Source: Emcibacter sp. SYSU 3D8 (GTDB taxonomy: Bacteria > Pseudomonadota > Alphaproteobacteria > SMXS01). Taken from it: 64,000 bases of DNA. Shown here piece after piece: positions 1 to 64,000 of this stretch. The translations under genes were made by a program, and so were the position numbers. The stretch is taken from positions 310,001 through 374,000 of the forward strand of contig NZ_JBBYXK010000001.1 of assembly GCF_039655875.1 (NCBI RefSeq). The letters run 5' to 3'. The notes beneath the pieces were generated by a model. That model did not search any database. It worked only from the letters and a program-made list of their open reading frames with translations, and was not told where the DNA came from. Position 1 is the first letter of the stretch. Each line of letters begins with the position of its first letter.

Positions 1-908
1 GCCAGGGGTCCGCCGAACGCCGGGAAGCCGTGGGTCCCACCAGGGAAGACCTCGAGTTCGGCATGATTGCCCGCCGCAGCCCATTTTGCGTGCATGAACA
101 AGGTGTCGTCGATCAGCGGATCAAGCGTTCCCACGGTAAAAAGCGCGGGAGGGAAGCCGTGCAGGTCGCCCTGGATGGGAGACACGTCCGGTGTCGGCCA
201 GGTCGCGGGATCGGTGGCGAACACGTCGCGAAACCAGGTAATCGTATGGGTGTTCAGCACCAGCCGGCGCGCGCCCCAATTGCGCACGCTCGGCGTCAGC
301 GCCAGATCGAACACGCCATAGACGAGGTTGGCCGCCTGGAACTGGAAGCCGTGGCGGTCGCGCATACGCAACATGGTCACCGCCGCGAGATGGGCGCCTG
401 CCGATTCACCGCCGATCGCGAACCAGTCGGTTCCAAACTGGGTGGCGGCATGGGCCGCCAGCCAAAGCGCCGCTGCTTCGCAATCGTCAGGCGCGGCTGG
501 ATAGGGATTCTCCGGCGCGAGTCGGTAGCCCACGCTGACGACAGCCAGCCCGTGGCGGTCGCAGAGATGCTCCAACAAGGGGTCATTCTGATCATTTGCG
601 CCATTCATCCAGCCACCGCCGTGAATGTGCATATAGACGCCGCGAGGCTGCTCGGGCGCCACCAGTCGCAATTGGATGGGACCGCCGGGCCCCGGAATCT
701 CGCGTGTCATGGCCCTGGCCGACTTCGGGCGGGCAGGGAAGACGCCATCGCCGCGGGCGCGGGCCTCGCGGATCACCGTGGGCGGCACGGTCTCGATGGG
801 CGGCGCCTTGGCAAGGGCGGCATCAATGCGGTCGATAACCGCCCGCGTCTCGGCATCGATCAGCGCCTCATCGAACAGCGCCGGTGTCAGATTGGAAGTA
901 AATGGCAC
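1..908 (-). CDS. Alpha/beta hydrolase, HSL-type carboxylesterase (3' end outside window)
   Basis: Probable cytoplasmic carboxylesterase of the hormone-sensitive-lipase family, hydrolysing small acyl esters; the substrate is unknown. I read it on the minus strand from a GTG (908-906) preceded by an AGGGGA ribosome-binding site about 5 nt upstream; no suitable ATG lies near. About 302 codons are visible and the frame is still open at the window edge. Motifs in order are the oxyanion-hole HGGG (about residues 96-99), the nucleophile elbow GESAG with Ser169, an acid residue in LDPLID (Asp263) and GGTHGF with His293, so the triad is complete. The SDR gene lies on the same strand further upstream, but an opposite-strand hydrolase gene separates them. 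Family assignment is secure; the physiological role is open. Confidence 0.88.
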   Translation of the reverse strand, partial: MPFTSNLTPALFDEALIDAETRAVIDRIDAALAKAPPIETVPPTVIREARARGDGVFPARPKSARAMTREIPGPGGPIQLRLVAPEQPRGVYMHIHGGGWMNGANDQNDPLLEHLCDRHGLAVVSVGYRLAPENPYPAAPDDCEAAALWLAAHAATQFGTDWFAIGGESAGAHLAAVTMLRMRDRHGFQFQAANLVYGVFDLALTPSVRNWGARRLVLNTHTITWFRDVFATDPATWPTPDVSPIQGDLHGFPPALFTVGTLDPLIDDTLFMHAKWAAAGNHAELEVFPGGTHGFPAFGGPL

Positions 909-993
909 GACGTTCCCCTGTTTGCCGCTTGCGGCCCCATCATGCCCGGTGCACGCTCGGGCGCAAGGAGAGACAGAGCGCAGGAGAGGGCTC

Positions 994-1800
994 ATGCCCT
1001 TCATCCAGGCCGGCAGCATCCGGATTTATTACGAAATGACGGGTAATGGTCACCGGCTGTTGTTCATCAACGGCACCGGCGGCGATTTGCGTAATCCGAT
1101 CGGTCCGATGCAGTCGCCCCTGGCGAAGCAGTTCAACTTGCTGGCCTATGATCAGCGCGGTCTCGGCCAGACGGACAAGCCGGCTGGTCCCTACACCATG
1201 CGTGACTACGCCGACGACGCGGCCCGGCTGCTCAACGCAGTCGGATGGCAGAGTTGCCATGTGCTCGGCTATTCGTTCGGCGGCATGGTGGCGCAGGAAT
1301 TCGCCATCCGTCATCCGGGACGCGTCGACAGACTGGTCTTGTGCGTCACCTCGCCGGGCGGCGCCGGAGGCGCCTCCTACCCGCTGCATGAACTGGCAAA
1401 ACTTGGACCTGAAGAACGTGCGCGGCGCGCCATGGCGCTGGCCGATCTGCGCCGAACACCCGAATGGCAGGCCGCCCATCCCGAAGAGGTGTCCCAGTTT
1501 ATCGGCCAGTCACTGGCGGCCGAACGGCAGCACGCGGACGAGCCCGGCTGGGCCGAGGGCAGGGCGCGGCAACTCGATGCCCGCCGCGGCCACGATACGT
1601 TCGATCGCCTGGACGAAATCCGAGCCCCGACCCTGATATGCGGCGGCCGCTATGATGGCATCGCGCTCGCGGCCACCCAGGAAAGGATGGCCGCGCGCAT
1701 ACCGGGCGCCGAGTTGAAGATCTTCGAAGGCGGCCACCTGTTCGTCATGCAGGACCGCTCGGCCTATCCCGCCATCATGGACTGGCTGAAGCGCGACTGA
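994..1800 (+). CDS. Alpha/beta hydrolase
   Basis: A 268-residue single-domain alpha/beta hydrolase. The nucleophile elbow is GYSFGG (Ser94), the acid is probably Asp221 in GGRYDG, and the base is His248 in EGGHLF. The sequence DQRGLGQTDKP near residue 53 is typical of epoxide-hydrolase, haloperoxidase and esterase relatives. The start follows a strong AGGAGAGGG at 982-990. An upstream extension in the same frame lies antisense to the neighbouring esterase and is rejected. The gene is divergent from that esterase, with about 85 bp between starts. The substrate cannot be assigned; a lactone, ester or ring-cleavage hydrolase are all possible. Confidence 0.88.
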   Translation: MPFIQAGSIRIYYEMTGNGHRLLFINGTGGDLRNPIGPMQSPLAKQFNLLAYDQRGLGQTDKPAGPYTMRDYADDAARLLNAVGWQSCHVLGYSFGGMVAQEFAIRHPGRVDRLVLCVTSPGGAGGASYPLHELAKLGPEERARRAMALADLRRTPEWQAAHPEEVSQFIGQSLAAERQHADEPGWAEGRARQLDARRGHDTFDRLDEIRAPTLICGGRYDGIALAATQERMAARIPGAELKIFEGGHLFVMQDRSAYPAIMDWLKRD

Positions 1801-1848
1801 AGCCGACGGCACTGCCCCGTCAGCATGCCGCGCGAGTGCCCGGCGGAC

Positions 1849-2676
1849 CTATCCGGTAAACGCGTCCGTCTTGTCGAGCGCCGCGATCATTTCCTTGTAG
1901 CGTCCCTCGACCAGGTCGCGAATGTATTCGTGGGTGAACACGTAGAAGTCGCCGGCCTTCACGCCTTCCACCGCCATTCGTCCCACCAGGTCGGCGTCCA
2001 TGCCCAGGTCCATGATCAGCTTTTTCGATTCCTCGTTCGAGGCGGCGCGCTCGCCATACTGGGCCGGCCGGTCGCGCTCGATGTCCCATATATCGGTCGC
2101 CACAGGGCCGGGACATAGCAAGGTGACCGAGATGTCGTTGCTGGCGTAGTCGGCGCGCACGGCGTCGGCAAGACCGAGCAGCGCGTGTTTCGAGGCGGCA
2201 TAGATCGGCATGCTGCCATAGGGAGTCATCCCGACGCTCTGCTCGGAACCGGTGATGACGATATGCGCCGGTTTGCCCTGGCCAAGGAAGCGGGTAATGA
2301 ACGCCGAGCAGGCAAGATAGACCCCGCGCACGTTGACGCCCATCAGCCAGTCCCAATCGTTGTCGCTGATGCTGTGCATCTGGCCGCGAATCCCCACGCC
2401 CGCATTGGCGACGAGCATGTCGACCTGTCCGAATTCCTTGAATGCACGGTCTGCCAGCGCCTCGACATCCTCGCGCTTCGATGCGTCGCTGCCGACGCCG
2501 ATGGCGCGAATGCCGTATTCTGCCGCCAACATCCCGGCCGCCCGCTCCGACTTGTCGGCGTGGAGGCCGGTGAGCATGAGATGCACACCTTCGGCGGCCA
2601 GCGCCCGGGCAACGCCCAGACCGATGCCGCTGTTGCCGCCGGTTATGACGGCAACCTTGTCCCGCAAGTCCTTCAT
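1849..2676 (-). CDS. Short-chain dehydrogenase/reductase (SDR)
   Basis: A 275-residue classical SDR, a cytoplasmic NAD(P)-dependent alcohol/ketone oxidoreductase. It shows the cofactor motif TGGNSGIG (residues 12-19), NAGVG near 91-95, catalytic Ser144, and YAASK with Tyr159 and Lys163. The ATG at 2676 is preferred to an in-frame GTG six bases upstream, because the GAGGAGGAG ribosome-binding site abuts the GTG but is well spaced from the ATG. No residue after the NAD motif points to a particular cofactor. No pathway partner is evident; the substrate is unknown. Confidence 0.9.
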   Translation of the reverse strand: MKDLRDKVAVITGGNSGIGLGVARALAAEGVHLMLTGLHADKSERAAGMLAAEYGIRAIGVGSDASKREDVEALADRAFKEFGQVDMLVANAGVGIRGQMHSISDNDWDWLMGVNVRGVYLACSAFITRFLGQGKPAHIVITGSEQSVGMTPYGSMPIYAASKHALLGLADAVRADYASNDISVTLLCPGPVATDIWDIERDRPAQYGERAASNEESKKLIMDLGMDADLVGRMAVEGVKAGDFYVFTHEYIRDLVEGRYKEMIAALDKTDAFTG

Positions 2677-2753
2677 CGACACCTCCTCCTCGGTTGGGGC
2701 CAGAATATCCAGCCCTCCGGGATGTGCCTACCCTGTTGTGCTAACGTCGTGCC

Positions 2754-3301
2754 ATGCACAGCAAGCCCGTCATTCTTCTCACCGGTTTCGAGCCGTTCGG
2801 CGGTCATCGGATCAATTCGAGCTGGGAGGCAACCCGCATCGCCGGCAAGGCCCTCGGCCCAAATGTCATCGTCGAGCGCCTGCCGGTTCATCACACACGA
2901 GCGGCGCAGACGCTGAAGATGTTGCTGGAGCGGCACCGTCCCGATGCGTGTCTGCTCACCGGATTGGCGCGCGGCCCGCATCTGCGTGTCGAAAGGCTGG
3001 CGCGCCTTCATCGGGCGTTGGCAGGGCCGGCGCTCCGGGACGGCTTCACGGCGCATGGCCCGTGGCCGAGATCGGACTGTCGCTCCGTCTCTCGAAATTG
3101 CCGTACCGCGTATCCGATAATGCCGGTAGCTATGTCTGTAACAGTACTTACTGGTCATTGCTGAACTTCAGCATGAACAACGGCTGGCCCCGATACACAG
3201 CGTTCGTGCATGTGCCGCCGTTGTCCCGGCGATTCACCGCCACCTCGCTGGCGCGGGGATTGCTGGCAATCCTGCGCCGGCGGATGGCGCACATCCCGTG
3301 A
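2754..3301 (+). pseudogene. pcp: Pyroglutamyl-peptidase I (pcp) with frameshift
   Basis: The N-terminal frame from ATG 2754 reads LLTGFEPFGGHRINSSWEA, the signature opening of pyrrolidone-carboxylate peptidase, a cytosolic cysteine peptidase that removes N-terminal pyroglutamate. It continues through LLTGLARGPHLRVERLA. The matching C-terminal half lies in another frame (2333 phase) and includes KLPYRVSDNAGSYVCNSTYW, which holds the family's catalytic Cys, then FVHVPPL. It ends at 3301. The switch occurs near 3040-3060 and needs one base. Joined, the product would be about 180 residues, like the compact branch of the family. The frame break could be a real inactivating indel or an assembly error; the read data are not visible here. 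Confidence 0.75.
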
Positions 3302-3433
3302 GCGCCGGGAACAGGCGTACAAGCCCCGCCAGGGTCGGGAAATGGCGATCACGTAGTTGAGACTCTTCGGAACCAGCAGGATGACGGTCCCGGCGATCAG
3401 GGCGATCAATGGCTGAATGACGATGACGTTCAT
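3234..3433 (-). pseudogene. DUF3096-like small membrane protein, apparently frameshifted
   Basis: From ATG 3433, with GGAGAGA upstream, the frame reads MNVIVIQPLIALIAGTVILL followed by a VPKSLNYVIAI segment. This closely resembles the DUF3096 family of tiny membrane proteins of about 45-60 residues. The expected second hydrophobic half then appears in a neighbouring frame (FPTLAGLVRLFPALTG). A missing base in the short A-run at 3340-3342 would explain this. In the unbroken frame the ORF runs on to 3155 as non-hydrophobic sequence. It overlaps the 3' end of the frameshifted pcp gene on the opposite strand. Function of the family is unknown. Confidence 0.5.
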
Positions 3434-3692
3434 GACAGGTCTCTCCGGCACCGGCGCATGCACAGGAGAACGCTGCAGGACGCCCCGGGTCCGATGCCAT
3501 GCACCGGAGAAGCCGGATGCGCTGCTGCGATATCCGCCAGGTATCACCGCGACGCTCAAGTAACAATCGAGCCACCCTTGAGGATCGAGGAAAACCCGCA
3601 TAGCATCTGTTGGCGGACGGCCCGGTTCGTCAGGCACATGCGCCGCTCTATTCTTCCGCCATCGCGGAATTTGGCCGAGGGGGCCGATGTAA
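3434..3692. other. Intergenic stretch, no supported gene
   Basis: About 260 bases between the small DUF3096-like gene and the DapF-fold gene. Short open frames exist on both strands, but none has recognisable sequence or a good ribosome-binding site. A GAGGGGG at 3677-3683 probably serves the following gene. Confidence 0.4.
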
Positions 3693-3695
3693 TTG

Positions 3696-4514
3696 ATGGC
3701 CATGGTCTCGACATTTCTCACTCATGACAGCGGCAGACCGTTGACCGCCGGGATCATCGCTGACCGGCGCCACACATCCACCCCCGACCCCATGGATATT
3801 CACAGTCTGGCCCAACTCGCCAGACCGGATGCGGATGCGTGTGCCTATGGCAAGCTGGTGATGCTCGACAGGTTCGGTATCTGGACATTTCAGGCAACCT
3901 CAGGCGGCACGGCGGCGCGGGTTTTCTGCGGCAACTCCACTGCGGCGGCGATCGCCAGCCTTGGCGGAAGCGGCATCGTTCGGACAAAGGTGCATGGCGC
4001 CGCGGCGCTCCCCTGTGACGTTGCGGCACAGATCGACGGCGCGGCGGTGTCACAGACCTGGCATGTGCCGGCCACCACGCCGGAAGAACGGTCATGGCAC
4101 GGTCGCCGTGTCGTCCTCGTGCCCGCGCTCAACGATTACGCGCTGGTGTTTGGCGGATTGCCCGCCGGTCTCAGGCCCGAATCCGCCCGACGCGAGTTGC
4201 TGGGCGACGATCCTGCCTGCAAACTCGCTATCATCAGCGGCAGACATGGCGATGCAATCGTCGAATTCCACAATGCCAACGGCCAGCATGGCGGCGCGCC
4301 GCAAACCGGCCTGGCCACCATCGCCCTGGCAGCGCGCTGGGTGCCGTGGCTGGAAGATTGCTTTGCGGACGGTATGCTGTCCTATCCGACCCGGGCGGGA
4401 ATACGCCGGGCCAGGCTGCCATCGACGACGACCGATACCGGCGGCCGGATCGCGGTCGCGATGCCGACCGTGTCTGTGGAACTCAAGCCCCTCATAATGG
4501 AGCAGGTGGCATGA
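3696..4514 (+). CDS. DapF/proline-racemase-fold protein, atypical
   Basis: About 272 residues, resembling the diaminopimelate-epimerase fold. The first half contains PDADACAYG and then FCGNSTAAAI, which matches the DapF 'CGN' helix with a catalytic-type Cys near residue 78. In the second half the expected second-Cys motif (ACGTGA in DapF) is replaced by GGAPQTGLATIALA, so the second catalytic Cys seems to be missing. A one-base isomerase, or a fold-only relative such as the PrpF or PhzF type, is therefore possible. The start is uncertain: TTG 3693, ATG 3696, ATG 3702 or ATG 3792 are all in frame, and only the first ones have a purine-rich GAGGGGG upstream. Its stop overlaps the next start as ATGA, which indicates translational coupling with the ATP-grasp gene. 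It is the first gene of a five-gene block. Confidence 0.65.
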   Translation: MAMVSTFLTHDSGRPLTAGIIADRRHTSTPDPMDIHSLAQLARPDADACAYGKLVMLDRFGIWTFQATSGGTAARVFCGNSTAAAIASLGGSGIVRTKVHGAAALPCDVAAQIDGAAVSQTWHVPATTPEERSWHGRRVVLVPALNDYALVFGGLPAGLRPESARRELLGDDPACKLAIISGRHGDAIVEFHNANGQHGGAPQTGLATIALAARWVPWLEDCFADGMLSYPTRAGIRRARLPSTTTDTGGRIAVAMPTVSVELKPLIMEQVA

Positions 4515-5911
4515 GACCTGATCGGCACCGATTCATCCGCAATATTTTTTCCGGCATGAACGATATCGAAGAATGGCGGCTGGGCGACGCCGCGTTGGCG
4601 GCGGCGAAGGGCTATCCGCGGCACTATTCCGCCGACCTGATCGACGATTATGGAATCATCTTTGCCGACCTTGTGCTCGATTCCGCCACCGGAATGTTGG
4701 CCTGCCATGAAGTGAACGGCCCCAACGCCGTCGGATCAGACGCCTTGACCGGCGACAGCAGTTTGCGGGCAGACAACGAGGCGCGCCAGACGATTCGGCG
4801 CGCCCGCGAACTCGGCTACCTTCGCGCCGACGGCACGTTGACCCGACCCGTGGCCACCGTTCATGCGCACCAGCACTGGAAATTCTTCCGCACCGGGGGC
4901 GAGTTCTATCCCCGCGTGGACCTGTTCGCCGAGACACTGGACCGCATGTTGCCGGGGATCGCCGTATCGACACATGCCGCCACCGACGCCCTGGACGACG
5001 CACCCGTCGCCGTGGTCATGGGCGATGTGCCGTCCATCGCGGCGCATGTGGACATCAATCCGGCCACGCGGCAACTCGAATATCGCGGCCGGCCGTTGAT
5101 CTTCATGGGCAATCCCAACCTGTTGTCCGAGTTGACAAGGATCGGCACATTGCAGCGCGATGACAGGCGGATGGCCGAGGCCGATTTGCGAGTTCTCCAC
5201 GCGTGGCGTCTTGCGGGGACCTTCCACGACAAGTGCCTGCAGCAACGTCTGCTCACCGGCACCGGCATTCGGCCACTGCGTCACTTCTCGGCACAGTCCC
5301 GGGACGAGGCGTTGGCCAAGACCCGTGTCATGCTGGAGCATGGTCCTGTCGTTCTGAAGCCCAGCGACACAAGCGGCGGCACCGGTGTACATGTTGCCGT
5401 GCCCGAGATGGGCGAGGACGCTATCGTCGGCCGCATTGACGCACTGCTGGCGGACTGCCTGGCAAAATACGGCGAGAACACAGAAGCGACCATATTTCCG
5501 ATAGGTGGTTTTGAGTTCGTCCGCTCGACCGGCTATCCCATGGCGGACGGCGACCATCTGTGGGATCTCCGCTTCGCGGTGCTGTTCGAGCCGGGCAGGG
5601 CACAGGCGTTTCCCGTATCGCTCCGCTTCTCACCTCAGCCTTTTGACCCGGGCACCTTCCATCTGAACCGCGACCAGTGGATTTCCAATGTCAGCGGCCG
5701 TCGGGATACGCTGCTGAAGTCGGGCATGGATGACGACGTGCTGCACGCGGTCGGGATGACCGCTGAACGGGTCGAGGAGGCCATGCAGGCCTGCCTCCGC
5801 TGGACGATCAAGGCGTGGGACTGGTCGGCGCGGGATGGCGCTGGCGTGTACGAGGATGCCTGCGAGGAGCGGAGCGATTCGTTTTATCCGGTTGAAAAGT
5901 TTTTGGCATAA
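4511..5911 (+). CDS. ATP-grasp family enzyme
   Basis: A 466-residue protein whose C-terminal part looks like an ATP-grasp ligase, which forms acyl-phosphate intermediates to join a carboxylate to an amine or thiol. Seen: GPVVLKPSDTSGGTGVHV (about 278-295, ATP-binding Lys283 and a glycine-rich loop), DLRFAVLF (352-359), an arginine in LRFS, and SNVSGR (392-397, a metal-type Asn). The N-terminal 200 residues include HAHQHWKFFRTGG and match no family I know. ATG 4511 overlaps the previous stop and has GGAG upstream; a second ATG at 4556 lacks a site. Coupling to the DapF-fold gene suggests they act on related amino-acid-like substrates, which is inference. Confidence 0.75.
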   Translation: MRPDRHRFIRNIFSGMNDIEEWRLGDAALAAAKGYPRHYSADLIDDYGIIFADLVLDSATGMLACHEVNGPNAVGSDALTGDSSLRADNEARQTIRRARELGYLRADGTLTRPVATVHAHQHWKFFRTGGEFYPRVDLFAETLDRMLPGIAVSTHAATDALDDAPVAVVMGDVPSIAAHVDINPATRQLEYRGRPLIFMGNPNLLSELTRIGTLQRDDRRMAEADLRVLHAWRLAGTFHDKCLQQRLLTGTGIRPLRHFSAQSRDEALAKTRVMLEHGPVVLKPSDTSGGTGVHVAVPEMGEDAIVGRIDALLADCLAKYGENTEATIFPIGGFEFVRSTGYPMADGDHLWDLRFAVLFEPGRAQAFPVSLRFSPQPFDPGTFHLNRDQWISNVSGRRDTLLKSGMDDDVLHAVGMTAERVEEAMQACLRWTIKAWDWSARDGAGVYEDACEERSDSFYPVEKFLA

Positions 5912-5917
5912 AGTCGG

Positions 5918-6583
5918 GTGTCTGGCGTCGGCAACCTCGATGAAACATTCAGGAACCTGCTGGTGAACAACCGACTGGACACCCGCTATCCGGTGCTTCC
6001 GGCCATCCTCGAGCGATGGAGCCCCCGTAGTTTCGCCGGTCGCCAACCGGAAGCCCACAAGCTGCAGAGCATGTTCGAGGCTGCAAGGCTGGCGCCCTCG
6101 GCCCATAACACACAACCATCGCGGTTCCTGCTCGGCCGCAAGGGCGGCATGGCGTACGAGAAGCTGTTCACGTGCCTCGACCCTCACAACAGGGAATGGG
6201 CCCATTGCGTGCCGGTGCTGGTACTGGCTTCGGTGATGCGCCGGCGCTTCAGCCAGGTGAAGGCCGACTTCGTGCCTTATCCCCATTGCATGCATGATCT
6301 GGGACTCTCGGTCATGTCGTTCATGCTCCAGGGTCAGCATCTGGGTCTGCATTGCCATCCAATGGCGGCGTTCGATCCTGAGAAGGCCCAACGTGACTTC
6401 GACATCCCGCCATTGTTTGCACCGGGAATCATAATCGCGGTCGGCTACCTGGGCGATCCGGGCGCGCTGCCACCTGACCTGCGCGTCAGGGAGACCGGAC
6501 CGCGTACCCGCCGTCCGCTCGAGGAGATCGTTTTCGAGGAAGCCTGGGGACAATCCTCATCCTTGTTCGCGGGACAGGACTGA
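5918..6583 (+). CDS. Nitroreductase-family flavoprotein
   Basis: About 221 residues, FMN-dependent nitroreductase family. RWSPRSF near residue 34 resembles the FMN-phosphate-binding RxSxR motif, and ARLAPSAHNTQPSRF is the family's second hallmark. The C-terminal GIIIAVGYLGDP matches the family's final beta strand. Members reduce nitro or quinone groups or oxidise azoline rings in natural products; the reaction here is unknown. The start is GTG 5918, six bases after the ATP-grasp stop and with a poor ribosome-binding site. GTG 5963 with AGGAA upstream is an alternative that would remove 15 residues. Its stop overlaps the next start (TGATG). Confidence 0.82.
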   Translation: MSGVGNLDETFRNLLVNNRLDTRYPVLPAILERWSPRSFAGRQPEAHKLQSMFEAARLAPSAHNTQPSRFLLGRKGGMAYEKLFTCLDPHNREWAHCVPVLVLASVMRRRFSQVKADFVPYPHCMHDLGLSVMSFMLQGQHLGLHCHPMAAFDPEKAQRDFDIPPLFAPGIIIAVGYLGDPGALPPDLRVRETGPRTRRPLEEIVFEEAWGQSSSLFAGQD

Positions 6584-8034
6584 TGGACGCCCTGGAACGC
6601 GAATTGAAGGAGCACAGTCGCTGGCGGTTGAAACCTGAATTCGCCAATTTTCGGGCATATGACGAACTCCTGAAAAATGAATTCCTTGCGCCTGCCGAGC
6701 ACCAGATCAGGATGGCGCGGGCCGTACAGGGGATCGTCGCATTTGCAACCGCAGGTACGCCCTATTATGCGTCGCTGTTCAAGCGGCTGGGCCTGACTTG
6801 CAGGCACATCGAGACACCCGAAGATCTTGCGAAGCTACCCACGCTGACCAAACACGATCTGCTCGAGTATTCGAGCCAGATGGCTGCCCCGCGTCTCCCG
6901 CCCGGCGAACAGCTTTACGGTGGCACGAAGTCCTCCGGGACCACGGGACGCCCAGTGTCCGTGCTGCACACATTCAAGAGTTCTGCCATGTTTGGCCTCC
7001 TGCGGCAACGTACGGCCAGGTGGCACGGGCTGCACCCGATGGAAGCCCGCATCGACGTGCGGCCACGGCTGGATTTGCAAGCCACGCGCGAGGGCCTGCA
7101 GATTGGCGATGGTGGATATTCCGTAGCGTCGCAATGGAACCATCTCGGTCTTCACTTCCATACGGGCCCAGAATACGGCATCGCGGTTTCGACGCCCATG
7201 GAACGCCAGGTCGAACTGCTCCAGCAATTGCGCCCAGCCTACGCCACCACCTTTCCCGGTGTCTTCGAGGAATGGCTGCTCGCCAATTCGGGCCAGAAGC
7301 CTGTCGACAGCCTGAAGGCCATTGTCGGGATCGGCTCGCAGCTGACGCCGTCGCTACGCGCCCGGCTGGAGCAATATTATGGCTGCCCTGTGCACATGTC
7401 ATACGGGCTGAACGAGATCGGCAAGGTCGCGACCCGTTGCGCGGCCGGCCGCTATCATGTGAATAGTGAATTATGCCTTGTACAGATCACCCGTGGCGAC
7501 GGCAGTGCGTGCGCGCCGGGCGAGGTGGGCCACATTCTGGTAACCGGTCTCAACAATGTGGCCCAGCCGCTGATCCGATACGATACGGGCGACCTTGCCG
7601 AGGCAATGGACGGACCCTGTCCGTGCGGCCGCACGCTGCCAGTGTTCGGCGATATTGCGGGCCGGTACAGGAGCTATGCGGACCTGCCCTCGGGTTCGCG
7701 CGAGCGGGTCCGCGCCATACGCAACGCCATCGAGCGCCAGGCGCCGGAGGATCTCCGGTTTCTGCGGCGCTACCAGCTTCACCAGGATTTACAGAACCGT
7801 TTTACCCTGAGGCTGCGTATTGTCAGCCCTATTCCCGGCGCCTTCCGCCAGGAGATGCTGCGGGCGTGGGAGCCGGTGATGGGCTCGCCGCCTTCGCCTC
7901 TGGCCATCACCGAGGTCGACGAAATCGCCGCCGCACCGAGCGGCAAGCTCATCGATTTCCTGTCGGATTTTCATACGGATTGGAGCCTGGCGCTTCGGCC
8001 CGGCGCGCCCGCGCCGGCACCATCGGACGCCTGA
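6583..8034 (+). CDS. PaaK-like adenylate-forming enzyme (phenylacetate-CoA ligase family)
   Basis: A 483-residue AMP-binding enzyme related to phenylacetate-CoA ligase and CapK-type proteins; it activates a carboxylic acid as acyl-AMP. The P-loop is KSSGTTGRPVSV (about 116-127), the A5-type motif is MSYGLNEIG, and RYDTGDL holds the ribose-binding Asp. The cysteine pair in GPCPCGR before the hinge is typical of PaaK-like enzymes. The C-terminal EIAAAPSGKLIDFL resembles the catalytic Lys region. Whether the acceptor is CoA, an amine or a carrier is not visible; no carrier protein is encoded nearby. ATG 6583 overlaps the nitroreductase stop by one base. Confidence 0.85.
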   Translation: MDALERELKEHSRWRLKPEFANFRAYDELLKNEFLAPAEHQIRMARAVQGIVAFATAGTPYYASLFKRLGLTCRHIETPEDLAKLPTLTKHDLLEYSSQMAAPRLPPGEQLYGGTKSSGTTGRPVSVLHTFKSSAMFGLLRQRTARWHGLHPMEARIDVRPRLDLQATREGLQIGDGGYSVASQWNHLGLHFHTGPEYGIAVSTPMERQVELLQQLRPAYATTFPGVFEEWLLANSGQKPVDSLKAIVGIGSQLTPSLRARLEQYYGCPVHMSYGLNEIGKVATRCAAGRYHVNSELCLVQITRGDGSACAPGEVGHILVTGLNNVAQPLIRYDTGDLAEAMDGPCPCGRTLPVFGDIAGRYRSYADLPSGSRERVRAIRNAIERQAPEDLRFLRRYQLHQDLQNRFTLRLRIVSPIPGAFRQEMLRAWEPVMGSPPSPLAITEVDEIAAAPSGKLIDFLSDFHTDWSLALRPGAPAPAPSDA

Positions 8035-8052
8035 ACCACGCGGAGACTCACG

Positions 8053-8436
8053 ATGGCCAAGTTGCGGCATATCGCCCTTATTGTTGAAGACCCCGAGGCA
8101 TCTGCCCGGTTCTTCGCCGCCGCATTCGGCATGAAGCGCACGGGCGAGGCCCGCTGCGGCTGTCATATGAGCGACGGGGTCATGACTGTGGCATTGCTGA
8201 AGAAGGAGACACCCGAGGAACGGCTTGGCATCGACCACTTCGGTCTGTGGGTCGATGACCTGGATAGCGCCCGTCAGCAGGCTATCGCGGCAGGAGCGGT
8301 ATCGATGGGGTCATCGCCGCCCGGCGACAAGGCGTTCTACGAAGCCAAGTTCCTGTCGCCCGACGGCATCGTCTTCGACCTGTCCCATACGGGCTGGCCC
8401 GGCGCCGCCAAGATGGCGGGGCCTGACGGCGACTGA
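8053..8436 (+). CDS. VOC-family (glyoxalase/dioxygenase-fold) protein
   Basis: A 127-residue single vicinal-oxygen-chelate protein with the beta-alpha-beta-beta-beta pattern. Candidate metal ligands are His in LRHIALIVED near the start, His in GIDHFGLWVDD near residue 60, and an acidic residue in the AKFLSPDGIVFDL strand. Members isomerise, cleave or sequester small molecules, and several confer self-resistance. It begins 18 bases after the ligase gene with GGAG upstream, so it probably belongs to the same transcript as the preceding four genes. Its role in the cluster (tailoring step or protection) is inference. Confidence 0.82.
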   Translation: MAKLRHIALIVEDPEASARFFAAAFGMKRTGEARCGCHMSDGVMTVALLKKETPEERLGIDHFGLWVDDLDSARQQAIAAGAVSMGSSPPGDKAFYEAKFLSPDGIVFDLSHTGWPGAAKMAGPDGD

Positions 8437-8470
8437 ATCTGCAGCCGGGCCGGATAGCCCTATGGAAGTG

Positions 8471-8593
8471 CTACCGACTCCAGAGGAAGAAGCAGAGATT
8501 CAGAAAACCGAGAGCGACGGCGAACAGGGATATTCCGATCGCCAGGTTTACCCGCTTTGCTGACGGGTCGTCGGGCGGTGTGAGTAACGGCAT
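8471..8593 (-). CDS. 40-residue single-pass membrane peptide
   Basis: A short ORF, MPLLTPPDDPSAKRVNL followed by a hydrophobic segment from about residue 17 to 37 and a C-terminal SR. A strong purine-rich site (GGAGGGAG) lies about 9 bases before ATG 8593. The hydrophilic proline-rich N-terminus followed by one transmembrane helix suggests an inner-membrane peptide. No family is recognised. It is convergent with the VOC gene and upstream of the cupin gene on the same strand. Confidence 0.5.
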   Translation of the reverse strand: MPLLTPPDDPSAKRVNLAIGISLFAVALGFLNLCFFLWSR

Positions 8594-8754
8594 ATGATCA
8601 TTCTCCCTCCATGGAATCGTGCCCCCAAAAGACCGATCCATGACACGAAACTATGACATGACGAGGAAGAGTTTGCCTACTCAAACAAGGCCGTGACGCG
8701 TCGCACGGGGCGAACCGGCCGGGCTGCTCGACGTGGCAGTGGCGGGTTCCAGCC

Positions 8755-9582
8755 TCACGACCGGATCAGATCGTATTTTCCCTCGGTGCGGATGTAGAAG
8801 ACGCAGTCCCGCTCCGCCTTGCAGGTAATCCGGCGGCCCCGGTCGTCAGCGGCGCCGAAATAACTGCCGGGCACCAGGTCCGCCGACCTGTCCTGGCCCG
8901 GAATATCAAGCGTGACTTCACCGCGGATCGTCACGGCGTGAATCTGGGCGCCGTTTCCGCGCAGTTCTCCTCGGAAGCCGGCCGGGAGCTTCAGGAAGGT
9001 CCCGTTCATCTCGTTCGCCGCAGTGCCGCCCCAAAGGAACGCCATTTGCGGTCCTTCGTCCTGCTGTATCCATGTCACATCGGAGGCCTCAAGCCAGACG
9101 ATGTTGCCAGACTCCAGATTGATGGAGTGCTCGTCACTTTCGAAGGCCTCCTCTGATGGCTGAACCAGATACGGGCCTTGGAGAATCTCCAGGAAGATCG
9201 ACGCGCCGGTCTCGGCCGCGGCTGAGGTGACGTGGTCTTTGCCCGCGGGCTGCGTCCAGAACGACCCTGGACCCATCCACATGTTCGCGGCATCGGGATC
9301 GTCATTGTGCACGGCTCCCTCGATCACGACGGCACGGTAGGTAATGTTGTGGATGTGCGGCGGCGACGAAAAGCCTGCTCCGAATTCAATGATCGCGCCG
9401 GTCGGCACGTCGTCTCGGAGATCGCCCCACAGTACGCCCGCCTGCGGGCTGGCGTTTCCGCGAGCCGGGTTAAGCGGCTGGAACGAAACATCGGGGCGCA
9501 GCACCACATCGGTTTTGGCGTCTGCAGTGCCACCCGCAACCACGACGCATGCCAGGCCAAGGATGAGCGCGGATCGGATCAT
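8755..9582 (-). CDS. Secreted DUF4437 cupin protein
   Basis: A 275-residue protein with a cleavable signal peptide (hydrophobic segment about 5-18, cleavage near ADA at 20-22). The body matches DUF4437, a bicupin family: GFSSPPHIHNITYR (His76 and His78), GSFWTQPAGKDHVTSA (His117) and a second cupin half with GTFLKLPAGFRGEL. The first cupin keeps the histidines expected for a metal; the second has fewer. It is likely periplasmic. The ribosome-binding site AGGAAAG lies about 6 bases before ATG 9582. Molecular function of the family is not established. Confidence 0.85.
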   Translation of the reverse strand: MIRSALILGLACVVVAGGTADAKTDVVLRPDVSFQPLNPARGNASPQAGVLWGDLRDDVPTGAIIEFGAGFSSPPHIHNITYRAVVIEGAVHNDDPDAANMWMGPGSFWTQPAGKDHVTSAAAETGASIFLEILQGPYLVQPSEEAFESDEHSINLESGNIVWLEASDVTWIQQDEGPQMAFLWGGTAANEMNGTFLKLPAGFRGELRGNGAQIHAVTIRGEVTLDIPGQDRSADLVPGSYFGAADDRGRRITCKAERDCVFYIRTEGKYDLIRS

Positions 9583-9743
9583 GGGACTTTCCTACCAGTT
9601 GCATTGACGGTCGCACCAGCCAACGTTCGGGCGCGCTCTCGCGCGGGGAACCGGCGAGGTGGCCGGTCGCATCATCCAGACGTCCGATACTCGAGCGCTT
9701 GCCTTCCGCCAAGAACCGCAGCCTAGGTCCGCACAGGTGGCAA

Positions 9744-9758
9744 ATGGCGGATGGGGTG
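9744..9758. repeat. Distal attachment-site repeat (att)
   Basis: A 15-base sequence (atggcggatggggtg) identical to 16602-16616, which covers the 3' end of the tRNA-Ser gene. It lies just outside the island's AT-rich left end and is the expected duplicated core of a tRNA-targeting integrase. Confidence 0.85.
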
Positions 9759-10102
9759 TCCGTAGAACCATGCCTATCAATCCATTGAATTATATAAATA
9801 TATTATATTAGGATTTGCCTTGTCCCCACATCTGTCCCCACATTGCGTACCGATGCAGGCTTAGAACGAGTGGATCTCAAGCAATGCATGGCGGCGCCAG
9901 AATTGGGAAAAATTTTCATGCGTGGCGCTGAATCGATACTTCCATTTCCTGCAGGAAGGTGCCCCCGGGTGGGCGTAGGTCTATGCCACGGGTCCCCTCC
10001 AGCGAATTTCTAGGTTCTTCAACCCCTCAATCACCTGCGGATGGCTGACGCGCACCGCCTTTCCAGTGGTAGCGAATTGCGACCGTTTCGTTTCGCACCG
10101 GA
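9759..10102. other. Left end of island, non-coding
   Basis: A 344-base stretch without a supported gene. It includes an AT-rich run (9788-9811), the arm-type repeat at 9822-9843, and a ccacgggtcccctc segment near 9985 that recurs near 12333. Confidence 0.5.
9822..9843 (+). repeat. Candidate integrase arm-type repeat, left
   Basis: A 22-base sequence containing two copies of gtccccaca (11-base period). It matches 16469-16490 with a single mismatch, in the same orientation. It begins 64 bases inside the left att core. The position and pairing are what arm-type integrase sites would show; this is inference. Confidence 0.6.
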
Positions 10103-10762
10103 TCAACGCTGGCGACCGTTGCCACCGATGCCTGCCGCCTTCATGTGCCCGCCCAGCACCTCTAACTGCTGCATCATATTGACTGTTACAGCCGCATCGA
10201 GCCGTTCGAATTTGTCCAGATGCCTGTCATAGGTTCGTTGCCACATGCCTTTGGGGCGCGGCAATCCCCTATCCCAACCGGGTTCGCCGCCTAGCTTCTG
10301 TTGCAGCTTGAACAGCTTCGCCAGTGTTCTGTCACTGCTGGAAACGCGTTGCGAGCGATAGCCCAGCCCCCAGGCTTCGCGGCTGAGGAACTTGTCGCCT
10401 CCAGGGGGCAGGTGCAGTTTCAGCACTCGCTTATTGGTCTGTGGACAGAGCATCCACCAGCGTCGCCCGCCGTAGTTCGGCCGGGTGCAGGTGAGGGAAA
10501 TGCGTTGTTTTACTGAGCGCGGTTCGCTCCCATAGGGAGTGCAGGTGAACCGCAGTTCCATCCACGGATAGTCCGGTTCCCACATGCCGTAGGAGTACCC
10601 GATGGAGCTTGTCTGTTGGCCGTTGGTCGACCAGGTAATGGTGCCCGAACCACCCCCGCCGTCCTGTATCCAGCCGCGCCGCATCATCATGGGCAGGCTG
10701 AGGGTTAGCCCGCTCTCAATCGTCGGCCTGCCCCCGCGTCGGCCTGAGTTCCACCCACCCAT
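10103..10762 (-). CDS. Island protein with degenerate zinc-ribbon-like region
   Basis: A 219-residue protein beginning MGGWNSGRRGGRPTIESG, a start I associate with an unnamed family found on alphaproteobacterial islands. The middle contains CTRPNYGGRRWWMLCP and then FLSREAWGLGYRSQR. In relatives as I recall them, this second part reads like FACRHCYGLTYRSQ, giving a Cys4 ribbon; here the second Cys pair is lost. GAGGG lies 4 bases before ATG 10762, and a TATAAT at 10790-10785 could be its -10 element. Function unknown; DNA binding is a guess. Confidence 0.6.
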   Translation of the reverse strand: MGGWNSGRRGGRPTIESGLTLSLPMMMRRGWIQDGGGGSGTITWSTNGQQTSSIGYSYGMWEPDYPWMELRFTCTPYGSEPRSVKQRISLTCTRPNYGGRRWWMLCPQTNKRVLKLHLPPGGDKFLSREAWGLGYRSQRVSSSDRTLAKLFKLQQKLGGEPGWDRGLPRPKGMWQRTYDRHLDKFERLDAAVTVNMMQQLEVLGGHMKAAGIGGNGRQR

Positions 10763-10851
10763 TGCGCCCTCGGATTTTCCTAAAATTATAGTGAATTGAC
10801 TTGTGTTGGCCTTCAGGCCCAGATTGATTTTATGATACGATACAAGATGTC

Positions 10852-11556
10852 ATGAAGCCTTCGCTTGTCGGCTATTGTTTTTTTTGCTGCACGGTCCTTC
10901 TAGGCGTTTCATCGGTTCATGCTGCGTCCGACACGGCGAGCAGCGAAGACAAATGGCAACCTCCCAGTTACCCTAGCTCGTCAATCCTTCTCGAAAACCA
11001 AGGTGCGTCGCCTAGACTCCTATCGGTCTTGGAACGATATCAGGTTCTGAAGGGGCAAAATTTCGACGGATTTCCCCTATACGCCATCGAGAGTTGGCAA
11101 TACGCCATCACACAAGGCGAGAATATGAAATCGGTGTCGCAGCTCGTTTCTCTCAACGCCAGCATCAATCAGGTGCCTTACCGATCTCGAAGCAACAGGA
11201 TAGATGACCTACAGTGGCCCACCCCGCTGGAGTTCATCACTTCTGGAGGTGAATGCATTGGCTATGCCATCGCCAAATTCCTCGCGCTGAGGGAGAGCGG
11301 GTGGCTTAGAAGCACAACGCTGATTGTTGTCGGACGCTTGCTCGACGATACCCCTCATGCCGTTGTGGTCGTGAGGAGCCTGCAAGATTCCGAATGGTTC
11401 CAGTTGGACAATCGCACTGATGCAATTGTTCCAACCCGGCATGTTAACAATTTCATCCCGTTCTTCGCCCTCTCCGACACCTTCATCTGGATTTACAAGC
11501 ACGACGAATCTAAGAGCCCAGCCCCGTCATTAGATCGCGGGGGCGGCCATGAATAA
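10852..11556 (+). CDS. Transglutaminase-like cysteine peptidase (BTLCP, LapG-like)
   Basis: A 234-residue secreted protein with a signal peptide (hydrophobic 7-22, cleavage near VHA-AS). It has the bacterial transglutaminase-like cysteine proteinase signature: QWPTPLEF, then GGECIGYAIAK with catalytic Cys135, PHAVVVVRS with His169, and QLDNRTDAIV with Asp186. In LapG proteins the Cys motif is GDCEDYA; here it is GECIGYA, so the acidic residues used for calcium binding are altered. LapG cleaves surface adhesins under c-di-GMP control. The 8-base overlap with the next gene, an HD-GYP protein, supports a functional pair. No adhesin or LapD-type receptor lies in this window. Confidence 0.82.
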   Translation: MKPSLVGYCFFCCTVLLGVSSVHAASDTASSEDKWQPPSYPSSSILLENQGASPRLLSVLERYQVLKGQNFDGFPLYAIESWQYAITQGENMKSVSQLVSLNASINQVPYRSRSNRIDDLQWPTPLEFITSGGECIGYAIAKFLALRESGWLRSTTLIVVGRLLDDTPHAVVVVRSLQDSEWFQLDNRTDAIVPTRHVNNFIPFFALSDTFIWIYKHDESKSPAPSLDRGGGHE

Positions 11557-12160
11557 AGTTGCCACGAGTGTTCACAACTGCCTAATCGCGCTTGAGGAGA
11601 TGCGTTCCGCCACGTTGCGGAACCACGACGCCGGTGTAGCCGCCATATGCGCCGCCCTGTGCCGGGGAATGGGAATTCAATCAGGTCTTGCGGTTAAGCT
11701 ATCATTCGCCGCAGGCATGCATGATATCGGGAAGGTCGTCATCCCGGACGCCATAATTAACAAACCCGCGCCGCTCAACACCACAGAACAGAAGGTGATG
11801 CGGCGGCATCCGATGATGGGTTTCAATATTCTTCGTAATTTCGGAGATGATGCCCTCAAACTGGCGGCGAATGCTGCACTTTACCACCACGAATGCTGGG
11901 ACGGTTCGGGCTACCCGACGAGACTTTCGGGAACGGCGATTCCGCTGGAGGCGCGCATCGTCGCAATCTGTGACGTCTACCATGCCTTGCGGGAGCCACG
12001 GTCATATCGCGCTGCGCTATCTCATGATGATGTGATGGGCATGATCTTGGGCGGTGACGGTTCTGACCGCCTTCATCCGGGAAAGTTCGACCCGGCGGTA
12101 CTGGATAGTTTCCGTGCGAGCGCCCACGGCATCCAAGACGCTTTTGAGTCCACGCTCTGA
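11549..12160 (+). CDS. Stand-alone HD-GYP domain phosphodiesterase
   Basis: A 203-residue cytoplasmic HD-GYP protein with no sensor or receiver domain. Motif residues are His26, HDIGK (58-62), His87 in RRHPMMG, HHECWDGSGYP (113-123) and DVYHAL (142-147). All metal ligands expected for c-di-GMP hydrolysis are present. Its start lies within the last codons of the peptidase gene, so the two are translationally coupled. Such enzymes convert c-di-GMP to pGpG or GMP. Together the pair could link c-di-GMP depletion to processing of a periplasmic or surface target; this is inference. Confidence 0.88.
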   Translation: MNKVATSVHNCLIALEEMRSATLRNHDAGVAAICAALCRGMGIQSGLAVKLSFAAGMHDIGKVVIPDAIINKPAPLNTTEQKVMRRHPMMGFNILRNFGDDALKLAANAALYHHECWDGSGYPTRLSGTAIPLEARIVAICDVYHALREPRSYRAALSHDDVMGMILGGDGSDRLHPGKFDPAVLDSFRASAHGIQDAFESTL

Positions 12161-12370
12161 AAATCAGCGGCGAGCGTAGTTAGGGGTGGCGCGGAGCCCC
12201 ACCGGCTGGACACTCTGGCCATGTGCCTGCCTTTGTGGTTGAAAATTGGTGAGTATTACCTGCAAGCCAATTGGCCAAGGCTGCAGCGTACTATCGAGGG
12301 TATCCCCCGGATACTTGCAGCAGCCCCACGGGTCCCCTCTCAACATTCAATTCCCTCCAGTCAATCGCCG

Positions 12371-12661
12371 CGCCGCCTCCCCAATATTCTTAGACGTGCC
12401 ACATCACTTCCCGATGATGCTGCCACCTGGTTCTGGCTTATCCAGTCCCAGCGCCGCTGCGGAGTTCCCTGGCACGCCTTTCAGGATGTGCTTCCCACAA
12501 ATTCGTCAGATGTGTCTCTGTAGCAGCATGAGCTGGTGTTGACGTACCGCAATACGCGTCGCATAGGTTGTTCCAGCCTTGTTTGGTTTGCCAGGGACAC
12601 GCTTCAACCAACGCCGCCGCATCGGGTCAAGGCGAACATCTGGTGAAAGGTATACGAGGTT
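12371..12661 (-). pseudogene. Decayed fragment of HUH Rep-like gene (copy A)
   Basis: On the minus strand this stretch translates to pieces collinear with the intact Rep-like protein at 13463: DPMRRRWLKRVPGKPNKAGT aligns with its RMQRRWLRNITGRPYAAGT, and ILKGVPGNSAAALGLDKPEP aligns with ILKGVSADSAAALGLDKLEP. Two in-frame stops interrupt it, one after LLQRHI and one after SIIGK, and the N-terminal half with the HUH motif is gone. It is a non-functional relic of a second rep gene. Confidence 0.75.
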
Positions 12662-12850
12662 TCAGGCCAACCAGGCCGACAGCACTGCAATCAGCCATAT
12701 GGCGCCCAAGCTCACGAGGGCTATCAATACGAGGCTCCGTGGCTGCCGCCGGCTCGGCATCAAGACATAGACGCCGAGAACAGTGGGACGTGGATGGAAT
12801 TGCCGACGCCTCAAACTTCTTGCCGCGTCACTTGTTTTCAACTGGCGCAT
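12662..12850 (-). CDS. Small membrane protein, 62 residues, hypothetical
   Basis: Starts at ATG 12850 with GGGAGG eight bases upstream, the best-placed ribosome-binding site in this non-coding part of the island. The N-terminal half is basic (SLRRRQFHPRP). The C-terminal half is one strongly hydrophobic segment, LVLIALVSLGAIWLIAVLSA. That layout suits a single-pass membrane peptide, such as a toxin- or lysis-like peptide, but no family is recognised. The stop codon directly abuts the decayed Rep fragment. Chance coding cannot be excluded. Confidence 0.4.
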   Translation of the reverse strand: MRQLKTSDAARSLRRRQFHPRPTVLGVYVLMPSRRQPRSLVLIALVSLGAIWLIAVLSAWLA

Positions 12851-12964
12851 CGGATTTGCCTCCCAATTGCACGAACAACTGTGCCCTTGGAATTGTTCCG
12901 AGTCCGTGACGGTGAATAATCATTCACCGCTGCAGCGCCCTGCTCAAGGCACCCACTTTGCTCA

Positions 12965-13050
12965 TAGCGGCTCCACCTGCCCGTCAGGGTGGCGGATTAG
13001 AGCCGCTACAAAAGGCGACGCCCTCCATGAGGGGGCTCGCGGAGGGCGTC
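12965..13050. repeat. Two tandem hairpins
   Basis: Hairpin 1 pairs tagcggctc (12965-12973) with gagccgcta (13000-13008), with a smaller ccacc/ggtgg stem inside. Hairpin 2 pairs gacgccctcc (13017-13026) with ggagggcgtc (13041-13050). Both are perfect. No T-tract follows, so they do not look like simple terminators. A structured RNA or a nick-site/origin element are both possible. Confidence 0.6.
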
Positions 13051-13183
13051 GAGGCTTGAAGGTGAGGGGGTGAGCCAAACCTTCTATATCACCGTTCGCC
13101 TAAAACATTTCGGCATGCAAACAGAAACCATTCACTGATGACTGTATCACACGAATGTGATGGTTTTCAGGGTGTCACCTACA

Positions 13184-13249
13184 TCAATGCTTCCGTGCCT
13201 CCTCCCCAATGTTCTCAGAGGCGCCGCACCGTTTCCCCACGATACGCTG
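13184..13249 (-). pseudogene. C-terminal relic of HUH Rep-like gene (copy B)
   Basis: The minus strand reads QRIVGKRCGASENIGEEAR and ends KH-stop. It aligns with GRIVGKRVATSQNIGPTAR at the end of the intact protein at 13463. Only about 21 codons remain, with the stop codon. It is a third copy of the same C-terminus in tandem. Confidence 0.65.
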
Positions 13250-13320
13250 CTAGGCAATCCCCTACCGGATTTGCTCTGAGGCGGATATTTTACATCACCC
13301 GCTGTGTTAATCTGCCATTC

Positions 13321-13440
13321 ACATTTGGCGGCTTAAACAGTGTGCATTCGACGACACCCCTCCCGTCGAGTACACCGTTCAGATTGAGCGGCAGAGACAG
13401 TGTTCACTCGACGGTCCCCTCCCGCCGAATGGATGACAGC
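13321..13440. repeat. 60-bp imperfect tandem duplication with inverted repeats
   Basis: Units 13321-13380 and 13381-13440 align at a period of 60, sharing for example acagtgt and the tcgacg-cccctccc core. Each unit has a short palindrome: tcgacg paired with cgtcga in unit 1, and tcgacgg with ccgccga (one mismatch) in unit 2. It lies just downstream of the Rep-like gene. Confidence 0.55.
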
Positions 13441-13462
13441 AGCAAACTTTGGGCCGTGAGCG

Positions 13463-14188
13463 TTAGCTTGCGGCCCATTGTTTTTGTGCAACCAGCCTCG
13501 CTGTAGGTCCGATATTCTGAGATGTTGCAACTCGCTTGCCGACGATGCGTCCGCCCGGTTCCAGCTTATCCAGCCCCAGCGCCGCTGCAGAGTCCGCTGA
13601 GACGCCTTTCAGGATGTAGGCTACTGCTTCCCCCAAATTGACCAGATAAGCATCAGTGACCGCCTGAGCCACCGCCAACGCGCCGCCGATACTCTTGGTC
13701 CTGATAGTGCCTGCTGCATAGGGCCGCCCGGTGATGTTCCGAAGCCAGCGCCGCTGCATCCTGACCAGCGGGTAGTCTGCAGGGATGTGAACCAGGATGT
13801 GAACATGGCTGCCTTTGCCGGCGCCGTTCTCGCGCGCCCATGCCCAGGCAATGCGCCCACCCTGTTTTGCCACACAGTCGCCCATTAATTTGAGATAGCG
13901 GCCCGTTGCCCATGCCGCCCGTCTATCCGGGATACCCGTCGTCTCCCAGTGAATGGTGATGTGCCGGTTAAAGGGCAGGCCAACCCTGATGGCGTGCCGC
14001 GCCGCCTCGATGATGTTGGTGGCCTGTTTCAGCGTCAGGGCATGACTTACACGGTCGCCTCGGTTGCGAGCGCCGCCCCATGTCTGGCGGGCAGGGGAGG
14101 GAGATGGCACCCCACCTAAGGTCTTAGTATAAATAGCAAGGTCCGTGCCAGTTTCGGTGACTGGCGGATTGCCGCCACTTCCGGGCAC
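13463..14188 (-). CDS. HUH-type replication/relaxase-like protein
   Basis: The conserved body begins around SHALTLKQATNIIEAARHAI and includes GSHVHILVHIP, a His-hydrophobic-His (HUH) motif flanked by hydrophobic residues. Such proteins use a Tyr to nick single-stranded DNA in rolling-circle replication or transfer. Candidate Tyr residues occur in GRPYAAG, DAYLVNL and AYILKG. The start is uncertain: the frame opens to 14350, but that overlaps another gene and a terminator. GTG 14188 or GTG 14110 are more likely, and neither has a convincing ribosome-binding site. Two relics of the same protein lie downstream. Confidence 0.65.
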   Translation of the reverse strand: MPGSGGNPPVTETGTDLAIYTKTLGGVPSPSPARQTWGGARNRGDRVSHALTLKQATNIIEAARHAIRVGLPFNRHITIHWETTGIPDRRAAWATGRYLKLMGDCVAKQGGRIAWAWARENGAGKGSHVHILVHIPADYPLVRMQRRWLRNITGRPYAAGTIRTKSIGGALAVAQAVTDAYLVNLGEAVAYILKGVSADSAAALGLDKLEPGGRIVGKRVATSQNIGPTARLVAQKQWAAS

Positions 14189-14246
14189 AGCGCGTGAGCG
14201 GGAAAACGCCAAATTGCGCCCCCTTTCGCAAGTTTCAAGATTGCGG

Positions 14247-14283
14247 AATAAAAAGGGGGAGCGACCGTTTCCAGCCGCTCCCC
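14247..14283 (-). terminator. Intrinsic terminator after PC4-like gene
   Basis: In RNA sense (minus strand) GGGGAGCG pairs with CGCUCCCC, extended by an inner GCUG/CGGU stem capped by a GAAA tetraloop, and is followed by CUUUUUAUU. It begins nine bases after the stop codon at 14292 and closes the three-gene regulatory operon. Confidence 0.85.
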
Positions 14284-14291
14284 GATTGCAG

Positions 14292-14528
14292 TTAGGGCGT
14301 GCCTTCCGCCTCGCTGGCGCCGTCCCCGGATAACCAGCTTGCCACGCCATCCATCAGGTCAGGCAATCGCTCCAGCGGGATAGTGCAGCCCTCCCGCGTC
14401 GGCTTGAAGGCTTCGCCGTCCCAGTACCACTTTCGCCAGTTCAGGAACGTGTGGCCATTGTGCGTAGCGACTTCGAGGCGCCACACGTTGCCGCGATGGC
14501 TATGCTCGAACAGAACCACGCCGCTCAT
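14292..14528 (-). CDS. PC4-like (transcriptional coactivator p15) small protein
   Basis: 78 residues. The pattern WRLEVATHNGHTFLNWRKWY, then DGEAFKPTREG and a C-terminal helix resembles the PC4/p15 fold, in which a curved sheet binds single-stranded DNA. Bacterial relatives occur in phages and islands. ATG 14528 overlaps the stop of the upstream gene as ATGA. A single-strand-binding role alongside the HUH protein would be coherent, but this is inference. Confidence 0.55.
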   Translation of the reverse strand: MSGVVLFEHSHRGNVWRLEVATHNGHTFLNWRKWYWDGEAFKPTREGCTIPLERLPDLMDGVASWLSGDGASEAEGTP

Positions 14529-14926
14529 GGCGAATGCTCCAGGATCGAGACAGGCGAGCGCAGCACATATCGACCGTGCCAGCCTCCGTCATGCGGTTCA
14601 TGCACCATGTCGATGGCAAGGCCGTACTCACGCCGCAGCGTGTGAACATAGGCACCCAGGCGATAGGCCCAGGTGGCTACCTCCATTGCAGTGACACCTT
14701 TCGAGCCAACCGCCGTAAGCGCCAGCAGCGCCTTGGCAACCTGGCCAGTGACGATAAACGTCGAGCCATTCGCGATTGCCGTGACCGCTGCCCGCTTTTT
14801 GCGGGTAGCAATCAGGGCCGAAGGTGTGTCAACATTCGGTGTCGATGAGGGAGCTTCATTCTCGACGACGGTATACGCCCCTGGCACTGTTGGCGCAGTG
14901 CTGGGGGTACTTATGTTTGGAGGCAT
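14525..14926 (-). CDS. Winged-helix domain protein
   Basis: 133 residues. A low-complexity Pro/Thr/Ser N-terminal part is followed by GSKGVTAMEVATWAYRLGAY, a predicted recognition helix region, then HDGGWHGRYVL, which fits the C-terminal wing of HTH_39-type winged-helix proteins. A strong GGAGGTG sits before ATG 14926; an in-frame upstream start at 14968 would overlap the excisionase gene and is rejected. It lies in a three-gene operon with the HTH and PC4-like genes. Probably a DNA-binding regulator of the element. Confidence 0.65.
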   Translation of the reverse strand: MPPNISTPSTAPTVPGAYTVVENEAPSSTPNVDTPSALIATRKKRAAVTAIANGSTFIVTGQVAKALLALTAVGSKGVTAMEVATWAYRLGAYVHTLRREYGLAIDMVHEPHDGGWHGRYVLRSPVSILEHSP

Positions 14927-14927
14927 G

Positions 14928-15098
14928 TCACACCTCCAGATTTTCAGCAAAGGCCTTAACACTCTCAATGCGTATCAGCCGTCGCCGTCCAATGGAGACG
15001 GTTTCAAGTTGGCCGGCAGCAATGAGCTCATAGGTTTTAGACCTGCCGAGACCCAAGGCCTTTGCCGCCTCACTAATCGAACACAGGATTGGTTGCAA
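14928..15098 (-). CDS. AlpA/excisionase-like helix-turn-helix protein
   Basis: 56 residues with a MerR/HTH_17-type motif: SISEAAKALGLGRSKTYELI, then GRRRLIRIESVKAFAE. Starts at TTG 15098, chosen because GGAGGA lies six to seven bases upstream; the ATG further upstream (15152) has no such site. These small proteins act as excisionases or integrase regulators. Its stop is one base from the winged-helix start. Placement next to the integrase supports an excisionase role. Confidence 0.75.
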   Translation of the reverse strand: MQPILCSISEAAKALGLGRSKTYELIAAGQLETVSIGRRRLIRIESVKAFAENLEV

Positions 15099-15163
15099 AA
15101 TTATTCCTCCGTGCTGTTGCTGACATCCGTGGCGAAATTTGGGGTCAACCACGGACCACCATA

Positions 15164-15192
15164 ATAATGTGCGGACAGCGGAAAGACGCCAA
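15164..15192 (-). promoter_or_regulatory. Candidate sigma-70 promoter for the excisionase operon
   Basis: On the minus strand TTGGCG (15192-15187) is followed after exactly 17 bases by CATTAT (15169-15164), about 65 bases before the TTG start at 15098. It is a sequence match only. Confidence 0.35.
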
Positions 15193-15271
15193 AAATTGTG
15201 GTGCTTGGCCTTTTTTTGTTCTCCAATATCTAGTATCGCGGCTTAAGCTAGAGCGGGGCGTCCCCACTCGG

Positions 15272-16453
15272 CTACCTTGTGACCGTCAACGGCAAGACAT
15301 TCACCGGCGCGCCAGTGCTGAATCGCCCCCAAGCCTCCATCATCGACCGCCGCTTCTCTAAAAATTCAGTGCGCCGATATGCGGCCTCAACCTTGTTCGG
15401 AATGGCATGGGCGAGCGCGGCCTCTGCCACTTCACCGGGAAAGCTGGTTTCCTCTGCCGCCCAATCACGGAACGCGGAGCGGAAGCCGTGAACCGTGAAT
15501 GGCAACTCCATATCCCGAAGCACCTTCAACAGCGTCATGTCCGATAGCGGTCGCCCCGGCTTCTGCCCATAGAACACGAGTTCGCTACCCTTGAGGCGGA
15601 GGGCAGCCGCGCGCTTGAATACCTCTACAGTGGCCGGGGACAGGGGAACGGTGTGGGCCTTTCCCGCCTTCATTCGTTTACCTGGGATGGTCCACAAGGC
15701 AGTGTCCAGGTCGATCTCGTCCCATGTCGCACCGCGTATCTCGCCCGAGCGCGCAGCCGTCAGAATCAGCGCCTCCAGCGCCAGCCGCCCCATGCTGTCA
15801 CGCTCGCGCAGTTTCTCCAGAAAGTCAGGAACGTCTGAATAGGGCATGGCCTCGAACCGGCCAGTCTTTCGCGGTTGGCGCGGCAAACCCTTGGTGACCG
15901 AGCGCATGGGCGCTTCCTGCGTACGCCAGCCCTTGGAATAGGCATAGTCCAGCACCGCGCCGATACGCTGGCGCACCCGCCGCGCCGTTTCCGGCTTCTC
16001 CAGCCATATGTTGGCCAGTACATCCCGAACCATGCGGCCCTCGATAGCCTCAACGCTCATGTCGCCTATGGCCGGGAAGGCGTAGGTTTCGAGGGTCGCC
16101 AGCCATTGGGCCTGATGCTTCCCGTTCTTCCAGCCGCGTTTGTGTTCCTTGTGAACGGCTTTTGCAGCCTCCCGGAATGTGGGGACACGCTCGCGCTGCT
16201 TCTGCTTCTCCGCCACCGGGTCCGCGCCCTGGCGAACCTGTTTGCGAATCTCGCCCGCCTTTTCCCGAGCATCGGCCAGCGAAACGTCTTTCAGCGAGCC
16301 CAGGCCAAACTCTCGCCGCTTTCCGTCATGCTGAATCCGAAGAAGCCAACTCTTTGAGCCGCCGTCCTTCACGTTCAACATCAAGCCGTCGCCATCGGAA
16401 TAGCGGCCTGGCTCTTTCAGCGCCCGAACCTGAGTGGCATTCAGGTTTCCCAT
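15272..16453 (-). CDS. Tyrosine-type site-specific integrase
   Basis: A 393-residue P4-type phage integrase. The N-terminal arm-binding domain has the typical YSDGDGLMLNV and LRIQHDGKRREFGLG; the C-terminal catalytic domain holds Arg in TAARSGEIRG, Lys in GKRMKAGKAHTVPLS, HGFRSAFRDW, His in ALAHAIPNKVE and the Tyr nucleophile in AAYRRTE. The ATG at 16453 has GAGG seven bases upstream; a GTG three bases earlier is in frame. It faces away from the tRNA-Ser gene, 150 bases from it, and presumably recombines within that gene's 3' end. Confidence 0.95.
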   Translation of the reverse strand: MGNLNATQVRALKEPGRYSDGDGLMLNVKDGGSKSWLLRIQHDGKRREFGLGSLKDVSLADAREKAGEIRKQVRQGADPVAEKQKQRERVPTFREAAKAVHKEHKRGWKNGKHQAQWLATLETYAFPAIGDMSVEAIEGRMVRDVLANIWLEKPETARRVRQRIGAVLDYAYSKGWRTQEAPMRSVTKGLPRQPRKTGRFEAMPYSDVPDFLEKLRERDSMGRLALEALILTAARSGEIRGATWDEIDLDTALWTIPGKRMKAGKAHTVPLSPATVEVFKRAAALRLKGSELVFYGQKPGRPLSDMTLLKVLRDMELPFTVHGFRSAFRDWAAEETSFPGEVAEAALAHAIPNKVEAAYRRTEFLEKRRSMMEAWGRFSTGAPVNVLPLTVTR

Positions 16454-16468
16454 CACCCAACCTCATTC

Positions 16469-16490
16469 GTCCCCACACCTGTCCCCACAT
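16469..16490 (+). repeat. Candidate integrase arm-type repeat, right
   Basis: Matches 9822-9843 at 21 of 22 bases, again with two gtccccaca units. It lies between the integrase start and the tRNA att core, 111 bases from the latter. In an excised circle the two repeats would flank the joined core in the same orientation. Confidence 0.6.
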
Positions 16491-16601
16491 AGTTGGGTGG
16501 TTGGAGGTGAATGTCAACGGACGCTGACGCATCTTAATGTGCCTAAAGACCGCTGTTTAACTGGGTTTAGTGGATAGTGGTGGATGCCAGAAAATAGGTT
16601 T

Positions 16602-16616
16602 ATGGCGGATGGGGTG
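16602..16616. repeat. tRNA-proximal attachment-site repeat (att)
   Basis: Identical to 9744-9758. It covers the CCA end and the 3' acceptor strand of tRNA-Ser, so integration leaves the tRNA gene intact. Confidence 0.85.
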
Positions 16617-16692
16617 GGATTCGAACCCACGGTACGCTTACACGCACGCCGGTTTTCAAGACCGGTGCCTTAAACCGCTCGGCCACCCATCC
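16603..16692 (-). tRNA. tRNA-Ser (anticodon UGA)
   Basis: A 90-nt serine-type tRNA with long variable arm. The acceptor strands GGATGGG and CCCATCC pair fully, the discriminator is G and CCA is encoded. The anticodon stem ACCGG/CCGG... encloses a CTTGAAA-type loop, giving anticodon TGA. GGTTCGAATCC is the T loop. It is the integration site of the adjacent island. Confidence 0.95.
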
Positions 16693-16852
16693 GTTCGCGC
16701 AGTTTCTACCCGGTAATTGCAGCCTGCGCAATTTGCCGTGGGCCAGGCTGGCGTCTTTCCGCCGCGCAGGCTAAGACTCGGTAATCGGCCCTATCCGGTG
16801 AGGGCGCGGTTGCGCCCGGCGGGCACACGCGCCAATTCATACCGGTAACACA

Positions 16853-17893
16853 GTGAACAAGAGGATCGCCGCCCGCATGCGCCTGCTACTGGTACTAGCC
16901 CTGCTGCTCCTGCCCGTCACCCTGATCCCGGCCGCCGCCGCCCAGGACGGCCAACCCAAATGGGAGGATTGGCTGAAGGAAGTGCGCAAGGAAGCCGAGG
17001 AAAAAGGGATCCGCGCCGAAATCCTCGACCAGACGCTGACCGGGTTGACGCCGCTCGAGCGGGTGATCAGGGCCGACCAGAACCAGGCCGAGTTCGTCGA
17101 GACTCTGGACACCTATCTGGCCAAGCGCGTCAGCCAGGCGCGCATCGACGGCGGCCGCAAGGCGCTGGCCGAGAACGCCGACCTGCTGCGCCAGGTGGCG
17201 GAAAAGCATGGCGTGCAGCCCGAATACATCGTGGCTATCTGGGGCATGGAAACCAATTACGGCAAATATTTCCCCAGCGAGAACGCCATCCAGGCATTGG
17301 CGACGCTGGCCTACGATCCGCGCCGCGGCGCCTATTTCCGCAAGGAACTGTTTGCCGCGCTGGAAATCCTCAACGACGATTTCATCTCGGTGCCGGAAAT
17401 GAAGGCGTCGTGGGCGGGCGCCATGGGCCAGCCTCAATTCATGCCCACCAGCTACCTGCAATACGCCGACGATTTCGATGGCGACGGTCACAAGGATATC
17501 TGGAACAACAAGGGCGACATCTTCGGTTCGGTGGCAAACTACCTGCGCAGCTACAAGTGGCAGGGCGAGCAGCCATGGGGCTTCGAGGTCAGCCTGCCGG
17601 AAGGGTTCGCGGCCAAACTGCATGCCGTGGGGGATTACGATCAGGGCGGATGCCGGGCCATGAACCAGCATTCCAGGGCGCTGCCTCTGTCCGAATGGCA
17701 GTCCATGGGCGTCCGAGACCTTGAGGGCAGAGACCTGCCGCCGGGCGACATGGAAGCAACGCTGATTAAGCCCGATGGCGAAGCCAGCCGCGCCTTCCTG
17801 GCCTTTGGGAACTACCGCGCGATCCTTCGCTACAATTGTGCGAATTTCTATGCCATTGCGGTGGGCAGGCTGGCCGATCTGGTGAAGCAATAA
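16853..17893 (+). CDS. mltB: Lytic murein transglycosylase, MltB type
   Basis: A 346-residue SLT_2-family lytic transglycosylase that cleaves peptidoglycan between MurNAc and GlcNAc in the periplasm. A signal peptide (hydrophobic 10-28, cleavage after AAAA) has no lipobox Cys. The catalytic Glu is in AIWGMETNYG (Glu133), and AMGQPQFMPTSYL is the family's substrate-binding loop. A DxDxD-type DFDGDGHKDIW is visible. GTG 16853 or the ATG at 16877 may start it. The rlpA gene starts one base after its stop; both products act on septal or cell-wall glycan. Confidence 0.9.
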   Translation: MNKRIAARMRLLLVLALLLLPVTLIPAAAAQDGQPKWEDWLKEVRKEAEEKGIRAEILDQTLTGLTPLERVIRADQNQAEFVETLDTYLAKRVSQARIDGGRKALAENADLLRQVAEKHGVQPEYIVAIWGMETNYGKYFPSENAIQALATLAYDPRRGAYFRKELFAALEILNDDFISVPEMKASWAGAMGQPQFMPTSYLQYADDFDGDGHKDIWNNKGDIFGSVANYLRSYKWQGEQPWGFEVSLPEGFAAKLHAVGDYDQGGCRAMNQHSRALPLSEWQSMGVRDLEGRDLPPGDMEATLIKPDGEASRAFLAFGNYRAILRYNCANFYAIAVGRLADLVKQ

Positions 17894-17894
17894 G

Positions 17895-18725
17895 ATGAGC
17901 TTTCGGGGGTTTCTGGCGATCGTCGCCTGCGTCGCGCTGACCGCCTGCGCCGCGCCGAAGCCGCGCGGTCCGGTCGCCACTGCGCCGGTTCCGTCGAAAC
18001 CCGCCGCACCGGCCACCGCGCCGCCGTGGGGAGAAGCGCCCGCGCCAAGCGGCAAGGGCGGCATCTACAAGGTGGGAAATCCCTATGTGATCAACGGCGT
18101 GACCTATGTGCCCCGGGAAGATCCGACCTATTCCGAGACCGGTATCGCCTCGTGGTACGGTCCCCAGTTCAACGGGGAGCGCACCGCCAATGGCGAGATA
18201 TTCGACATGCACCTGGTCAGCGCCGCGCACCGCACGCTGCCCATGCCCTCGCTGGTGCGGGTGACCAATCTGGAAAACGGCAGGTCGATGGTCGTTCGGC
18301 TGAACGACCGCGGTCCCTATGCCCGCGGCCGCATCATCGACATGTCCAAAAAGGCTGCCGAGCTGCTGGGCTTCCAAGGCGCCGGCACGGCCATGGTCCG
18401 CGTGGAGTATGTCGGCCGGGCGCCGCTGGAAAACGGCGCGCCGGTCGCCGTGGCGGTCAAGCAGGAAGCACCGAAGCAACTCGCGGCCGAACCGAAGGGC
18501 ATCTATGTCCAGGCGGGCGCATTCGGCAATCCGGACAACGCGAACCGGCTGAAAGGCAGACTGCAGGCCATCGGCCCGACCCGCGTGCACACGGCACTGG
18601 TCAACGGCGCCAATTTCTACCGCGTCCGGATCGGGCCCTATGCCAATGTCGAGGATGCGGATCTAGCGCTGGCGCAGGTGATCGGGCTCGGCGAGGTCAA
18701 CGCGCTCATCGTCGTCGACAGGTAG
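17895..18725 (+). CDS. rlpA: RlpA-family septal ring lytic transglycosylase lipoprotein
   Basis: 276 residues. Lipobox LTAC (Cys18) marks it as an outer-membrane lipoprotein. A double-psi beta-barrel domain follows (about 80-175), with ASWYGPQFNGERTANGEIFD and the conserved LNDRGPYARGRIIDMS. A C-terminal SPOR domain (about 203-275; IYVQAGAFGNPDNANRL) should bind denuded septal glycan. Both active-site acids of RlpA-type transglycosylases appear present. It is linked in one transcript with mltB, one base apart. Confidence 0.93.
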   Translation: MSFRGFLAIVACVALTACAAPKPRGPVATAPVPSKPAAPATAPPWGEAPAPSGKGGIYKVGNPYVINGVTYVPREDPTYSETGIASWYGPQFNGERTANGEIFDMHLVSAAHRTLPMPSLVRVTNLENGRSMVVRLNDRGPYARGRIIDMSKKAAELLGFQGAGTAMVRVEYVGRAPLENGAPVAVAVKQEAPKQLAAEPKGIYVQAGAFGNPDNANRLKGRLQAIGPTRVHTALVNGANFYRVRIGPYANVEDADLALAQVIGLGEVNALIVVDR

Positions 18726-18733
18726 CAACCGAC

Positions 18734-19171
18734 TCATACGTTGTTCGGGAAGCAGGCGCTGGCGCTTAGATTGGTGCTGCCGGTGAGGGCGGTGACCAGC
18801 CTGGGCGCGACCGAACTGAATGTGTAAGTGATGGTCACCGTCGAGAAACCACTGACGCTCTTGCAGGAATCGCTGTTGTTCAGGGCGATGTCGGACGAGG
18901 TCAGGGGCACGCCCAGTTTGCCAGCCCGCGAGATGACGTAATTCCTGGTGTTGGCCGCGTTGTAGGTGGTGCCGCTGATGCACTGGGGCTGCAAGATGCC
19001 CATGCACCGCGCGGCTTCGATCGCCAGCGATTGCATGGACTGGCGGGTCCACATCAGGCGGGAAAATTCGACCGTGCCGAAGATGAACAGCAGCAATGGG
19101 ACCACGACGAGGGCGAACTCGACCGCCGATGCGCCGGTATCGTCGCCGAAAAAGCGTCTGAGACCGCGCAT
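18734..19171 (-). CDS. TadE-like pseudopilin
   Basis: A 145-residue TadE-like protein. The N-terminus DDTGASAVEFALVVVPLLLF carries the hallmark acidic Glu ahead of a hydrophobic segment, typical of TadE/TadF pseudopilins. It continues FIFGTVEFSRLMWTRQS. TadE-like proteins are minor subunits of Tad/Flp pili. ATG 19171 is two bases after the upstream gene's stop. It is the last of three collinear genes and ends convergently with rlpA. Confidence 0.8.
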   Translation of the reverse strand: MRGLRRFFGDDTGASAVEFALVVVPLLLFIFGTVEFSRLMWTRQSMQSLAIEAARCMGILQPQCISGTTYNAANTRNYVISRAGKLGVPLTSSDIALNNSDSCKSVSGFSTVTITYTFSSVAPRLVTALTGSTNLSASACFPNNV

Positions 19172-19173
19172 GC

Positions 19174-19743
19174 CTATTGCACTTGGACCATGGAGAAGGT
19201 CGATACCATGCCGTTCTGGACCAAACCATAACTGCCAAACAGCGGCGAGTGGGACACGCTTGCATTGAGCGAGACAAACTTCCCGGCAAGAGTGCCGCTG
19301 CCGCACGACGCCGAGCAGGCAACCGCGCCACCCCATGTCACTACAGTGCCACTGACCGAGGGGCAATAACAGGAATTGGCGTTCGAGGCCGTGCCCGACG
19401 AAGACGTCACGCCATTTGTACGGGTGACGGTCGGGCCGTTGTTGACCACGACAACGGCGTTGACGTTGGTCGGCATGATGGCTGCAAGGTTACTCGCCAG
19501 GGTCGGGCCCGAGCTGGCGGAGACGTTCGCGGCATTGACCAGCACATAATTGGCGCTGGCCGAAACGGTTTCGTTGAGTCCGAAGCGCACATAGAGCACC
19601 AGGCCGAAATCAATCGACGCGACCAGGATGAGCGACAGGATCGGCAGGATGATCGCGAACTCGATGGCCGCGACGCCCCGCCAATCACGCCAGAAGCCGC
19701 GCCGGTGAGAGGCTGGACAGGAAGGAGGCACGGGACGGTTCAT
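19174..19743 (-). CDS. TadE-like pseudopilin, larger
   Basis: A 189-residue TadE-like protein. The sequence DWRGVAAIEFAIILPILSLI shows the pseudopilin Glu and hydrophobic helix, followed by SIDFGLVLYVRFGLNETV. The C-terminal half is Ser/Thr/Ala/Val-rich with a cysteine cluster (CYCPSV, CSASCGSG), unusual for TadE. It is immediately upstream of the smaller TadE-like gene and downstream of the large TadG-like gene, six bases apart. Confidence 0.78.
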   Translation of the reverse strand: MNRPVPPSCPASHRRGFWRDWRGVAAIEFAIILPILSLILVASIDFGLVLYVRFGLNETVSASANYVLVNAANVSASSGPTLASNLAAIMPTNVNAVVVVNNGPTVTRTNGVTSSSGTASNANSCYCPSVSGTVVTWGGAVACSASCGSGTLAGKFVSLNASVSHSPLFGSYGLVQNGMVSTFSMVQVQ

Positions 19744-19749
19744 GGCGTC

Positions 19750-21705
19750 TTATCGGACCAGCTTGGCGGTCACGGTACCCGAGCCGCCGACGCAGCTGGA
19801 CGCCAGCGTCGTCCCCGCCGTGATCGACACATTGGTCGCGACCACCTGCAGGCAGGCGCCCGCGTCAGCGACGCCCGCGCCGCCGGTCATGGTCATCGGC
19901 CCGTAAGGGAAATAGAAGGCGCCGCTGACCTGGCCACCCATCGCCCCCTCGGAAAACAGTCCGCCGCCTGTATAACTCGAGTTCTGCGGGCCGATAATTG
20001 CGAGATTCGCCAACGCCCCGGTGGTCGGCGCCCTCAGGATGATATCGCTGTAACCGGCGCCGACGCAGAACGCCTTGCCCGAACAATTGCCACTGCCCGG
20101 GGTCGACGATCCCGAGATCATGATGTTGACGTCGACACCCTTGACGCTGATGGTTTCGCCGTTACAGGTACCGCCGCCGCCGCCCGATGCACCAAGTGCC
20201 ATGTAGCCGTCGATGGTATAAACACCGCTGCCGAGAACGACAGCTCCCGTCATCAGCATGTAGCCGTCGATATCATGATGGCCCGCCGCCGGAAGCAGCG
20301 TGCAGCTGCCGCCGCCGCCGCCATTGAAGTTGCCGTTGGCCTGGAAGACCTTGCCGGAATCGGTGGCGTCGGCCATGTACAACTTCCCGCCGCCGCCGAC
20401 ATTGATGGCGTGGCCGGTGCTGCTTGCGCCCAGCGAATAGCTGTTGCCCGTCAGATTGGCGTTCGCGGCGTCGTAGCCGAGCCTCAACGTATAACCGCCC
20501 GGAACACTGATGCCGGAGCCAAGCTCAAAGGTACTGGGCCCGCGAAACGTCATGGTCGTGCCGGTGGCACAGATGCTGTACTGCCCGGAGCCGTTGCAGT
20601 TGCTGGTGTTGCGGCCCATCTTGAACGTGCCGCTGTCGAAGACCACGGTGCTGCCGCCGGTCCCGGTCAGTCCCTTCTCGAAATTATACTTGCCGGGTCC
20701 CATGTTGACTATGCCGGAGAAGCTCGCTGTGCCGACGAAATTGTAGGTGTTGTTCGGGTCGCCACCGACCGCGAAGTCCAGCGTCTTCGACGACATGTTG
20801 AAATTGCCGAAAGTATAGGTCCCGCCGCCGCTCGGGCAGGTGATGGTCCAGTTGCCGCTGTAATTTGGCGATGTCGCGGTGCAGCCGCCGCCCACCGTGG
20901 CGGTGTAGGTGGATTCAGGCCATGGCGCCCCTGCATAGGCCAGCGTAAGCGCGCTGCCACTGAGGCCGCTGTTCGGCGGGCTGGGGAGGGACATGCCGTC
21001 CACGGTGGCGACACGCGCATACATGGCCGCGACGCCGGCATTGCCGATGAACGGATCCGTGGTGACCGATTGCACAATGGTGGACGCCGTGACATTGGGT
21101 GTCGACGTACAATAGGAATAACTCGTATTCCAGCTCACGGCCGCGGCGGTGATGCTGGTGCCGCACGGCGCGGCAACCTTGTTGTTGGAATTGACCGCGC
21201 AGGTGGACGCGTTGATGGCGCCCGCACCCGTCATCGTCACGCCAGTGCCGCCAGCGTCCAGCGCCAGGATGCAACTCGCGGCCCCGCCGCTGATCTCGGT
21301 AAAGGCGTCGGTCGTCACCGGCACCTTGGTGGAGGCGTTAAGCACGCGGGCGATCAGCAACGGGTACTCCGTGGTGACCTGCGCCTGTACCGACACGGCG
21401 CCCGGCGTCTTCACCGAAGTGGGGAAGGTCACGGTTACCTTGTCGCTCGGCACCCCATTCATCGCGGTGATGCGCTGGGCAGCGGCGGTCGCGGCGGCTT
21501 CCTTGCCCGATGACACGGAATTATAGGCGACAGCGCCCGCATAGGACGCGAGATCGCTGACCCGCTGGTTGTGGGCCTCGGTGACCAGCACACTGCCATA
21601 TTCGGCGACCAGCGCCGTGAAACCCAGCAGCACCGGCAAAACCAGCGCGAATACGGTTGCGACACTCGCCTTGCGGCATCGCACATAAGCTCGATACAAT
21701 TTCAT
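19750..21705 (-). CDS. Large TadG-like surface protein
   Basis: A 651-residue protein. The N-terminal segment ASVATVFALVLPVLLGFTAL then VAEYGSVLV matches the TadG-like membrane anchor (PF13400-like). The remaining 600 residues are Gly/Thr/Ser/Asn-rich and low in charge, with irregular repeats of a beta-helix type (YTFGNFNMSS, YTLRLGYDA, GYMLMTGAVV, GVYTIDGYMAL). This suggests a surface-exposed passenger. The ATG at 21705 has GAGGTTGAAC upstream; an earlier start at 21735 lacks one. No tadA/B/C or cpaC assembly genes are in the window. Confidence 0.75.
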   Translation of the reverse strand: MKLYRAYVRCRKASVATVFALVLPVLLGFTALVAEYGSVLVTEAHNQRVSDLASYAGAVAYNSVSSGKEAAATAAAQRITAMNGVPSDKVTVTFPTSVKTPGAVSVQAQVTTEYPLLIARVLNASTKVPVTTDAFTEISGGAASCILALDAGGTGVTMTGAGAINASTCAVNSNNKVAAPCGTSITAAAVSWNTSYSYCTSTPNVTASTIVQSVTTDPFIGNAGVAAMYARVATVDGMSLPSPPNSGLSGSALTLAYAGAPWPESTYTATVGGGCTATSPNYSGNWTITCPSGGGTYTFGNFNMSSKTLDFAVGGDPNNTYNFVGTASFSGIVNMGPGKYNFEKGLTGTGGSTVVFDSGTFKMGRNTSNCNGSGQYSICATGTTMTFRGPSTFELGSGISVPGGYTLRLGYDAANANLTGNSYSLGASSTGHAINVGGGGKLYMADATDSGKVFQANGNFNGGGGGSCTLLPAAGHHDIDGYMLMTGAVVLGSGVYTIDGYMALGASGGGGGTCNGETISVKGVDVNIMISGSSTPGSGNCSGKAFCVGAGYSDIILRAPTTGALANLAIIGPQNSSYTGGGLFSEGAMGGQVSGAFYFPYGPMTMTGGAGVADAGACLQVVATNVSITAGTTLASSCVGGSGTVTAKLVR

Positions 21706-22078
21706 GTTCAACCTCGACTGCCGAGAAGGCAGCATAGCCCATGTAGAACCCAGCCCAGTAGGTTCTCTATATCAGTATTCGGGGATTGTTTCCACTTTGA
21801 TGTGCCGCGCCGCAACGGGGCGGTATGGACACACCACATTTTCCATTTTGACGTAAGCTGTATTTACTTCGGTCTTGTCACGTTCGCCATAAACTTGATC
21901 TGACCCCGACAAATTTACGCCGGATTTCGTGTACGGCGCAACGTCTGCACCCTTGATGCCGGTCGCATTTTATGGTGGATAACTCCCTATGGGACCACAA
22001 CGTATTGTGCCGCACGGCTTGCGATAGGTCCGGCGTGCGCTTAGAATCAACCCGCATCAACGACACGGAACCCTACTC
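21706..22078. other. Divergent intergenic region
   Basis: A 373-base region between the minus-strand Tad-like operon and the plus-strand D-Ala-D-Ala carboxypeptidase operon. It should hold promoters for both. No gene is supported inside it. Confidence 0.6.
22019..22047 (+). promoter_or_regulatory. Candidate sigma-70 promoter for dacC-tmk-holB-metG
   Basis: TTGCGA (22019-22024) and TAGAAT (22042-22047) are separated by 17 bases, 31 bases upstream of the dacC start at 22079. The spacing and position are good; it is a sequence match only. Confidence 0.5.
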
Positions 22079-23251
22079 ATGCCGCGACTTCACCGTTTGC
22101 CGCTTCTACTGGCTGTCATCATCGGCCTGCCGCTGGCCGCGTATGCCGCGCCGCCGCCCTACGAGATCCAGGCGAAGCAGGCGATCATGGTCGACTACAC
22201 CACCGGCACCGTGCTGATGGAAAAGAACCCGGACGAGCGCATGACGCCGTCGTCGATGACCAAGATGATGACCGACTACGTCATCTTCGACGCGCTGAAA
22301 AAGAACGCCATGCAGCTGGACGAGGAACTGACCGTCAGCGAACGCGCCTGGAAAATGGGCGGATCGACCATGTTCCTGAAGGTCGGCGACCGGGTGAAGG
22401 TCGAGGAATTGTTGAAAGGCACCATCATCGTGTCCGGCAACGACGCCTGCGTGGCGCTGGCCGAGGGCCTGGGCGGTTCGGTGGAAGGCTTTGCCAACAT
22501 GATGAACCAGATGGCGGCCCAGCTCGGCATGAAGAACTCGCAATTCGTGAATCCGCACGGCCTGTCCGACCCCGAGCACTATTCCACGGCGCGCGACCTG
22601 GCGATTCTCGCAGGCCATATCATCCGTGATTTTCCGGAATATTATCCGTACTACGCCCAGCGCAAATTCGCCTATGGCGAGAACCTGCAGACCGGCGACC
22701 CGATCAGCCAGCAGAACCGCAATCCTACCCTGGGCGTGGTCGATGGCGTTGACGGCCTGAAGACCGGGTACACTGAAGACGGCGGCTATGGCGTGACCGT
22801 TTCAGGCAAGCGCGGCAACACCCGGTTGATCCTGGTGGTCAACGGCATGCCCAGCACCAGGGTTCGCGCCGAGGAATCGCGCGGCCTGATGGAATGGGGC
22901 TTTCGCAACTTCGACACCTACACCCTGCTCAAGGCCGGGAGCGTGATCGAGGAAGCGCCGGTTTGGCTGGGCACCAAGGCCAAGGTCGGCCTGACCGTTG
23001 CCGAGGACGTCACCCTGACCCTGAGCCGCGAGGCCAAGATGGGCGCCAAGGCCAGGATCAAATATGTCGCCCCGGTGAAGGCCGGCACTGCCAAGGGGAC
23101 GCAGGTCGGCACCGTTACCGTGAGCCTGCCGGGCATGGACGATATCCAGGTGCCGCTGATTGTCGCCGAAGACATCGAGAAGGTGGGAGCCACCGGCAAG
23201 ATCGGCTCGGCGATCGATTATCTGCTGTCGGGCTCGTCGGGCGAGAAGTGA
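22079..23251 (+). CDS. dacC: D-alanyl-D-alanine carboxypeptidase (PBP5/6 family)
   Basis: 390 residues with a signal peptide (cleavage near AYA-AP, residue 23). A peptidase S11 domain carries SSMTK (Ser59, Lys62), SGN in IIVSGNDACVALAEG, and LKTGYTEDG (KTG). A C-terminal PBP5-type domain ends with an amphipathic segment for membrane anchoring. It removes the terminal D-Ala from peptidoglycan stems in the periplasm. It precedes tmk with a one-base TGATG overlap, so cell-wall and DNA-replication genes share a transcript. Confidence 0.93.
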   Translation: MPRLHRLPLLLAVIIGLPLAAYAAPPPYEIQAKQAIMVDYTTGTVLMEKNPDERMTPSSMTKMMTDYVIFDALKKNAMQLDEELTVSERAWKMGGSTMFLKVGDRVKVEELLKGTIIVSGNDACVALAEGLGGSVEGFANMMNQMAAQLGMKNSQFVNPHGLSDPEHYSTARDLAILAGHIIRDFPEYYPYYAQRKFAYGENLQTGDPISQQNRNPTLGVVDGVDGLKTGYTEDGGYGVTVSGKRGNTRLILVVNGMPSTRVRAEESRGLMEWGFRNFDTYTLLKAGSVIEEAPVWLGTKAKVGLTVAEDVTLTLSREAKMGAKARIKYVAPVKAGTAKGTQVGTVTVSLPGMDDIQVPLIVAEDIEKVGATGKIGSAIDYLLSGSSGEK

Positions 23252-23868
23252 TGCCTCGGCGCGGCATCTTCGTCACGTTCGAGGGCGGCGAGGGCGCCGG
23301 GAAGTCGACCCAGCTGGGACTGCTCGCGGCGCGGCTGAGGCTACACGGCATCGGCGTGGTCGAGACCCGGGAACCTAACGGCCCGATCCGCAACCTGCTG
23401 GTGCAGGGGGATCGGGCCTGGACGCCCATGGCCGAGACATTGCTGCATTTCGCCGCCCGCGCCGAACACCTCGCCGATACCATCGTGCCGTCGCTGGACG
23501 AAGGCGCCTGGGTGCTGTGCGACCGTTTCGCCGATTCCACCATGGCCTATCAGGGCTATGCGCAGCAGCTGGGCCGGCCGGCTGTCGAAAAGCTCTACCG
23601 CCTTGTTGCCGGCCGGCTGAAGCCGGACCTGACCCTGGTGCTGGATATGCCGGTTGCCCTGGGCCTCGACCGCACGGCGCGCCGTCAGGGCAACGAAACC
23701 CGCTACGAGCAGATGGGCCGCAAATTTCACGATGCCGTTCACGAGGCATTTCTTGATATCGCCGCGAGAGAGCCCGAGCGCTGCGTGCTGATCGACGCCA
23801 ATCGGCCGGTTGAAACCGTTCACGAAGCCATCTGGGCCTCGGTCGAAAACCGCTTCAAGGTAGGCTGA
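23251..23868 (+). CDS. tmk: Thymidylate kinase
   Basis: A 205-residue TMP kinase: dTMP + ATP to dTDP. Walker A is FEGGEGAGKST (9-19), the DR motif is LCDRFADSTMAYQGY and the lid region is RRQGNETRYEQ. The start overlaps the dacC stop by one base and the stop overlaps the holB start by one base, so the genes are translationally coupled. Confidence 0.95.
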   Translation: MPRRGIFVTFEGGEGAGKSTQLGLLAARLRLHGIGVVETREPNGPIRNLLVQGDRAWTPMAETLLHFAARAEHLADTIVPSLDEGAWVLCDRFADSTMAYQGYAQQLGRPAVEKLYRLVAGRLKPDLTLVLDMPVALGLDRTARRQGNETRYEQMGRKFHDAVHEAFLDIAAREPERCVLIDANRPVETVHEAIWASVENRFKVG

Positions 23869-24971
23869 TGGCTCAGGCGGCGCTGAAACCCGAGGCGAAC
23901 GAGCGCCATCCCCGGTTGACAGCTGACCTGATCGGCCACGGCGCCGCCGAGGACCTGCTGCTTGGCGCCTATAACAGCGGACGGGTGCCGCATGCCTGGC
24001 TGATTACCGGTCCGCGCGGCGTTGGCAAGGCCACGCTGGCCTACCGGTTCGCGAGATTCCTCCTGGAGAACGGCCAGCCGGACGACGCAGGCGGATTGTT
24101 CGGCGCGCCCGTACCGGCGAATCTGGCGGTATCCCCGGAATCACACACCGGACGCCTGCTGGCGCAAGGCGGCCATCCGGGCCTGACCGTGGTCACCCGC
24201 GCCTGGGACGACAAGGCCAAGCGCCTGCGCGGCGAGATCGTGGTCGACGACGTGCGCAAGCTGCATGGCTTTTTCGGCATGACGGCGGACGCATCCTGGC
24301 GCATCGCCATCATCGACAGCGCCGACGAAATGAACCGGCAATCGGCCAATGCGCTGCTGAAGATGCTGGAAGAACCGCCCAAGCGCGCAGTGCTCATCCT
24401 GCTCGCCCATGCGCCGGGACGGCTGCTGCCCACCATCCGCTCGCGCTGCCAGACACTGCCGCTCAGGCCGCTGACGGCGGACCAGGTGGCCGCGGTGCTG
24501 GAGGGGCAGGGCGTGCTGCTGCCGCCCGCCGACCGGGACCTGATCATCGCACTCTCGGCCGGCAGCGCGGGACGAGCCATGGCGCTGGCCCAGTCAGGCG
24601 GCGCCGAACTCTACAGGAAGGCCGCCGCCCTCCTGGCCGATTTGCCGCGGATGAATCCGTCGGCGCTGCACGCGCTGGGCGATGCCGTCGCGGGCCGCCA
24701 GGCCATTGACGACTTCCGCCTGCTCGGCGAATTGCTCGACGGCATACTGAAGCGGCTGATCACCTATGCGGCCACCCGGGGCGCCGAAAACGGATTCGTG
24801 CCCGGCGAGGCCGAGATCTTCGCCGGCGTCGCCGGACGAGCCGGCCTTGATCAATGGCTTGAGGTATGGGAGAACACCGGCCACCTGTTCGCTCGGGGCG
24901 AGGCGGTCAATCTCGATCCGAAGCAGGTGACGCTCACAATATTCAGCAGGCTCCAGGCCATCACGGCATGA
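23868..24971 (+). CDS. holB: DNA polymerase III delta-prime subunit
   Basis: A 367-residue clamp-loader subunit. The AAA+ core has [18 protein letters not shown] (about 46-61) and [20 protein letters not shown], with the downstream [16 protein letters not shown] sensor region containing the SRC motif. It pairs with delta and gamma/tau subunits to load the beta clamp. Its stop overlaps the metG start by four bases (ATGA). Confidence 0.93.
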
Positions 24972-26527
24972 CGAAGACGTTCACCATCACCACCGCGATC
25001 GACTACGTGAATGGCGCGCCGCATCTGGGCCATGCGTATGAGAAGATCACCACCGACATCCTCGCCAGGTTCAAGCGGCTGGACGGCTATGACGTGCTGT
25101 TCCTGACCGGCACCGACGAACACGGTGAAAAGGTCGAACAGTCGGCGGGCAAGGCGGGAAAGACGCCGCTCGAATTCGCCGGCGAGAACGCCGGCAAGTT
25201 CGAGGCCATGTGCCGGCTGCTGAACATCTCCAACGACGACTTCGTCCGCACCACCCAGCCGCGTCACCACGCGGCCGTGCTGGAGATGTGGGACCGGATG
25301 ATCGCCCGGGGCGACATCTATCTGGACAAGTATGCGGGCTGGTATTCGATCAGCGACGAAGCATTCTTTCCCGAATCCGAGCTGGTGAAGGGCGAGGACG
25401 GCCAGTTCCGCACGGAAGAGGGCAAATCGGTGCAGTGGGTCGAGGAACCCAGCTACTTCTTCAGGCTGTCGGCCTACGAGGAAAAGTTGCTGGCGCTCTA
25501 CGAGAGCCAGCCGGATTTCATCCTGCCCGACACACGCCGCAACGAGATCGTCAGCTTCGTGAAGGGCGGCCTGAAGGATCTGTCGGTGTCGCGCACCAGC
25601 TTCACCTGGGGCATTCCGATTCCCGGGGACGACGCGGCGGGCGAGCAGAAACACATCGTCTATGTCTGGCTGGACGCGCTGACCAACTACATCACCGGCG
25701 CCGGTTTCCCCACGGACGCGGAGAAGTTCGCGCGCTACTGGCCAGCCGACGTGCATGTGATCGGCAAGGACATTATCCGTTTCCATACAGTGTATTGGCC
25801 GGCTTTCCTGATGTCGGCCGAACTGCCGTTGCCAAAGCGCGTCTTCGCCCACGGCTTCCTGAACCTGGAAGGCGTGAAGATGTCCAAGTCGCTGGGCAAC
25901 GTGATCACGCCCGAGGCGCTGGTGGACGAGTTCGGCCTCGACCAGATTCGCTATTTCCTCGCCCGCGAAGTACCGTTCGGCAAGGACGGCAGCTTTTCGC
26001 GCGAAGGCATCATCCACCGCATCAACGGCGACCTGGCGAACGGGATCGGCAATCTGGCCCAGCGCACGCTGAGCATGATCTTCAAGAATTGCGACGGCGC
26101 CATGCCGCAGCCCGGCGCCTTCGATTCTGGAGACGAGACGCTGCTGGCCGCTGTCGACGCCACCGCGACGGCCATGCGCGATGCCATTGAGGTCCAGGAA
26201 ATCCACAATGCACTCAGCGCCTTGTGGGCGCTTGTTGCGGAAGGCGACGGGTACATCGCGCGAACCGAGCCGTGGGCGCTGAAGAAAACAGATCCGGCGC
26301 GCATGGGCACGGTGCTCTACGCGGCGGCCGAGACGCTGCGCAATATCGCCATCCTCAGCCAGCCGGTGATTCCGGCGGCGGCGGGCAAGCTTCTCGACAT
26401 GCTCGGGGTTGCCGGCGACGCCCGCAGCTTTAGTTCACTGGGCAGAGCAGGGCGCCTCGCGGCCGGTACGCCTATCGCGCAGCCGCAGGGACTTTTCCCG
26501 CGTTTTGTCGAGGAAACGGCGCCCTAG
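24968..26527 (+). CDS. metG: Methionyl-tRNA synthetase
   Basis: A 519-residue class I synthetase. HIGH motif PHLGH (18-22), KMSKS at 304-308 and the [16 protein letters not shown] segment are present. The two CxxC zinc knuckles seen in E. coli MetG and the C-terminal EMAP/Trbp111-like domain are absent, so this is the short alphaproteobacterial-type enzyme. It is the last gene of the overlapping dacC-tmk-holB-metG unit. Confidence 0.96.
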
Positions 26528-26544
26528 ATTGGAAGCGATCCTGG

Positions 26545-26569
26545 TGTATTCAGGAAACAACTGAATACA
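26545..26569 (+). other. Perfect hairpin between metG and tatD
   Basis: tgtattcag (26545-26553) pairs with ctgaataca (26561-26569), a 9-bp stem with a 7-base loop. No T-tract follows, so it may be a weak pause or mRNA-stability hairpin rather than a terminator. Confidence 0.4.
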
Positions 26570-26592
26570 GCAGGCTATGGAACGGCTTACGG

Positions 26593-27372
26593 ATGCTTGT
26601 CGATTCACATTGTCACCTGGATTTCCCGCAGCTGATCGCCGATATCGACGGCGTGGTGGCGCGGGCCGAGGTGGCCGGCGTCGGCATGATGCTGACCATC
26701 TCCACGGCGCTCAGCCGGTTCGACAAGGTGCTCGCCATCGCCGAGCGCTACGACAATATCTACTGCACCGTCGGCGTGCATCCCCATGAAGCGGAAGCCG
26801 AACCGGACACGGTGGCGCGCCAGCTGATCGAGCGGGCGAAGCATCCGAAGGTGGTCGGCATCGGCGAGACCGGCCTCGACTATTTCTACGAGCACAGCCC
26901 GCGCGACATCCAGCAGCACGTGTTCCGCGAGCACATCAAGGCGGCGCGCGACACCGGCCTGCCGCTGATCGTCCACACCCGCGACGCCGACGACGACACG
27001 GCCCGCATCCTGGCCGAGGAAATGGGGCAGGGCGCCTTTCCCGGTCTGATCCACTGCTTCAGCTCCAGCCGCGAACTCGCCGAGAAATCGGTGAAACTGG
27101 GTCTCTATATCTCCATTTCCGGCATCGCCACGTTCAAGAAGGCCGAGGATTTGCGCGATACCATCCGCGCGCTGCCGATCGACCGGCTGCTGGTCGAGAC
27201 GGATTCGCCCTATCTCGCGCCGATCCCGTTCCGGGGCAAGGACAATGAGCCGTCCTTCGTCGTGCACACCGCCAACACGGTAGCCGGCCTGAAAGACCTG
27301 TCGCCAGAACAGCTTGCGGCAAGAACCACCGAGAATTTCCTGCGGCTTTTCACCAAGGTGCCGCGGCCGTGA
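26593..27372 (+). CDS. tatD: TatD-family metal-dependent hydrolase
   Basis: A 259-residue TIM-barrel hydrolase. The metal ligands are in DSHCHLD (His6, His8), GETGLDY (Glu92), IVHTRDAD and ETDSPYLAP, all conserved. TatD-type enzymes show 3'-5' DNase activity or act on D-amino-acid tRNAs. The start ATG follows a purine-poor region, and the upstream alternatives are out of frame. The next gene overlaps its stop. Confidence 0.92.
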   Translation: MLVDSHCHLDFPQLIADIDGVVARAEVAGVGMMLTISTALSRFDKVLAIAERYDNIYCTVGVHPHEAEAEPDTVARQLIERAKHPKVVGIGETGLDYFYEHSPRDIQQHVFREHIKAARDTGLPLIVHTRDADDDTARILAEEMGQGAFPGLIHCFSSSRELAEKSVKLGLYISISGIATFKKAEDLRDTIRALPIDRLLVETDSPYLAPIPFRGKDNEPSFVVHTANTVAGLKDLSPEQLAARTTENFLRLFTKVPRP

Positions 27373-28145
27373 GGATCACGGTTCTGGGCTGCGGCACGTC
27401 TGGCGGCGTGCCGCGCATCGGCAATCACTGGGGCGCCTGCGATCCGGAAAATCCGCGAAACCGTCGGCGGCGCGTGTCGATTGCGGTGGAGCAGGGCGCC
27501 ACACGCCTGATCGTCGACACCTCGCCCGACCTGCGCGAGCAGTGCCTCGACAACAATATCAAGCGGTTGGACGGCGTGCTTTACACCCATGACCACGCCG
27601 ATCACACCCATGGCATCGACGATCTGCGCGGTCTGGCCTGGACCATGGGCGGCAAGGTGCCAGTCTATGGCAACCAGGATACACTCGATACGCTCAGGCA
27701 GCGCTTCGATTACGTGTTCGTGTCGAAGCACGGCTATCCGGCCATCTGCGAGCAGCGACCGATCGACGGACCGTTCCAGGTGGGCGAGATTGCCGTGACA
27801 CCCTTCGATCAGGCTCATGGCGACATCACGTCCATCGGGTATCGGTTTGGACAGGCAGCATATTCCACCGACCTGAACGGCCTCGATGACGCCGCGTTCG
27901 AAGCGTTGTCCGGCATCGACCTGTGGATCGTCGATGCGCTGCGCTACGAGCCGCATCCGACCCATGCCCATCTCGACCTGACCTTGAGCTGGATCGAGCG
28001 CGTCAAGCCGAAGCGCGCGGTGCTGACCCACATGACCTGGGACATGGATTACGACACGCTCAGGCGGCAACTTCCGGACGGCGTCGAGCCGGCCTATGAC
28101 GGTATGGTGCTCGAACTCGACGGGCCGGAAGCGGTGACCGGCTGA
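27369..28145 (+). CDS. MBL-fold metallohydrolase (PhnP-like)
   Basis: A 258-residue metallo-beta-lactamase fold hydrolase. The signature THDHADH (His74, His76, Asp78, His79) sits in a beta-lactamase-like fold; a CGTSGGVPRIG opening and HPTHAHLDL follow. PhnP-like members are cyclic-phosphate or phosphodiester hydrolases, often next to tatD. GTG 27369 overlaps the tatD stop (GTGA). The substrate is not established. Confidence 0.88.
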   Translation: MRITVLGCGTSGGVPRIGNHWGACDPENPRNRRRRVSIAVEQGATRLIVDTSPDLREQCLDNNIKRLDGVLYTHDHADHTHGIDDLRGLAWTMGGKVPVYGNQDTLDTLRQRFDYVFVSKHGYPAICEQRPIDGPFQVGEIAVTPFDQAHGDITSIGYRFGQAAYSTDLNGLDDAAFEALSGIDLWIVDALRYEPHPTHAHLDLTLSWIERVKPKRAVLTHMTWDMDYDTLRRQLPDGVEPAYDGMVLELDGPEAVTG

Positions 28146-28497
28146 ATTCCAGGCGGATGCGCCTGCAATTTTCGGTGTTGAGGGGTGCTGTATCATAGGA
28201 AGTTCAAGGCTTTGATATCATTTCCCCATCTATAATTTAACATAATATATATTATGCGATTTATGGATGGAGACGATGCATTGGCGTTCTTGTCGTTCAT
28301 CCACGTTCCCCCGCATCCCCTCCAGCGTCATTCCCGCGCACGCGGGAACCCAGTTGGTGCTACCACGTGGCGTCTCGACCACTTGGTCACGAAGACACTT
28401 CCTGCTCAATGAGAAGCCGAGCAGCCAGCCCTACGAAGAGCTGGGTTCCCGCGTGCGCGGGAATGACGCCGATGTGTGGTGGGAAGAACGCGCGAAG
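28146..28497. other. AT-rich spacer with repeat element
   Basis: A 352-base gap without a gene. It contains a perfect 16-base palindrome (cataatatatattatg, 28241-28256) within an AT-rich patch, then the 141-bp inverted-repeat element at 28327-28467. Confidence 0.6.
28327..28467. repeat. REP/MITE-like element with 27-bp inverted repeats
   Basis: A 27-base arm (28327-28353) is the exact reverse complement of 28441-28467. Each arm contains a near-palindrome, ttcccgcgcacgcgggaa. The cattcccgcg...cgggaa motif is common in proteobacterial intergenic repeats. There is no ORF in the 87-base centre. Confidence 0.75.
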
Positions 28498-29280
28498 CTA
28501 TCCCAGGAACGTGATCGTCGCCTCGAGGATCGCCTTTGCGCGGTCTGCCGCGTTCGGATACCGCTCGCGCAACGGCCTGGAGCGCTGTTCGGGCGCCAGC
28601 GGCAGGTCTTTCGGCAGGTTGGCGACCAGCTGCCTTACCGGCAACGCACCCTCGCCCGGCATCAATCGTCCGTCGACGGCCTCGTACAGGATGGTGTTGA
28701 ACTCCATGTCCGGCAAATTCGCCGGTGCATCGCAGATCTGGGCATAGGCGAACAGGTCCGCCGGCAGTCCCTTCAGCATGTCCGGATGGCCGCCGGAGCG
28801 CGCCAGGTGCAGCGCATCGACCAGCAGCTTGCCGCGCGGATGGCCGACCGATTGCACGATGTCGAGGCCGGCCGGCAGACTCTTCACCTCGGTAATCGGC
28901 AGAAACTCGAAACACGCGTTGATGCCGTATTTGTCGGCGATCCTGCACAGGTCCTCGAAGCGCCGCTTGGTGGCGTCCATGTCCGGGTCCGAGCTGACGA
29001 CCAGCGCGTTGGCGACGCCGATCTCGCCGCCCGCGGCCAGCAGCCGCTCGTGGTTCGGGTCCGCGTCGCCGGGGCGGATCCATACCACCTCGATGTCGAA
29101 CGGCTTGAGGCCGGTCCGCTCGAACGCGTTGCGGGTGTCGCGCGTGGTCTGGGCGGTCCATGTCTCCGGATCGAACCAGATGCCGCAGGCCGTCCAGCCC
29201 GCCTCGGCGGCGGCGTCGACGACCTCGACGGGCGTGAATTCAGGCAGATTGCCGGTGGCAAGCGACAGCAGACGGCTCAT
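28498..29280 (-). CDS. Sugar phosphate isomerase/epimerase family TIM-barrel protein
   Basis: A 260-residue protein of the xylose-isomerase-like TIM barrel. Strand-ending acids fit the metal ligands of the family: Glu in CFEFLPITEVKS, Asp in LLVDALHLARSGG and Asp in ICDAPANLP. GGGGGAG lies six bases before ATG 29280. The enzyme isomerises or dehydrates sugars or inositols; the substrate is not known. It is divergent from mazG, with 78 bp between starts. Confidence 0.85.
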   Translation of the reverse strand: MSRLLSLATGNLPEFTPVEVVDAAAEAGWTACGIWFDPETWTAQTTRDTRNAFERTGLKPFDIEVVWIRPGDADPNHERLLAAGGEIGVANALVVSSDPDMDATKRRFEDLCRIADKYGINACFEFLPITEVKSLPAGLDIVQSVGHPRGKLLVDALHLARSGGHPDMLKGLPADLFAYAQICDAPANLPDMEFNTILYEAVDGRLMPGEGALPVRQLVANLPKDLPLAPEQRSRPLRERYPNAADRAKAILEATITFLG

Positions 29281-29358
29281 GGTTTCTCCCCCGTTTCCGG
29301 AATGGTATAGGAGGGAGACAAGCGGTTCCACTCCCTTCCCCCTGCAGTTTGGCTCCCC

Positions 29359-30198
29359 ATGGCACAGCACAGCATCGACGACCTGCTTACGATCATGCGC
29401 CAGCTGCGTGACCCCGGTAACGGCTGTCCGTGGGACCGGGAGCAGGATTTCGAGAGCATCGCGCCCTACACCATCGAGGAAGCCTACGAGGTGTCCCAGG
29501 CCATCACCGACAAGGACATGCCGTCCCTGAAGGACGAGCTGGGCGATCTGCTGTTCCAGGTGATTTTTCACGCGCAAATGGCTGAAGAGGCAGGAGAATT
29601 CGACTTCGGCGACATCATTGACGCCATCTGCGGCAAGATGCTGCGACGTCACCCGCACGTATTCGGCGATGCGACAATCGAGGATGCCGATGCCCAGACG
29701 CTGGCCTGGGAAGAACACAAGAAACGCGAGCGCGACGAGAAGGCCCGCGCCGAGGGCCGCGTGCCCAGCGTGCTCGACGGCGTGGCGTACGGCTACCCTG
29801 CCCTGATGCGCTCGGTAAAGCTGGCCAAGCGCGCCGCAACGGTCGGTTTCGACTGGCCGGACGCGTCCCAGGTGCTGGACAAGATCAAGGAGGAAACCAT
29901 CGAGCTGGCGGTGGAAATGGCCGACGCCAAGGCCGGCGCCGACAACCACGACAAGGTCGAGAGTGAACTGGGCGACATCCTGTTCGCCTACACCAACCTG
30001 GCGCGTTTCCTGAAGGTCGACCCGGAGCGGGCGCTGCGCGGCACCAACCGGCGGTTTGAACAACGGTTTCGCCGCATCGAAAGCATTCTGGCGGCGCGCG
30101 GCGAGCGCCCGCAGGACAAGACCCTGGAAGAGCTGGAAGCGCTATGGCAGCAGGCCAAGAAGGAGTTGAGACATGAGTCTCAAGCTGCTGATCGCTAA
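29359..30198 (+). CDS. mazG: Nucleoside triphosphate pyrophosphohydrolase MazG
   Basis: A 279-residue all-alpha NTP pyrophosphatase with two MazG repeats. The first (about 8-110) has CPWDREQ, EEAYEV and LKDELGDLLFQVIFHAQ; the second has KEETIELAVEM and VESELGDILFA. It hydrolyses NTPs and dNTPs to NMP and PPi, a housecleaning role. Its last 26 bases overlap the GST gene start, so the two are coupled. Confidence 0.94.
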   Translation: MAQHSIDDLLTIMRQLRDPGNGCPWDREQDFESIAPYTIEEAYEVSQAITDKDMPSLKDELGDLLFQVIFHAQMAEEAGEFDFGDIIDAICGKMLRRHPHVFGDATIEDADAQTLAWEEHKKRERDEKARAEGRVPSVLDGVAYGYPALMRSVKLAKRAATVGFDWPDASQVLDKIKEETIELAVEMADAKAGADNHDKVESELGDILFAYTNLARFLKVDPERALRGTNRRFEQRFRRIESILAARGERPQDKTLEELEALWQQAKKELRHESQAADR

Positions 30199-30838
30199 CA
30201 AGAACTATTCCTCCTGGTCGGTCCGTCCGATGCTCGTGCTCGACCATTTCCAAATTCCCTACGAACTCGTCCGCGGCCGCCTGAAATCGGCCCACGTGAC
30301 CAACGAGATCGCCACCGAGTTCATCGACGACTGGTCGCGCGCCGGCAAGGTTCCGGTGCTGCGGGACGGCGACCTGACCGTGTGGGAAAGCCTCGCCATC
30401 ATCGAGTATCTGGCTGACAGGTTTCCTGCCAAGCAGATCTGGCCGGCAGATGCCGGTGAACGCGCCCTCGCCCGTGCCGTCAGCGCCGAGATGCATGCCG
30501 GTTTCACGCCTCTGCGGGGCGAGATGCCGATGAACGTTCGCAGGCGCTATGAGAATTTCCGCTACAGCGCCGACGCTGCTGCCGACATCGCCCGCGTGCA
30601 GCAACTCTGGGCCGACTGCCTGGCGCGCTCCGGCGGCCCGTTCCTGTTCGGCGCGTTCTGCGCCGCAGACGCCATGTTCGCGCCGGTGATCAGCCGGTTC
30701 CGTACCTATGGTATCGAACTGGACGCGGTGTCCGCCGCTTACGCGGACGCGGTGTGGAGCCTGCCCGCCATCAAGGCGTGGCTGGCCGACGCCGCAGCCG
30801 AGCAAACCATCATCGAGACGTACGAGTTCAATCCATAA
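30173..30838 (+). CDS. Glutathione S-transferase family protein
   Basis: 221 residues. The N-terminal thioredoxin-like domain has NKNYSSWSVRPML, where Ser residues near 13-14 could activate glutathione, then AGKVPVLRDG (cis-Pro) and ESLAIIEYL (gamma-glutamyl contact). The C-terminal domain is helical. AGGAG lies eight bases before the ATG. It overlaps mazG by 26 bases. The substrate is unknown. Confidence 0.88.
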   Translation: MSLKLLIANKNYSSWSVRPMLVLDHFQIPYELVRGRLKSAHVTNEIATEFIDDWSRAGKVPVLRDGDLTVWESLAIIEYLADRFPAKQIWPADAGERALARAVSAEMHAGFTPLRGEMPMNVRRRYENFRYSADAAADIARVQQLWADCLARSGGPFLFGAFCAADAMFAPVISRFRTYGIELDAVSAAYADAVWSLPAIKAWLADAAAEQTIIETYEFNP

Positions 30839-30842
30839 GAAA

Positions 30843-30861
30843 CCGCCGGACACGCCGGCGG
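30843..30861 (+). other. GC-rich hairpin after GST gene
   Basis: ccgccgg (30843-30849) pairs with ccggcgg (30855-30861) around a 5-base loop, starting four bases after the stop codon. No T-run follows; it could be a weak terminator or an mRNA end barrier. Confidence 0.4.
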
Positions 30862-30958
30862 AGTTGCCGGCGTCGCCTGGGCGCTGCTTCGCGTTGACTT
30901 GCTCCAGTGAGGTGCTACACCAAGAACATATCAGGAACAAACGAGTCGGAGAACACCC

Positions 30959-31213
30959 GTGGGCCGCAGGCGGACGAGGCTGAAAGGATTGCGGGACGAG
31001 CAGAAGGCCGAACTCATCGACGTGATTGACAACACGCGCAGAACGATCGGGATCGTGACCCAGCATTATTATGGCGGATCCCCGGAATTTGGCGCCGCCT
31101 GCCGGGCAAACGATGCGTTGCTGAAGCTTGGCGAGGCGCTTGGCGCCAGCTACGACTTCATGCGCGCGGACTTCGGCTATTTGTGTACCGAACCGGAAAA
31201 GCAGGACGATTGA
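30959..31213 (+). CDS. Small protein of unknown function, 84 residues
   Basis: Starts at GTG 30959, with GGAG seven bases upstream. The sequence is RRTRLKGLRDEQKAELIDVI, then YYGGSPEFGAACRANDALLKL and GYLCTEPEK. It is rich in helix formers, basic at the N-terminus and acidic at the C-terminus. I recognise no family. It lies alone between the GST gene and the convergent crcB gene. Confidence 0.6.
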   Translation: MGRRRTRLKGLRDEQKAELIDVIDNTRRTIGIVTQHYYGGSPEFGAACRANDALLKLGEALGASYDFMRADFGYLCTEPEKQDD

Positions 31214-31261
31214 GGTGTCCCCGCCCGGTTCGCCGCGCGGTAGGACAGCAGCCGTTGGACG

Positions 31262-31639
31262 CTAGCCGATCTGCCGAACCGCCCACAATCCGGCGAACAC
31301 CGCCGCAAGCGACAACACCACCGAACCCAGCACATACACCGCCGCCAGTCCCGGTTCGCCGCGCTCGTACAGCAAGGCGGCGTCGAGGGAGAAGGCGGAA
31401 AAGGTCGTGAAGCCGCCGAGGACGCCGGTGGTCAGAAACAGGCGCCATTCCTGGCCCGCCTGGCCGCGCAGCGCGAGCCAGCCGACGATCAGGCCCATGG
31501 ACAGACACCCGAGCACATTGATCAGCATGATGCCGAACGGGAACTGGATGCCCAGCCCGCGGGTAACCGCCAGGTTGACGCCGTGGCGCATGGCACCGCC
31601 GATGCCGGCGCCGAGGAAGACCATGAAATAGGACATCAT
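31262..31639 (-). CDS. crcB: Fluoride ion channel CrcB/Fluc
   Basis: 125 residues, four hydrophobic segments. The signature GGFTTFSAFSLD and GAGIGGAMRHGVNL are visible, as are the Asn in LINVLGC and the Arg in GGAMRHG. It exports fluoride across the inner membrane as a dual-topology dimer. The start at 31639 (paired ATGs) gives the standard family length; an upstream ATG (31681) adds an atypical N-terminus. No crcB fluoride riboswitch was recognised upstream. Confidence 0.9.
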   Translation of the reverse strand: MMSYFMVFLGAGIGGAMRHGVNLAVTRGLGIQFPFGIMLINVLGCLSMGLIVGWLALRGQAGQEWRLFLTTGVLGGFTTFSAFSLDAALLYERGEPGLAAVYVLGSVVLSLAAVFAGLWAVRQIG

Positions 31640-31728
31640 CGCGCGAGGATAATGGTCCGTGCCACGCGCGAGAAGCAGCAATTGCGGGCGGAAAATCCTA
31701 TAACGGGGCAGATACGGGGAGAATTGGC

Positions 31729-32241
31729 ATGGAACAACTCACTATCAGGAAAGCGGTGCCCGGCGATGCGGGACTGGTGGTGTTCTTTGTCGAGGCGCTG
31801 GCCGAGTATGAGAAGCTGCGCCACGAAATGGTGGCGACCGACGCGGACATGGACCGGGCACTGTTCGGCCCGCGCCCCTACGCCGAGGCGCTGATCGCCG
31901 AATGGGGCGGTATTCCGGTGGGTTTCGCGCTGTATTTCTACAATTTCTCCACCTTTGCCGGGCGGCCGGGGCTGTATCTGGAAGACCTGTTCGTGCTGCC
32001 CGAGCACCGCGGCAATGGCATCGGGCGAGCCCTGCTTGCCCAGTTGGCCTGTATCGCCGCCGAGAACGGCTGCGCCCGGTTCGAATGGACCGTCCTGGAC
32101 TGGAACGAACCGTCGATCCGCTTCTATGAGGGGTTGGGCGCGAAACGTCAGGGCGAATGGCTGATCTATCGCCTCACCGGCGACGGATTGGATAGACTGG
32201 CAGCGGAAGCACGAACCAGGGAGACGAAACATGGCGGATAG
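31729..32241 (+). CDS. GNAT-family N-acetyltransferase
   Basis: 170 residues with the GNAT acetyl-CoA loop LPEHRGNGIGRALLAQLA (motif RGxGxG/A near 97-102) and the preceding strand GLYLEDLFVLP. A WNEPSIRFYEGLGAK segment is the C-terminal motif B. It transfers an acetyl group from acetyl-CoA to an amine; homologues include spermidine- and thialysine-type acetyltransferases. GGGGAG lies seven bases before ATG 31729. It overlaps the CMD gene by 11 bases. Confidence 0.9.
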   Translation: MEQLTIRKAVPGDAGLVVFFVEALAEYEKLRHEMVATDADMDRALFGPRPYAEALIAEWGGIPVGFALYFYNFSTFAGRPGLYLEDLFVLPEHRGNGIGRALLAQLACIAAENGCARFEWTVLDWNEPSIRFYEGLGAKRQGEWLIYRLTGDGLDRLAAEARTRETKHGG

Positions 32242-32587
32242 CGACCGCAGGCAGCGCGGACTCGGCATCAGGAAAAAACTGTGGGGTGATGGCGATGCCC
32301 CCAATCTGGACGATCCACTGATCGAGGTGACGATCGATCACCTGTTCGGCGATATCTGGACCCGGCCGGGGCTGGCGCTGCGGGACAGGTCCCTGATCAC
32401 CTGCGCCACCCTGGTGGCGCTGGGCAAGGAGGCTCAGCTCAAGGTGCACCTCAAGGGGTTGCTGAACCAGGGCGTGTCCCATGAGGAAGTCGAGGAGATG
32501 ATGATCCACCTCGCTCATTATGCCGGCTGGCCTTGCGCGGTGAACGGCATCCGGGTAGCGCGCGAGGTGTTCAAGGAACTGGCCTGA
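32231..32587 (+). CDS. Carboxymuconolactone decarboxylase-family protein
   Basis: 118 residues, all-alpha CMD fold. RDRSLITCATLVALGKEAQL and EEVEEMMIHLAHYAGWPCAV match the family; the His and Tyr in LAHYAGWP are the conserved positions. The redox CxxC of AhpD-type members is absent. GGGAGA lies six bases upstream. It could act as a gamma-carboxymuconolactone decarboxylase or an uncharacterised relative. Confidence 0.88.
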   Translation: MADSDRRQRGLGIRKKLWGDGDAPNLDDPLIEVTIDHLFGDIWTRPGLALRDRSLITCATLVALGKEAQLKVHLKGLLNQGVSHEEVEEMMIHLAHYAGWPCAVNGIRVAREVFKELA

Positions 32588-32621
32588 CCCGGCGGCTCGC
32601 CGTCACCGGATGCGCAAACGA

Positions 32622-32648
32622 AAAGGGCCGCCCGAGGGGCGGCCCTTT
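32622..32648. terminator. Bidirectional intrinsic terminator
   Basis: aaagggccgccc (32622-32633) pairs with gggcggcccttt (32637-32648) around a 3-base loop. It lies between the convergent CMD and groES genes and can end transcription from both sides. Confidence 0.85.
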
Positions 32649-32668
32649 GATCTGCGATGTCGGCAAGC

Positions 32669-32959
32669 CTAGTCGAGCACGCCCAGGATGTCCGATTCCT
32701 TCATGATGATGTACTCGGTGCCCTGCATCTTCACCTCGGTGCCGGCGTACTTGCCGAACAGGATCTTGTCGCCGACCTTCACGCCCAGCGGATCGATATT
32801 GCCATCGGCGCGGCGCGAGCCGGAACCAGCAGCGACGATCTCGCCCTGCTGGGGCTTTTCCTGTACCGAATCCGGAATGATGATGCCGCCGGCGGTCTTC
32901 TCTTCCGACGGCAGGCGCTTGACCAGGACCCGGTCGTGCAGCGGCTTGAAGTTGCTCAT
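32669..32959 (-). CDS. groS: Co-chaperonin GroES (Hsp10)
   Basis: 96 residues. [20 protein letters not shown] and [20 protein letters not shown] (mobile loop) are typical of GroES, and the C-terminal [10 protein letters not shown] fits. It forms the heptameric lid of the GroEL chaperonin. GGGAG lies seven bases before ATG 32959. No groEL follows: a terminator comes immediately after. It lies downstream of hflX on the same strand, so it may be an extra copy or be separated from groEL in this genome. Confidence 0.95.
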
Positions 32960-33049
32960 AATGGTCTCCCGTGGATGGTTTCCGGCGCGCACGCCGTTTC
33001 GGACGCGACGATAGAAAGCAGCCCCGGCCAAGTCAACCGGTGCGGCGCG

Positions 33050-34423
33050 CTATTCGGCTGCCTCGGCGAACATGGCGGGCGACTGTTTGCGCAGCTTGCC
33101 CACATCCTGGTCGGACAGGCGAACCTCGAAATCGGCGCCCTCCTCCACGTCGGTGCGCTTGACCACGTCGCCATGATCGTAAAGCCAGGCCATCATCGCG
33201 CCATCCGCATAGGGGACCCGCAAGGTCACCAGCCGTTCAGCACGCGCCAGCAGGCTGTCGAGACGCTCCAGCAGCCGGTCGATCCCCTCGCCGGTGACCG
33301 CCGACACCGGGATCAGGTCTTCGTGGCGCTCGACGCGCGCCTCGGTCTGGGCGCGCTGCTCGGCACCCAGCAGGTCGATCTTGTTCTCCACGTCGATCAG
33401 GACCTGCTCCTCCTCGTCCGGCACGCCCAGGCTGGTCAGCACGTCAATGACGTCCTGACGCTGGGCTTCCGTATCCGGGTGGGAAATGTCACGGACGTGG
33501 ATGACAATGTCGGCCTCGATCACCTCTTCCAGCGTGGCGCGGAACGCCGCGACCAGATGGGTGGGCAGGTTGGACACGAAGCCCACCGTGTCGGACAGGA
33601 TGATCCGCTTGCCGGACGGCAGATCGAGGCCCCGCATGGTCGGATCCAGGGTGGCAAACAGCATGTCCTCGGCCATGACGTCGTCGCTGGTCAGCCGGTT
33701 GAACAGGGTCGACTTGCCCGCATTGGTATAGCCGACCAGCGCGACCACCGGATGCGGCACCTTCACGCGCCGCTCGCGATGCAGCAGCCGCGTGCGGGTC
33801 ACCGTCTCCAGCTCGCGCTTCAGCTTGCCGATGCGCTCGCGCAGCAGACGCCTGTCCGCTTCGATCTGGCGCTCGCCGGGACCGCCCAGAAAGCCCGCAC
33901 CGCCCCGCTGTCGCTCCAGATGGGTCCAGGATCGGACCAGCCGGCCCTTCTGATAGTTCAGATGGGCCAGCTCGACCTGCAGCACGCCTTCCCGCGTTTG
34001 CGCCCGCTCGCCGAAGATTTCCAGAATCAGGCCGGTGCGGTCGATGACCTTGGCCGACAACGCTTTTTCCAGATTGCGCTGCTGTCCGGGGCTGAGCGCC
34101 GCGTCGATCACCACCAACTCGGCATCGGCCTCCTTGACCGCCGCGGTCAGTTCCTCGACCTTGCCCTCGCCCAGATAGGTACGGGGGCGGATGGACGACA
34201 GCTGGGTGCTCTCGGCGCCGACGATATCGAGACCAATAGCCTGCGCGAGGCCCTGCAACTCGTCAAGCGCCGCCTCGGGCGACCGGCGGCTGCCCTCACC
34301 CTTCGGATAAGGATGGAGCAGCAGCGCCCGGGTGCCCTTGGATACCGCCTCGCGATCGCTAAACGCGGCGGTGTCGGCTGTATGGGCGCGGCTGCGACCC
34401 CGCGCCTCGGTTGATTTGGTCAA
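33050..34423 (-). CDS. hflX: GTPase HflX
   Basis: 457 residues. The N-terminal HflX domain contains RPRTYLGEGKVEEL and the glycine-rich GGPGERQIEAD. The G domain has GYTNAGKST (G1, 231-239), LFATLDPTMRGL (G2), LSDTVGF (G3) and NKID (G4). It binds 50S ribosomes and splits stalled ribosomes under stress. TTG 34423 is chosen: GGAGAA lies about 7 bases upstream inside the end of hfq, and no ATG fits. It is downstream of hfq, three bases apart. Confidence 0.94.
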   Translation of the reverse strand: MTKSTEARGRSRAHTADTAAFSDREAVSKGTRALLLHPYPKGEGSRRSPEAALDELQGLAQAIGLDIVGAESTQLSSIRPRTYLGEGKVEELTAAVKEADAELVVIDAALSPGQQRNLEKALSAKVIDRTGLILEIFGERAQTREGVLQVELAHLNYQKGRLVRSWTHLERQRGGAGFLGGPGERQIEADRRLLRERIGKLKRELETVTRTRLLHRERRVKVPHPVVALVGYTNAGKSTLFNRLTSDDVMAEDMLFATLDPTMRGLDLPSGKRIILSDTVGFVSNLPTHLVAAFRATLEEVIEADIVIHVRDISHPDTEAQRQDVIDVLTSLGVPDEEEQVLIDVENKIDLLGAEQRAQTEARVERHEDLIPVSAVTGEGIDRLLERLDSLLARAERLVTLRVPYADGAMMAWLYDHGDVVKRTDVEEGADFEVRLSDQDVGKLRKQSPAMFAEAAE

Positions 34424-34426
34424 ACA

Positions 34427-34681
34427 CTATTCTCCGTCGGAGTCTTCGTCGGCCGGTTCGAACAGCTGGATCGGCGCCGAAGGCATGACCGTCGAGATGG
34501 CATGCTTGTAGACCAGCTGGGAGTGCCGGTCGCGGCGCAGCAGGATACAGAAATTATCGAACCAGGTGATGACGCCCTGAAGTTTCACACCATTCATGAG
34601 GAAGACGGTAACCGGGGTCTTCTCTTTGCGGACGTGGTTGAGAAAGACGTCCTGAACATTCTGCGACCGGTCGGAAGCCAT
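34427..34681 (-). CDS. hfq: RNA chaperone Hfq
   Basis: 84 residues. Sm1 motif [20 protein letters not shown] and Sm2 [10 protein letters not shown] are intact, with the Gln/Phe/Lys RNA-contact positions ([14 protein letters not shown]). It forms a hexamer that pairs small RNAs with mRNAs. A short acidic C-terminus (ADEDSDGE) is present. It is upstream of hflX, three bases apart, the usual alphaproteobacterial order. Confidence 0.97.
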
Positions 34682-34815
34682 TGAGGGGTTTTTCCTTCTC
34701 TTATTATTCGGGGGCGCCGTTGGGGCGGCACCTTCACAAAATGGGATGTTTTACCCCCGAGGACAAGGTGGGATCGTCTGCCGAATGGAAGACCGTCGTG
34801 CGACGCAGACCTCGC

Positions 34816-36192
34816 TCAGAAATAGCCCAGCTGCACAGAAAACATCTGCTCGACCTTCTTGATCTGCTCCGCCAGCGCGAAGATGATCACCCGGTCGCCG
34901 ATGCGGATCACCGTGTCGCCGCGGGGAATGATCACCTGGTCGCCGCGCACGATGGCGCCGAAACGCACGCCCGGCGGCACCTTGGCGTCGCGCAGCGGCG
35001 TATCGAGGATTTCGAGCGTCTCCAGGGCCTCGGCCTCGATCAGTTCGGCGCCCGCCGCGCTCAGCGAGTGCAGGCCGCGAATACGACCGCGCCGTACATG
35101 ACGCAGGATCGTCGACACGGTAGTCGCCCGCGGATCGATATAGACGTCGATGCCAAGCGACGGGAGCAATGGCCCGTAAACCGGGTTATTGACGAGGGTA
35201 ATCGCCTGCTTGGCCCCTTCCCGCTTGGCCAGCAGCGAGGACAGGATATTCGTCTCGTCGTCATTGGCGACGGCGATCACCGTATCGGTCATCTGCACAT
35301 GCGCCTCGCGCAGGATGTCCTGGTCGAGGGCATCGCCGTGCAACACCACGGCGCGCTCCAGCTGATCGGCGACATAGCGCGCGCGATCTTCCGACCTCTC
35401 GATGATGCGCAGGTTGAAGCCGCCGCCGCTTGCTTCCAGCTCCTGTGCCAGATAGAGCCCCACATGGCCGCCGCCGACGATGATGATGCGATGGGCCTCG
35501 GGCTCTTCGTGGCCATAAGCGGCCAGCACCCGGTTCCGTTGCCCCTTCTCGGTCACCACATAGACCCGGTCGCCGGGCCGCAGCTGCTCTTCGGCGTCGG
35601 GGACAATGGTGGTCTCGCCGCGCCTGATGCCGACGACCCGCACATGGAGGTCGGGGAACAGCTCGGTGAGTTGCAGCAGCGGTGTGTCGATCACCGGGCA
35701 ATCAGGACCGATGGCGATACCCAGCAGGTAGACCCGGTCTTCGGCGAACGGCACCACGTCGAACGCGCCCGGCGTGTCGACCCGACGCCTGATGGCGCGC
35801 GCCACCTCGAGCTCGGGCGAAATGATCAGGTCGATGGGCATTTGCTGGGGACCGAACAGCGTCCGCCAATCCCGGTTGAGATAGCACTGGGTGCGCAGCC
35901 GGGCCACCTTGGTGGGGACGCTGAACAGCGTGTGCGCCACCTGGCAGGCAACCATGTTGACTTCGTCCGAATGCGTTGCCGCAATCAGCATTTCAGCCTG
36001 GGCGGCGCCCGCGGATTCCAGAATATCCGGATGGGCCGCATGGCCGACGACGCCCTGAACGTCCAATGTATTGGTCAGCCTGTGGATCAGCTCCGCCGAA
36101 ATGTCGATGAGGGTGACGTCGTGGTGTTCTTGGGCCAGATGATGCGCGATGGACGCGCCCACCTGCCCGGCCCCGCAGACGATAATGTTCAT
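34816..36192 (-). CDS. trkA: Trk potassium transport regulator TrkA
   Basis: 458 residues with two RCK_N/RCK_C pairs. NAD-binding loops are CGAGQVGASIAHHLA near the start and IVGGGHVGLYLAQELE near 230. It binds NAD(H) and regulates the TrkH/TrkG potassium channel on the cytoplasmic side. The ATG overlaps the ntrX stop by four bases. ntrYX-trkA linkage is typical of alphaproteobacteria. Confidence 0.95.
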   Translation of the reverse strand: MNIIVCGAGQVGASIAHHLAQEHHDVTLIDISAELIHRLTNTLDVQGVVGHAAHPDILESAGAAQAEMLIAATHSDEVNMVACQVAHTLFSVPTKVARLRTQCYLNRDWRTLFGPQQMPIDLIISPELEVARAIRRRVDTPGAFDVVPFAEDRVYLLGIAIGPDCPVIDTPLLQLTELFPDLHVRVVGIRRGETTIVPDAEEQLRPGDRVYVVTEKGQRNRVLAAYGHEEPEAHRIIIVGGGHVGLYLAQELEASGGGFNLRIIERSEDRARYVADQLERAVVLHGDALDQDILREAHVQMTDTVIAVANDDETNILSSLLAKREGAKQAITLVNNPVYGPLLPSLGIDVYIDPRATTVSTILRHVRRGRIRGLHSLSAAGAELIEAEALETLEILDTPLRDAKVPPGVRFGAIVRGDQVIIPRGDTVIRIGDRVIIFALAEQIKKVEQMFSVQLGYF

Positions 36193-37598
36193 TCGTCCTC
36201 TTCGCCGGCTCTGCGCTCGCCGGTCTGCAATCCCAGTGACTTCAGCTTGCGATGCAGCGCCGAGCGCTCCATGCCGACGAAGCTGGCGGTGCGCGAGATA
36301 TTCCCGCCAAACCGGGTAATCTGCGCCTGCAGATATTCCTTCTCGAACGCCTCCCGCGCCTCGCGCAATGGTACAGACATGATGGCCTCACCCTGGCCCG
36401 CACGCACGAGCGTGGAACTCGTTCCGTTGATCTCGGCTGGCAGCATGTCGGCGCCGATCTGCTCCAGCACATCTTCAGCCGCCATGATCAGCATGCGCTC
36501 CACCACATTGCGGAGCTGCCGCACATTGCCGGGCCATTCATAGGCCTGCAGCGCCGCGATCACATCGGCGCTGACCTCGCGCCGCGCCATGCCGCCCGAG
36601 GTCGCCAGCCGCTCCATGAAATAGTCGATCAGCAGCGGGATGTCGTCGCGCCGCGCGCTGAGAGGCGGCACCTGGATCGGCACCACGTTGAGACGATGAT
36701 AGAGGTCCTCGCGAAACCGCCCGCTCTCGATTGAATGCCGCAGATCCTTGGTGGTCGAACTCATCACCCGCACGTCGACCTGTACCTTGCGGCTGCCATC
36801 GACCCGCTCGAACATCTGCTCGACCAGCACCCGCAAGATCTTGCTCTGGGTCTCCATGGGCATGTCGCCCACTTCATCGAGAAACAGGGTGCCGCCATGG
36901 GCCTGCTCGAACAGGCCGATCTTGCGGCTCTGCACCTGTCCCACCTGTTTGCGCTCGATGCCGAAAAGCTCGATCTCCATGCGCTCGGGCGCGATGTTGG
37001 CGGCATTCACCACCACGAACGGGCCGTTGGCGCGGGACGACAGCTTGTGAATCTGCCGGGCGATCACTTCCTTTCCGGAACCGGTCGGGCCCGCGATCAG
37101 CACCCGGCTGTTCGCTGGTGCCACGCGCTCGACGACCTGACGCACGCTGTTGATGGCAGAAGACGCGCCCACCAGCTCGTCCGTCGGCATGTAGCGGGCG
37201 CGCAGCTCCTCGTTTTCGCGGCGCAGCCGGGCGGCTTCAGTTGCGGTCTGAACAAGATGCAGCAAATGGTCTGTCTTGAAGGGCTTTTCGATGAAATTCG
37301 ATGCGCCGCGCTTGATCGCTGAAACCGCCGTTTCCACGTTGCCGTGCCCGCTGATGATGATCACCGGTACGTCAGGATGGTCGCGCCGGATGAAGTCCAG
37401 CAATTCCAGCCCGTCGAGGCGGCTGCCCTGCAGCCAGATATCCAGGATCACCAGGTTGGGACGGCGCTGCTCGATCTGGGCAAGCGCACTGTCGCTGTCG
37501 CCGGCGCTCCGGGTCTCATATCCTTCGTCCTCCAGCAGGCCCGCGACAAGGTCGCGAATGTCCACTTCATCATCAACGATCAGAATGTCGTGTGACAT
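36189..37598 (-). CDS. ntrX: Nitrogen assimilation response regulator NtrX
   Basis: 469 residues: receiver domain (phospho-acceptor Asp53 in LVILDIWLQ), AAA+ domain (GPTGSGKEV) and a Fis-type HTH (NISRTASFVGMERSALHRKL). The AAA+ domain reads ELFGIERKQVGQVQ where sigma-54 activators have GAFTGA, so it probably cannot remodel sigma-54 holoenzyme. This is known for alphaproteobacterial NtrX. It acts with NtrY in nitrogen, redox and envelope responses. It starts three bases after ntrY. Confidence 0.94.
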   Translation of the reverse strand: MSHDILIVDDEVDIRDLVAGLLEDEGYETRSAGDSDSALAQIEQRRPNLVILDIWLQGSRLDGLELLDFIRRDHPDVPVIIISGHGNVETAVSAIKRGASNFIEKPFKTDHLLHLVQTATEAARLRRENEELRARYMPTDELVGASSAINSVRQVVERVAPANSRVLIAGPTGSGKEVIARQIHKLSSRANGPFVVVNAANIAPERMEIELFGIERKQVGQVQSRKIGLFEQAHGGTLFLDEVGDMPMETQSKILRVLVEQMFERVDGSRKVQVDVRVMSSTTKDLRHSIESGRFREDLYHRLNVVPIQVPPLSARRDDIPLLIDYFMERLATSGGMARREVSADVIAALQAYEWPGNVRQLRNVVERMLIMAAEDVLEQIGADMLPAEINGTSSTLVRAGQGEAIMSVPLREAREAFEKEYLQAQITRFGGNISRTASFVGMERSALHRKLKSLGLQTGERRAGEEDE

Positions 37599-37601
37599 GG
37601 G

Positions 37602-39857
37602 TCAGCCCACCGTTGCGATTCTGGGTTCAGGCACCAACTCGGCCGCGTGTTCGCGCGAGAATACCAGCCGGACCCGTACGCCGCCCAGCGGCCGGTCCTC
37701 CAGCAGCAACTCGCCGCCATGGTCGCTCATGATCTTCTTGACGATCGCCAGTCCCAATCCGGTGCCTTTCTCGCGTGTGGTTACATAGGGTTCGGTGAGC
37801 CGGTCGCGGTGCTCCCTGGGCAGGCCCAGGCCGTTGTCCTCGACACAGATGACCACCGAATCGACGTCCGAAATAACAGTCAGGTCAATGCGGCCGGGAG
37901 GCAGGTGCTCGCCCTCGCCGCATTTGCGGCCGTGAATGGATTCCGAGGCATTCTTGATGATGTTGGTCAGCGCCTGCGCCACCTGCCGCCCGTCACAGTT
38001 CAGCGTCACCGGTTCCTCGTCGCCGTGGAACTCGAAGCGAATGTCCGGCGAGGACACTTCGAGAAACAGCAGGGTCTGGCGGGCGATCTCGGTAATGTTT
38101 TCCGGCCTGAATGTGGGCGCCGGCATCCGTGCGAAGCCGGAGAACTCGTCCACCATGCGCCGGATGTCGCCAACCTGACGGATAATGGTGTCGGTGCAAT
38201 GGCTGAACACGTCCGGGTCGGTGATGATTTCCTTGCGGTACTTCCGTTTCAGACGCTCCGCCGAAAGCTGGATGGGTGTCAGCGGATTCTTGATCTCGTG
38301 GGCGATGCGCCGCGCCACGTCGGCCCAGGCCGCGGTGCGCTGGGCGGCGACCAGTTCGGTGATGTCATCGAACGTGACCACGAAACCGGTGATTTCGCCA
38401 TCGAGCCGCTCCGACGAGATCCGCACCAGCAGGTTTCTCGCCTGGCCATCGCGGACGATATTGATGTGCTGCTGCACGAACTCGTCCGGATTGTCTTCGG
38501 CTTCAGTCAACAACTCGGACAGCTCGGGCACGGAGGCAACCAGTTTCCTGCCCTTCAGCGAGGTTTCGGTCTCTTCCAGCATGGCAAGCGCCGCGCGGTT
38601 GGACAGGTCGACCTCGCCGCGCGCGTTGAGCCCGATAACGCCGACCAGAACGCCCTCGAGAACCGCTTCCGTGAACCGCCGACGCTGGTCGAGCTGGATG
38701 TTGGCGTCGATAAGCTCGTCCCGCTGGCCCTGCAGCTGGTCGGTCATGCGATTGAAGGTGCGCGACAGCACGGTGATCTCGTCGTCGCCCTCGCCCTCCG
38801 GCACGCGGATCGACAGGTCGCCCTCGCGTATGCGTTCCGAGGCGCGCACAAGGTCGGTAATCGGCGCGATCAGCCGGCTGGCGAACCAGATGCCGACGAA
38901 AACGGCCACCATCAGCATCAAAAGCGCCAGCACCACGAAGGTGATGTTGATGTTGGTTTGCAGCGACCCGCGGCGCTGTTCCAGCCGCTCGTATTCGGCG
39001 GCGTGGTGCCGTGTCCGGTCGAGTTGCTCGACCACCCGCTGCTCGACGTTGCGGCCCACATAGAGATAGCGGTCCCAATAGCCGCTGAGTTTGATCAGCG
39101 CGCCCACATAATCGTCGTTGGCATTGGTCATGGCCGCGACGCCGCCGGCCTCGGCCTGCGCCATGGCGCGCCGCGGCAGCGCCGACGTGCGCGCCAATGT
39201 GTCGCCAAACAGCCCGTTGTACTTGGAATAGATCGTCCCGTTGCGCGACAGGATGATGGCCTCGCTGAAAGACCGGCTTCGCGCCTGATTCTGCATCTCC
39301 TCGTCGAACTTCTTCGGCTCGAAGCGAAATTCGTCGGCACGGCTGTTAAGCACCGAGGCCATCTCGATCAGATCGCGCGAGATGCTCTTCTTGTGCTCCT
39401 CCATGTAGTCCTCGGCGATCCGCACCGAGTTGTGGACCGCGCCGCGGACCTGATCCGAGAACCAGTTCTGCAGTCCCAGGTTGAAATAAAGCGCCGAGAA
39501 CATGGCGACAATGATTGTCGGGATGATCGCGACAAGACTGAGCAGCGTCACCAGCCGAACATGCAGCCTGGAGCCGGCAAGACCGGTGCGCCGGGCCACC
39601 CATAACCGGACGACCCGCCGGGTGATCAACACCGCCAGCACGGTGACGATGGCCAGATTGCCGAAGATCAGGGCAATGGCGCCGCTCGAATCCACGGCGA
39701 CCAGGCCGCGGCTCAGCAGGACATAAGTCACCACGCCCCAGATCACCGCGATCACCGCCAGCGCGGCGGGAACCCAACGATTGTGCGTAAGTTGCTTGAT
39801 CCAGCCGGGAACCAGCGCCCGTTTGGGTCTATCAGACGTGCCGCCGAGGCTCGACAT
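37602..39857 (-). CDS. ntrY: Sensor histidine kinase NtrY
   Basis: A 751-residue membrane kinase. Three N-terminal hydrophobic segments (about 30-120), a periplasmic-type region, then one more (NINITFVVLALLMLMVAVFV), HAMP, PAS-like, HisKA ([20 protein letters not shown], His phosphorylated) and HATPase domain with VEDNGLGLPREHRDRL and GTGLGLAIVKKIM. It phosphorylates NtrX. It lies 108 bases downstream of ntrC. Confidence 0.94.
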   Translation of the reverse strand: MSSLGGTSDRPKRALVPGWIKQLTHNRWVPAALAVIAVIWGVVTYVLLSRGLVAVDSSGAIALIFGNLAIVTVLAVLITRRVVRLWVARRTGLAGSRLHVRLVTLLSLVAIIPTIIVAMFSALYFNLGLQNWFSDQVRGAVHNSVRIAEDYMEEHKKSISRDLIEMASVLNSRADEFRFEPKKFDEEMQNQARSRSFSEAIILSRNGTIYSKYNGLFGDTLARTSALPRRAMAQAEAGGVAAMTNANDDYVGALIKLSGYWDRYLYVGRNVEQRVVEQLDRTRHHAAEYERLEQRRGSLQTNINITFVVLALLMLMVAVFVGIWFASRLIAPITDLVRASERIREGDLSIRVPEGEGDDEITVLSRTFNRMTDQLQGQRDELIDANIQLDQRRRFTEAVLEGVLVGVIGLNARGEVDLSNRAALAMLEETETSLKGRKLVASVPELSELLTEAEDNPDEFVQQHINIVRDGQARNLLVRISSERLDGEITGFVVTFDDITELVAAQRTAAWADVARRIAHEIKNPLTPIQLSAERLKRKYRKEIITDPDVFSHCTDTIIRQVGDIRRMVDEFSGFARMPAPTFRPENITEIARQTLLFLEVSSPDIRFEFHGDEEPVTLNCDGRQVAQALTNIIKNASESIHGRKCGEGEHLPPGRIDLTVISDVDSVVICVEDNGLGLPREHRDRLTEPYVTTREKGTGLGLAIVKKIMSDHGGELLLEDRPLGGVRVRLVFSREHAAELVPEPRIATVG

Positions 39858-39965
39858 TCAGTACGGCTTCAGATCCCGATTCAACCATCGCGCCGGGAGC
39901 GGCGCGGGCGCAGGGTAACATAATGTTGCAAATTTGCATCACCGATTTGCCAACGGGGCGGATGG

Positions 39966-41401
<1,436 letters not shown>

Positions 41402-41405
<4 letters not shown>

Positions 41406-42532
41406 GCGCGCTGCCTACTGCCTTTGGGTGGTCGCGGACCGGTGGGCAGCAGCACGCGGAACACGGTCTTTCGCGCAACGCTGTCGCACTCGATAATTCC
41501 GCCATGGTCGCCGATGATCTTGGCGACCAGCGCCAGACCCAGTCCGGTGCCGCCGGGCTTGGTGGTCACGAACGGATCGAACAGGTGGGATTGAAGGTCG
41601 TCCGGCACGCCGGAGCCATTGTCGATGACGCAGATCTCGAGCGGCAGGTTGATGCGTTCCCGGGTTCCGGGCACCGCCACGCGCACACCCTGGCGATAGG
41701 CCGTGGTCAGCGTGATCTCGCCGCCATCGTCGGGTGCTGCCTCGGCGGCATTCTTGACCAGGTTGAGGAACACCTGAATCAGCAGGTTACGGTCCCCCTG
41801 CACCGGCGGCAGCGACGGATCATACATTTCGCTGAACTTCACCGACCGGGCAAAGCCGTTCTCGGCCAACCGCCGGACATGTTCCAGCACTTCGTGGATA
41901 TTGATCGGCGCGCGGTCGATGGGCCGCGGGTCCGAGAACACCTCCATACGATCGACCAGTGCGACAATACGGTCGGTTTCCTCGCAGATCAGGCGCAGCA
42001 GCGCCTTGTCCTCGGATCCTACCGAACTTTCGACAAGCTGGGCCGCGCCGCGGATGCCGGACAACGGGTTCTTGATCTCATGGGCAAGCACCGCGGCCAT
42101 GGAGACGATCGAGCGGTTGGCGCCCCGCTGCAGCAACTGGTGGTCGATCTTGCTCGCGATGCCGCGCTCGCGCAGTGTAATCACCAGCATCGACGGGTCT
42201 TCGGATACGGGAGAAATCTGGACATCGACGTTATGGATGCCGATCCGCGGCGTCGCCACGACGAGACCATATTCGGATACCGACGATCCACGCGAGCGCA
42301 CCTGCCCGACCAGCGCGATCAGCGGGCTGTCGAACGGCATGACCTCGCTCAATCCCTGGGTCTGCAGCACCTTGGCGCTGGACTGGAAGAACTGCTCGGC
42401 GGCCAGATTGGCAAAGCGGATGCGATCCGACGGGTCGACCACCAGCAGCGGATCGGGCAATGCGTTGACCAGCATGTCGCTGCTCAGCGGCGACTGCCCC
42501 CGACCCTTGAACAGGCTGGCCACGGACGGCAT
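41402..42532 (-). CDS. ntrB: Nitrogen regulation sensor kinase NtrB
   Basis: 376 residues, soluble. A PAS domain near 20-120, HisKA with His151 in [20 protein letters not shown], and HATPase with [13 protein letters not shown] and [14 protein letters not shown]. It phosphorylates or dephosphorylates NtrC in response to PII signalling. It has a TGATG-type overlap with dusB at 42532. Confidence 0.96.
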
Positions 42533-43518
42533 CAGGCCGCCAGTCTCTCGAGCTGTGGTTCGTAAAAGGCGCGGATCATGGCGCGCACCTGTACCGGATC
42601 GTCAAGCCGGTTGACCCGGTCGCGGAATTCGCCCGAATCCACCATGCCCTTCGAGTACCAGCCGATATGCTTGCGCGCGACACGCACGCCGGTCTCCAGA
42701 CCGTAATGCGCCAGCATGTCCTCGTAATGTTCGAGCAGCACGTCCAGCTGTTCGGCAATGGACGGATCCGGCAGTTTCTCGCCGGTGCGCAGGTAATGAA
42801 CCACCTGCCCCGGGAACCAGGGCCGGCCATAGGCGCCGCGGCCGATCATCACCCCGTCAGCGCCGGATTGCTTCAGCGCCTCGTCCACATCGTCAAAGCC
42901 GTTGATGTCGCCGTTGACGATGACCGGGATGCTCACGGCCTCCTTCACCTGGCGCACGAACGACCAGTCGGCGTGTCCCTTGTAAAGCTGATTGCGGGTG
43001 CGGCCATGGACGGTGACCATTTGCACGCCGCGGTCCTGGGCAATTCGCGCCAGTTCGGGCGCGTTACGGCAATTGAGGTCCCAGCCCGTGCGCATCTTCA
43101 GCGTCACCGGCACCGAGACAGCCTCGATCGTGCCCTCGATAATGCGGGAGGCGTGGTCCAGGTCGCGCATCAGCGCCGACCCTGCTTCGCCGTTCACCAC
43201 CTTCTTCACCGGGCAGCCCATGTTGATGTCGATGATGGCCGCGCCCAGATCCTCGTTCAGCCTGGCCGCCTCGCCCATTACCTTGGGCTCGCAACCGGCA
43301 AGCTGCATGGACAGGGGCTGCTCCTCGGCCGACTTGGCAATCATCTGCTGGGTCCTGCGCGTTTCGCGGATCATCGCTTCGCTGGCGATCATCTCCGACA
43401 CGACGAGGCCGGCGCCGTAGCGCTTCACAAGCTTGCGGAAAGGCATGTCGGTCACGCCGGACATGGGCGCGAGAACGACTGGGTCGCTAATGGAAAGCTG
43501 GCCGATCTTGATGGTCAT
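42532..43518 (-). CDS. dusB: tRNA-dihydrouridine synthase DusB (NifR3)
   Basis: 328 residues. TIM-barrel with [18 protein letters not shown] (catalytic Cys102), [16 protein letters not shown] and a C-terminal helical domain. It reduces uridine in tRNA using FMN and NADPH. It is the first gene of the cluster with ntrB, as in rhizobial nifR3-ntrBC operons. It is divergent from ispDF. Confidence 0.95.
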
Positions 43519-43659
43519 TTTTTATGCAACCTTTGTGGCTGCTGATTTCCTAAGCAAGGACGCCAATTTGTGCAAGTGTTTATCACACAGTTGACCCCCA
43601 ATGAAAACTCTCGCACACACAGGTATGAACTTTATCGCGCAGCACCGGCCGGACCAATC

Positions 43660-44808
43660 GTGAAAGTTGCAGCCCTGATCGTCGCGGCGGGCCGAGGCCA
43701 GAGGGCCGGGGCTCCGCTGCCCAAACAATATCTGGACCTGCGTGGCGAGCCTATCCTGCGCCATTCGGTGAAGGCATTCCTGGACAGTGGCTTGGTCCAT
43801 GTTGTTCAGGTGGTGATTCATCCCGGAGACCGGCCGCTCTATGATCGCTCCACGGCGGGGCTTGGCCTTCCCGAGCCCTGTTCGGGCGGTACGAGCCGGC
43901 AGGAATCCGTACGGCTTGGCCTCGAGGCGCTGGCCGCGGGACAGCCCGACCTGGTGCTGATTCACGACGCCGCGCGGCCATTCGTTTCCGCCATGCTGAT
44001 CCGGTCCATCGTCGATGCTTTGTCCAATTATGAGGCAGTCATTCCCGGTCTCGCGGTGACCGACACCATCAAGCAGGTCGTTGGCGGCACCATCACCGGC
44101 AATATCGACCGGGATAGCCTGCGCCGCGCACAGACACCCCAGGGGTTTCACTACCGCACCATCCTGGAGGCGCACCGGACTCTGGCGGACGTGACCGATC
44201 TGACCGATGATGCGGCCGTGGCGGAACGGGCCGGCCACACGGTGCTTGTGATCGACGGCGACGAGAGGAACATCAAGGTGACCACTCCGGAAGATGTCGC
44301 AGCACTGTCTGCCCACGCCATGCTGCCGTGCAGCGGCTCCGGATTCGACGTGCACAGGCTCGGTCCCGGCGATCATGTCATGCTCTGCGGTCACCGAATT
44401 CCCCACAGCCAGGGCCTGATCGGTCATTCGGACGCCGACGTGGCGTTGCACGCGCTGGTCGATGCGATCCTCGGCGCGCTCGGCGCCGGCGATATCGGCC
44501 GGCATTTCCCGCCCAGCGATCCGCAATGGCAAGGCGCGCCGTCGCGTCTGTTCCTCGAGGAGGCGGTCAGGCTGGTGCGCGCCCAGGGCGGCCGCATCGC
44601 CAATGTGGACGTGACCATCATCTGCGAGGCGCCTAAGGTGACGCCGTATGTGCAGCCCATGACCGCCGTACTGGCTGAAATCCTCGGCATCCCGGCGCGG
44701 CGCATCAACGTGAAGGCGACCACGACCGAGAAACTTGGCTTCACCGGCCGCGGCGAGGGCATTGCCGCCCAGGCCGCCTGCAGCCTGCTGCTGCCAGACG
44801 CGCCATGA
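43660..44808 (+). CDS. ispDF: Bifunctional IspD/IspF (MEP cytidylyltransferase / MECDP synthase)
   Basis: 382 residues from GTG 43660 (the nearest start to the conserved domain; a longer open frame begins at 43570). IspD occupies about 1-225: ALIVAAGRGQRAG, PKQYL and IHDAARPF. IspF follows: SGFDVHRLGPGDHVMLCGH, IGHSDADVALHALVDAILGA with zinc His/Asp ligands, and KATTTEKLGFTGRGEGI. The fusion catalyses steps 3 and 5 of the non-mevalonate isoprenoid pathway. Such fusions are common in alphaproteobacteria. pgpA overlaps its stop (ATGA). Confidence 0.95.
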   Translation: MKVAALIVAAGRGQRAGAPLPKQYLDLRGEPILRHSVKAFLDSGLVHVVQVVIHPGDRPLYDRSTAGLGLPEPCSGGTSRQESVRLGLEALAAGQPDLVLIHDAARPFVSAMLIRSIVDALSNYEAVIPGLAVTDTIKQVVGGTITGNIDRDSLRRAQTPQGFHYRTILEAHRTLADVTDLTDDAAVAERAGHTVLVIDGDERNIKVTTPEDVAALSAHAMLPCSGSGFDVHRLGPGDHVMLCGHRIPHSQGLIGHSDADVALHALVDAILGALGAGDIGRHFPPSDPQWQGAPSRLFLEEAVRLVRAQGGRIANVDVTIICEAPKVTPYVQPMTAVLAEILGIPARRINVKATTTEKLGFTGRGEGIAAQAACSLLLPDAP

Positions 44809-45299
44809 GGCCGCATCTGTTCCATCCATCCACCCTGGCCTCCACATGGTTCTGGATCGGGCTGATCCCCAAGGCGCCCGGCACATTCGGCTCGCTGGCC
44901 GCGCTCCCCTTCGCCTGGGCAATCCAGACCTTCTGGGGGCCGCTGGCCCTGCTTGCCGGGGCGCTGCTGGTGTTCGGGTTGGGATGCTGGTCCTCGGCCC
45001 ATTACATCCGGGATTTCGTGGAGACCGATCCGGGCGAGGTGGTGATCGACGAGGTGGCCGGCCAATGGATCGCCTGCTTGCTGATCCCGCCCGGCATGCT
45101 GTGGGCCTGGCTGGCGGCCTTCGTGCTGTTCCGGCTGTTCGACATCTTCAAGCCGTGGCCGATCCATATTCTGGACAAGCACGGCCGGGGCGGCATCGGC
45201 ATCATGCAGGACGACATGCTCGCCGGGCTGTTCGCCTTCATTCTGCTGCAGCTTTTCCTCATCCTTTTCGCAGGTGGACCATGGATACCGACGCTCTGA
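44805..45299 (+). CDS. pgpA: Phosphatidylglycerophosphatase A
   Basis: A 164-residue integral membrane phosphatase. GTFGSLAALPFAW, DEVAGQWIACLL and DDMLAGLFAFILLQLF match the PgpA family, with acidic residues at both DE(V)/DD sites. It converts phosphatidylglycerol phosphate to phosphatidylglycerol. It overlaps ispDF by four bases and cinA by 19. Confidence 0.93.
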   Translation: MRPHLFHPSTLASTWFWIGLIPKAPGTFGSLAALPFAWAIQTFWGPLALLAGALLVFGLGCWSSAHYIRDFVETDPGEVVIDEVAGQWIACLLIPPGMLWAWLAAFVLFRLFDIFKPWPIHILDKHGRGGIGIMQDDMLAGLFAFILLQLFLILFAGGPWIPTL

Positions 45300-45775
45300 T
45301 TCCCCTCGCCCGCGACGTGCTCGCGGCCGCCAGGGCCGGGAAGCTCAAGCTGGCGGCCGCCGAATCCTGCACCGGTGGCCTGGTCATGGCCTGCCTGACC
45401 GAAGTGCCCGGATCTTCCGACGTGGTCGACCGCGGATTCGTGACCTACAGCAACGCGGCCAAGCACGACTTGCTCGGCGTGCCGCTGGATATACTCAACC
45501 GCCCTGGTCCCGGCGCCGTCAGCGAACCGTGCGTGCGCGCCATGGTCGCCGGCGTGCTGGCGAATTCCGGCGCCGACGTCGCGGTGGCCATTACCGGCAT
45601 TGCAGGCCCGCCGAAGGACGACACCGACAAGTCCGTGGGACTGGTGCACTTCGCGGCCGCCCGCCGCGGCGGCGAAACCATACACAGGAAAATGGAGTTC
45701 GGTGACCTGGGCCGCTCCGTGGTCCGCCGCAGGTCGGTTGAGCTGGCGCTAGAGCTGATGCAGTCGCTTATCTGA
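45281..45775 (+). CDS. pncC: Nicotinamide-nucleotide amidase, CinA C-terminal type (PncC)
   Basis: 164 residues, the CinA C-terminal domain alone. AAAESCTGGLVMACL contains the nucleophilic Ser29; GIAGPPKDDTDKSVGLVHF is the second hallmark. It deamidates NMN to NaMN in pyridine salvage. AGGTGG lies a few bases upstream. It overlaps pgpA by 19 bases and the ratA gene convergently by 27. Confidence 0.92.
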   Translation: MDTDALIPLARDVLAAARAGKLKLAAAESCTGGLVMACLTEVPGSSDVVDRGFVTYSNAAKHDLLGVPLDILNRPGPGAVSEPCVRAMVAGVLANSGADVAVAITGIAGPPKDDTDKSVGLVHFAAARRGGETIHRKMEFGDLGRSVVRRRSVELALELMQSLI

Positions 45776-46204
45776 GCCGTACAGCGCGTCCGCCCGGGCG
45801 ACAAAGGCGCTGACCATGCGCTTGACGATCTCGTCGAAGACGCCGCCGATCAGCTTTTCCAGCAGGCGGCTGCGGAATTCGAACTCAATGTAGAAATCCA
45901 CGGTGCAGGTGCCGTCCGGATTGGCGATAAACTGCCAGTCGTTATTCAGGTGCCGCATGGGCCCGGTCAGGTAGGCGACCTTGATCCGCTCGTGGGGGAA
46001 AAGCTCGACTTTCGAGGTGAATTTTTCTCGGATCGCCTTGTAGCCGATCATCAGGTCGGCAAGGAACATGCCCTCTTCGCGCTTGAAGACCCGCACACCG
46101 GTGCACCAGGGCAGGAATTCATCGTAGTGCTCCACATCAGCGACGACGGCGAACATCTGTTCGGCTGTGTGTGGCAGCACCCGCTTTTCCGCGTGCCTGT
46201 GCAT
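45749..46204 (-). CDS. COQ10/RatA-type START-domain protein
   Basis: 151 residues of the polyketide-cyclase/dehydrase START fold; RatA/Coq10 subfamily: YDEFLPWCTGVRVFKRE and LEKLIGGVFDEIVKRMVSAF. Relatives bind ubiquinone or block 70S assembly (RatA in toxin-antitoxin context, which is not visible here). GAGGG lies before ATG 46204. It is collinear with lipA, 32 bases downstream of it, and convergent with the amidase gene. Confidence 0.85.
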   Translation of the reverse strand: MHRHAEKRVLPHTAEQMFAVVADVEHYDEFLPWCTGVRVFKREEGMFLADLMIGYKAIREKFTSKVELFPHERIKVAYLTGPMRHLNNDWQFIANPDGTCTVDFYIEFEFRSRLLEKLIGGVFDEIVKRMVSAFVARADALYGSDKRLHQL

Positions 46205-46236
46205 GACCCTCGCGCTTTTCTTGGTGACCGGCGCGT

Positions 46237-47163
46237 TCAGCGCGCCTTGGCCAGTTGCTCTTCCCGGTTGGCCCGGAGTTGTGCGAAGTCCTGCCCGGCG
46301 TGATAGCTCGAGCGGGTGAGCGGCGACGCCGACACCATCAGGAAACCCTTGGCCCGCGCCATCCTGGCATAGGACGCGAACTCGTCCGGCGTCACGTAGC
46401 GGGCGACCTCGGCATGCCGCGGCGTGGGACGCAGATACTGGCCGATGGTGAGGAAATCCACCTCGGCGGCGCGCATGTCGTCCATCACCTGATAGACCTC
46501 GCGCTTGTCTTCGCCGAGACCTGCCATGACGCCCGACTTGGTGAAGATCGACGGATCGAGCTGCTTGACCCTGTCGAGCAGCCGCAGCGAATTGTAATAG
46601 CGCGCGCCCGGCCGGATCGAGGTGTAGAGCCGCGGCACGGTCTCCAGATTGTGGTTGTAGACATCGGGCCGCGCCTCGACGACCGCCTCGATGGCGCCCT
46701 TCTTGCGCAGGAAGTCGGGCGTCAGCACCTCGATGGTGGTGCCGGGCGAATGCTCGCGAATCTGCGTGATGACCTTGACGAACTGGCTGGCGCCGCCATC
46801 CGGCAGGTCGTCGCGGTCCACCGAGGTGATCACCACATGCTCGAGGCCCAGTTCGCCAACTGCCGTCGCCACATGCTCGGGTTCGTCATGGTCGACGGTG
46901 CGCGGCATACCGGTCTTGATGTTGCAGAAGGCGCAGGCGCGGGTGCAGATGTCGCCCAGGATCATCACGGTCGCGTGTTTCTGGGTCCAGCACTCGCCGA
47001 TATTCGGACAGGCCGCCTCTTCGCACACCGTATTGAGCTTCAGATCGCGCATCAGCCTGCGCGTCTTCATGTACTCCTCGGAGCCGGGCGCCTTGACGCG
47101 CAGCCAGTCCGGCTTGCGGACCCGCTCGGGCTTCTCGCCCTTGATGACCTCGACATTGCTCAT
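46237..47163 (-). CDS. lipA: Lipoyl synthase
   Basis: A 308-residue radical-SAM enzyme. The auxiliary cluster ligands are Cys47, Cys52 and Cys58 ([14 protein letters not shown]), the SAM cluster is CTRACAFC (Cys73, Cys77, Cys80), and RSSYHA near the C-terminus holds the final Ser ligand. It inserts two sulfurs into octanoyl-proteins, serving the pyruvate dehydrogenase encoded in this region. Confidence 0.97.
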
Positions 47164-47259
47164 GGTTTACCACATAGGCCAAAGGCCGCCTCAAGTCCAT
47201 GTTCCGCAGGCATCGCGCACCCGCGATTTTGCAGGTGCCGTGCCGCAAGACGCCGCGGT

Positions 47260-47496
47260 TCACTGGTCGTGATCGTGGTCCTCATCCGGGTCCATCAGAC
47301 GGTGCACATGAACCACGAAATAGCGCATGCGGGCGTCGTCCACCGTGGACTGGGCCTTGCCGCGCCAGGCCTTGAGGGCCTCGGCATAATTGGGATAAAG
47401 GCCCACGACATCGACGTCGCCGAGATCCTCGAATTCGGTCGATGCCGTGCTCTTGACCCGCCCACCCAGAACAAGATGGAGTAGTTGTTTCGTCAT
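47260..47496 (-). CDS. DUF4170 protein
   Basis: 78 residues of the DUF4170 family: EFEDLGDVDVVGLYPNYAEA, KAWRGKAQSTVDDARMRYFV and VHVHRLMDPDE. The family is alphaproteobacterial and of unknown function. A His/Asp-rich tail (DEDHDHDQ) is present. It lies between lipA and pdhC on the same strand. Confidence 0.75.
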   Translation of the reverse strand: MTKQLLHLVLGGRVKSTASTEFEDLGDVDVVGLYPNYAEALKAWRGKAQSTVDDARMRYFVVHVHRLMDPDEDHDHDQ

Positions 47497-47562
47497 GGTC
47501 TTGTACCGCCTGTCTAAGAGATTAACTGAACAGACGTGACGCTTCCCGAATGGCTTTCACGA

Positions 47563-48942
47563 TTAAACCAGCAGCCTGACCGGATGCTCCATGAGAGCCT
47601 TGAATACCTGAAGATATTGCGCGCCGATGGCGCCGTCCATGGCGCGATGATCGCAGGCCATGGTGACGCTCATCACCGTGGCGACGGTAAGCTGATCGTT
47701 CTTCACCACCGGCCGCTTCTCGCCCGCGCCCACGGCCAGGATCGACGCCTGGGGCGGGTTGATGACGGCCAGGAACTCCTTGATCCCGAACATGCCCAGA
47801 TTGGAGATCGAGATCGTGCCGCCCTGGTATTCCTCGGGCGCCAGCTTGCCCTTGCGCGCCCGTTCGGCCAGGTCCTTCATCTCGGATGAGATGGCGGCGA
47901 CGGTCTTGCCCTCGGCGCCCTTGACGATGGGCGTGATCAGGCCGCCGTCGATGGCCACGGCCACCGATACGTCCGCGCGGCTGAAGCGGCGCAGCGTGTC
48001 GCCGGCATATTGCACGTTGGCGTCGGGGAATTCCTTCAGCGCCAGCGCCGCGGCACGGATAATGAAATCGTTGACCGACAGCTTGGGGCCATCGCCCGCC
48101 ACCTCGTTCAGGTCCTTGCGCACGTCCAGCAGCTTGTCGATCTCCACCTCGATGGTCAGGTAGAAATGCGGCACGCTCTGCTTGGCCTCGGTCATGCGCC
48201 GGGCGATGGTCTTGCGCATGGTCGACAGCCGGACTTCCTCGAACGGCGCGTCGCCGGTGACCGGCGCCGCGGACGGCGCGCCGGCTGGCTTGGCCTTCGG
48301 CGCGAATGCCTTCACGTCGGCCTTGATCACCCGGCCGTTGGGCCCCGACCCGGGAATATCGGCCAGCTCATAGCCCTTCTCCGCAGCCAGCTTGCGCGCC
48401 AGCGGGCTGGCGAAGACGCGGCCCGAGGCATCCGCTTTCGCCTCCGCCGGCTTTGTGGTCGGCGCGCCACCACCGCCCGCGACGGCGGCCAGCACGTCGC
48501 CCTTGGTGATGCGGCCATCGGGACCGCTGCCCTTCAGGGCGGCAAGGTCGATGCCCTCCTCCTCGGCGATGCGGCGCGCCGACGGATTTGCGAGGACGTC
48601 ATGATCCTCGTCGGGCGCGGGCTTGGCTTCGGCTTTCGGCGCCGCATCGGCCTTCTTCGGCGCGGCGGCCGCAGGCGCCTTCAGGTCGGCGGCCTTCTCG
48701 CCGCTTTCCAGCAGCATGGCGATGACGGAGTTGACCTTTACGCCCTCGGCGCCTTCCGGCACCAGCAGCTTGCCAACGACGCCCTCGTCAACGGCCTCCA
48801 CTTCCATGGTGGCCTTGTCGGTCTCAATCTCGGCGATGATATCGCCGGCCTTCACCGAATCGCCTTCCTTCACCAGCCATCTGGAAAGGTTGCCCTCCTC
48901 CATGGTGGGCGACAGCGCCGGCATCGTGATGTATATGGCCAT
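47563..48942 (-). CDS. pdhC: Pyruvate dehydrogenase E2 (dihydrolipoamide acetyltransferase)
   Basis: A 459-residue E2. One lipoyl domain (1-80, lipoyl Lys43 in [11 protein letters not shown]), then apparently two peripheral-subunit-binding domains: [20 protein letters not shown] (about 118-137) with [13 protein letters not shown], and [20 protein letters not shown] (178-197) with [13 protein letters not shown]. The catalytic domain ends with [12 protein letters not shown], holding the acetyltransferase His. Most single-lipoyl E2s have one binding domain. It starts three bases after the pdhB stop. Confidence 0.95.
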
Positions 48943-48945
48943 GGA

Positions 48946-50337
48946 TCAGGCCTTGTAGCAGACGGTCTTTGCCGCCTTGACCACGTCCTCGGGCTGAACG
49001 ATGGCGATTTTCTCCAGGCTGGCCGCATAGGGCATGGGCACGTCGGCCCCGCCCAGGCGCAGGATCGGCGCATCGAGCCAGTCGAATGCCTGCTCCATCA
49101 GCACCGAGGATACTTCCGAGGTCACGCCATAAGCGGTCCAGCCCTGCTCGACGACGACGGCGCGGTTGGTCTTTTTCACCGACTCGATCAGCGTCTCGAC
49201 ATCGAGCGGCCGGATGGTGCGCAGATCGATCACCTCGGCATCGATCCCCTCCTCCGCCAGCTTTTCGGCAGCATCCAGCACGGCCAGCATGGTGTAGGAG
49301 AAGCTGATCAGGGTGACGTCCTTGCCCTCCCGGACAATTTTGGCCTTGCCGATCGGCACGGTGTAATCGTCCAGTTTTGGCACCTCGAACTTGCGTCCGT
49401 AGAGCAGCTCCTGTTCCAGGAACACCACCGGATTGGGGTCGCGGATGGCCGACTTCAGCAGGCCCTTGGCATCGGCTGCCGAATAGGGCGCCACCACCTT
49501 CAGGCCCGGCACATGGCCGTACCAGCTCGCATAGCACTGCGAGTGCTGGGCGGCGACGCGCGAGGCGAACCCGTTGGGGCCGCGAAACACGATCGGCACG
49601 CTGATCATCCCGCCCGACATGTAGCGGGTCTTGGCGGCCGAATTGATAATGTGGTCAACGGCCTGCATGGCGAAATTGAAGGTCATGAATTCGACGATGG
49701 GTTTCAGGCCGGCCATGGCCGCACCCACGCCCAGGCCGGTAAAACCGTGCTCGGTGATCGGCGTGTCGATCACCCGCTTGTCGCCGAATTCCTGCAGCAG
49801 TTCCTGCGAGACCTTGTAGGCGCCCTGGTACTGGCCAACCTCCTCGCCCATCAGGAACACCTTCTCGTCGCGGCGCATCTCCTCGGCCATGGCGTCGCGC
49901 AGTGCCTCGCGAACGGTCATCTCGACCATCTCGGTGCCGGCGGGAATTTCCGGGTCCTTGGGCGCAGGCGCGGCCTTGGGTGCGGGCTCGGTTTTCGCCG
50001 CGGGTTTCGCTTCGGCCTTGGCGGGTTCCTCGGCTTTGTCCTTGGCTTTTGGCGCCTTGGCCGCGGGCTTGGCCTCCGCCGCCTCAGCGCTTTCGCCCTC
50101 CTCGATCAGGCGGGCGATGATCTCGTTGACCTTCACGCCCTCGGTTCCCTCGGGAACAAGGATCTTGGCCACCTTGCCGTCATTGATGGACTCGAGTTCC
50201 ATGGTGGCCTTGTCGGTCTCGATCTCGGCCAGCACGTCGCCCGAGCTGACCGCGTCGCCTTCCTTCACCAGCCATTTGGCGAGGGTGCCTTCTTCCATGG
50301 TCGGCGACAGGGCCGGCATGAGGATATCGATCGGCAT
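48946..50337 (-). CDS. pdhB: Pyruvate dehydrogenase E1 beta subunit with N-terminal lipoyl domain
   Basis: 463 residues. An N-terminal lipoyl domain (1-80, Lys43 in [11 protein letters not shown]) and a charged Ala/Pro linker precede the E1-beta body (about 140-463; [40 protein letters not shown]). The lipoyl fusion is a known alphaproteobacterial trait. With PdhA it decarboxylates pyruvate on thiamine diphosphate. It overlaps the pdhA stop by one base. Confidence 0.96.
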
Positions 50338-51365
50338 CAGGCATACACCTCGGTGAACAGTTCGGCGGCCTCGGGCTCGGGGCTCTCCTGGGCGAAATCG
50401 GCGGCGTCGGAGATGATGTCCTTGATCTCGCGGTCAATGGCCTTCAGATCGTCCTCCTTGGCCGCACCGGTGCTGATCAGCACTTCGCCCAGATGGTCGA
50501 TGGGATCGTGGTCGGCACGCATCTTCTGAACCTCGTCGCGGGTGCGGTACTTGGCCGGGTCGGACATGGAGTGACCGCGGTACCGATAGGTCTTCATTTC
50601 CAGGATGATCGGTCCGTTGCCGTCGCGCACGAAGCCGATGGCGTCCTCGGCCGCCGCGCGCACCGCCAGGACATCCATGCCGTCTACTTCGTAGCCCGGA
50701 ATGCGGAAGCTGGTTCCACGCTTGTAGAAATGGGTTTCGGACGACGAGCGCTCCACCGATGTGCCCATGGCGTACTGGTTGTTCTCGATGACGAACACCA
50801 CCGGCAACTGCCACAACTCGGCCATGTTGAAGGCCTCGTAGACTTGGCCCTGGTTGGCGGCGCCGTCGCCGAAGAACGTCAAGCTCACGCCGCCGTCGCC
50901 CTTGTATTTGTGGGCGAAGGCAATCCCGGCGCCCAGCGGAATCTGCGCGCCGACGATGCCGTGCCCGCCATAGAAATTGGCCTTGCGGTCGAACATGTGC
51001 ATCGAGCCGCCCTTGCCCTTCGACACACCGCCGCTCCGGCCGGTCAATTCAGCCATAACCGCATTGGGATTGGTGCCGACGGACAGGATGTGGCCGTGAT
51101 CGCGATAGGCCGTGATCAGGGAATCGATGTCCTTCATGGCCGAGCGGACGCCGGTAATGACCGCTTCCTGCCCGATATAGAGATGGCAGAAGCCACCGAT
51201 CAGGCCCATGCCGTACATCTGACCGGCACGTTCCTCGAACCGCCTGATCAGCAGCATTTCACGGTAAAACTCGAGTAATTCCTTGGGCTTGGCCTTGTAG
51301 GGCGCCGGCGCGGACGCGCGCGCCTCGCGCTGTTTGGCCTTGGTCGCCGGTTTCCTGGTCGTCAT
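50337..51365 (-). CDS. pdhA: Pyruvate dehydrogenase E1 alpha subunit
   Basis: 342 residues. The thiamine-diphosphate motif [20 protein letters not shown] and the phosphorylation-loop-like [19 protein letters not shown] are both conserved. A basic Ala/Lys-rich N-terminus is present. GGGGA lies before ATG 51365. It is the first gene of the pdhA-pdhB-pdhC unit, and the ftsB gene is upstream on the same strand. Confidence 0.97.
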
Positions 51366-51561
51366 GCGGTCCCCTTTACGACGAGCGGCGCGACCGATGT
51401 CCCGGCGCCGCCCTTTCGGCTCCTATTACCGACGCTTCGACGGCGAAAATCAATCGCCGATCAGTGACGGTTTTCAGTTCGCCAGTTTGTTGTGGTCTGG
51501 CGGCGACCCGCGTACGGAAGTTTCGCCGCGACACGTGCCCAAGAAAGAAAATAAGGCGGCT

Positions 51562-51885
51562 TCAGTTCTTTTGCAGGGTCTCGTTCAGAATCACGATCTC
51601 ATCCGGATGGGCGAAACCGAGTTCGTAACGGGCCAGTTCATCGAGCAGATCGGGATCAACCTTGTCCGGGGCCATCAGCCGCACCCGGTGCTCCAGCGCC
51701 GCGCGCTGGGCCGAGACGGCCGCGGCTTCGACCTCGAGCGCCGACTTCTGGCGCTCCAGCCGGACATAGGACAGCAGCCCCAGTTCGCCCTGCACCGCAT
51801 GGTAGCAAAAATACGCGATGAGACACATGACGACCCCCGGAAGGATCGCATCGAGTGTCATCTGTTTGATTGCCCCTTTGCGCAT
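51562..51885 (-). CDS. ftsB: FtsB/DivIC-family septum formation protein
   Basis: 107 residues. One N-terminal transmembrane segment (about 12-30) is followed by a coiled-coil-type region (LERQKSALEVEAAAVSAQRA) and a C-terminal ELGFAHPDEIVIL that matches FtsB. It links FtsQ, FtsL and FtsW in the divisome. Position between eno and pdhA is the normal alphaproteobacterial order. Confidence 0.88.
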   Translation of the reverse strand: MRKGAIKQMTLDAILPGVVMCLIAYFCYHAVQGELGLLSYVRLERQKSALEVEAAAVSAQRAALEHRVRLMAPDKVDPDLLDELARYELGFAHPDEIVILNETLQKN

Positions 51886-51986
51886 GTGAATTAGTGAATC
51901 ACACGCGAGTCAGCGGGTCAAACGGAATTCTCCATTGATTCAGCAACTTGTGAAGAGTCCGCGAGTCATTGCGGCAGGAAGCGCGT

Positions 51987-54928
<2,942 letters not shown>

Positions 54929-54972
54929 GGACCGGGGGCACGCATGCGGTTGTTGAAGGGAGGGGTTTAAAG

Positions 54973-55305
54973 CTACTCCTGGTACGGCACGTTCGGCTCG
55001 GCAGGCGTCGCCGGGGCGGCAGGCGCCGAACCGGTTTCTGCCGGCGCCTTGTCGAGCACCGAACCCGCGTTATCGCCACCACGCGCTGCCAGCACCGCGA
55101 GGAACAGACATAGCGCCATGAAGATCGCGGCAAGGATCGCCGTGGTCCGCGTGAGGAAACTACCGGCGCCGCGAACCGACATGAAGCCGCCCGAAGACGC
55201 GCCGCCGGTAAGCGTAGCAGCGCCACCTTCGGAGCGCTGCATCAGGATCACGATCACCAAAGCGACGGCGACCACCAACTGGATGATGAGGACAACTTCT
55301 TGCAT
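54973..55305 (-). CDS. secG: Preprotein translocase subunit SecG
   Basis: 110 residues. Two transmembrane segments flank [22 protein letters not shown], the conserved cytosolic loop. It stabilises the SecYE channel. The Pro/Ala-rich C-terminal tail is common in this class. It sits between tpiA and pyrG, as in many alphaproteobacteria. Confidence 0.94.
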
Positions 55306-55434
55306 GGCGCTTTCACGGTCAGGGTTGGGGGGCTTTTACACCAAGTGTACGAGTGGTGCCATACCGTTATTTGGTGGTTTTACCGGCAACCGGCGGCAAC
55401 CGAAGGAATCGTCTTGGGGTTTGCACCGCCAGCC

Positions 55435-56193
55435 CTATGCGTAGGCAGATATAATCCCTAGAAAGTCGTCCGCCTTCAAGCTCGCGCCGCCGACCAGAGC
55501 GCCATCCACATTGGCGACCGCCATCAACTCGGCCGCGTTGGACGGCTTGACCGACCCGCCATAGAGCAGGCGGATGCCCCTGCCCGCCTCACCCAGTTGC
55601 GTGACCAGTGCACCGCGAAGGAAAGCATGCACCTCGGCAACGTCCTCGGGCGTGGGCGTGCGCCCGGTACCGATGGCCCAGACCGGCTCATAGGCAATGA
55701 TCGTGCTCTCTGGTCGCGCGGCCGATGGCACCGAACCGGCAACCTGATCGCCGATCACCTCGAGCGTCCGGCCATCGGTTCGCTCGGCCTCGGTCTCGCC
55801 GACGCAGATGATGGCGGTCAGACCGGCGCGCCAGGCTGCCTCGGCCTTGGACGCCACCAGGGCGCTGGTCTCGCCATGATCCTGCCGGCGCTCGGAGTGG
55901 CCGACGATGACCGCAGCGGCGCCGACCTCGGCCAGCAACTCGGCGCTCACATCGCCGGTATGCGCCCCGCTCGGCGCGGGATGGCAATCCTGCGCGCCGA
56001 CGGCCAGTGCGGTGCCCGACAGCTGCCGTGCGAACAACCCGATCAACGGAAACGGCGGGCAGATCATGGCGTCGCAGCGGACGCCCGGCAGCGCGGCCAG
56101 ACCGGTGGCCACGCGCCTGGCCTCCTCCGCGCCGGACACTGTCCCGTTCATCTTCCAGTTGCCCGCCACCAGCGGCCTTGATGCTTGGGTCAT
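55435..56193 (-). CDS. tpiA: Triosephosphate isomerase
   Basis: A 252-residue TIM barrel. AGNWKMNG (Asn12, Lys14), VGHSERR (electrophilic His) and [10 protein letters not shown] (catalytic Glu) are intact, and the phosphate loop is [14 protein letters not shown]. It interconverts DHAP and glyceraldehyde-3-phosphate. ATG 56193 with AGGAAGAG upstream is chosen over a longer frame reaching 56550. It is divergent from the ppiD-like gene. Confidence 0.97.
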
Positions 56194-56350
56194 CGGCTCT
56201 TCCTGATTGTGAAACGGATTTTCCGATAGCAGACCGGACACCGGCTTACCAGTCCCGGCTTGCCGGTTGCGGGGGGTGGCTGGCGTGACTATGATGCGCG
56301 CCCATTCAGCCCGAACCCCGGGCCGCTGCCCGTTGGGGAGAACGTTAACG

Positions 56351-58255
56351 ATGCTGACAGCGCTGCGCAAAGGCGTGAATTCCTGGGTCCTTCGTGGCCT
56401 GCTGATTCTTATCATCGCCAGCTTCGTCCTCTGGGGCGTCCAATCGGCGCATCTGGCGGGTCCGTCGACCGTCGCCAGCGTCGACAGCGTGCATGTCACG
56501 CAGGGCGAATTCATGCGTGCGTTTGAGGCGGAACGGTTCGTGCGCACCAAGGATCCATCCGAGCGCTACACCACCGCCCAGGCCGTCGCCGACGGCGTGG
56601 ACAAGCTGACGCTGGAGCGCCTGGTCATGGGCGCCGCGCTCGATAACGCCGCCGACGATCTTGGCGTGCGTGCGTCGGACAAGCGGGTTTACGATGCGAT
56701 CCATGGCGCGGCGCAATTTCATGGCCCGAGCGGCACATTCGACCGGGCGATCTACCGGGAAGGCCTGCGCCAGCGCAACATGACCGAGGCCATGTACGAA
56801 AGCGAGATGCGGCGCCTGATGGAGCGCGCCGATCTCCTCGGCACCCTGCGCAGTGGCGTCATCGTGCCCGAGGCCGTGGTCCAGGCGCTCTATTCCTACA
56901 GCTCCGAGGTCCGCTGGGCGCATTATGTCGGCATTCCGGTCGCCGCCATGACCACCATCCCCGAGCCGAGCGATCAGGACATCAAGACCTATTACGAATC
57001 GCACAAGCAGGACTATGCGCAACCCGAGTTCCGTGCATTCCGTTTCCTGGTGCTGAACCAGGCCGACCTGGCGTCTCGCACACAGGTAAGCGAGGAACAG
57101 CTGAAGGCCGAGTACGAGCAGCGCAAGTCAAGCCTGTCCACGCCCGAGAAGCGTGACCTGAAGCAGATCACCGTGGCTTCCGAGGACGCCGCCAAGAAAC
57201 TCAAGCAGCGGCTCGATGCGGGCGAAGACTTCGGCGATGTCGCCAGGTCCGCCGGCATGTCTGCCGCCGAGACCAGCCTGCCGGCGACCGAGAAGGCCGC
57301 CCTGTCCTATCTGGGTGACGATGCCGCGAACACGGCTTTCTCGTTGTCCGAAGGCGACGTCAGCGAGCCGGTCAGCAGCAAGCTGGGTTGGGTTATCTTC
57401 AAGGTCGACGCCGTCACGCCGGGCCGCGAGGTTTCGTTCGACGAAGCGCGGCCCCAGCTCATGAAGGACATTGTCGACAATCGGGTAACCGCCGCTCTCG
57501 ACGAGCTGTCCGAGAAGGCGCGGACGCAGATCGCCACCGGGGCGACCATCGAGGCGCTGGCCAAGTCGCTGGACCTGCCGCTGCGCACGGTCAAGGCCAT
57601 GAGCCGCGACGGTATGGACGACCAGGGCGTGACGGTGACCGGTCTTCCGCCCACCAGGGCGTTCGTCGACTCCCTCTTCGCCAAGACCGAGGGCGAGTTC
57701 ATTGATCTCGAGGACGATGGCGAGAACGGCTATTTCGTCACCCAGATCGACAAGATCGTGCCGGCGCAGGTCCGGCCGCTCGATCAGATCAAGGAGCAGG
57801 TCCGCAGCGACTGGATCCGTGACGCACGCGACCAGGCGGCGCGTTCGGTTGCCGAGAAGATGGTCGAGAAGGTACGCGGCGGCACCTCGCTGTCCGATGC
57901 CGCGACCGAAACCGGCGCCATCGTGGCCTCGACACCCGTCGTCAGTCGCTCGGATGTCGGCAAGCTCGGCGGCGCCTTCTCCCGCGACCTGCTGGTCGCC
58001 ATGTTCGACGCCGGCAAAGGCGGTGTCGTATTCGGCCCGTCGGCCCGCGGCGATGGCTATTTCGTCGTCCAGGTGGCCGAGGTGAAATCCGTGCCCATCG
58101 ACCAGAACAGCGATGAATACCAGCAGATCAGGAGCTCACTCGGCGAGACGCTGAAGCTGGACATCTTCGCGCAGTACCAGACCTATCTGTTCGACAAGTA
58201 TTCCGTCAGCCGGAACCAGCAGCTTGTCGATCAGGTCGTGTCGCAGATGCCGTGA
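56351..58255 (+). CDS. PpiD-like periplasmic peptidyl-prolyl isomerase/chaperone
   Basis: 634 residues. One N-terminal membrane segment ([19 protein letters not shown]) anchors a SurA_N-like helical region and a parvulin-like region ([20 protein letters not shown] ... [14 protein letters not shown]) near 280-390. The parvulin domain is diverged and may be inactive, as in E. coli PpiD. It likely aids folding of exported proteins near SecYEG. It starts with GGGGAG 11 bases upstream; a longer frame from 56267 has no clear site. trpE follows 43 bases later. Confidence 0.88.
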
Positions 58256-58298
58256 GAGCGGTGGGCGGGCATGGCAGATCAGCACGGGTGGCGACCAC

Positions 58299-59819
58299 AT
58301 GACGGACTTCTTGCCAGAGCCCGACGCGTTTCGCGCCACCTATCAGGCCGGGCGGCCCCAGGTCGTCTGGACAACGCTGGTCGCCGATCTCGAGACGCCG
58401 GTCTCGGCGTTCCTCAAGCTGACCGCCGGCAAGAGCCACACCTTCCTGCTTGAATCGGTGGAGGGCGGCGCCAGCCGCGGCCGCTACTCGATCATCGGCC
58501 TGATGCCGGACATTATCTGGCGTTGCGTCGGCGACATGGCCGAGATCAACCGCAATGCCCTGAATGACACGGACGCGTTCACCGTGGAGACCGAAAAGCC
58601 GCTGCAGTCCATGCGGGCATTGATCGGCGAATCGCTGATCGACCTGCCCGAGGGATTGCCACCCATGGCCGCTGGCCTGGTCGGCTATATGGGATATGAC
58701 ATGGTGCGGCTGATGGAAACGCTGCCCGCGCCCAATCCCGACCCGCTGGGCACGCCCGACGGCATGTTCGTACGGCCGACACTGATGGCCGTGTTCGACA
58801 GCGTGAAAGACCTGGTGATCCTGGTAACGCCCGTGCGCCCGCAACCCGGCCTCACCGCCGAAGCCGCCTACAGCCGGGCGCTTGACCGGCTGTGGCTGGG
58901 CATCGACGCGCTCGACACACCGGTACCCGCCGCCCATAGCGCCGGTATTGATGCGCCCGCCCTGCCCGAGCCCGTCTCCAACACACCGCGCGAGCGCTAT
59001 CTCGACATGGTCCGCAAGGCGCAGGAATACATTGCTGCCGGCGACATCTTCCAGGTGGTGCTGTCGCAGCGTTTTTCCGTGCCGTTCGACCTGCCGCCCT
59101 TCGCGCTCTACCGGGCGCTGCGGCGTACCAACCCGTCGCCCTACATGTATTACATGGACATGGGCGGCTTTGCCGTGACCGGTTCCAGCCCCGAAATCCT
59201 GGTGCGGCTGAAGGATGGCGAGGTCACCATCCGCCCGATCGCCGGCACCCGCCCGCGCGGCGCCACGGCGCAGGAGGACAGGGAACTGATGGAGGGGCTG
59301 CTGGCCGATCCCAAGGAGCTGTCCGAGCACCTGATGTTGCTGGATCTGGGCCGCAACGACGTCGGCCGGGTGGCGAAGCCCGGCACCGTCGAGGTGACCG
59401 AGCAGAATACCATCGAACTCTATTCCCACGTCATGCACATCGTCTCGAACGTGCGCGGCGAGATCGACCCGCGCCATGACGGCATCGACGCCCTGTGCGG
59501 CGGTTTCCCCGCCGGCACCGTCTCGGGCGCGCCCAAGGTGCGTGCCATGGAAATCATCGACGAACTGGAAGTGGAAAAGCGCGGCATCTATGCCGGCGGC
59601 GTCGGCTATTTCTCGGCGGGCGGCTCCATGGACACAGCCATCGTGCTGCGGACCGGGCTGGTGAAGGACGGCGTCATGTACATCCAGGCCGGGGCCGGCA
59701 TCGTCGCCGACAGCGTCCCGGAAAGCGAGGACGCCGAATGCCGCGCCAAGGCCCGCGCCCTGGTGCGCGCCGCCCAGGAAGCGGTGAGATTCGCCGCCGC
59801 GCCGGGCCGGGGACAGTAG
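58299..59819 (+). CDS. trpE: Anthranilate synthase component I
   Basis: 506 residues. N-terminal tryptophan-binding region includes LLESVEGGASRGRYSIIG, matching the LLES feedback element. The C-terminal chorismate-binding domain has FQVVLSQRFS, GSSPEILVRL, PIAGTRPRG and GFPAGTVSGAPKVRAMEII. With TrpG it makes anthranilate from chorismate and glutamine. No leader peptide or attenuator fits the 43-base gap upstream. A convergent deacetylase gene separates it from trpGDC. Confidence 0.96.
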   Translation: MTDFLPEPDAFRATYQAGRPQVVWTTLVADLETPVSAFLKLTAGKSHTFLLESVEGGASRGRYSIIGLMPDIIWRCVGDMAEINRNALNDTDAFTVETEKPLQSMRALIGESLIDLPEGLPPMAAGLVGYMGYDMVRLMETLPAPNPDPLGTPDGMFVRPTLMAVFDSVKDLVILVTPVRPQPGLTAEAAYSRALDRLWLGIDALDTPVPAAHSAGIDAPALPEPVSNTPRERYLDMVRKAQEYIAAGDIFQVVLSQRFSVPFDLPPFALYRALRRTNPSPYMYYMDMGGFAVTGSSPEILVRLKDGEVTIRPIAGTRPRGATAQEDRELMEGLLADPKELSEHLMLLDLGRNDVGRVAKPGTVEVTEQNTIELYSHVMHIVSNVRGEIDPRHDGIDALCGGFPAGTVSGAPKVRAMEIIDELEVEKRGIYAGGVGYFSAGGSMDTAIVLRTGLVKDGVMYIQAGAGIVADSVPESEDAECRAKARALVRAAQEAVRFAAAPGRGQ

Positions 59820-60839
59820 TTAGCGCGTCTCCGCCACCGCCGGCGTTGGCGCCGGCTGGTTGAGTACCGCGGTGATCGGCACCAGCGTCACATCCTGCAG
59901 GGTCGGAATCCACGCCCGCAGCGCCGCCACGGTTGCCGTGTGAGGATGGCCGATGATGATGGCGACACCGCGTTTGCGGGCCATCTCGGCAGCCTTGTCA
60001 AGTTGGGCGCGCACTGCCGCCTCGGTTGCCAGATTGTCGATGAAGATGTCCCGGTTCAGCAGCGGTACACCGAACCGGGCGGCGGCCGCCGGTCCGGCGG
60101 TGCGCGGCGTCGTCCGCGAATCGAGAAACATCAGGCCGCGCTTCGCCGCCTCGCGCATCACCACGCCCATGCCTTCCTGGTCGGCGGTAAATTTGCTGCC
60201 CATGTGGTTGTTGAATCCCACATAGCCGGTGAAACGATCCATGTTCCAGACCACACGGTCCTGCAACTCCTGCGTCGGCAAGGTCGTGAGCAGCGCCTTC
60301 GGTCCTGGGTCCTCCTTGTCGCTTTCGGGCTGCATGGGCAGATGCAGCATGACCTCGTGGCCCAGCGTGCGCGCCTTGTCCACCTGGGCCTGGATATTTT
60401 CGCCATAGGGCATGAACGCCAGCGTCACCGCGGCCGGCAGCGCCATCACATCGTCGGCGCGGGCCCGGTTCAGGCCTACGTCATCGATTACCACCGCGAT
60501 CACCGCCTTGCCCCGCGGCGTGCTGCTGGCCGTCGCATATCGCTTCCACGCCGGATCGCCGTCGAACACGGGCAAGCCGTCCTGCGGAGGCACGGCATGC
60601 GGACTGCCTGACGGCAGGCCGGCAATCAGATCGCCGATCGGATCGGCGTCCTGCCTTACGGCGTCCGGCGCCGCAGCGGCAACGGGCGGCGGAGACCGGA
60701 CGGCACCGGAGTCTGCGGGCTTCCGGGGCGCGCTGCCACCCATCATCACCACCAGGACAATGATCACGGAGACAACGGTAACCGCCCCCGCCAAAATCAG
60801 CGGCAGGTTGGAGCGGTTGAACGTGAAGCGGGATTTCAA
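59820..60839 (-). CDS. Divergent polysaccharide deacetylase family protein (DUF610)
   Basis: 339 residues. An N-terminal membrane segment (LPLILAGAVTVVSVIIVLVV) is followed by a Pro/Ala linker and a NodB-like region: IAVVIDDVGLNR, LGHEVMLHLPMQPES and NNHMGSKFTADQ. It corresponds to the divergent YibQ-like deacetylases, periplasmic and of unsettled substrate. Its stop is one base from the trpE stop, so the two are convergent. Confidence 0.85.
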   Translation of the reverse strand: MKSRFTFNRSNLPLILAGAVTVVSVIIVLVVMMGGSAPRKPADSGAVRSPPPVAAAAPDAVRQDADPIGDLIAGLPSGSPHAVPPQDGLPVFDGDPAWKRYATASSTPRGKAVIAVVIDDVGLNRARADDVMALPAAVTLAFMPYGENIQAQVDKARTLGHEVMLHLPMQPESDKEDPGPKALLTTLPTQELQDRVVWNMDRFTGYVGFNNHMGSKFTADQEGMGVVMREAAKRGLMFLDSRTTPRTAGPAAAARFGVPLLNRDIFIDNLATEAAVRAQLDKAAEMARKRGVAIIIGHPHTATVAALRAWIPTLQDVTLVPITAVLNQPAPTPAVAETR

Positions 60840-61007
60840 GGGCGGCTCTCATCCTATGGCGGGCCGGATGGCGCGCCTCACCAATTTATATATGCGTGAT
60901 AACACGCGGATACGACGGCGGAATCCGAAATCGGCGGAACTTCTGGCCCGGCCACGCTGTTAGTGCGTCGACGTGGCCGTTGCATCAACGACAAGAGGAG
61001 ACCCGCC

Positions 61008-61082
61008 GTGAACGGGATCATTTATCTGGTGGGACTGGTCGTGGTGATCATCGCGGTCTTGTCCTTCTTCGGCCTCCGCTGA
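61008..61082 (+). CDS. 24-residue membrane peptide
   Basis: A GTG-start ORF, MNGIIYLVGLVVVIIAVLSF then FGLR, that is one transmembrane helix. GAGGAGA lies about 7 bases upstream. I recall near-identical tiny peptides in other alphaproteobacteria, but cannot search. An intrinsic terminator follows at 61216. It stands between the deacetylase gene and trpG. Confidence 0.6.
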   Translation: MNGIIYLVGLVVVIIAVLSFFGLR

Positions 61083-61215
61083 GCCAGGCTCCGCTGCACG
61101 AGGGATCAGCCCCCAACCAGCCACCGCATCGTCTCCGGTCAGCACTGCGCGCGAACCTCTGGTCTTCAGGCACCGCGGCGCCGGCCGTTTCCCCCCTGCT
61201 CCAGGACGCATGACG

Positions 61216-61239
61216 CGCCTCGTGAGAGGCGATCTTTTT
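61216..61239 (+). terminator. Intrinsic terminator
   Basis: cgcctc (61216-61221) pairs with gaggcg (61226-61231) around a gtga loop, followed by atcttttt. It lies 134 bases after the 24-residue peptide gene and 133 bases before trpG. Confidence 0.65.
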
Positions 61240-61371
61240 GGTCGCCGATCCTAACGAATCTATGCATCCCCGTCCGACTGCCTTATATCGTTCTGGCAAA
61301 GCGGCATGTCCGCGCCAACCGGCTTTGCCGGCTCGCGCTTCATCCGCCGGAATACAAGGTGTTGGGTAGCG

Positions 61372-61956
61372 ATGTTCGTCCTGATCGATAACTACGACAG
61401 CTTCACCTACAACCTGTTCCACTATCTGGCGGAACTGGGCGCGGAAGTTGTCGTCCACCGCAACGACCAGATCGGCGTCGCCGACCTGGTGGCCATGCGA
61501 CCGGAGGGCATCGTCCTCTCGCCCGGCCCCTGTACGCCCAACGAGGCAGGCATTTGCCTCGACCTGATCGGCGCGGCCGCCGGCAAGATTCCGCTGCTCG
61601 GCGTGTGCCTGGGCCACCAGGCCATCGCCCAGGCCTTCGGCGGGCGGGTCATCCGCGCGCCCAGCCTGATGCACGGCAAGGTGAGTGAAATCAACAATGC
61701 CGGAAAGGGCATCTTTCGCGGCCTGCCAGCCCGCTTCAGGGCCACGCGCTATCATTCCCTGATCGCCGAGCGCGACACCCTGCCCGACTGTCTGGAGATA
61801 ACCGCCTGGACCGACGACGGGCTCATCATGGGTCTGGAACACCGGCATTTCGAGATTCACGGCGTGCAGTTTCATCCCGAAAGCATCGAGTCCCAGCACG
61901 GGCATGATCTGCTGCGCAATTTCCTGGATCGCGCCCGCACCCGAGATGCCGCCTGA
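61372..61956 (+). CDS. trpG: Anthranilate synthase component II (glutamine amidotransferase)
   Basis: 194 residues. [27 protein letters not shown], catalytic Cys79 in [16 protein letters not shown] and [10 protein letters not shown] with the His-Glu pair. It supplies ammonia to TrpE. In many bacteria the subunit also serves folate synthesis (PabA). Its stop overlaps the trpD start (TGATG). Confidence 0.97.
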
Positions 61957-62972
61957 TGGCCGGCATCAAGCCCTTCATCGCCAAGGTTGCAACCCGCGCA
62001 AGCCTTACCGAGGACGAAGCCTACACGGTCTTCTCCGCCATGATGGACGGCGATGTGACGCCGGGCCAGATGGGCGGCTTCCTGATGGCGCTTCGCGTCC
62101 GCGGCGAGACCGTCGCCGAAATCACCGGTGGTGCCCGCGTCATGCGCGAAAAGGCCGTGCGGGTGACCGCACCCGATGACGCCATCGATACCTGCGGCAC
62201 CGGCGGCGACGGCAGCGGCAGCTACAACATATCGACGGCAGTGGCGCTCGTTGTCGCTGCACTTGGCGTGCCCGTCGCCAAGCACGGCAACCGGGCGTTG
62301 TCGTCCCGGTCCGGATCGGCCGAGGTGCTGCATCAACTGGGCGTCAACATCGACCGCGAGCCGGACGTGCTCGAGCGTTGCCTGAGCGGCGCAGGCATCG
62401 CTTTCCTGATGGCGCCAAAGCACCACACCGCCATGCGCCATGTGGGGCCCGTGCGCGTTGAACTGGGGACCAGAACCATCTTCAACCTGCTGGGCCCGCT
62501 CTCCAATCCGGCCGGCGCGTCGCGCCAGCTGCTTGGGGTGTTCGACAGCAGGTGGGTTCTCCCCATGGCACAGGTTTTGCGCAATTTGGGCTCGACCCGC
62601 GTGTGGGTCGTGCATGGCGAGGACGGTCTCGACGAGATCACCACAACGGCGGCGACCCGGGTCGCCGAGTTGCGCGACGGCCAGATCCGCGAGTTCTCGA
62701 TCACGCCGGAAGACGCCGGCCTGGACTATGCAAGTCCCGAAGACCTTAAAGGCGGCGACCCGGCCTGCAATGCAGCAGCGCTCAGCGCCCTGCTGGACGG
62801 CGACAAGGGCGCCTACCGCGACATCGTGACGCTCAATGCAGCCGCCGCACTCCTGGTGGCCGACAAGGTGGCGGACCTGCGCGCAGGCGTTGCGATGGCC
62901 GCTGCCGCGCTGGACTCCGGCGCAGCGAAAGCTACCCTCGGCAAACTCGTGACCATATCCAACAGCCCATGA
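61956..62972 (+). CDS. trpD: Anthranilate phosphoribosyltransferase
   Basis: 338 residues. [17 protein letters not shown] is the PRPP/Mg-binding motif (79-95), and [20 protein letters not shown] is the anthranilate-site region. It joins anthranilate and PRPP to phosphoribosylanthranilate. Its stop overlaps the trpC start by four bases (ATGA). Confidence 0.97.
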
Positions 62973-63763
62973 CCGACGTTCTCGCCAGAATCTGTACCGA
63001 CAAGCGCCAGCATGTGGCCGCCTGCAAGGCGGCCCGGCCGCTGCCGGTTGTCGAGGAGGCCGCCCGCGCCGCCTCGCCGCCCCGCGGTTTCATGCTCAGC
63101 CTGCAGGCTGCCGTGGCCGGCGGCGGCTTCGGGCTGATCGCCGAAATCAAGAAGGCTAGCCCTTCCAAGGGGCTGATCCGCGCCGACTTCGATCCGCCTG
63201 CGCTTGCCCGCGCCTATGAAGCCGGCGGCGCCACCTGCCTGTCGGTGCTGACCGATACACCCTACTTCCAGGGCGAGGATGCCTATCTGGTCGCCGCGCG
63301 CGAGGCCGTATCCCTGCCCGTTCTGCGCAAGGACTTCATGCTCGATCCCTATCAGGTGACCGAGGCCCGCGCGCTGGGCGCCGATTGCATTCTGCTGATC
63401 ATGGCCGCGCTGGAGGACAGCCAGGCCATGGAACTTGCGGTCTGCGCGGCCAACTGGGGCATGGACGTACTGGTCGAGGTCCACAATGCCGAGGAACTGG
63501 AGCGCGCGCTCGATCTCGATGTGCCGCTGATCGGCATCAATAACCGCAACCTGAAGACTCTGAACGTCGACCTGCAGACTGCCCGCGACCTGGGCCCGAG
63601 GGTGCCGATCGACCGCCTCGTCGTCGGCGAGAGCGGAATCCATACCCACGACGAACTGGTCGATCTGGCCCGCTACAACATGAAGTGTTTCCTTGTCGGC
63701 GAATCCCTGATGCGCCAGTCCGATGTGGGCCGCGCCACCGCAGCCCTGCTGGGAGCCGCGTAA
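62969..63763 (+). CDS. trpC: Indole-3-glycerol phosphate synthase
   Basis: 264 residues. A TIM barrel with [11 protein letters not shown] (catalytic Lys and Glu), [35 protein letters not shown] and [11 protein letters not shown]. It cyclises CdRP to indole-3-glycerol phosphate. Its stop overlaps the moaC start (TAATG). Confidence 0.97.
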
Positions 63764-64000
63764 TGGCCGGCCTGACGCATTTCGACAATGATGGCAACGC
63801 AGTCATGGTCGATGTGTCAGGCAAGTCGGTCACCGGGCGGGTCGCGGTCGCCAGGGGCCGGATTGCCATGCTGCCGGAAACACTCGCCATGATCCGTGAG
63901 GGAAGCCACAAGAAGGGCGACGTGCTGGGTGTGGCCCGGCTTGCCGGCATCATGGCCGCCAAGCGCACCGCGGATCTGATACCGCTGTGCCATCCCCTGC
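63763..64000 (+). CDS. moaC: Cyclic pyranopterin monophosphate synthase MoaC (5' part)
   Basis: 79 codons are visible before the window ends. [20 protein letters not shown] and [20 protein letters not shown] with LIPLCHP are the MoaC signature. It acts with MoaA in molybdopterin synthesis. trpC-moaC coupling (TAATG) is the usual alphaproteobacterial arrangement. Confidence 0.95.

Follow-up and report, generated by a model that had tools for sequence, protein, structure and literature searches.

A five-gene accessory block of one alphaproteobacterial genus and its possible role in making a small metabolite with an amide bond

What might an isomerase-like protein, a probable ligase, a flavoenzyme, an adenylate-forming enzyme and a glyoxalase-superfamily protein do together when their genes are packed into one block? 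This question is raised by a locus of Emcibacter sp. SYSU 3D8, located in a 64,000-nucleotide stretch that is called the window in the following. The window belongs to contig 1 of a genome of 4.07 Mb in 17 contigs (G000). A preliminary description of this DNA had delineated five genes, and all of them, including their junctions, are present in the ORF listing (Table 1): g1 and g2 share an ATGA overlap at 4511, a 6-base gap lies ahead of g3 at 5918, g3 and g4 share a TGATG overlap at 6583, and an 18-base gap lies ahead of g5 at 8053. Only the beginning of g1 had to be shifted. It had been placed at the ATG at 3696, but the start codon is most likely the TTG at 3693, three bases before this ATG, since the g1 copy (L016) of G002, a genome of the same genus, has a TTG at the equivalent position and an ACG opposite the ATG of the window, and since the protein alignment of g1 with L016 and L017 begins at the position of the TTG. 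Inspection of the ORFs and Pfam searches revealed no carrier protein, NRPS/PKS, transporter or regulator among the five genes. Three promoter-like sites, all on the minus strand, and two terminator-like sites were counted, compared to 1.5 and 3.7, respectively, in shuffled sequences.

Table 1. Genes of the block, with positions counted from the first nucleotide of the window.
Gene	Position	Strand	Length and start	Predicted product	Pfam
g1	3693-4514	+	273 aa, probable TTG start	PrpF/DapF-fold isomerase-like protein
g2	4511-5911	+	466 aa	Probable ATP-grasp ligase
g3	5918-6583	+	221 aa	Nitroreductase-superfamily flavoenzyme	PF00881
g4	6583-8034	+	483 aa	PaaK-like adenylate-forming enzyme	PF00501
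g5	8053-8436	+	127 aa	VOC/glyoxalase-superfamily protein	PF00903

The search for the same gene order across genomes, which had been proposed as a check, revealed a conserved order in one relative, G002. In this genome, g1-g5 were all detected by tblastn in identical order, with protein identities to the window of 67, 84, 89, 76, and 88%, respectively, and outside the genus the gene order of the block was not seen in any relative. G001 contains g1-g3 in order, running up to a contig end, and G004 contains g1 and 182 residues of g2 near a contig end. For the comparison of the window with G002, dN/dS values (NG86) of 0.33, 0.11, 0.12, 0.16, and 0.10 were obtained for g1-g5, and the comparison with L017 gave 0.24 for g1 and 0.12 for g2. 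With YN00, only one of these seven comparisons returned a value, which was 0.04 for g3. These data show that g1-g5 are under purifying selection, and they are conserved genes travelling together.

In G004, the g1 copy (L018) carries one in-frame stop and was for this reason excluded from the g1 alignment and model described below. The reading of g2 in this genome diverges from its relatives near residue 186 and breaks off. The stop and the broken reading suggest that the function is dispensable in G004, and they would also fit the assumption that the block is an accessory island in decay, its genes having ceased to make up a functional pathway in the strain studied here. The pyroglutamyl-peptidase gene flanking the block is frame-broken in the window, and the downstream flanks of the window and G002 differ, because the DNA match to G002 stops about 225 bases past g5; both observations agree with decay. 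However, none of the five reading frames is interrupted in the window or in G002, their dN/dS values range from 0.10 to 0.33, and the expected motifs are present. We regard decay of the block in this strain as very improbable.

With respect to its distribution, g2 was detected in four of 60 genomes including its own. All four belong to the genus, of which seven genomes were available. In the class sample, g2 was present in three of 385 genomes, again all of the genus, and in the phylum sample in two of 398, namely its own genome and one outside the genus with a weak, partial match of 71 residues (G536, E 6e-4). A scan of genome contigs for g2 by short patterns yielded three loci from 195 stretches, apparently the copies of G001, G002 and G004. 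For g1, three of 289 genomes of the class sample gave a match: its own, G004, and G045 with a weak partial match (residues 170-259, E 3e-4) that contains an internal stop. At E 1e-60, g4 was found in a single one of 378 phylum genomes, its own, and other PaaK-like proteins with 27-35% identity to g4 occur in all seven genomes of the genus. The relatives of g3 in other genera are ordinary, with at most 42% identity; at E 1e-30, 19 of 367 genomes contained such a protein, two of them within the genus. G003, which is rated 100% complete and consists of two contigs, lacks g1 and g2, yet has the upstream flank, and in G006 (84% completeness) the upstream flank is present and g2 gave no match. In summary, close relatives of g1, g2 and g4 were found only within the genus, and in the samples searched the block behaves as an accessory element restricted to this one genus.

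The block proteins were also used to search 32 loci that contain homologs of g2, g3 or g4, or weak matches, and for most of which about 1.5 kb per side were covered. At E 1e-6, none of those outside the genus contained another gene of the block. A distant homolog of g2 (31% over residues 114-439) is encoded on plasmid pRJH2 of Rhodococcus pyridinivorans. It is accompanied by metallo-hydrolase, phosphoribosyltransferase and HAD-like genes and, on the opposite strand, by nucleotidyltransferase and PPDK_N genes, the block being absent from this neighbourhood. This Rhodococcus protein had no relative in phages or other plasmids, and the g2 profile matched none of 81 candidate stretches from viral contigs. 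In plasmids, g1 found no match and g4 found 65 records, every one below 60% identity and the top-ranked one at 29%.

Three of the five proteins could be assigned to families directly. As g3, g4, and g5 pass the Pfam cut-offs for nitroreductase, AMP-binding and VOC proteins, respectively, the labels nitroreductase, PaaK-like and VOC, which they had initially been given, were broadly confirmed: g3 scored 55.6 bits with PF00881 (cut-off 23.5), g4 38.6 bits with PF00501 (cut-off 29.9), and g5 41.2 bits with PF00903 (cut-off 20.6). The best NCBIfam match of g3 was malonic semialdehyde reductase (E 6e-11) with 42 bits compared to a cut-off of 152. In the alignment, g4 keeps SSGTTG (residues 117-122), YGLNE (274-278) and RYDTGD (332-337), which are adenylation motifs, and also K455, the lysine near the C-terminus. 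With the equivalog TIGR02155 for the phenylacetate-CoA ligase PaaK it reached 56.1 bits (cut-off 646.3), and we call it PaaK-like only. In g5, H6, H62 and D109 were recognized by eye as possible metal ligands. The preliminary description had regarded g5 as a possible resistance protein; its best score with the NCBIfam models of Fos-type resistance proteins was 17.5 bits at a cut-off of 250, far under every Fos-type cut-off listed, and the matches to Fos families and lactoylglutathione lyase (E 0.0035-0.1) and to methylmalonyl-CoA epimerase (E 0.001) were likewise weak and far below the cut-offs. None of g3-g5 comes near the cut-off of any named NCBIfam model listed, and these matches therefore do not point to exact substrates.

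The g1 protein gave no match with Pfam and NCBIfam, and PF04303 matched none of the three g1 proteins up to E 10. The best of five AF2 models of g1, built from three sequences, had a pLDDT of 83.3 and a pTM of 0.84, and the other four had pLDDT values of 81.5, 80.9, 52.7, and 45.2. Foldseek returned 31 matches at E ≤ 0.001, all from the DapF/PhzF/PrpF superfamily, so that the model supports a DapF/PrpF-superfamily fold, in agreement with the DapF-fold label of the preliminary description. Within this superfamily the two comparisons set different proteins first. The top three Foldseek ranks were a histidine racemase (E 3e-10), an O-ureidoserine racemase (7e-10) and a DapF (9e-10), and PrpF was only ninth by E-value, but had the top TM-score by query length (0.64). 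By VIA, ranks 1-8 were occupied by PrpF, LigU, methylitaconate isomerase and a putative isomerase (Z 18.1-21.0 over 253-258 residues, 12-15% identity), followed by DapF, O-ureidoserine racemase and hydroxyproline epimerases with Z ≤ 16.9.

A catalytic Lys and a catalytic Cys typify PrpF/LigU isomerases, and the PDB titles among the VIA matches name LigU K66M and C100S mutants. In g1, K54 and C79 are invariant in all three rows of the alignment, as are, by position in the sequence, C50 and C176. Compared with PrpF proteins by eye only, K54, C79-G-N and a T-G pair close to the C-terminal helix fall on corresponding positions. An HMM built from six PrpF proteins scored g1 with -2.0 to 2.0 bits, shuffled sequences reaching 7.8, and hhalign of g1 against six PrpF proteins gave E 0.026 over a stretch not matching the motifs, which is no support. 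In our reading, g1 is a short isomerase resembling PrpF, but it may instead be a racemase, which the Foldseek E-values favour. DapF has two catalytic cysteines in motifs, and near the place of the second one g1 has APQTG, as judged by eye. DapF proper is not preferred for g1 because this second Cys motif was not seen and VIA favours PrpF, but it is still conceivable, as racemases lead by Foldseek E-value. The amino-acid origin of the metabolite considered in the preliminary description is not established by the g1 model, which is nearer to PrpF/LigU by VIA, although amino-acid racemases lead by Foldseek E-value.

PrpF, LigU and methylitaconate isomerase are enzymes of breakdown pathways. LigU is described as a tautomerase in aromatic breakdown (PMC12314914). 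The VIA ranking of g1 argues for an operon that serves the breakdown or salvage of an aromatic or unsaturated acid, in which g4 would form a CoA thioester, g1 would be a LigU/PrpF-type tautomerase, g3 would reduce a semialdehyde or enone, and g5 would act as a lyase, epimerase or dioxygenase. The malonic semialdehyde reductase match of g3 and the methylmalonyl-CoA epimerase match of g5, both under their cut-offs, point in the same direction. Such an operon leaves a second ATP-dependent ligase unexplained, however, if g2 is one, and no thiolase, hydratase, classical ring-opening enzyme or uptake gene was recognized among the five genes. Breakdown or salvage is a possible but not a likely function.

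The g2 protein contains a lid-like motif VLKPSDTSGGTGV at residues 281-293, an E-x-N at residues 67-69 ahead of this lid, a D-x-R at 352-354 and an SN at 392-393. No Pfam or NCBIfam family exceeded its cut-off with g2, and no significant sequence match to solved structures was obtained. The sub-threshold matches to ATP-grasp families all fall on one stretch, approximately residues 235-309, and include NAGGN synthetase (E 0.003 for the window protein and 0.11 for L016), cyanophycin synthetase (E 0.04-0.11), ATPgrasp_ST (E 0.10-0.16) and DUF3182 (E 0.06-0.14), which we take to be ATP-grasp-like; all are below the cut-offs. Further sub-threshold Pfam matches were wHTH-PRTase_assc for the window protein and SUKH-3 for L017. 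The Rhodococcus homolog keeps a KP..TSGGTGV lid motif and an E-x-N near the N-terminus. Its best Pfam match was Hjc (E 0.005, residues 28-88, below the cut-off), followed at weaker E 0.15 by ATPgrasp_ST, and NCBIfam gave no match. The ATP-grasp label suggested earlier is thus backed by weak matches with no family over the cut-off, and the assignment of g2 as an ATP-grasp ligase is weakly to moderately supported.

The whole-length model of g2 is of low confidence (pLDDT 41.6), its folded part comprising approximately residues 84-214 except for 121-133, and Foldseek found no match to it at E 0.001. From this model, only the VIA rows over approximately residues 82-215 were used. The first four rows, with Z 5.7-6.2, consisted of two (homo)glutathione synthetases plus a pair of nematode proteins sharing their fold, and the fifth was an unrelated chain with Z 5.6, a Z near 6 being a value that can arise by chance. 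In total, seven of the 50 rows were glutathione synthetases of the eukaryotic type or effectors with this fold. In ordinary ATP-grasp enzymes E-x-N ends the domain, and its location ahead of the lid in g2 suggests that the domain is circularly permuted, an arrangement found in eukaryotic glutathione synthetase. Four permuted and three shuffled sequences were compared with Pfam, the shuffle of L017 being left out. The permuted forms showed no gain over the shuffled controls (0.051 versus 0.056 for the window protein, 0.083 versus 0.087 for L016), and their matches lay within the lid part, none across the join. The permuted Rhodococcus homolog reached 0.083 and its shuffle none, with the native form already at 0.15. 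An hhalign comparison of g2 with six of the 14 CP_ATPgrasp_2 loci retrieved gave E 0.8 and hence no support. That g2 is perhaps a circularly permuted enzyme of the eukaryotic glutathione-synthetase type is suggestive only.

A housekeeping glutathione synthetase was also considered for g2 and rejected: a full match to PF02955 (bacterial glutathione synthetase) is present elsewhere in ten of ten genomes, its own included, so g2 probably has another job. A related proposal is that the block serves thiol or peptide conjugation, with g2, as a relative of eukaryotic-type glutathione synthetase, making a glutathione-like tripeptide or an analogue that the VOC protein would use, much as glutathione serves glyoxalase I or FosA. 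This proposal is in line with the similarity of a portion of the modelled g2 structure to glutathione synthetases (Z 5.7-6.2) and with the Fos-family and lactoylglutathione-lyase matches of g5, but these g5 matches all lie far below the cut-offs, the ten genomes already have their bacterial glutathione-synthetase match, no dipeptide-making partner was recognized among the five genes, and g1, g3 and g4 would be left with no clear role. We consider conjugation distinctly unlikely.

The presence of two likely acid-activating enzymes next to each other argues for building rather than breakdown, and two likely ATP-dependent acid activators coupled with a flavoenzyme and an isomerase fit assembly better than degradation. 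The function we propose, and to which we give an even chance, is that of an accessory operon for a small specialized metabolite with an amide (peptide-like) bond. For this pathway we infer every reaction, the step order and the product. g4 would convert a carboxylic acid to an acyl-adenylate and possibly pass it on to CoA, an amide or an ester; g1 might shift a double bond in a carboxylate or epimerize it; g2 would ligate a carboxylate to an amine at the expense of ATP; g3 could catalyze an FMN-dependent oxidation or reduction of the product; and g5 might act in a late step or in self-protection. The coupled junctions, the gene order shared with G002, the dN/dS values of 0.10-0.33 and the accessory spread, with g2 in four of seven genomes of the genus and the upstream flank occurring alone in G003 and G006, count for the operon. 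Counting against it are the missing carrier, NRPS/PKS, transporter and regulator genes, the sub-threshold matches and low-confidence model of g2, the racemases leading the Foldseek ranking of g1, the restriction of the gene order to the genus in the samples searched, and the damaged copy in G004. A bolder version, which we hold to be unlikely, is that g2 is the first member of a new bacterial family of ATP-grasp ligases with circular permutation, has a distant relative on an actinobacterial plasmid, and together with a shortened PrpF-like isomerase makes a new class of peptide-like metabolites from an unsaturated carboxylate in one genus only. If the proposal is right, g1 and g2 would each represent an enzyme family not recognized by Pfam and NCBIfam, and the pathway would probably be overlooked by mining tools built on class-defining genes such as NRPS or PKS. 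As the five genes comprise less than 5 kb in total, the whole set could be transferred to a laboratory host and the product sought directly.

In line with the preliminary description, which knew of no operon of this composition, no description of such a gene set was found among the titles and abstract beginnings of the papers listed from an open-licence library. Of the two findings that the preliminary description had set as refuting, a described pathway with the same five genes and an order conserved in no relative, neither was thus obtained. At the level of single proteins, PrpF, LigU and methylitaconate isomerase share with g1 the predicted fold and, by eye, the Lys, the Cys-Gly-Asn and the T-G near the C-terminal helix, but they are about 350-390 aa long, compared to 273 aa for g1. 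DapF, histidine racemase and O-ureidoserine racemase have the superfamily fold in common with g1; DapF-type enzymes differ in the second Cys motif, in place of which g1 shows APQTG by eye, and have VIA Z values under those of PrpF. Eukaryotic-type glutathione synthetase resembles g2 in the order of E-x-N, alpha/beta domain and glycine-rich lid, as judged by eye against residues of the human enzyme. By VIA, residues 82-215 of the g2 model align with residues 152-287 of human glutathione synthetase (Z 6.2 over 97 residues, which can be chance), but there is no significant sequence match and the whole model of g2 is unreliable.

Among gene clusters, the D-cycloserine biosynthesis genes, to which O-ureidoserine racemase belongs, also pair a DapF-fold racemase with an ATP-grasp enzyme; to our knowledge, this cluster contains no nitroreductase, PaaK-like or VOC gene. 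Graspetide loci with SagB-like nitroreductases resemble the block in that an ATP-grasp gene stands beside a nitroreductase-superfamily gene, but in these loci a ribosomal precursor peptide is modified, and PrpF, PaaK and VOC genes are not named in the available text (PMC8939145). The hvr operon for pantaphos of Pantoea ananatis belongs to a phosphonate pathway, unlike the block, and the available text names no PaaK-like, VOC or nitroreductase genes for it; like the block, it is a small-molecule operon with ATP-grasp proteins, which are suspected of making peptidic derivatives, and work on PrpF is cited among the references of that paper (PMC7858074).

Upstream of the five-gene block, the pyroglutamyl-peptidase gene is frame-broken in the window, and its PF01470 counterparts in the same-genus genomes G003, G006 and G004 have longer open readings. 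In G002, which carries all five block genes in order, and in G004, two genes separate the peptidase gene from the first block gene, g1: a rubrerythrin-like gene, labeled on the basis of Pfam in the G002 copy only, and a second small gene, presumably of the SYLF/YSC84 type. The corresponding interval in the window (3301-3693) cannot accommodate both.

Downstream, DNA similarity between the window and G002 stops about 225 bases past the VOC gene g5. The G+C content is 0.588-0.589 across window positions 8001-16000, lower than in the remaining window (0.627-0.658), and the stretch 8755-16692 may represent the edge of an island.

Features flanking the block and at related loci
Feature	Location	Strand	Remarks
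Pyroglutamyl-peptidase	window 2754-3301	+	PF01470; frame broken
Same, longer reading	L049 3379-3948 (G003)		adjoins same SDR gene
Same, longer reading	L050 3195-3827 (G006)		adjoins same SDR gene
Same, longer reading	L051 3143-3733 (G004)		adjoins same SDR gene
Rubrerythrin-like + second small gene	L016 about 7790-9020 (G002)		Pfam (rubrerythrin-like)
Rubrerythrin-like + second small gene	L051 about 1680-2910 (G004)		between peptidase gene and g1
DUF4437 cupin, Peptidase_C93, HD-domain genes	within window 8755-16692		
tRNA-Ser	window 16603-16692		
Metallo-hydrolase, phosphoribosyltransferase, HAD-like, nucleotidyltransferase, PPDK_N, DHH	L010 54-9137 (pRJH2)		

The distant homolog of the probable ATP-grasp gene g2 on the Rhodococcus pyridinivorans plasmid pRJH2 lies inside a sparsely annotated cluster (L010), which may encode a further nucleotide- or peptide-type pathway distinct from the block.
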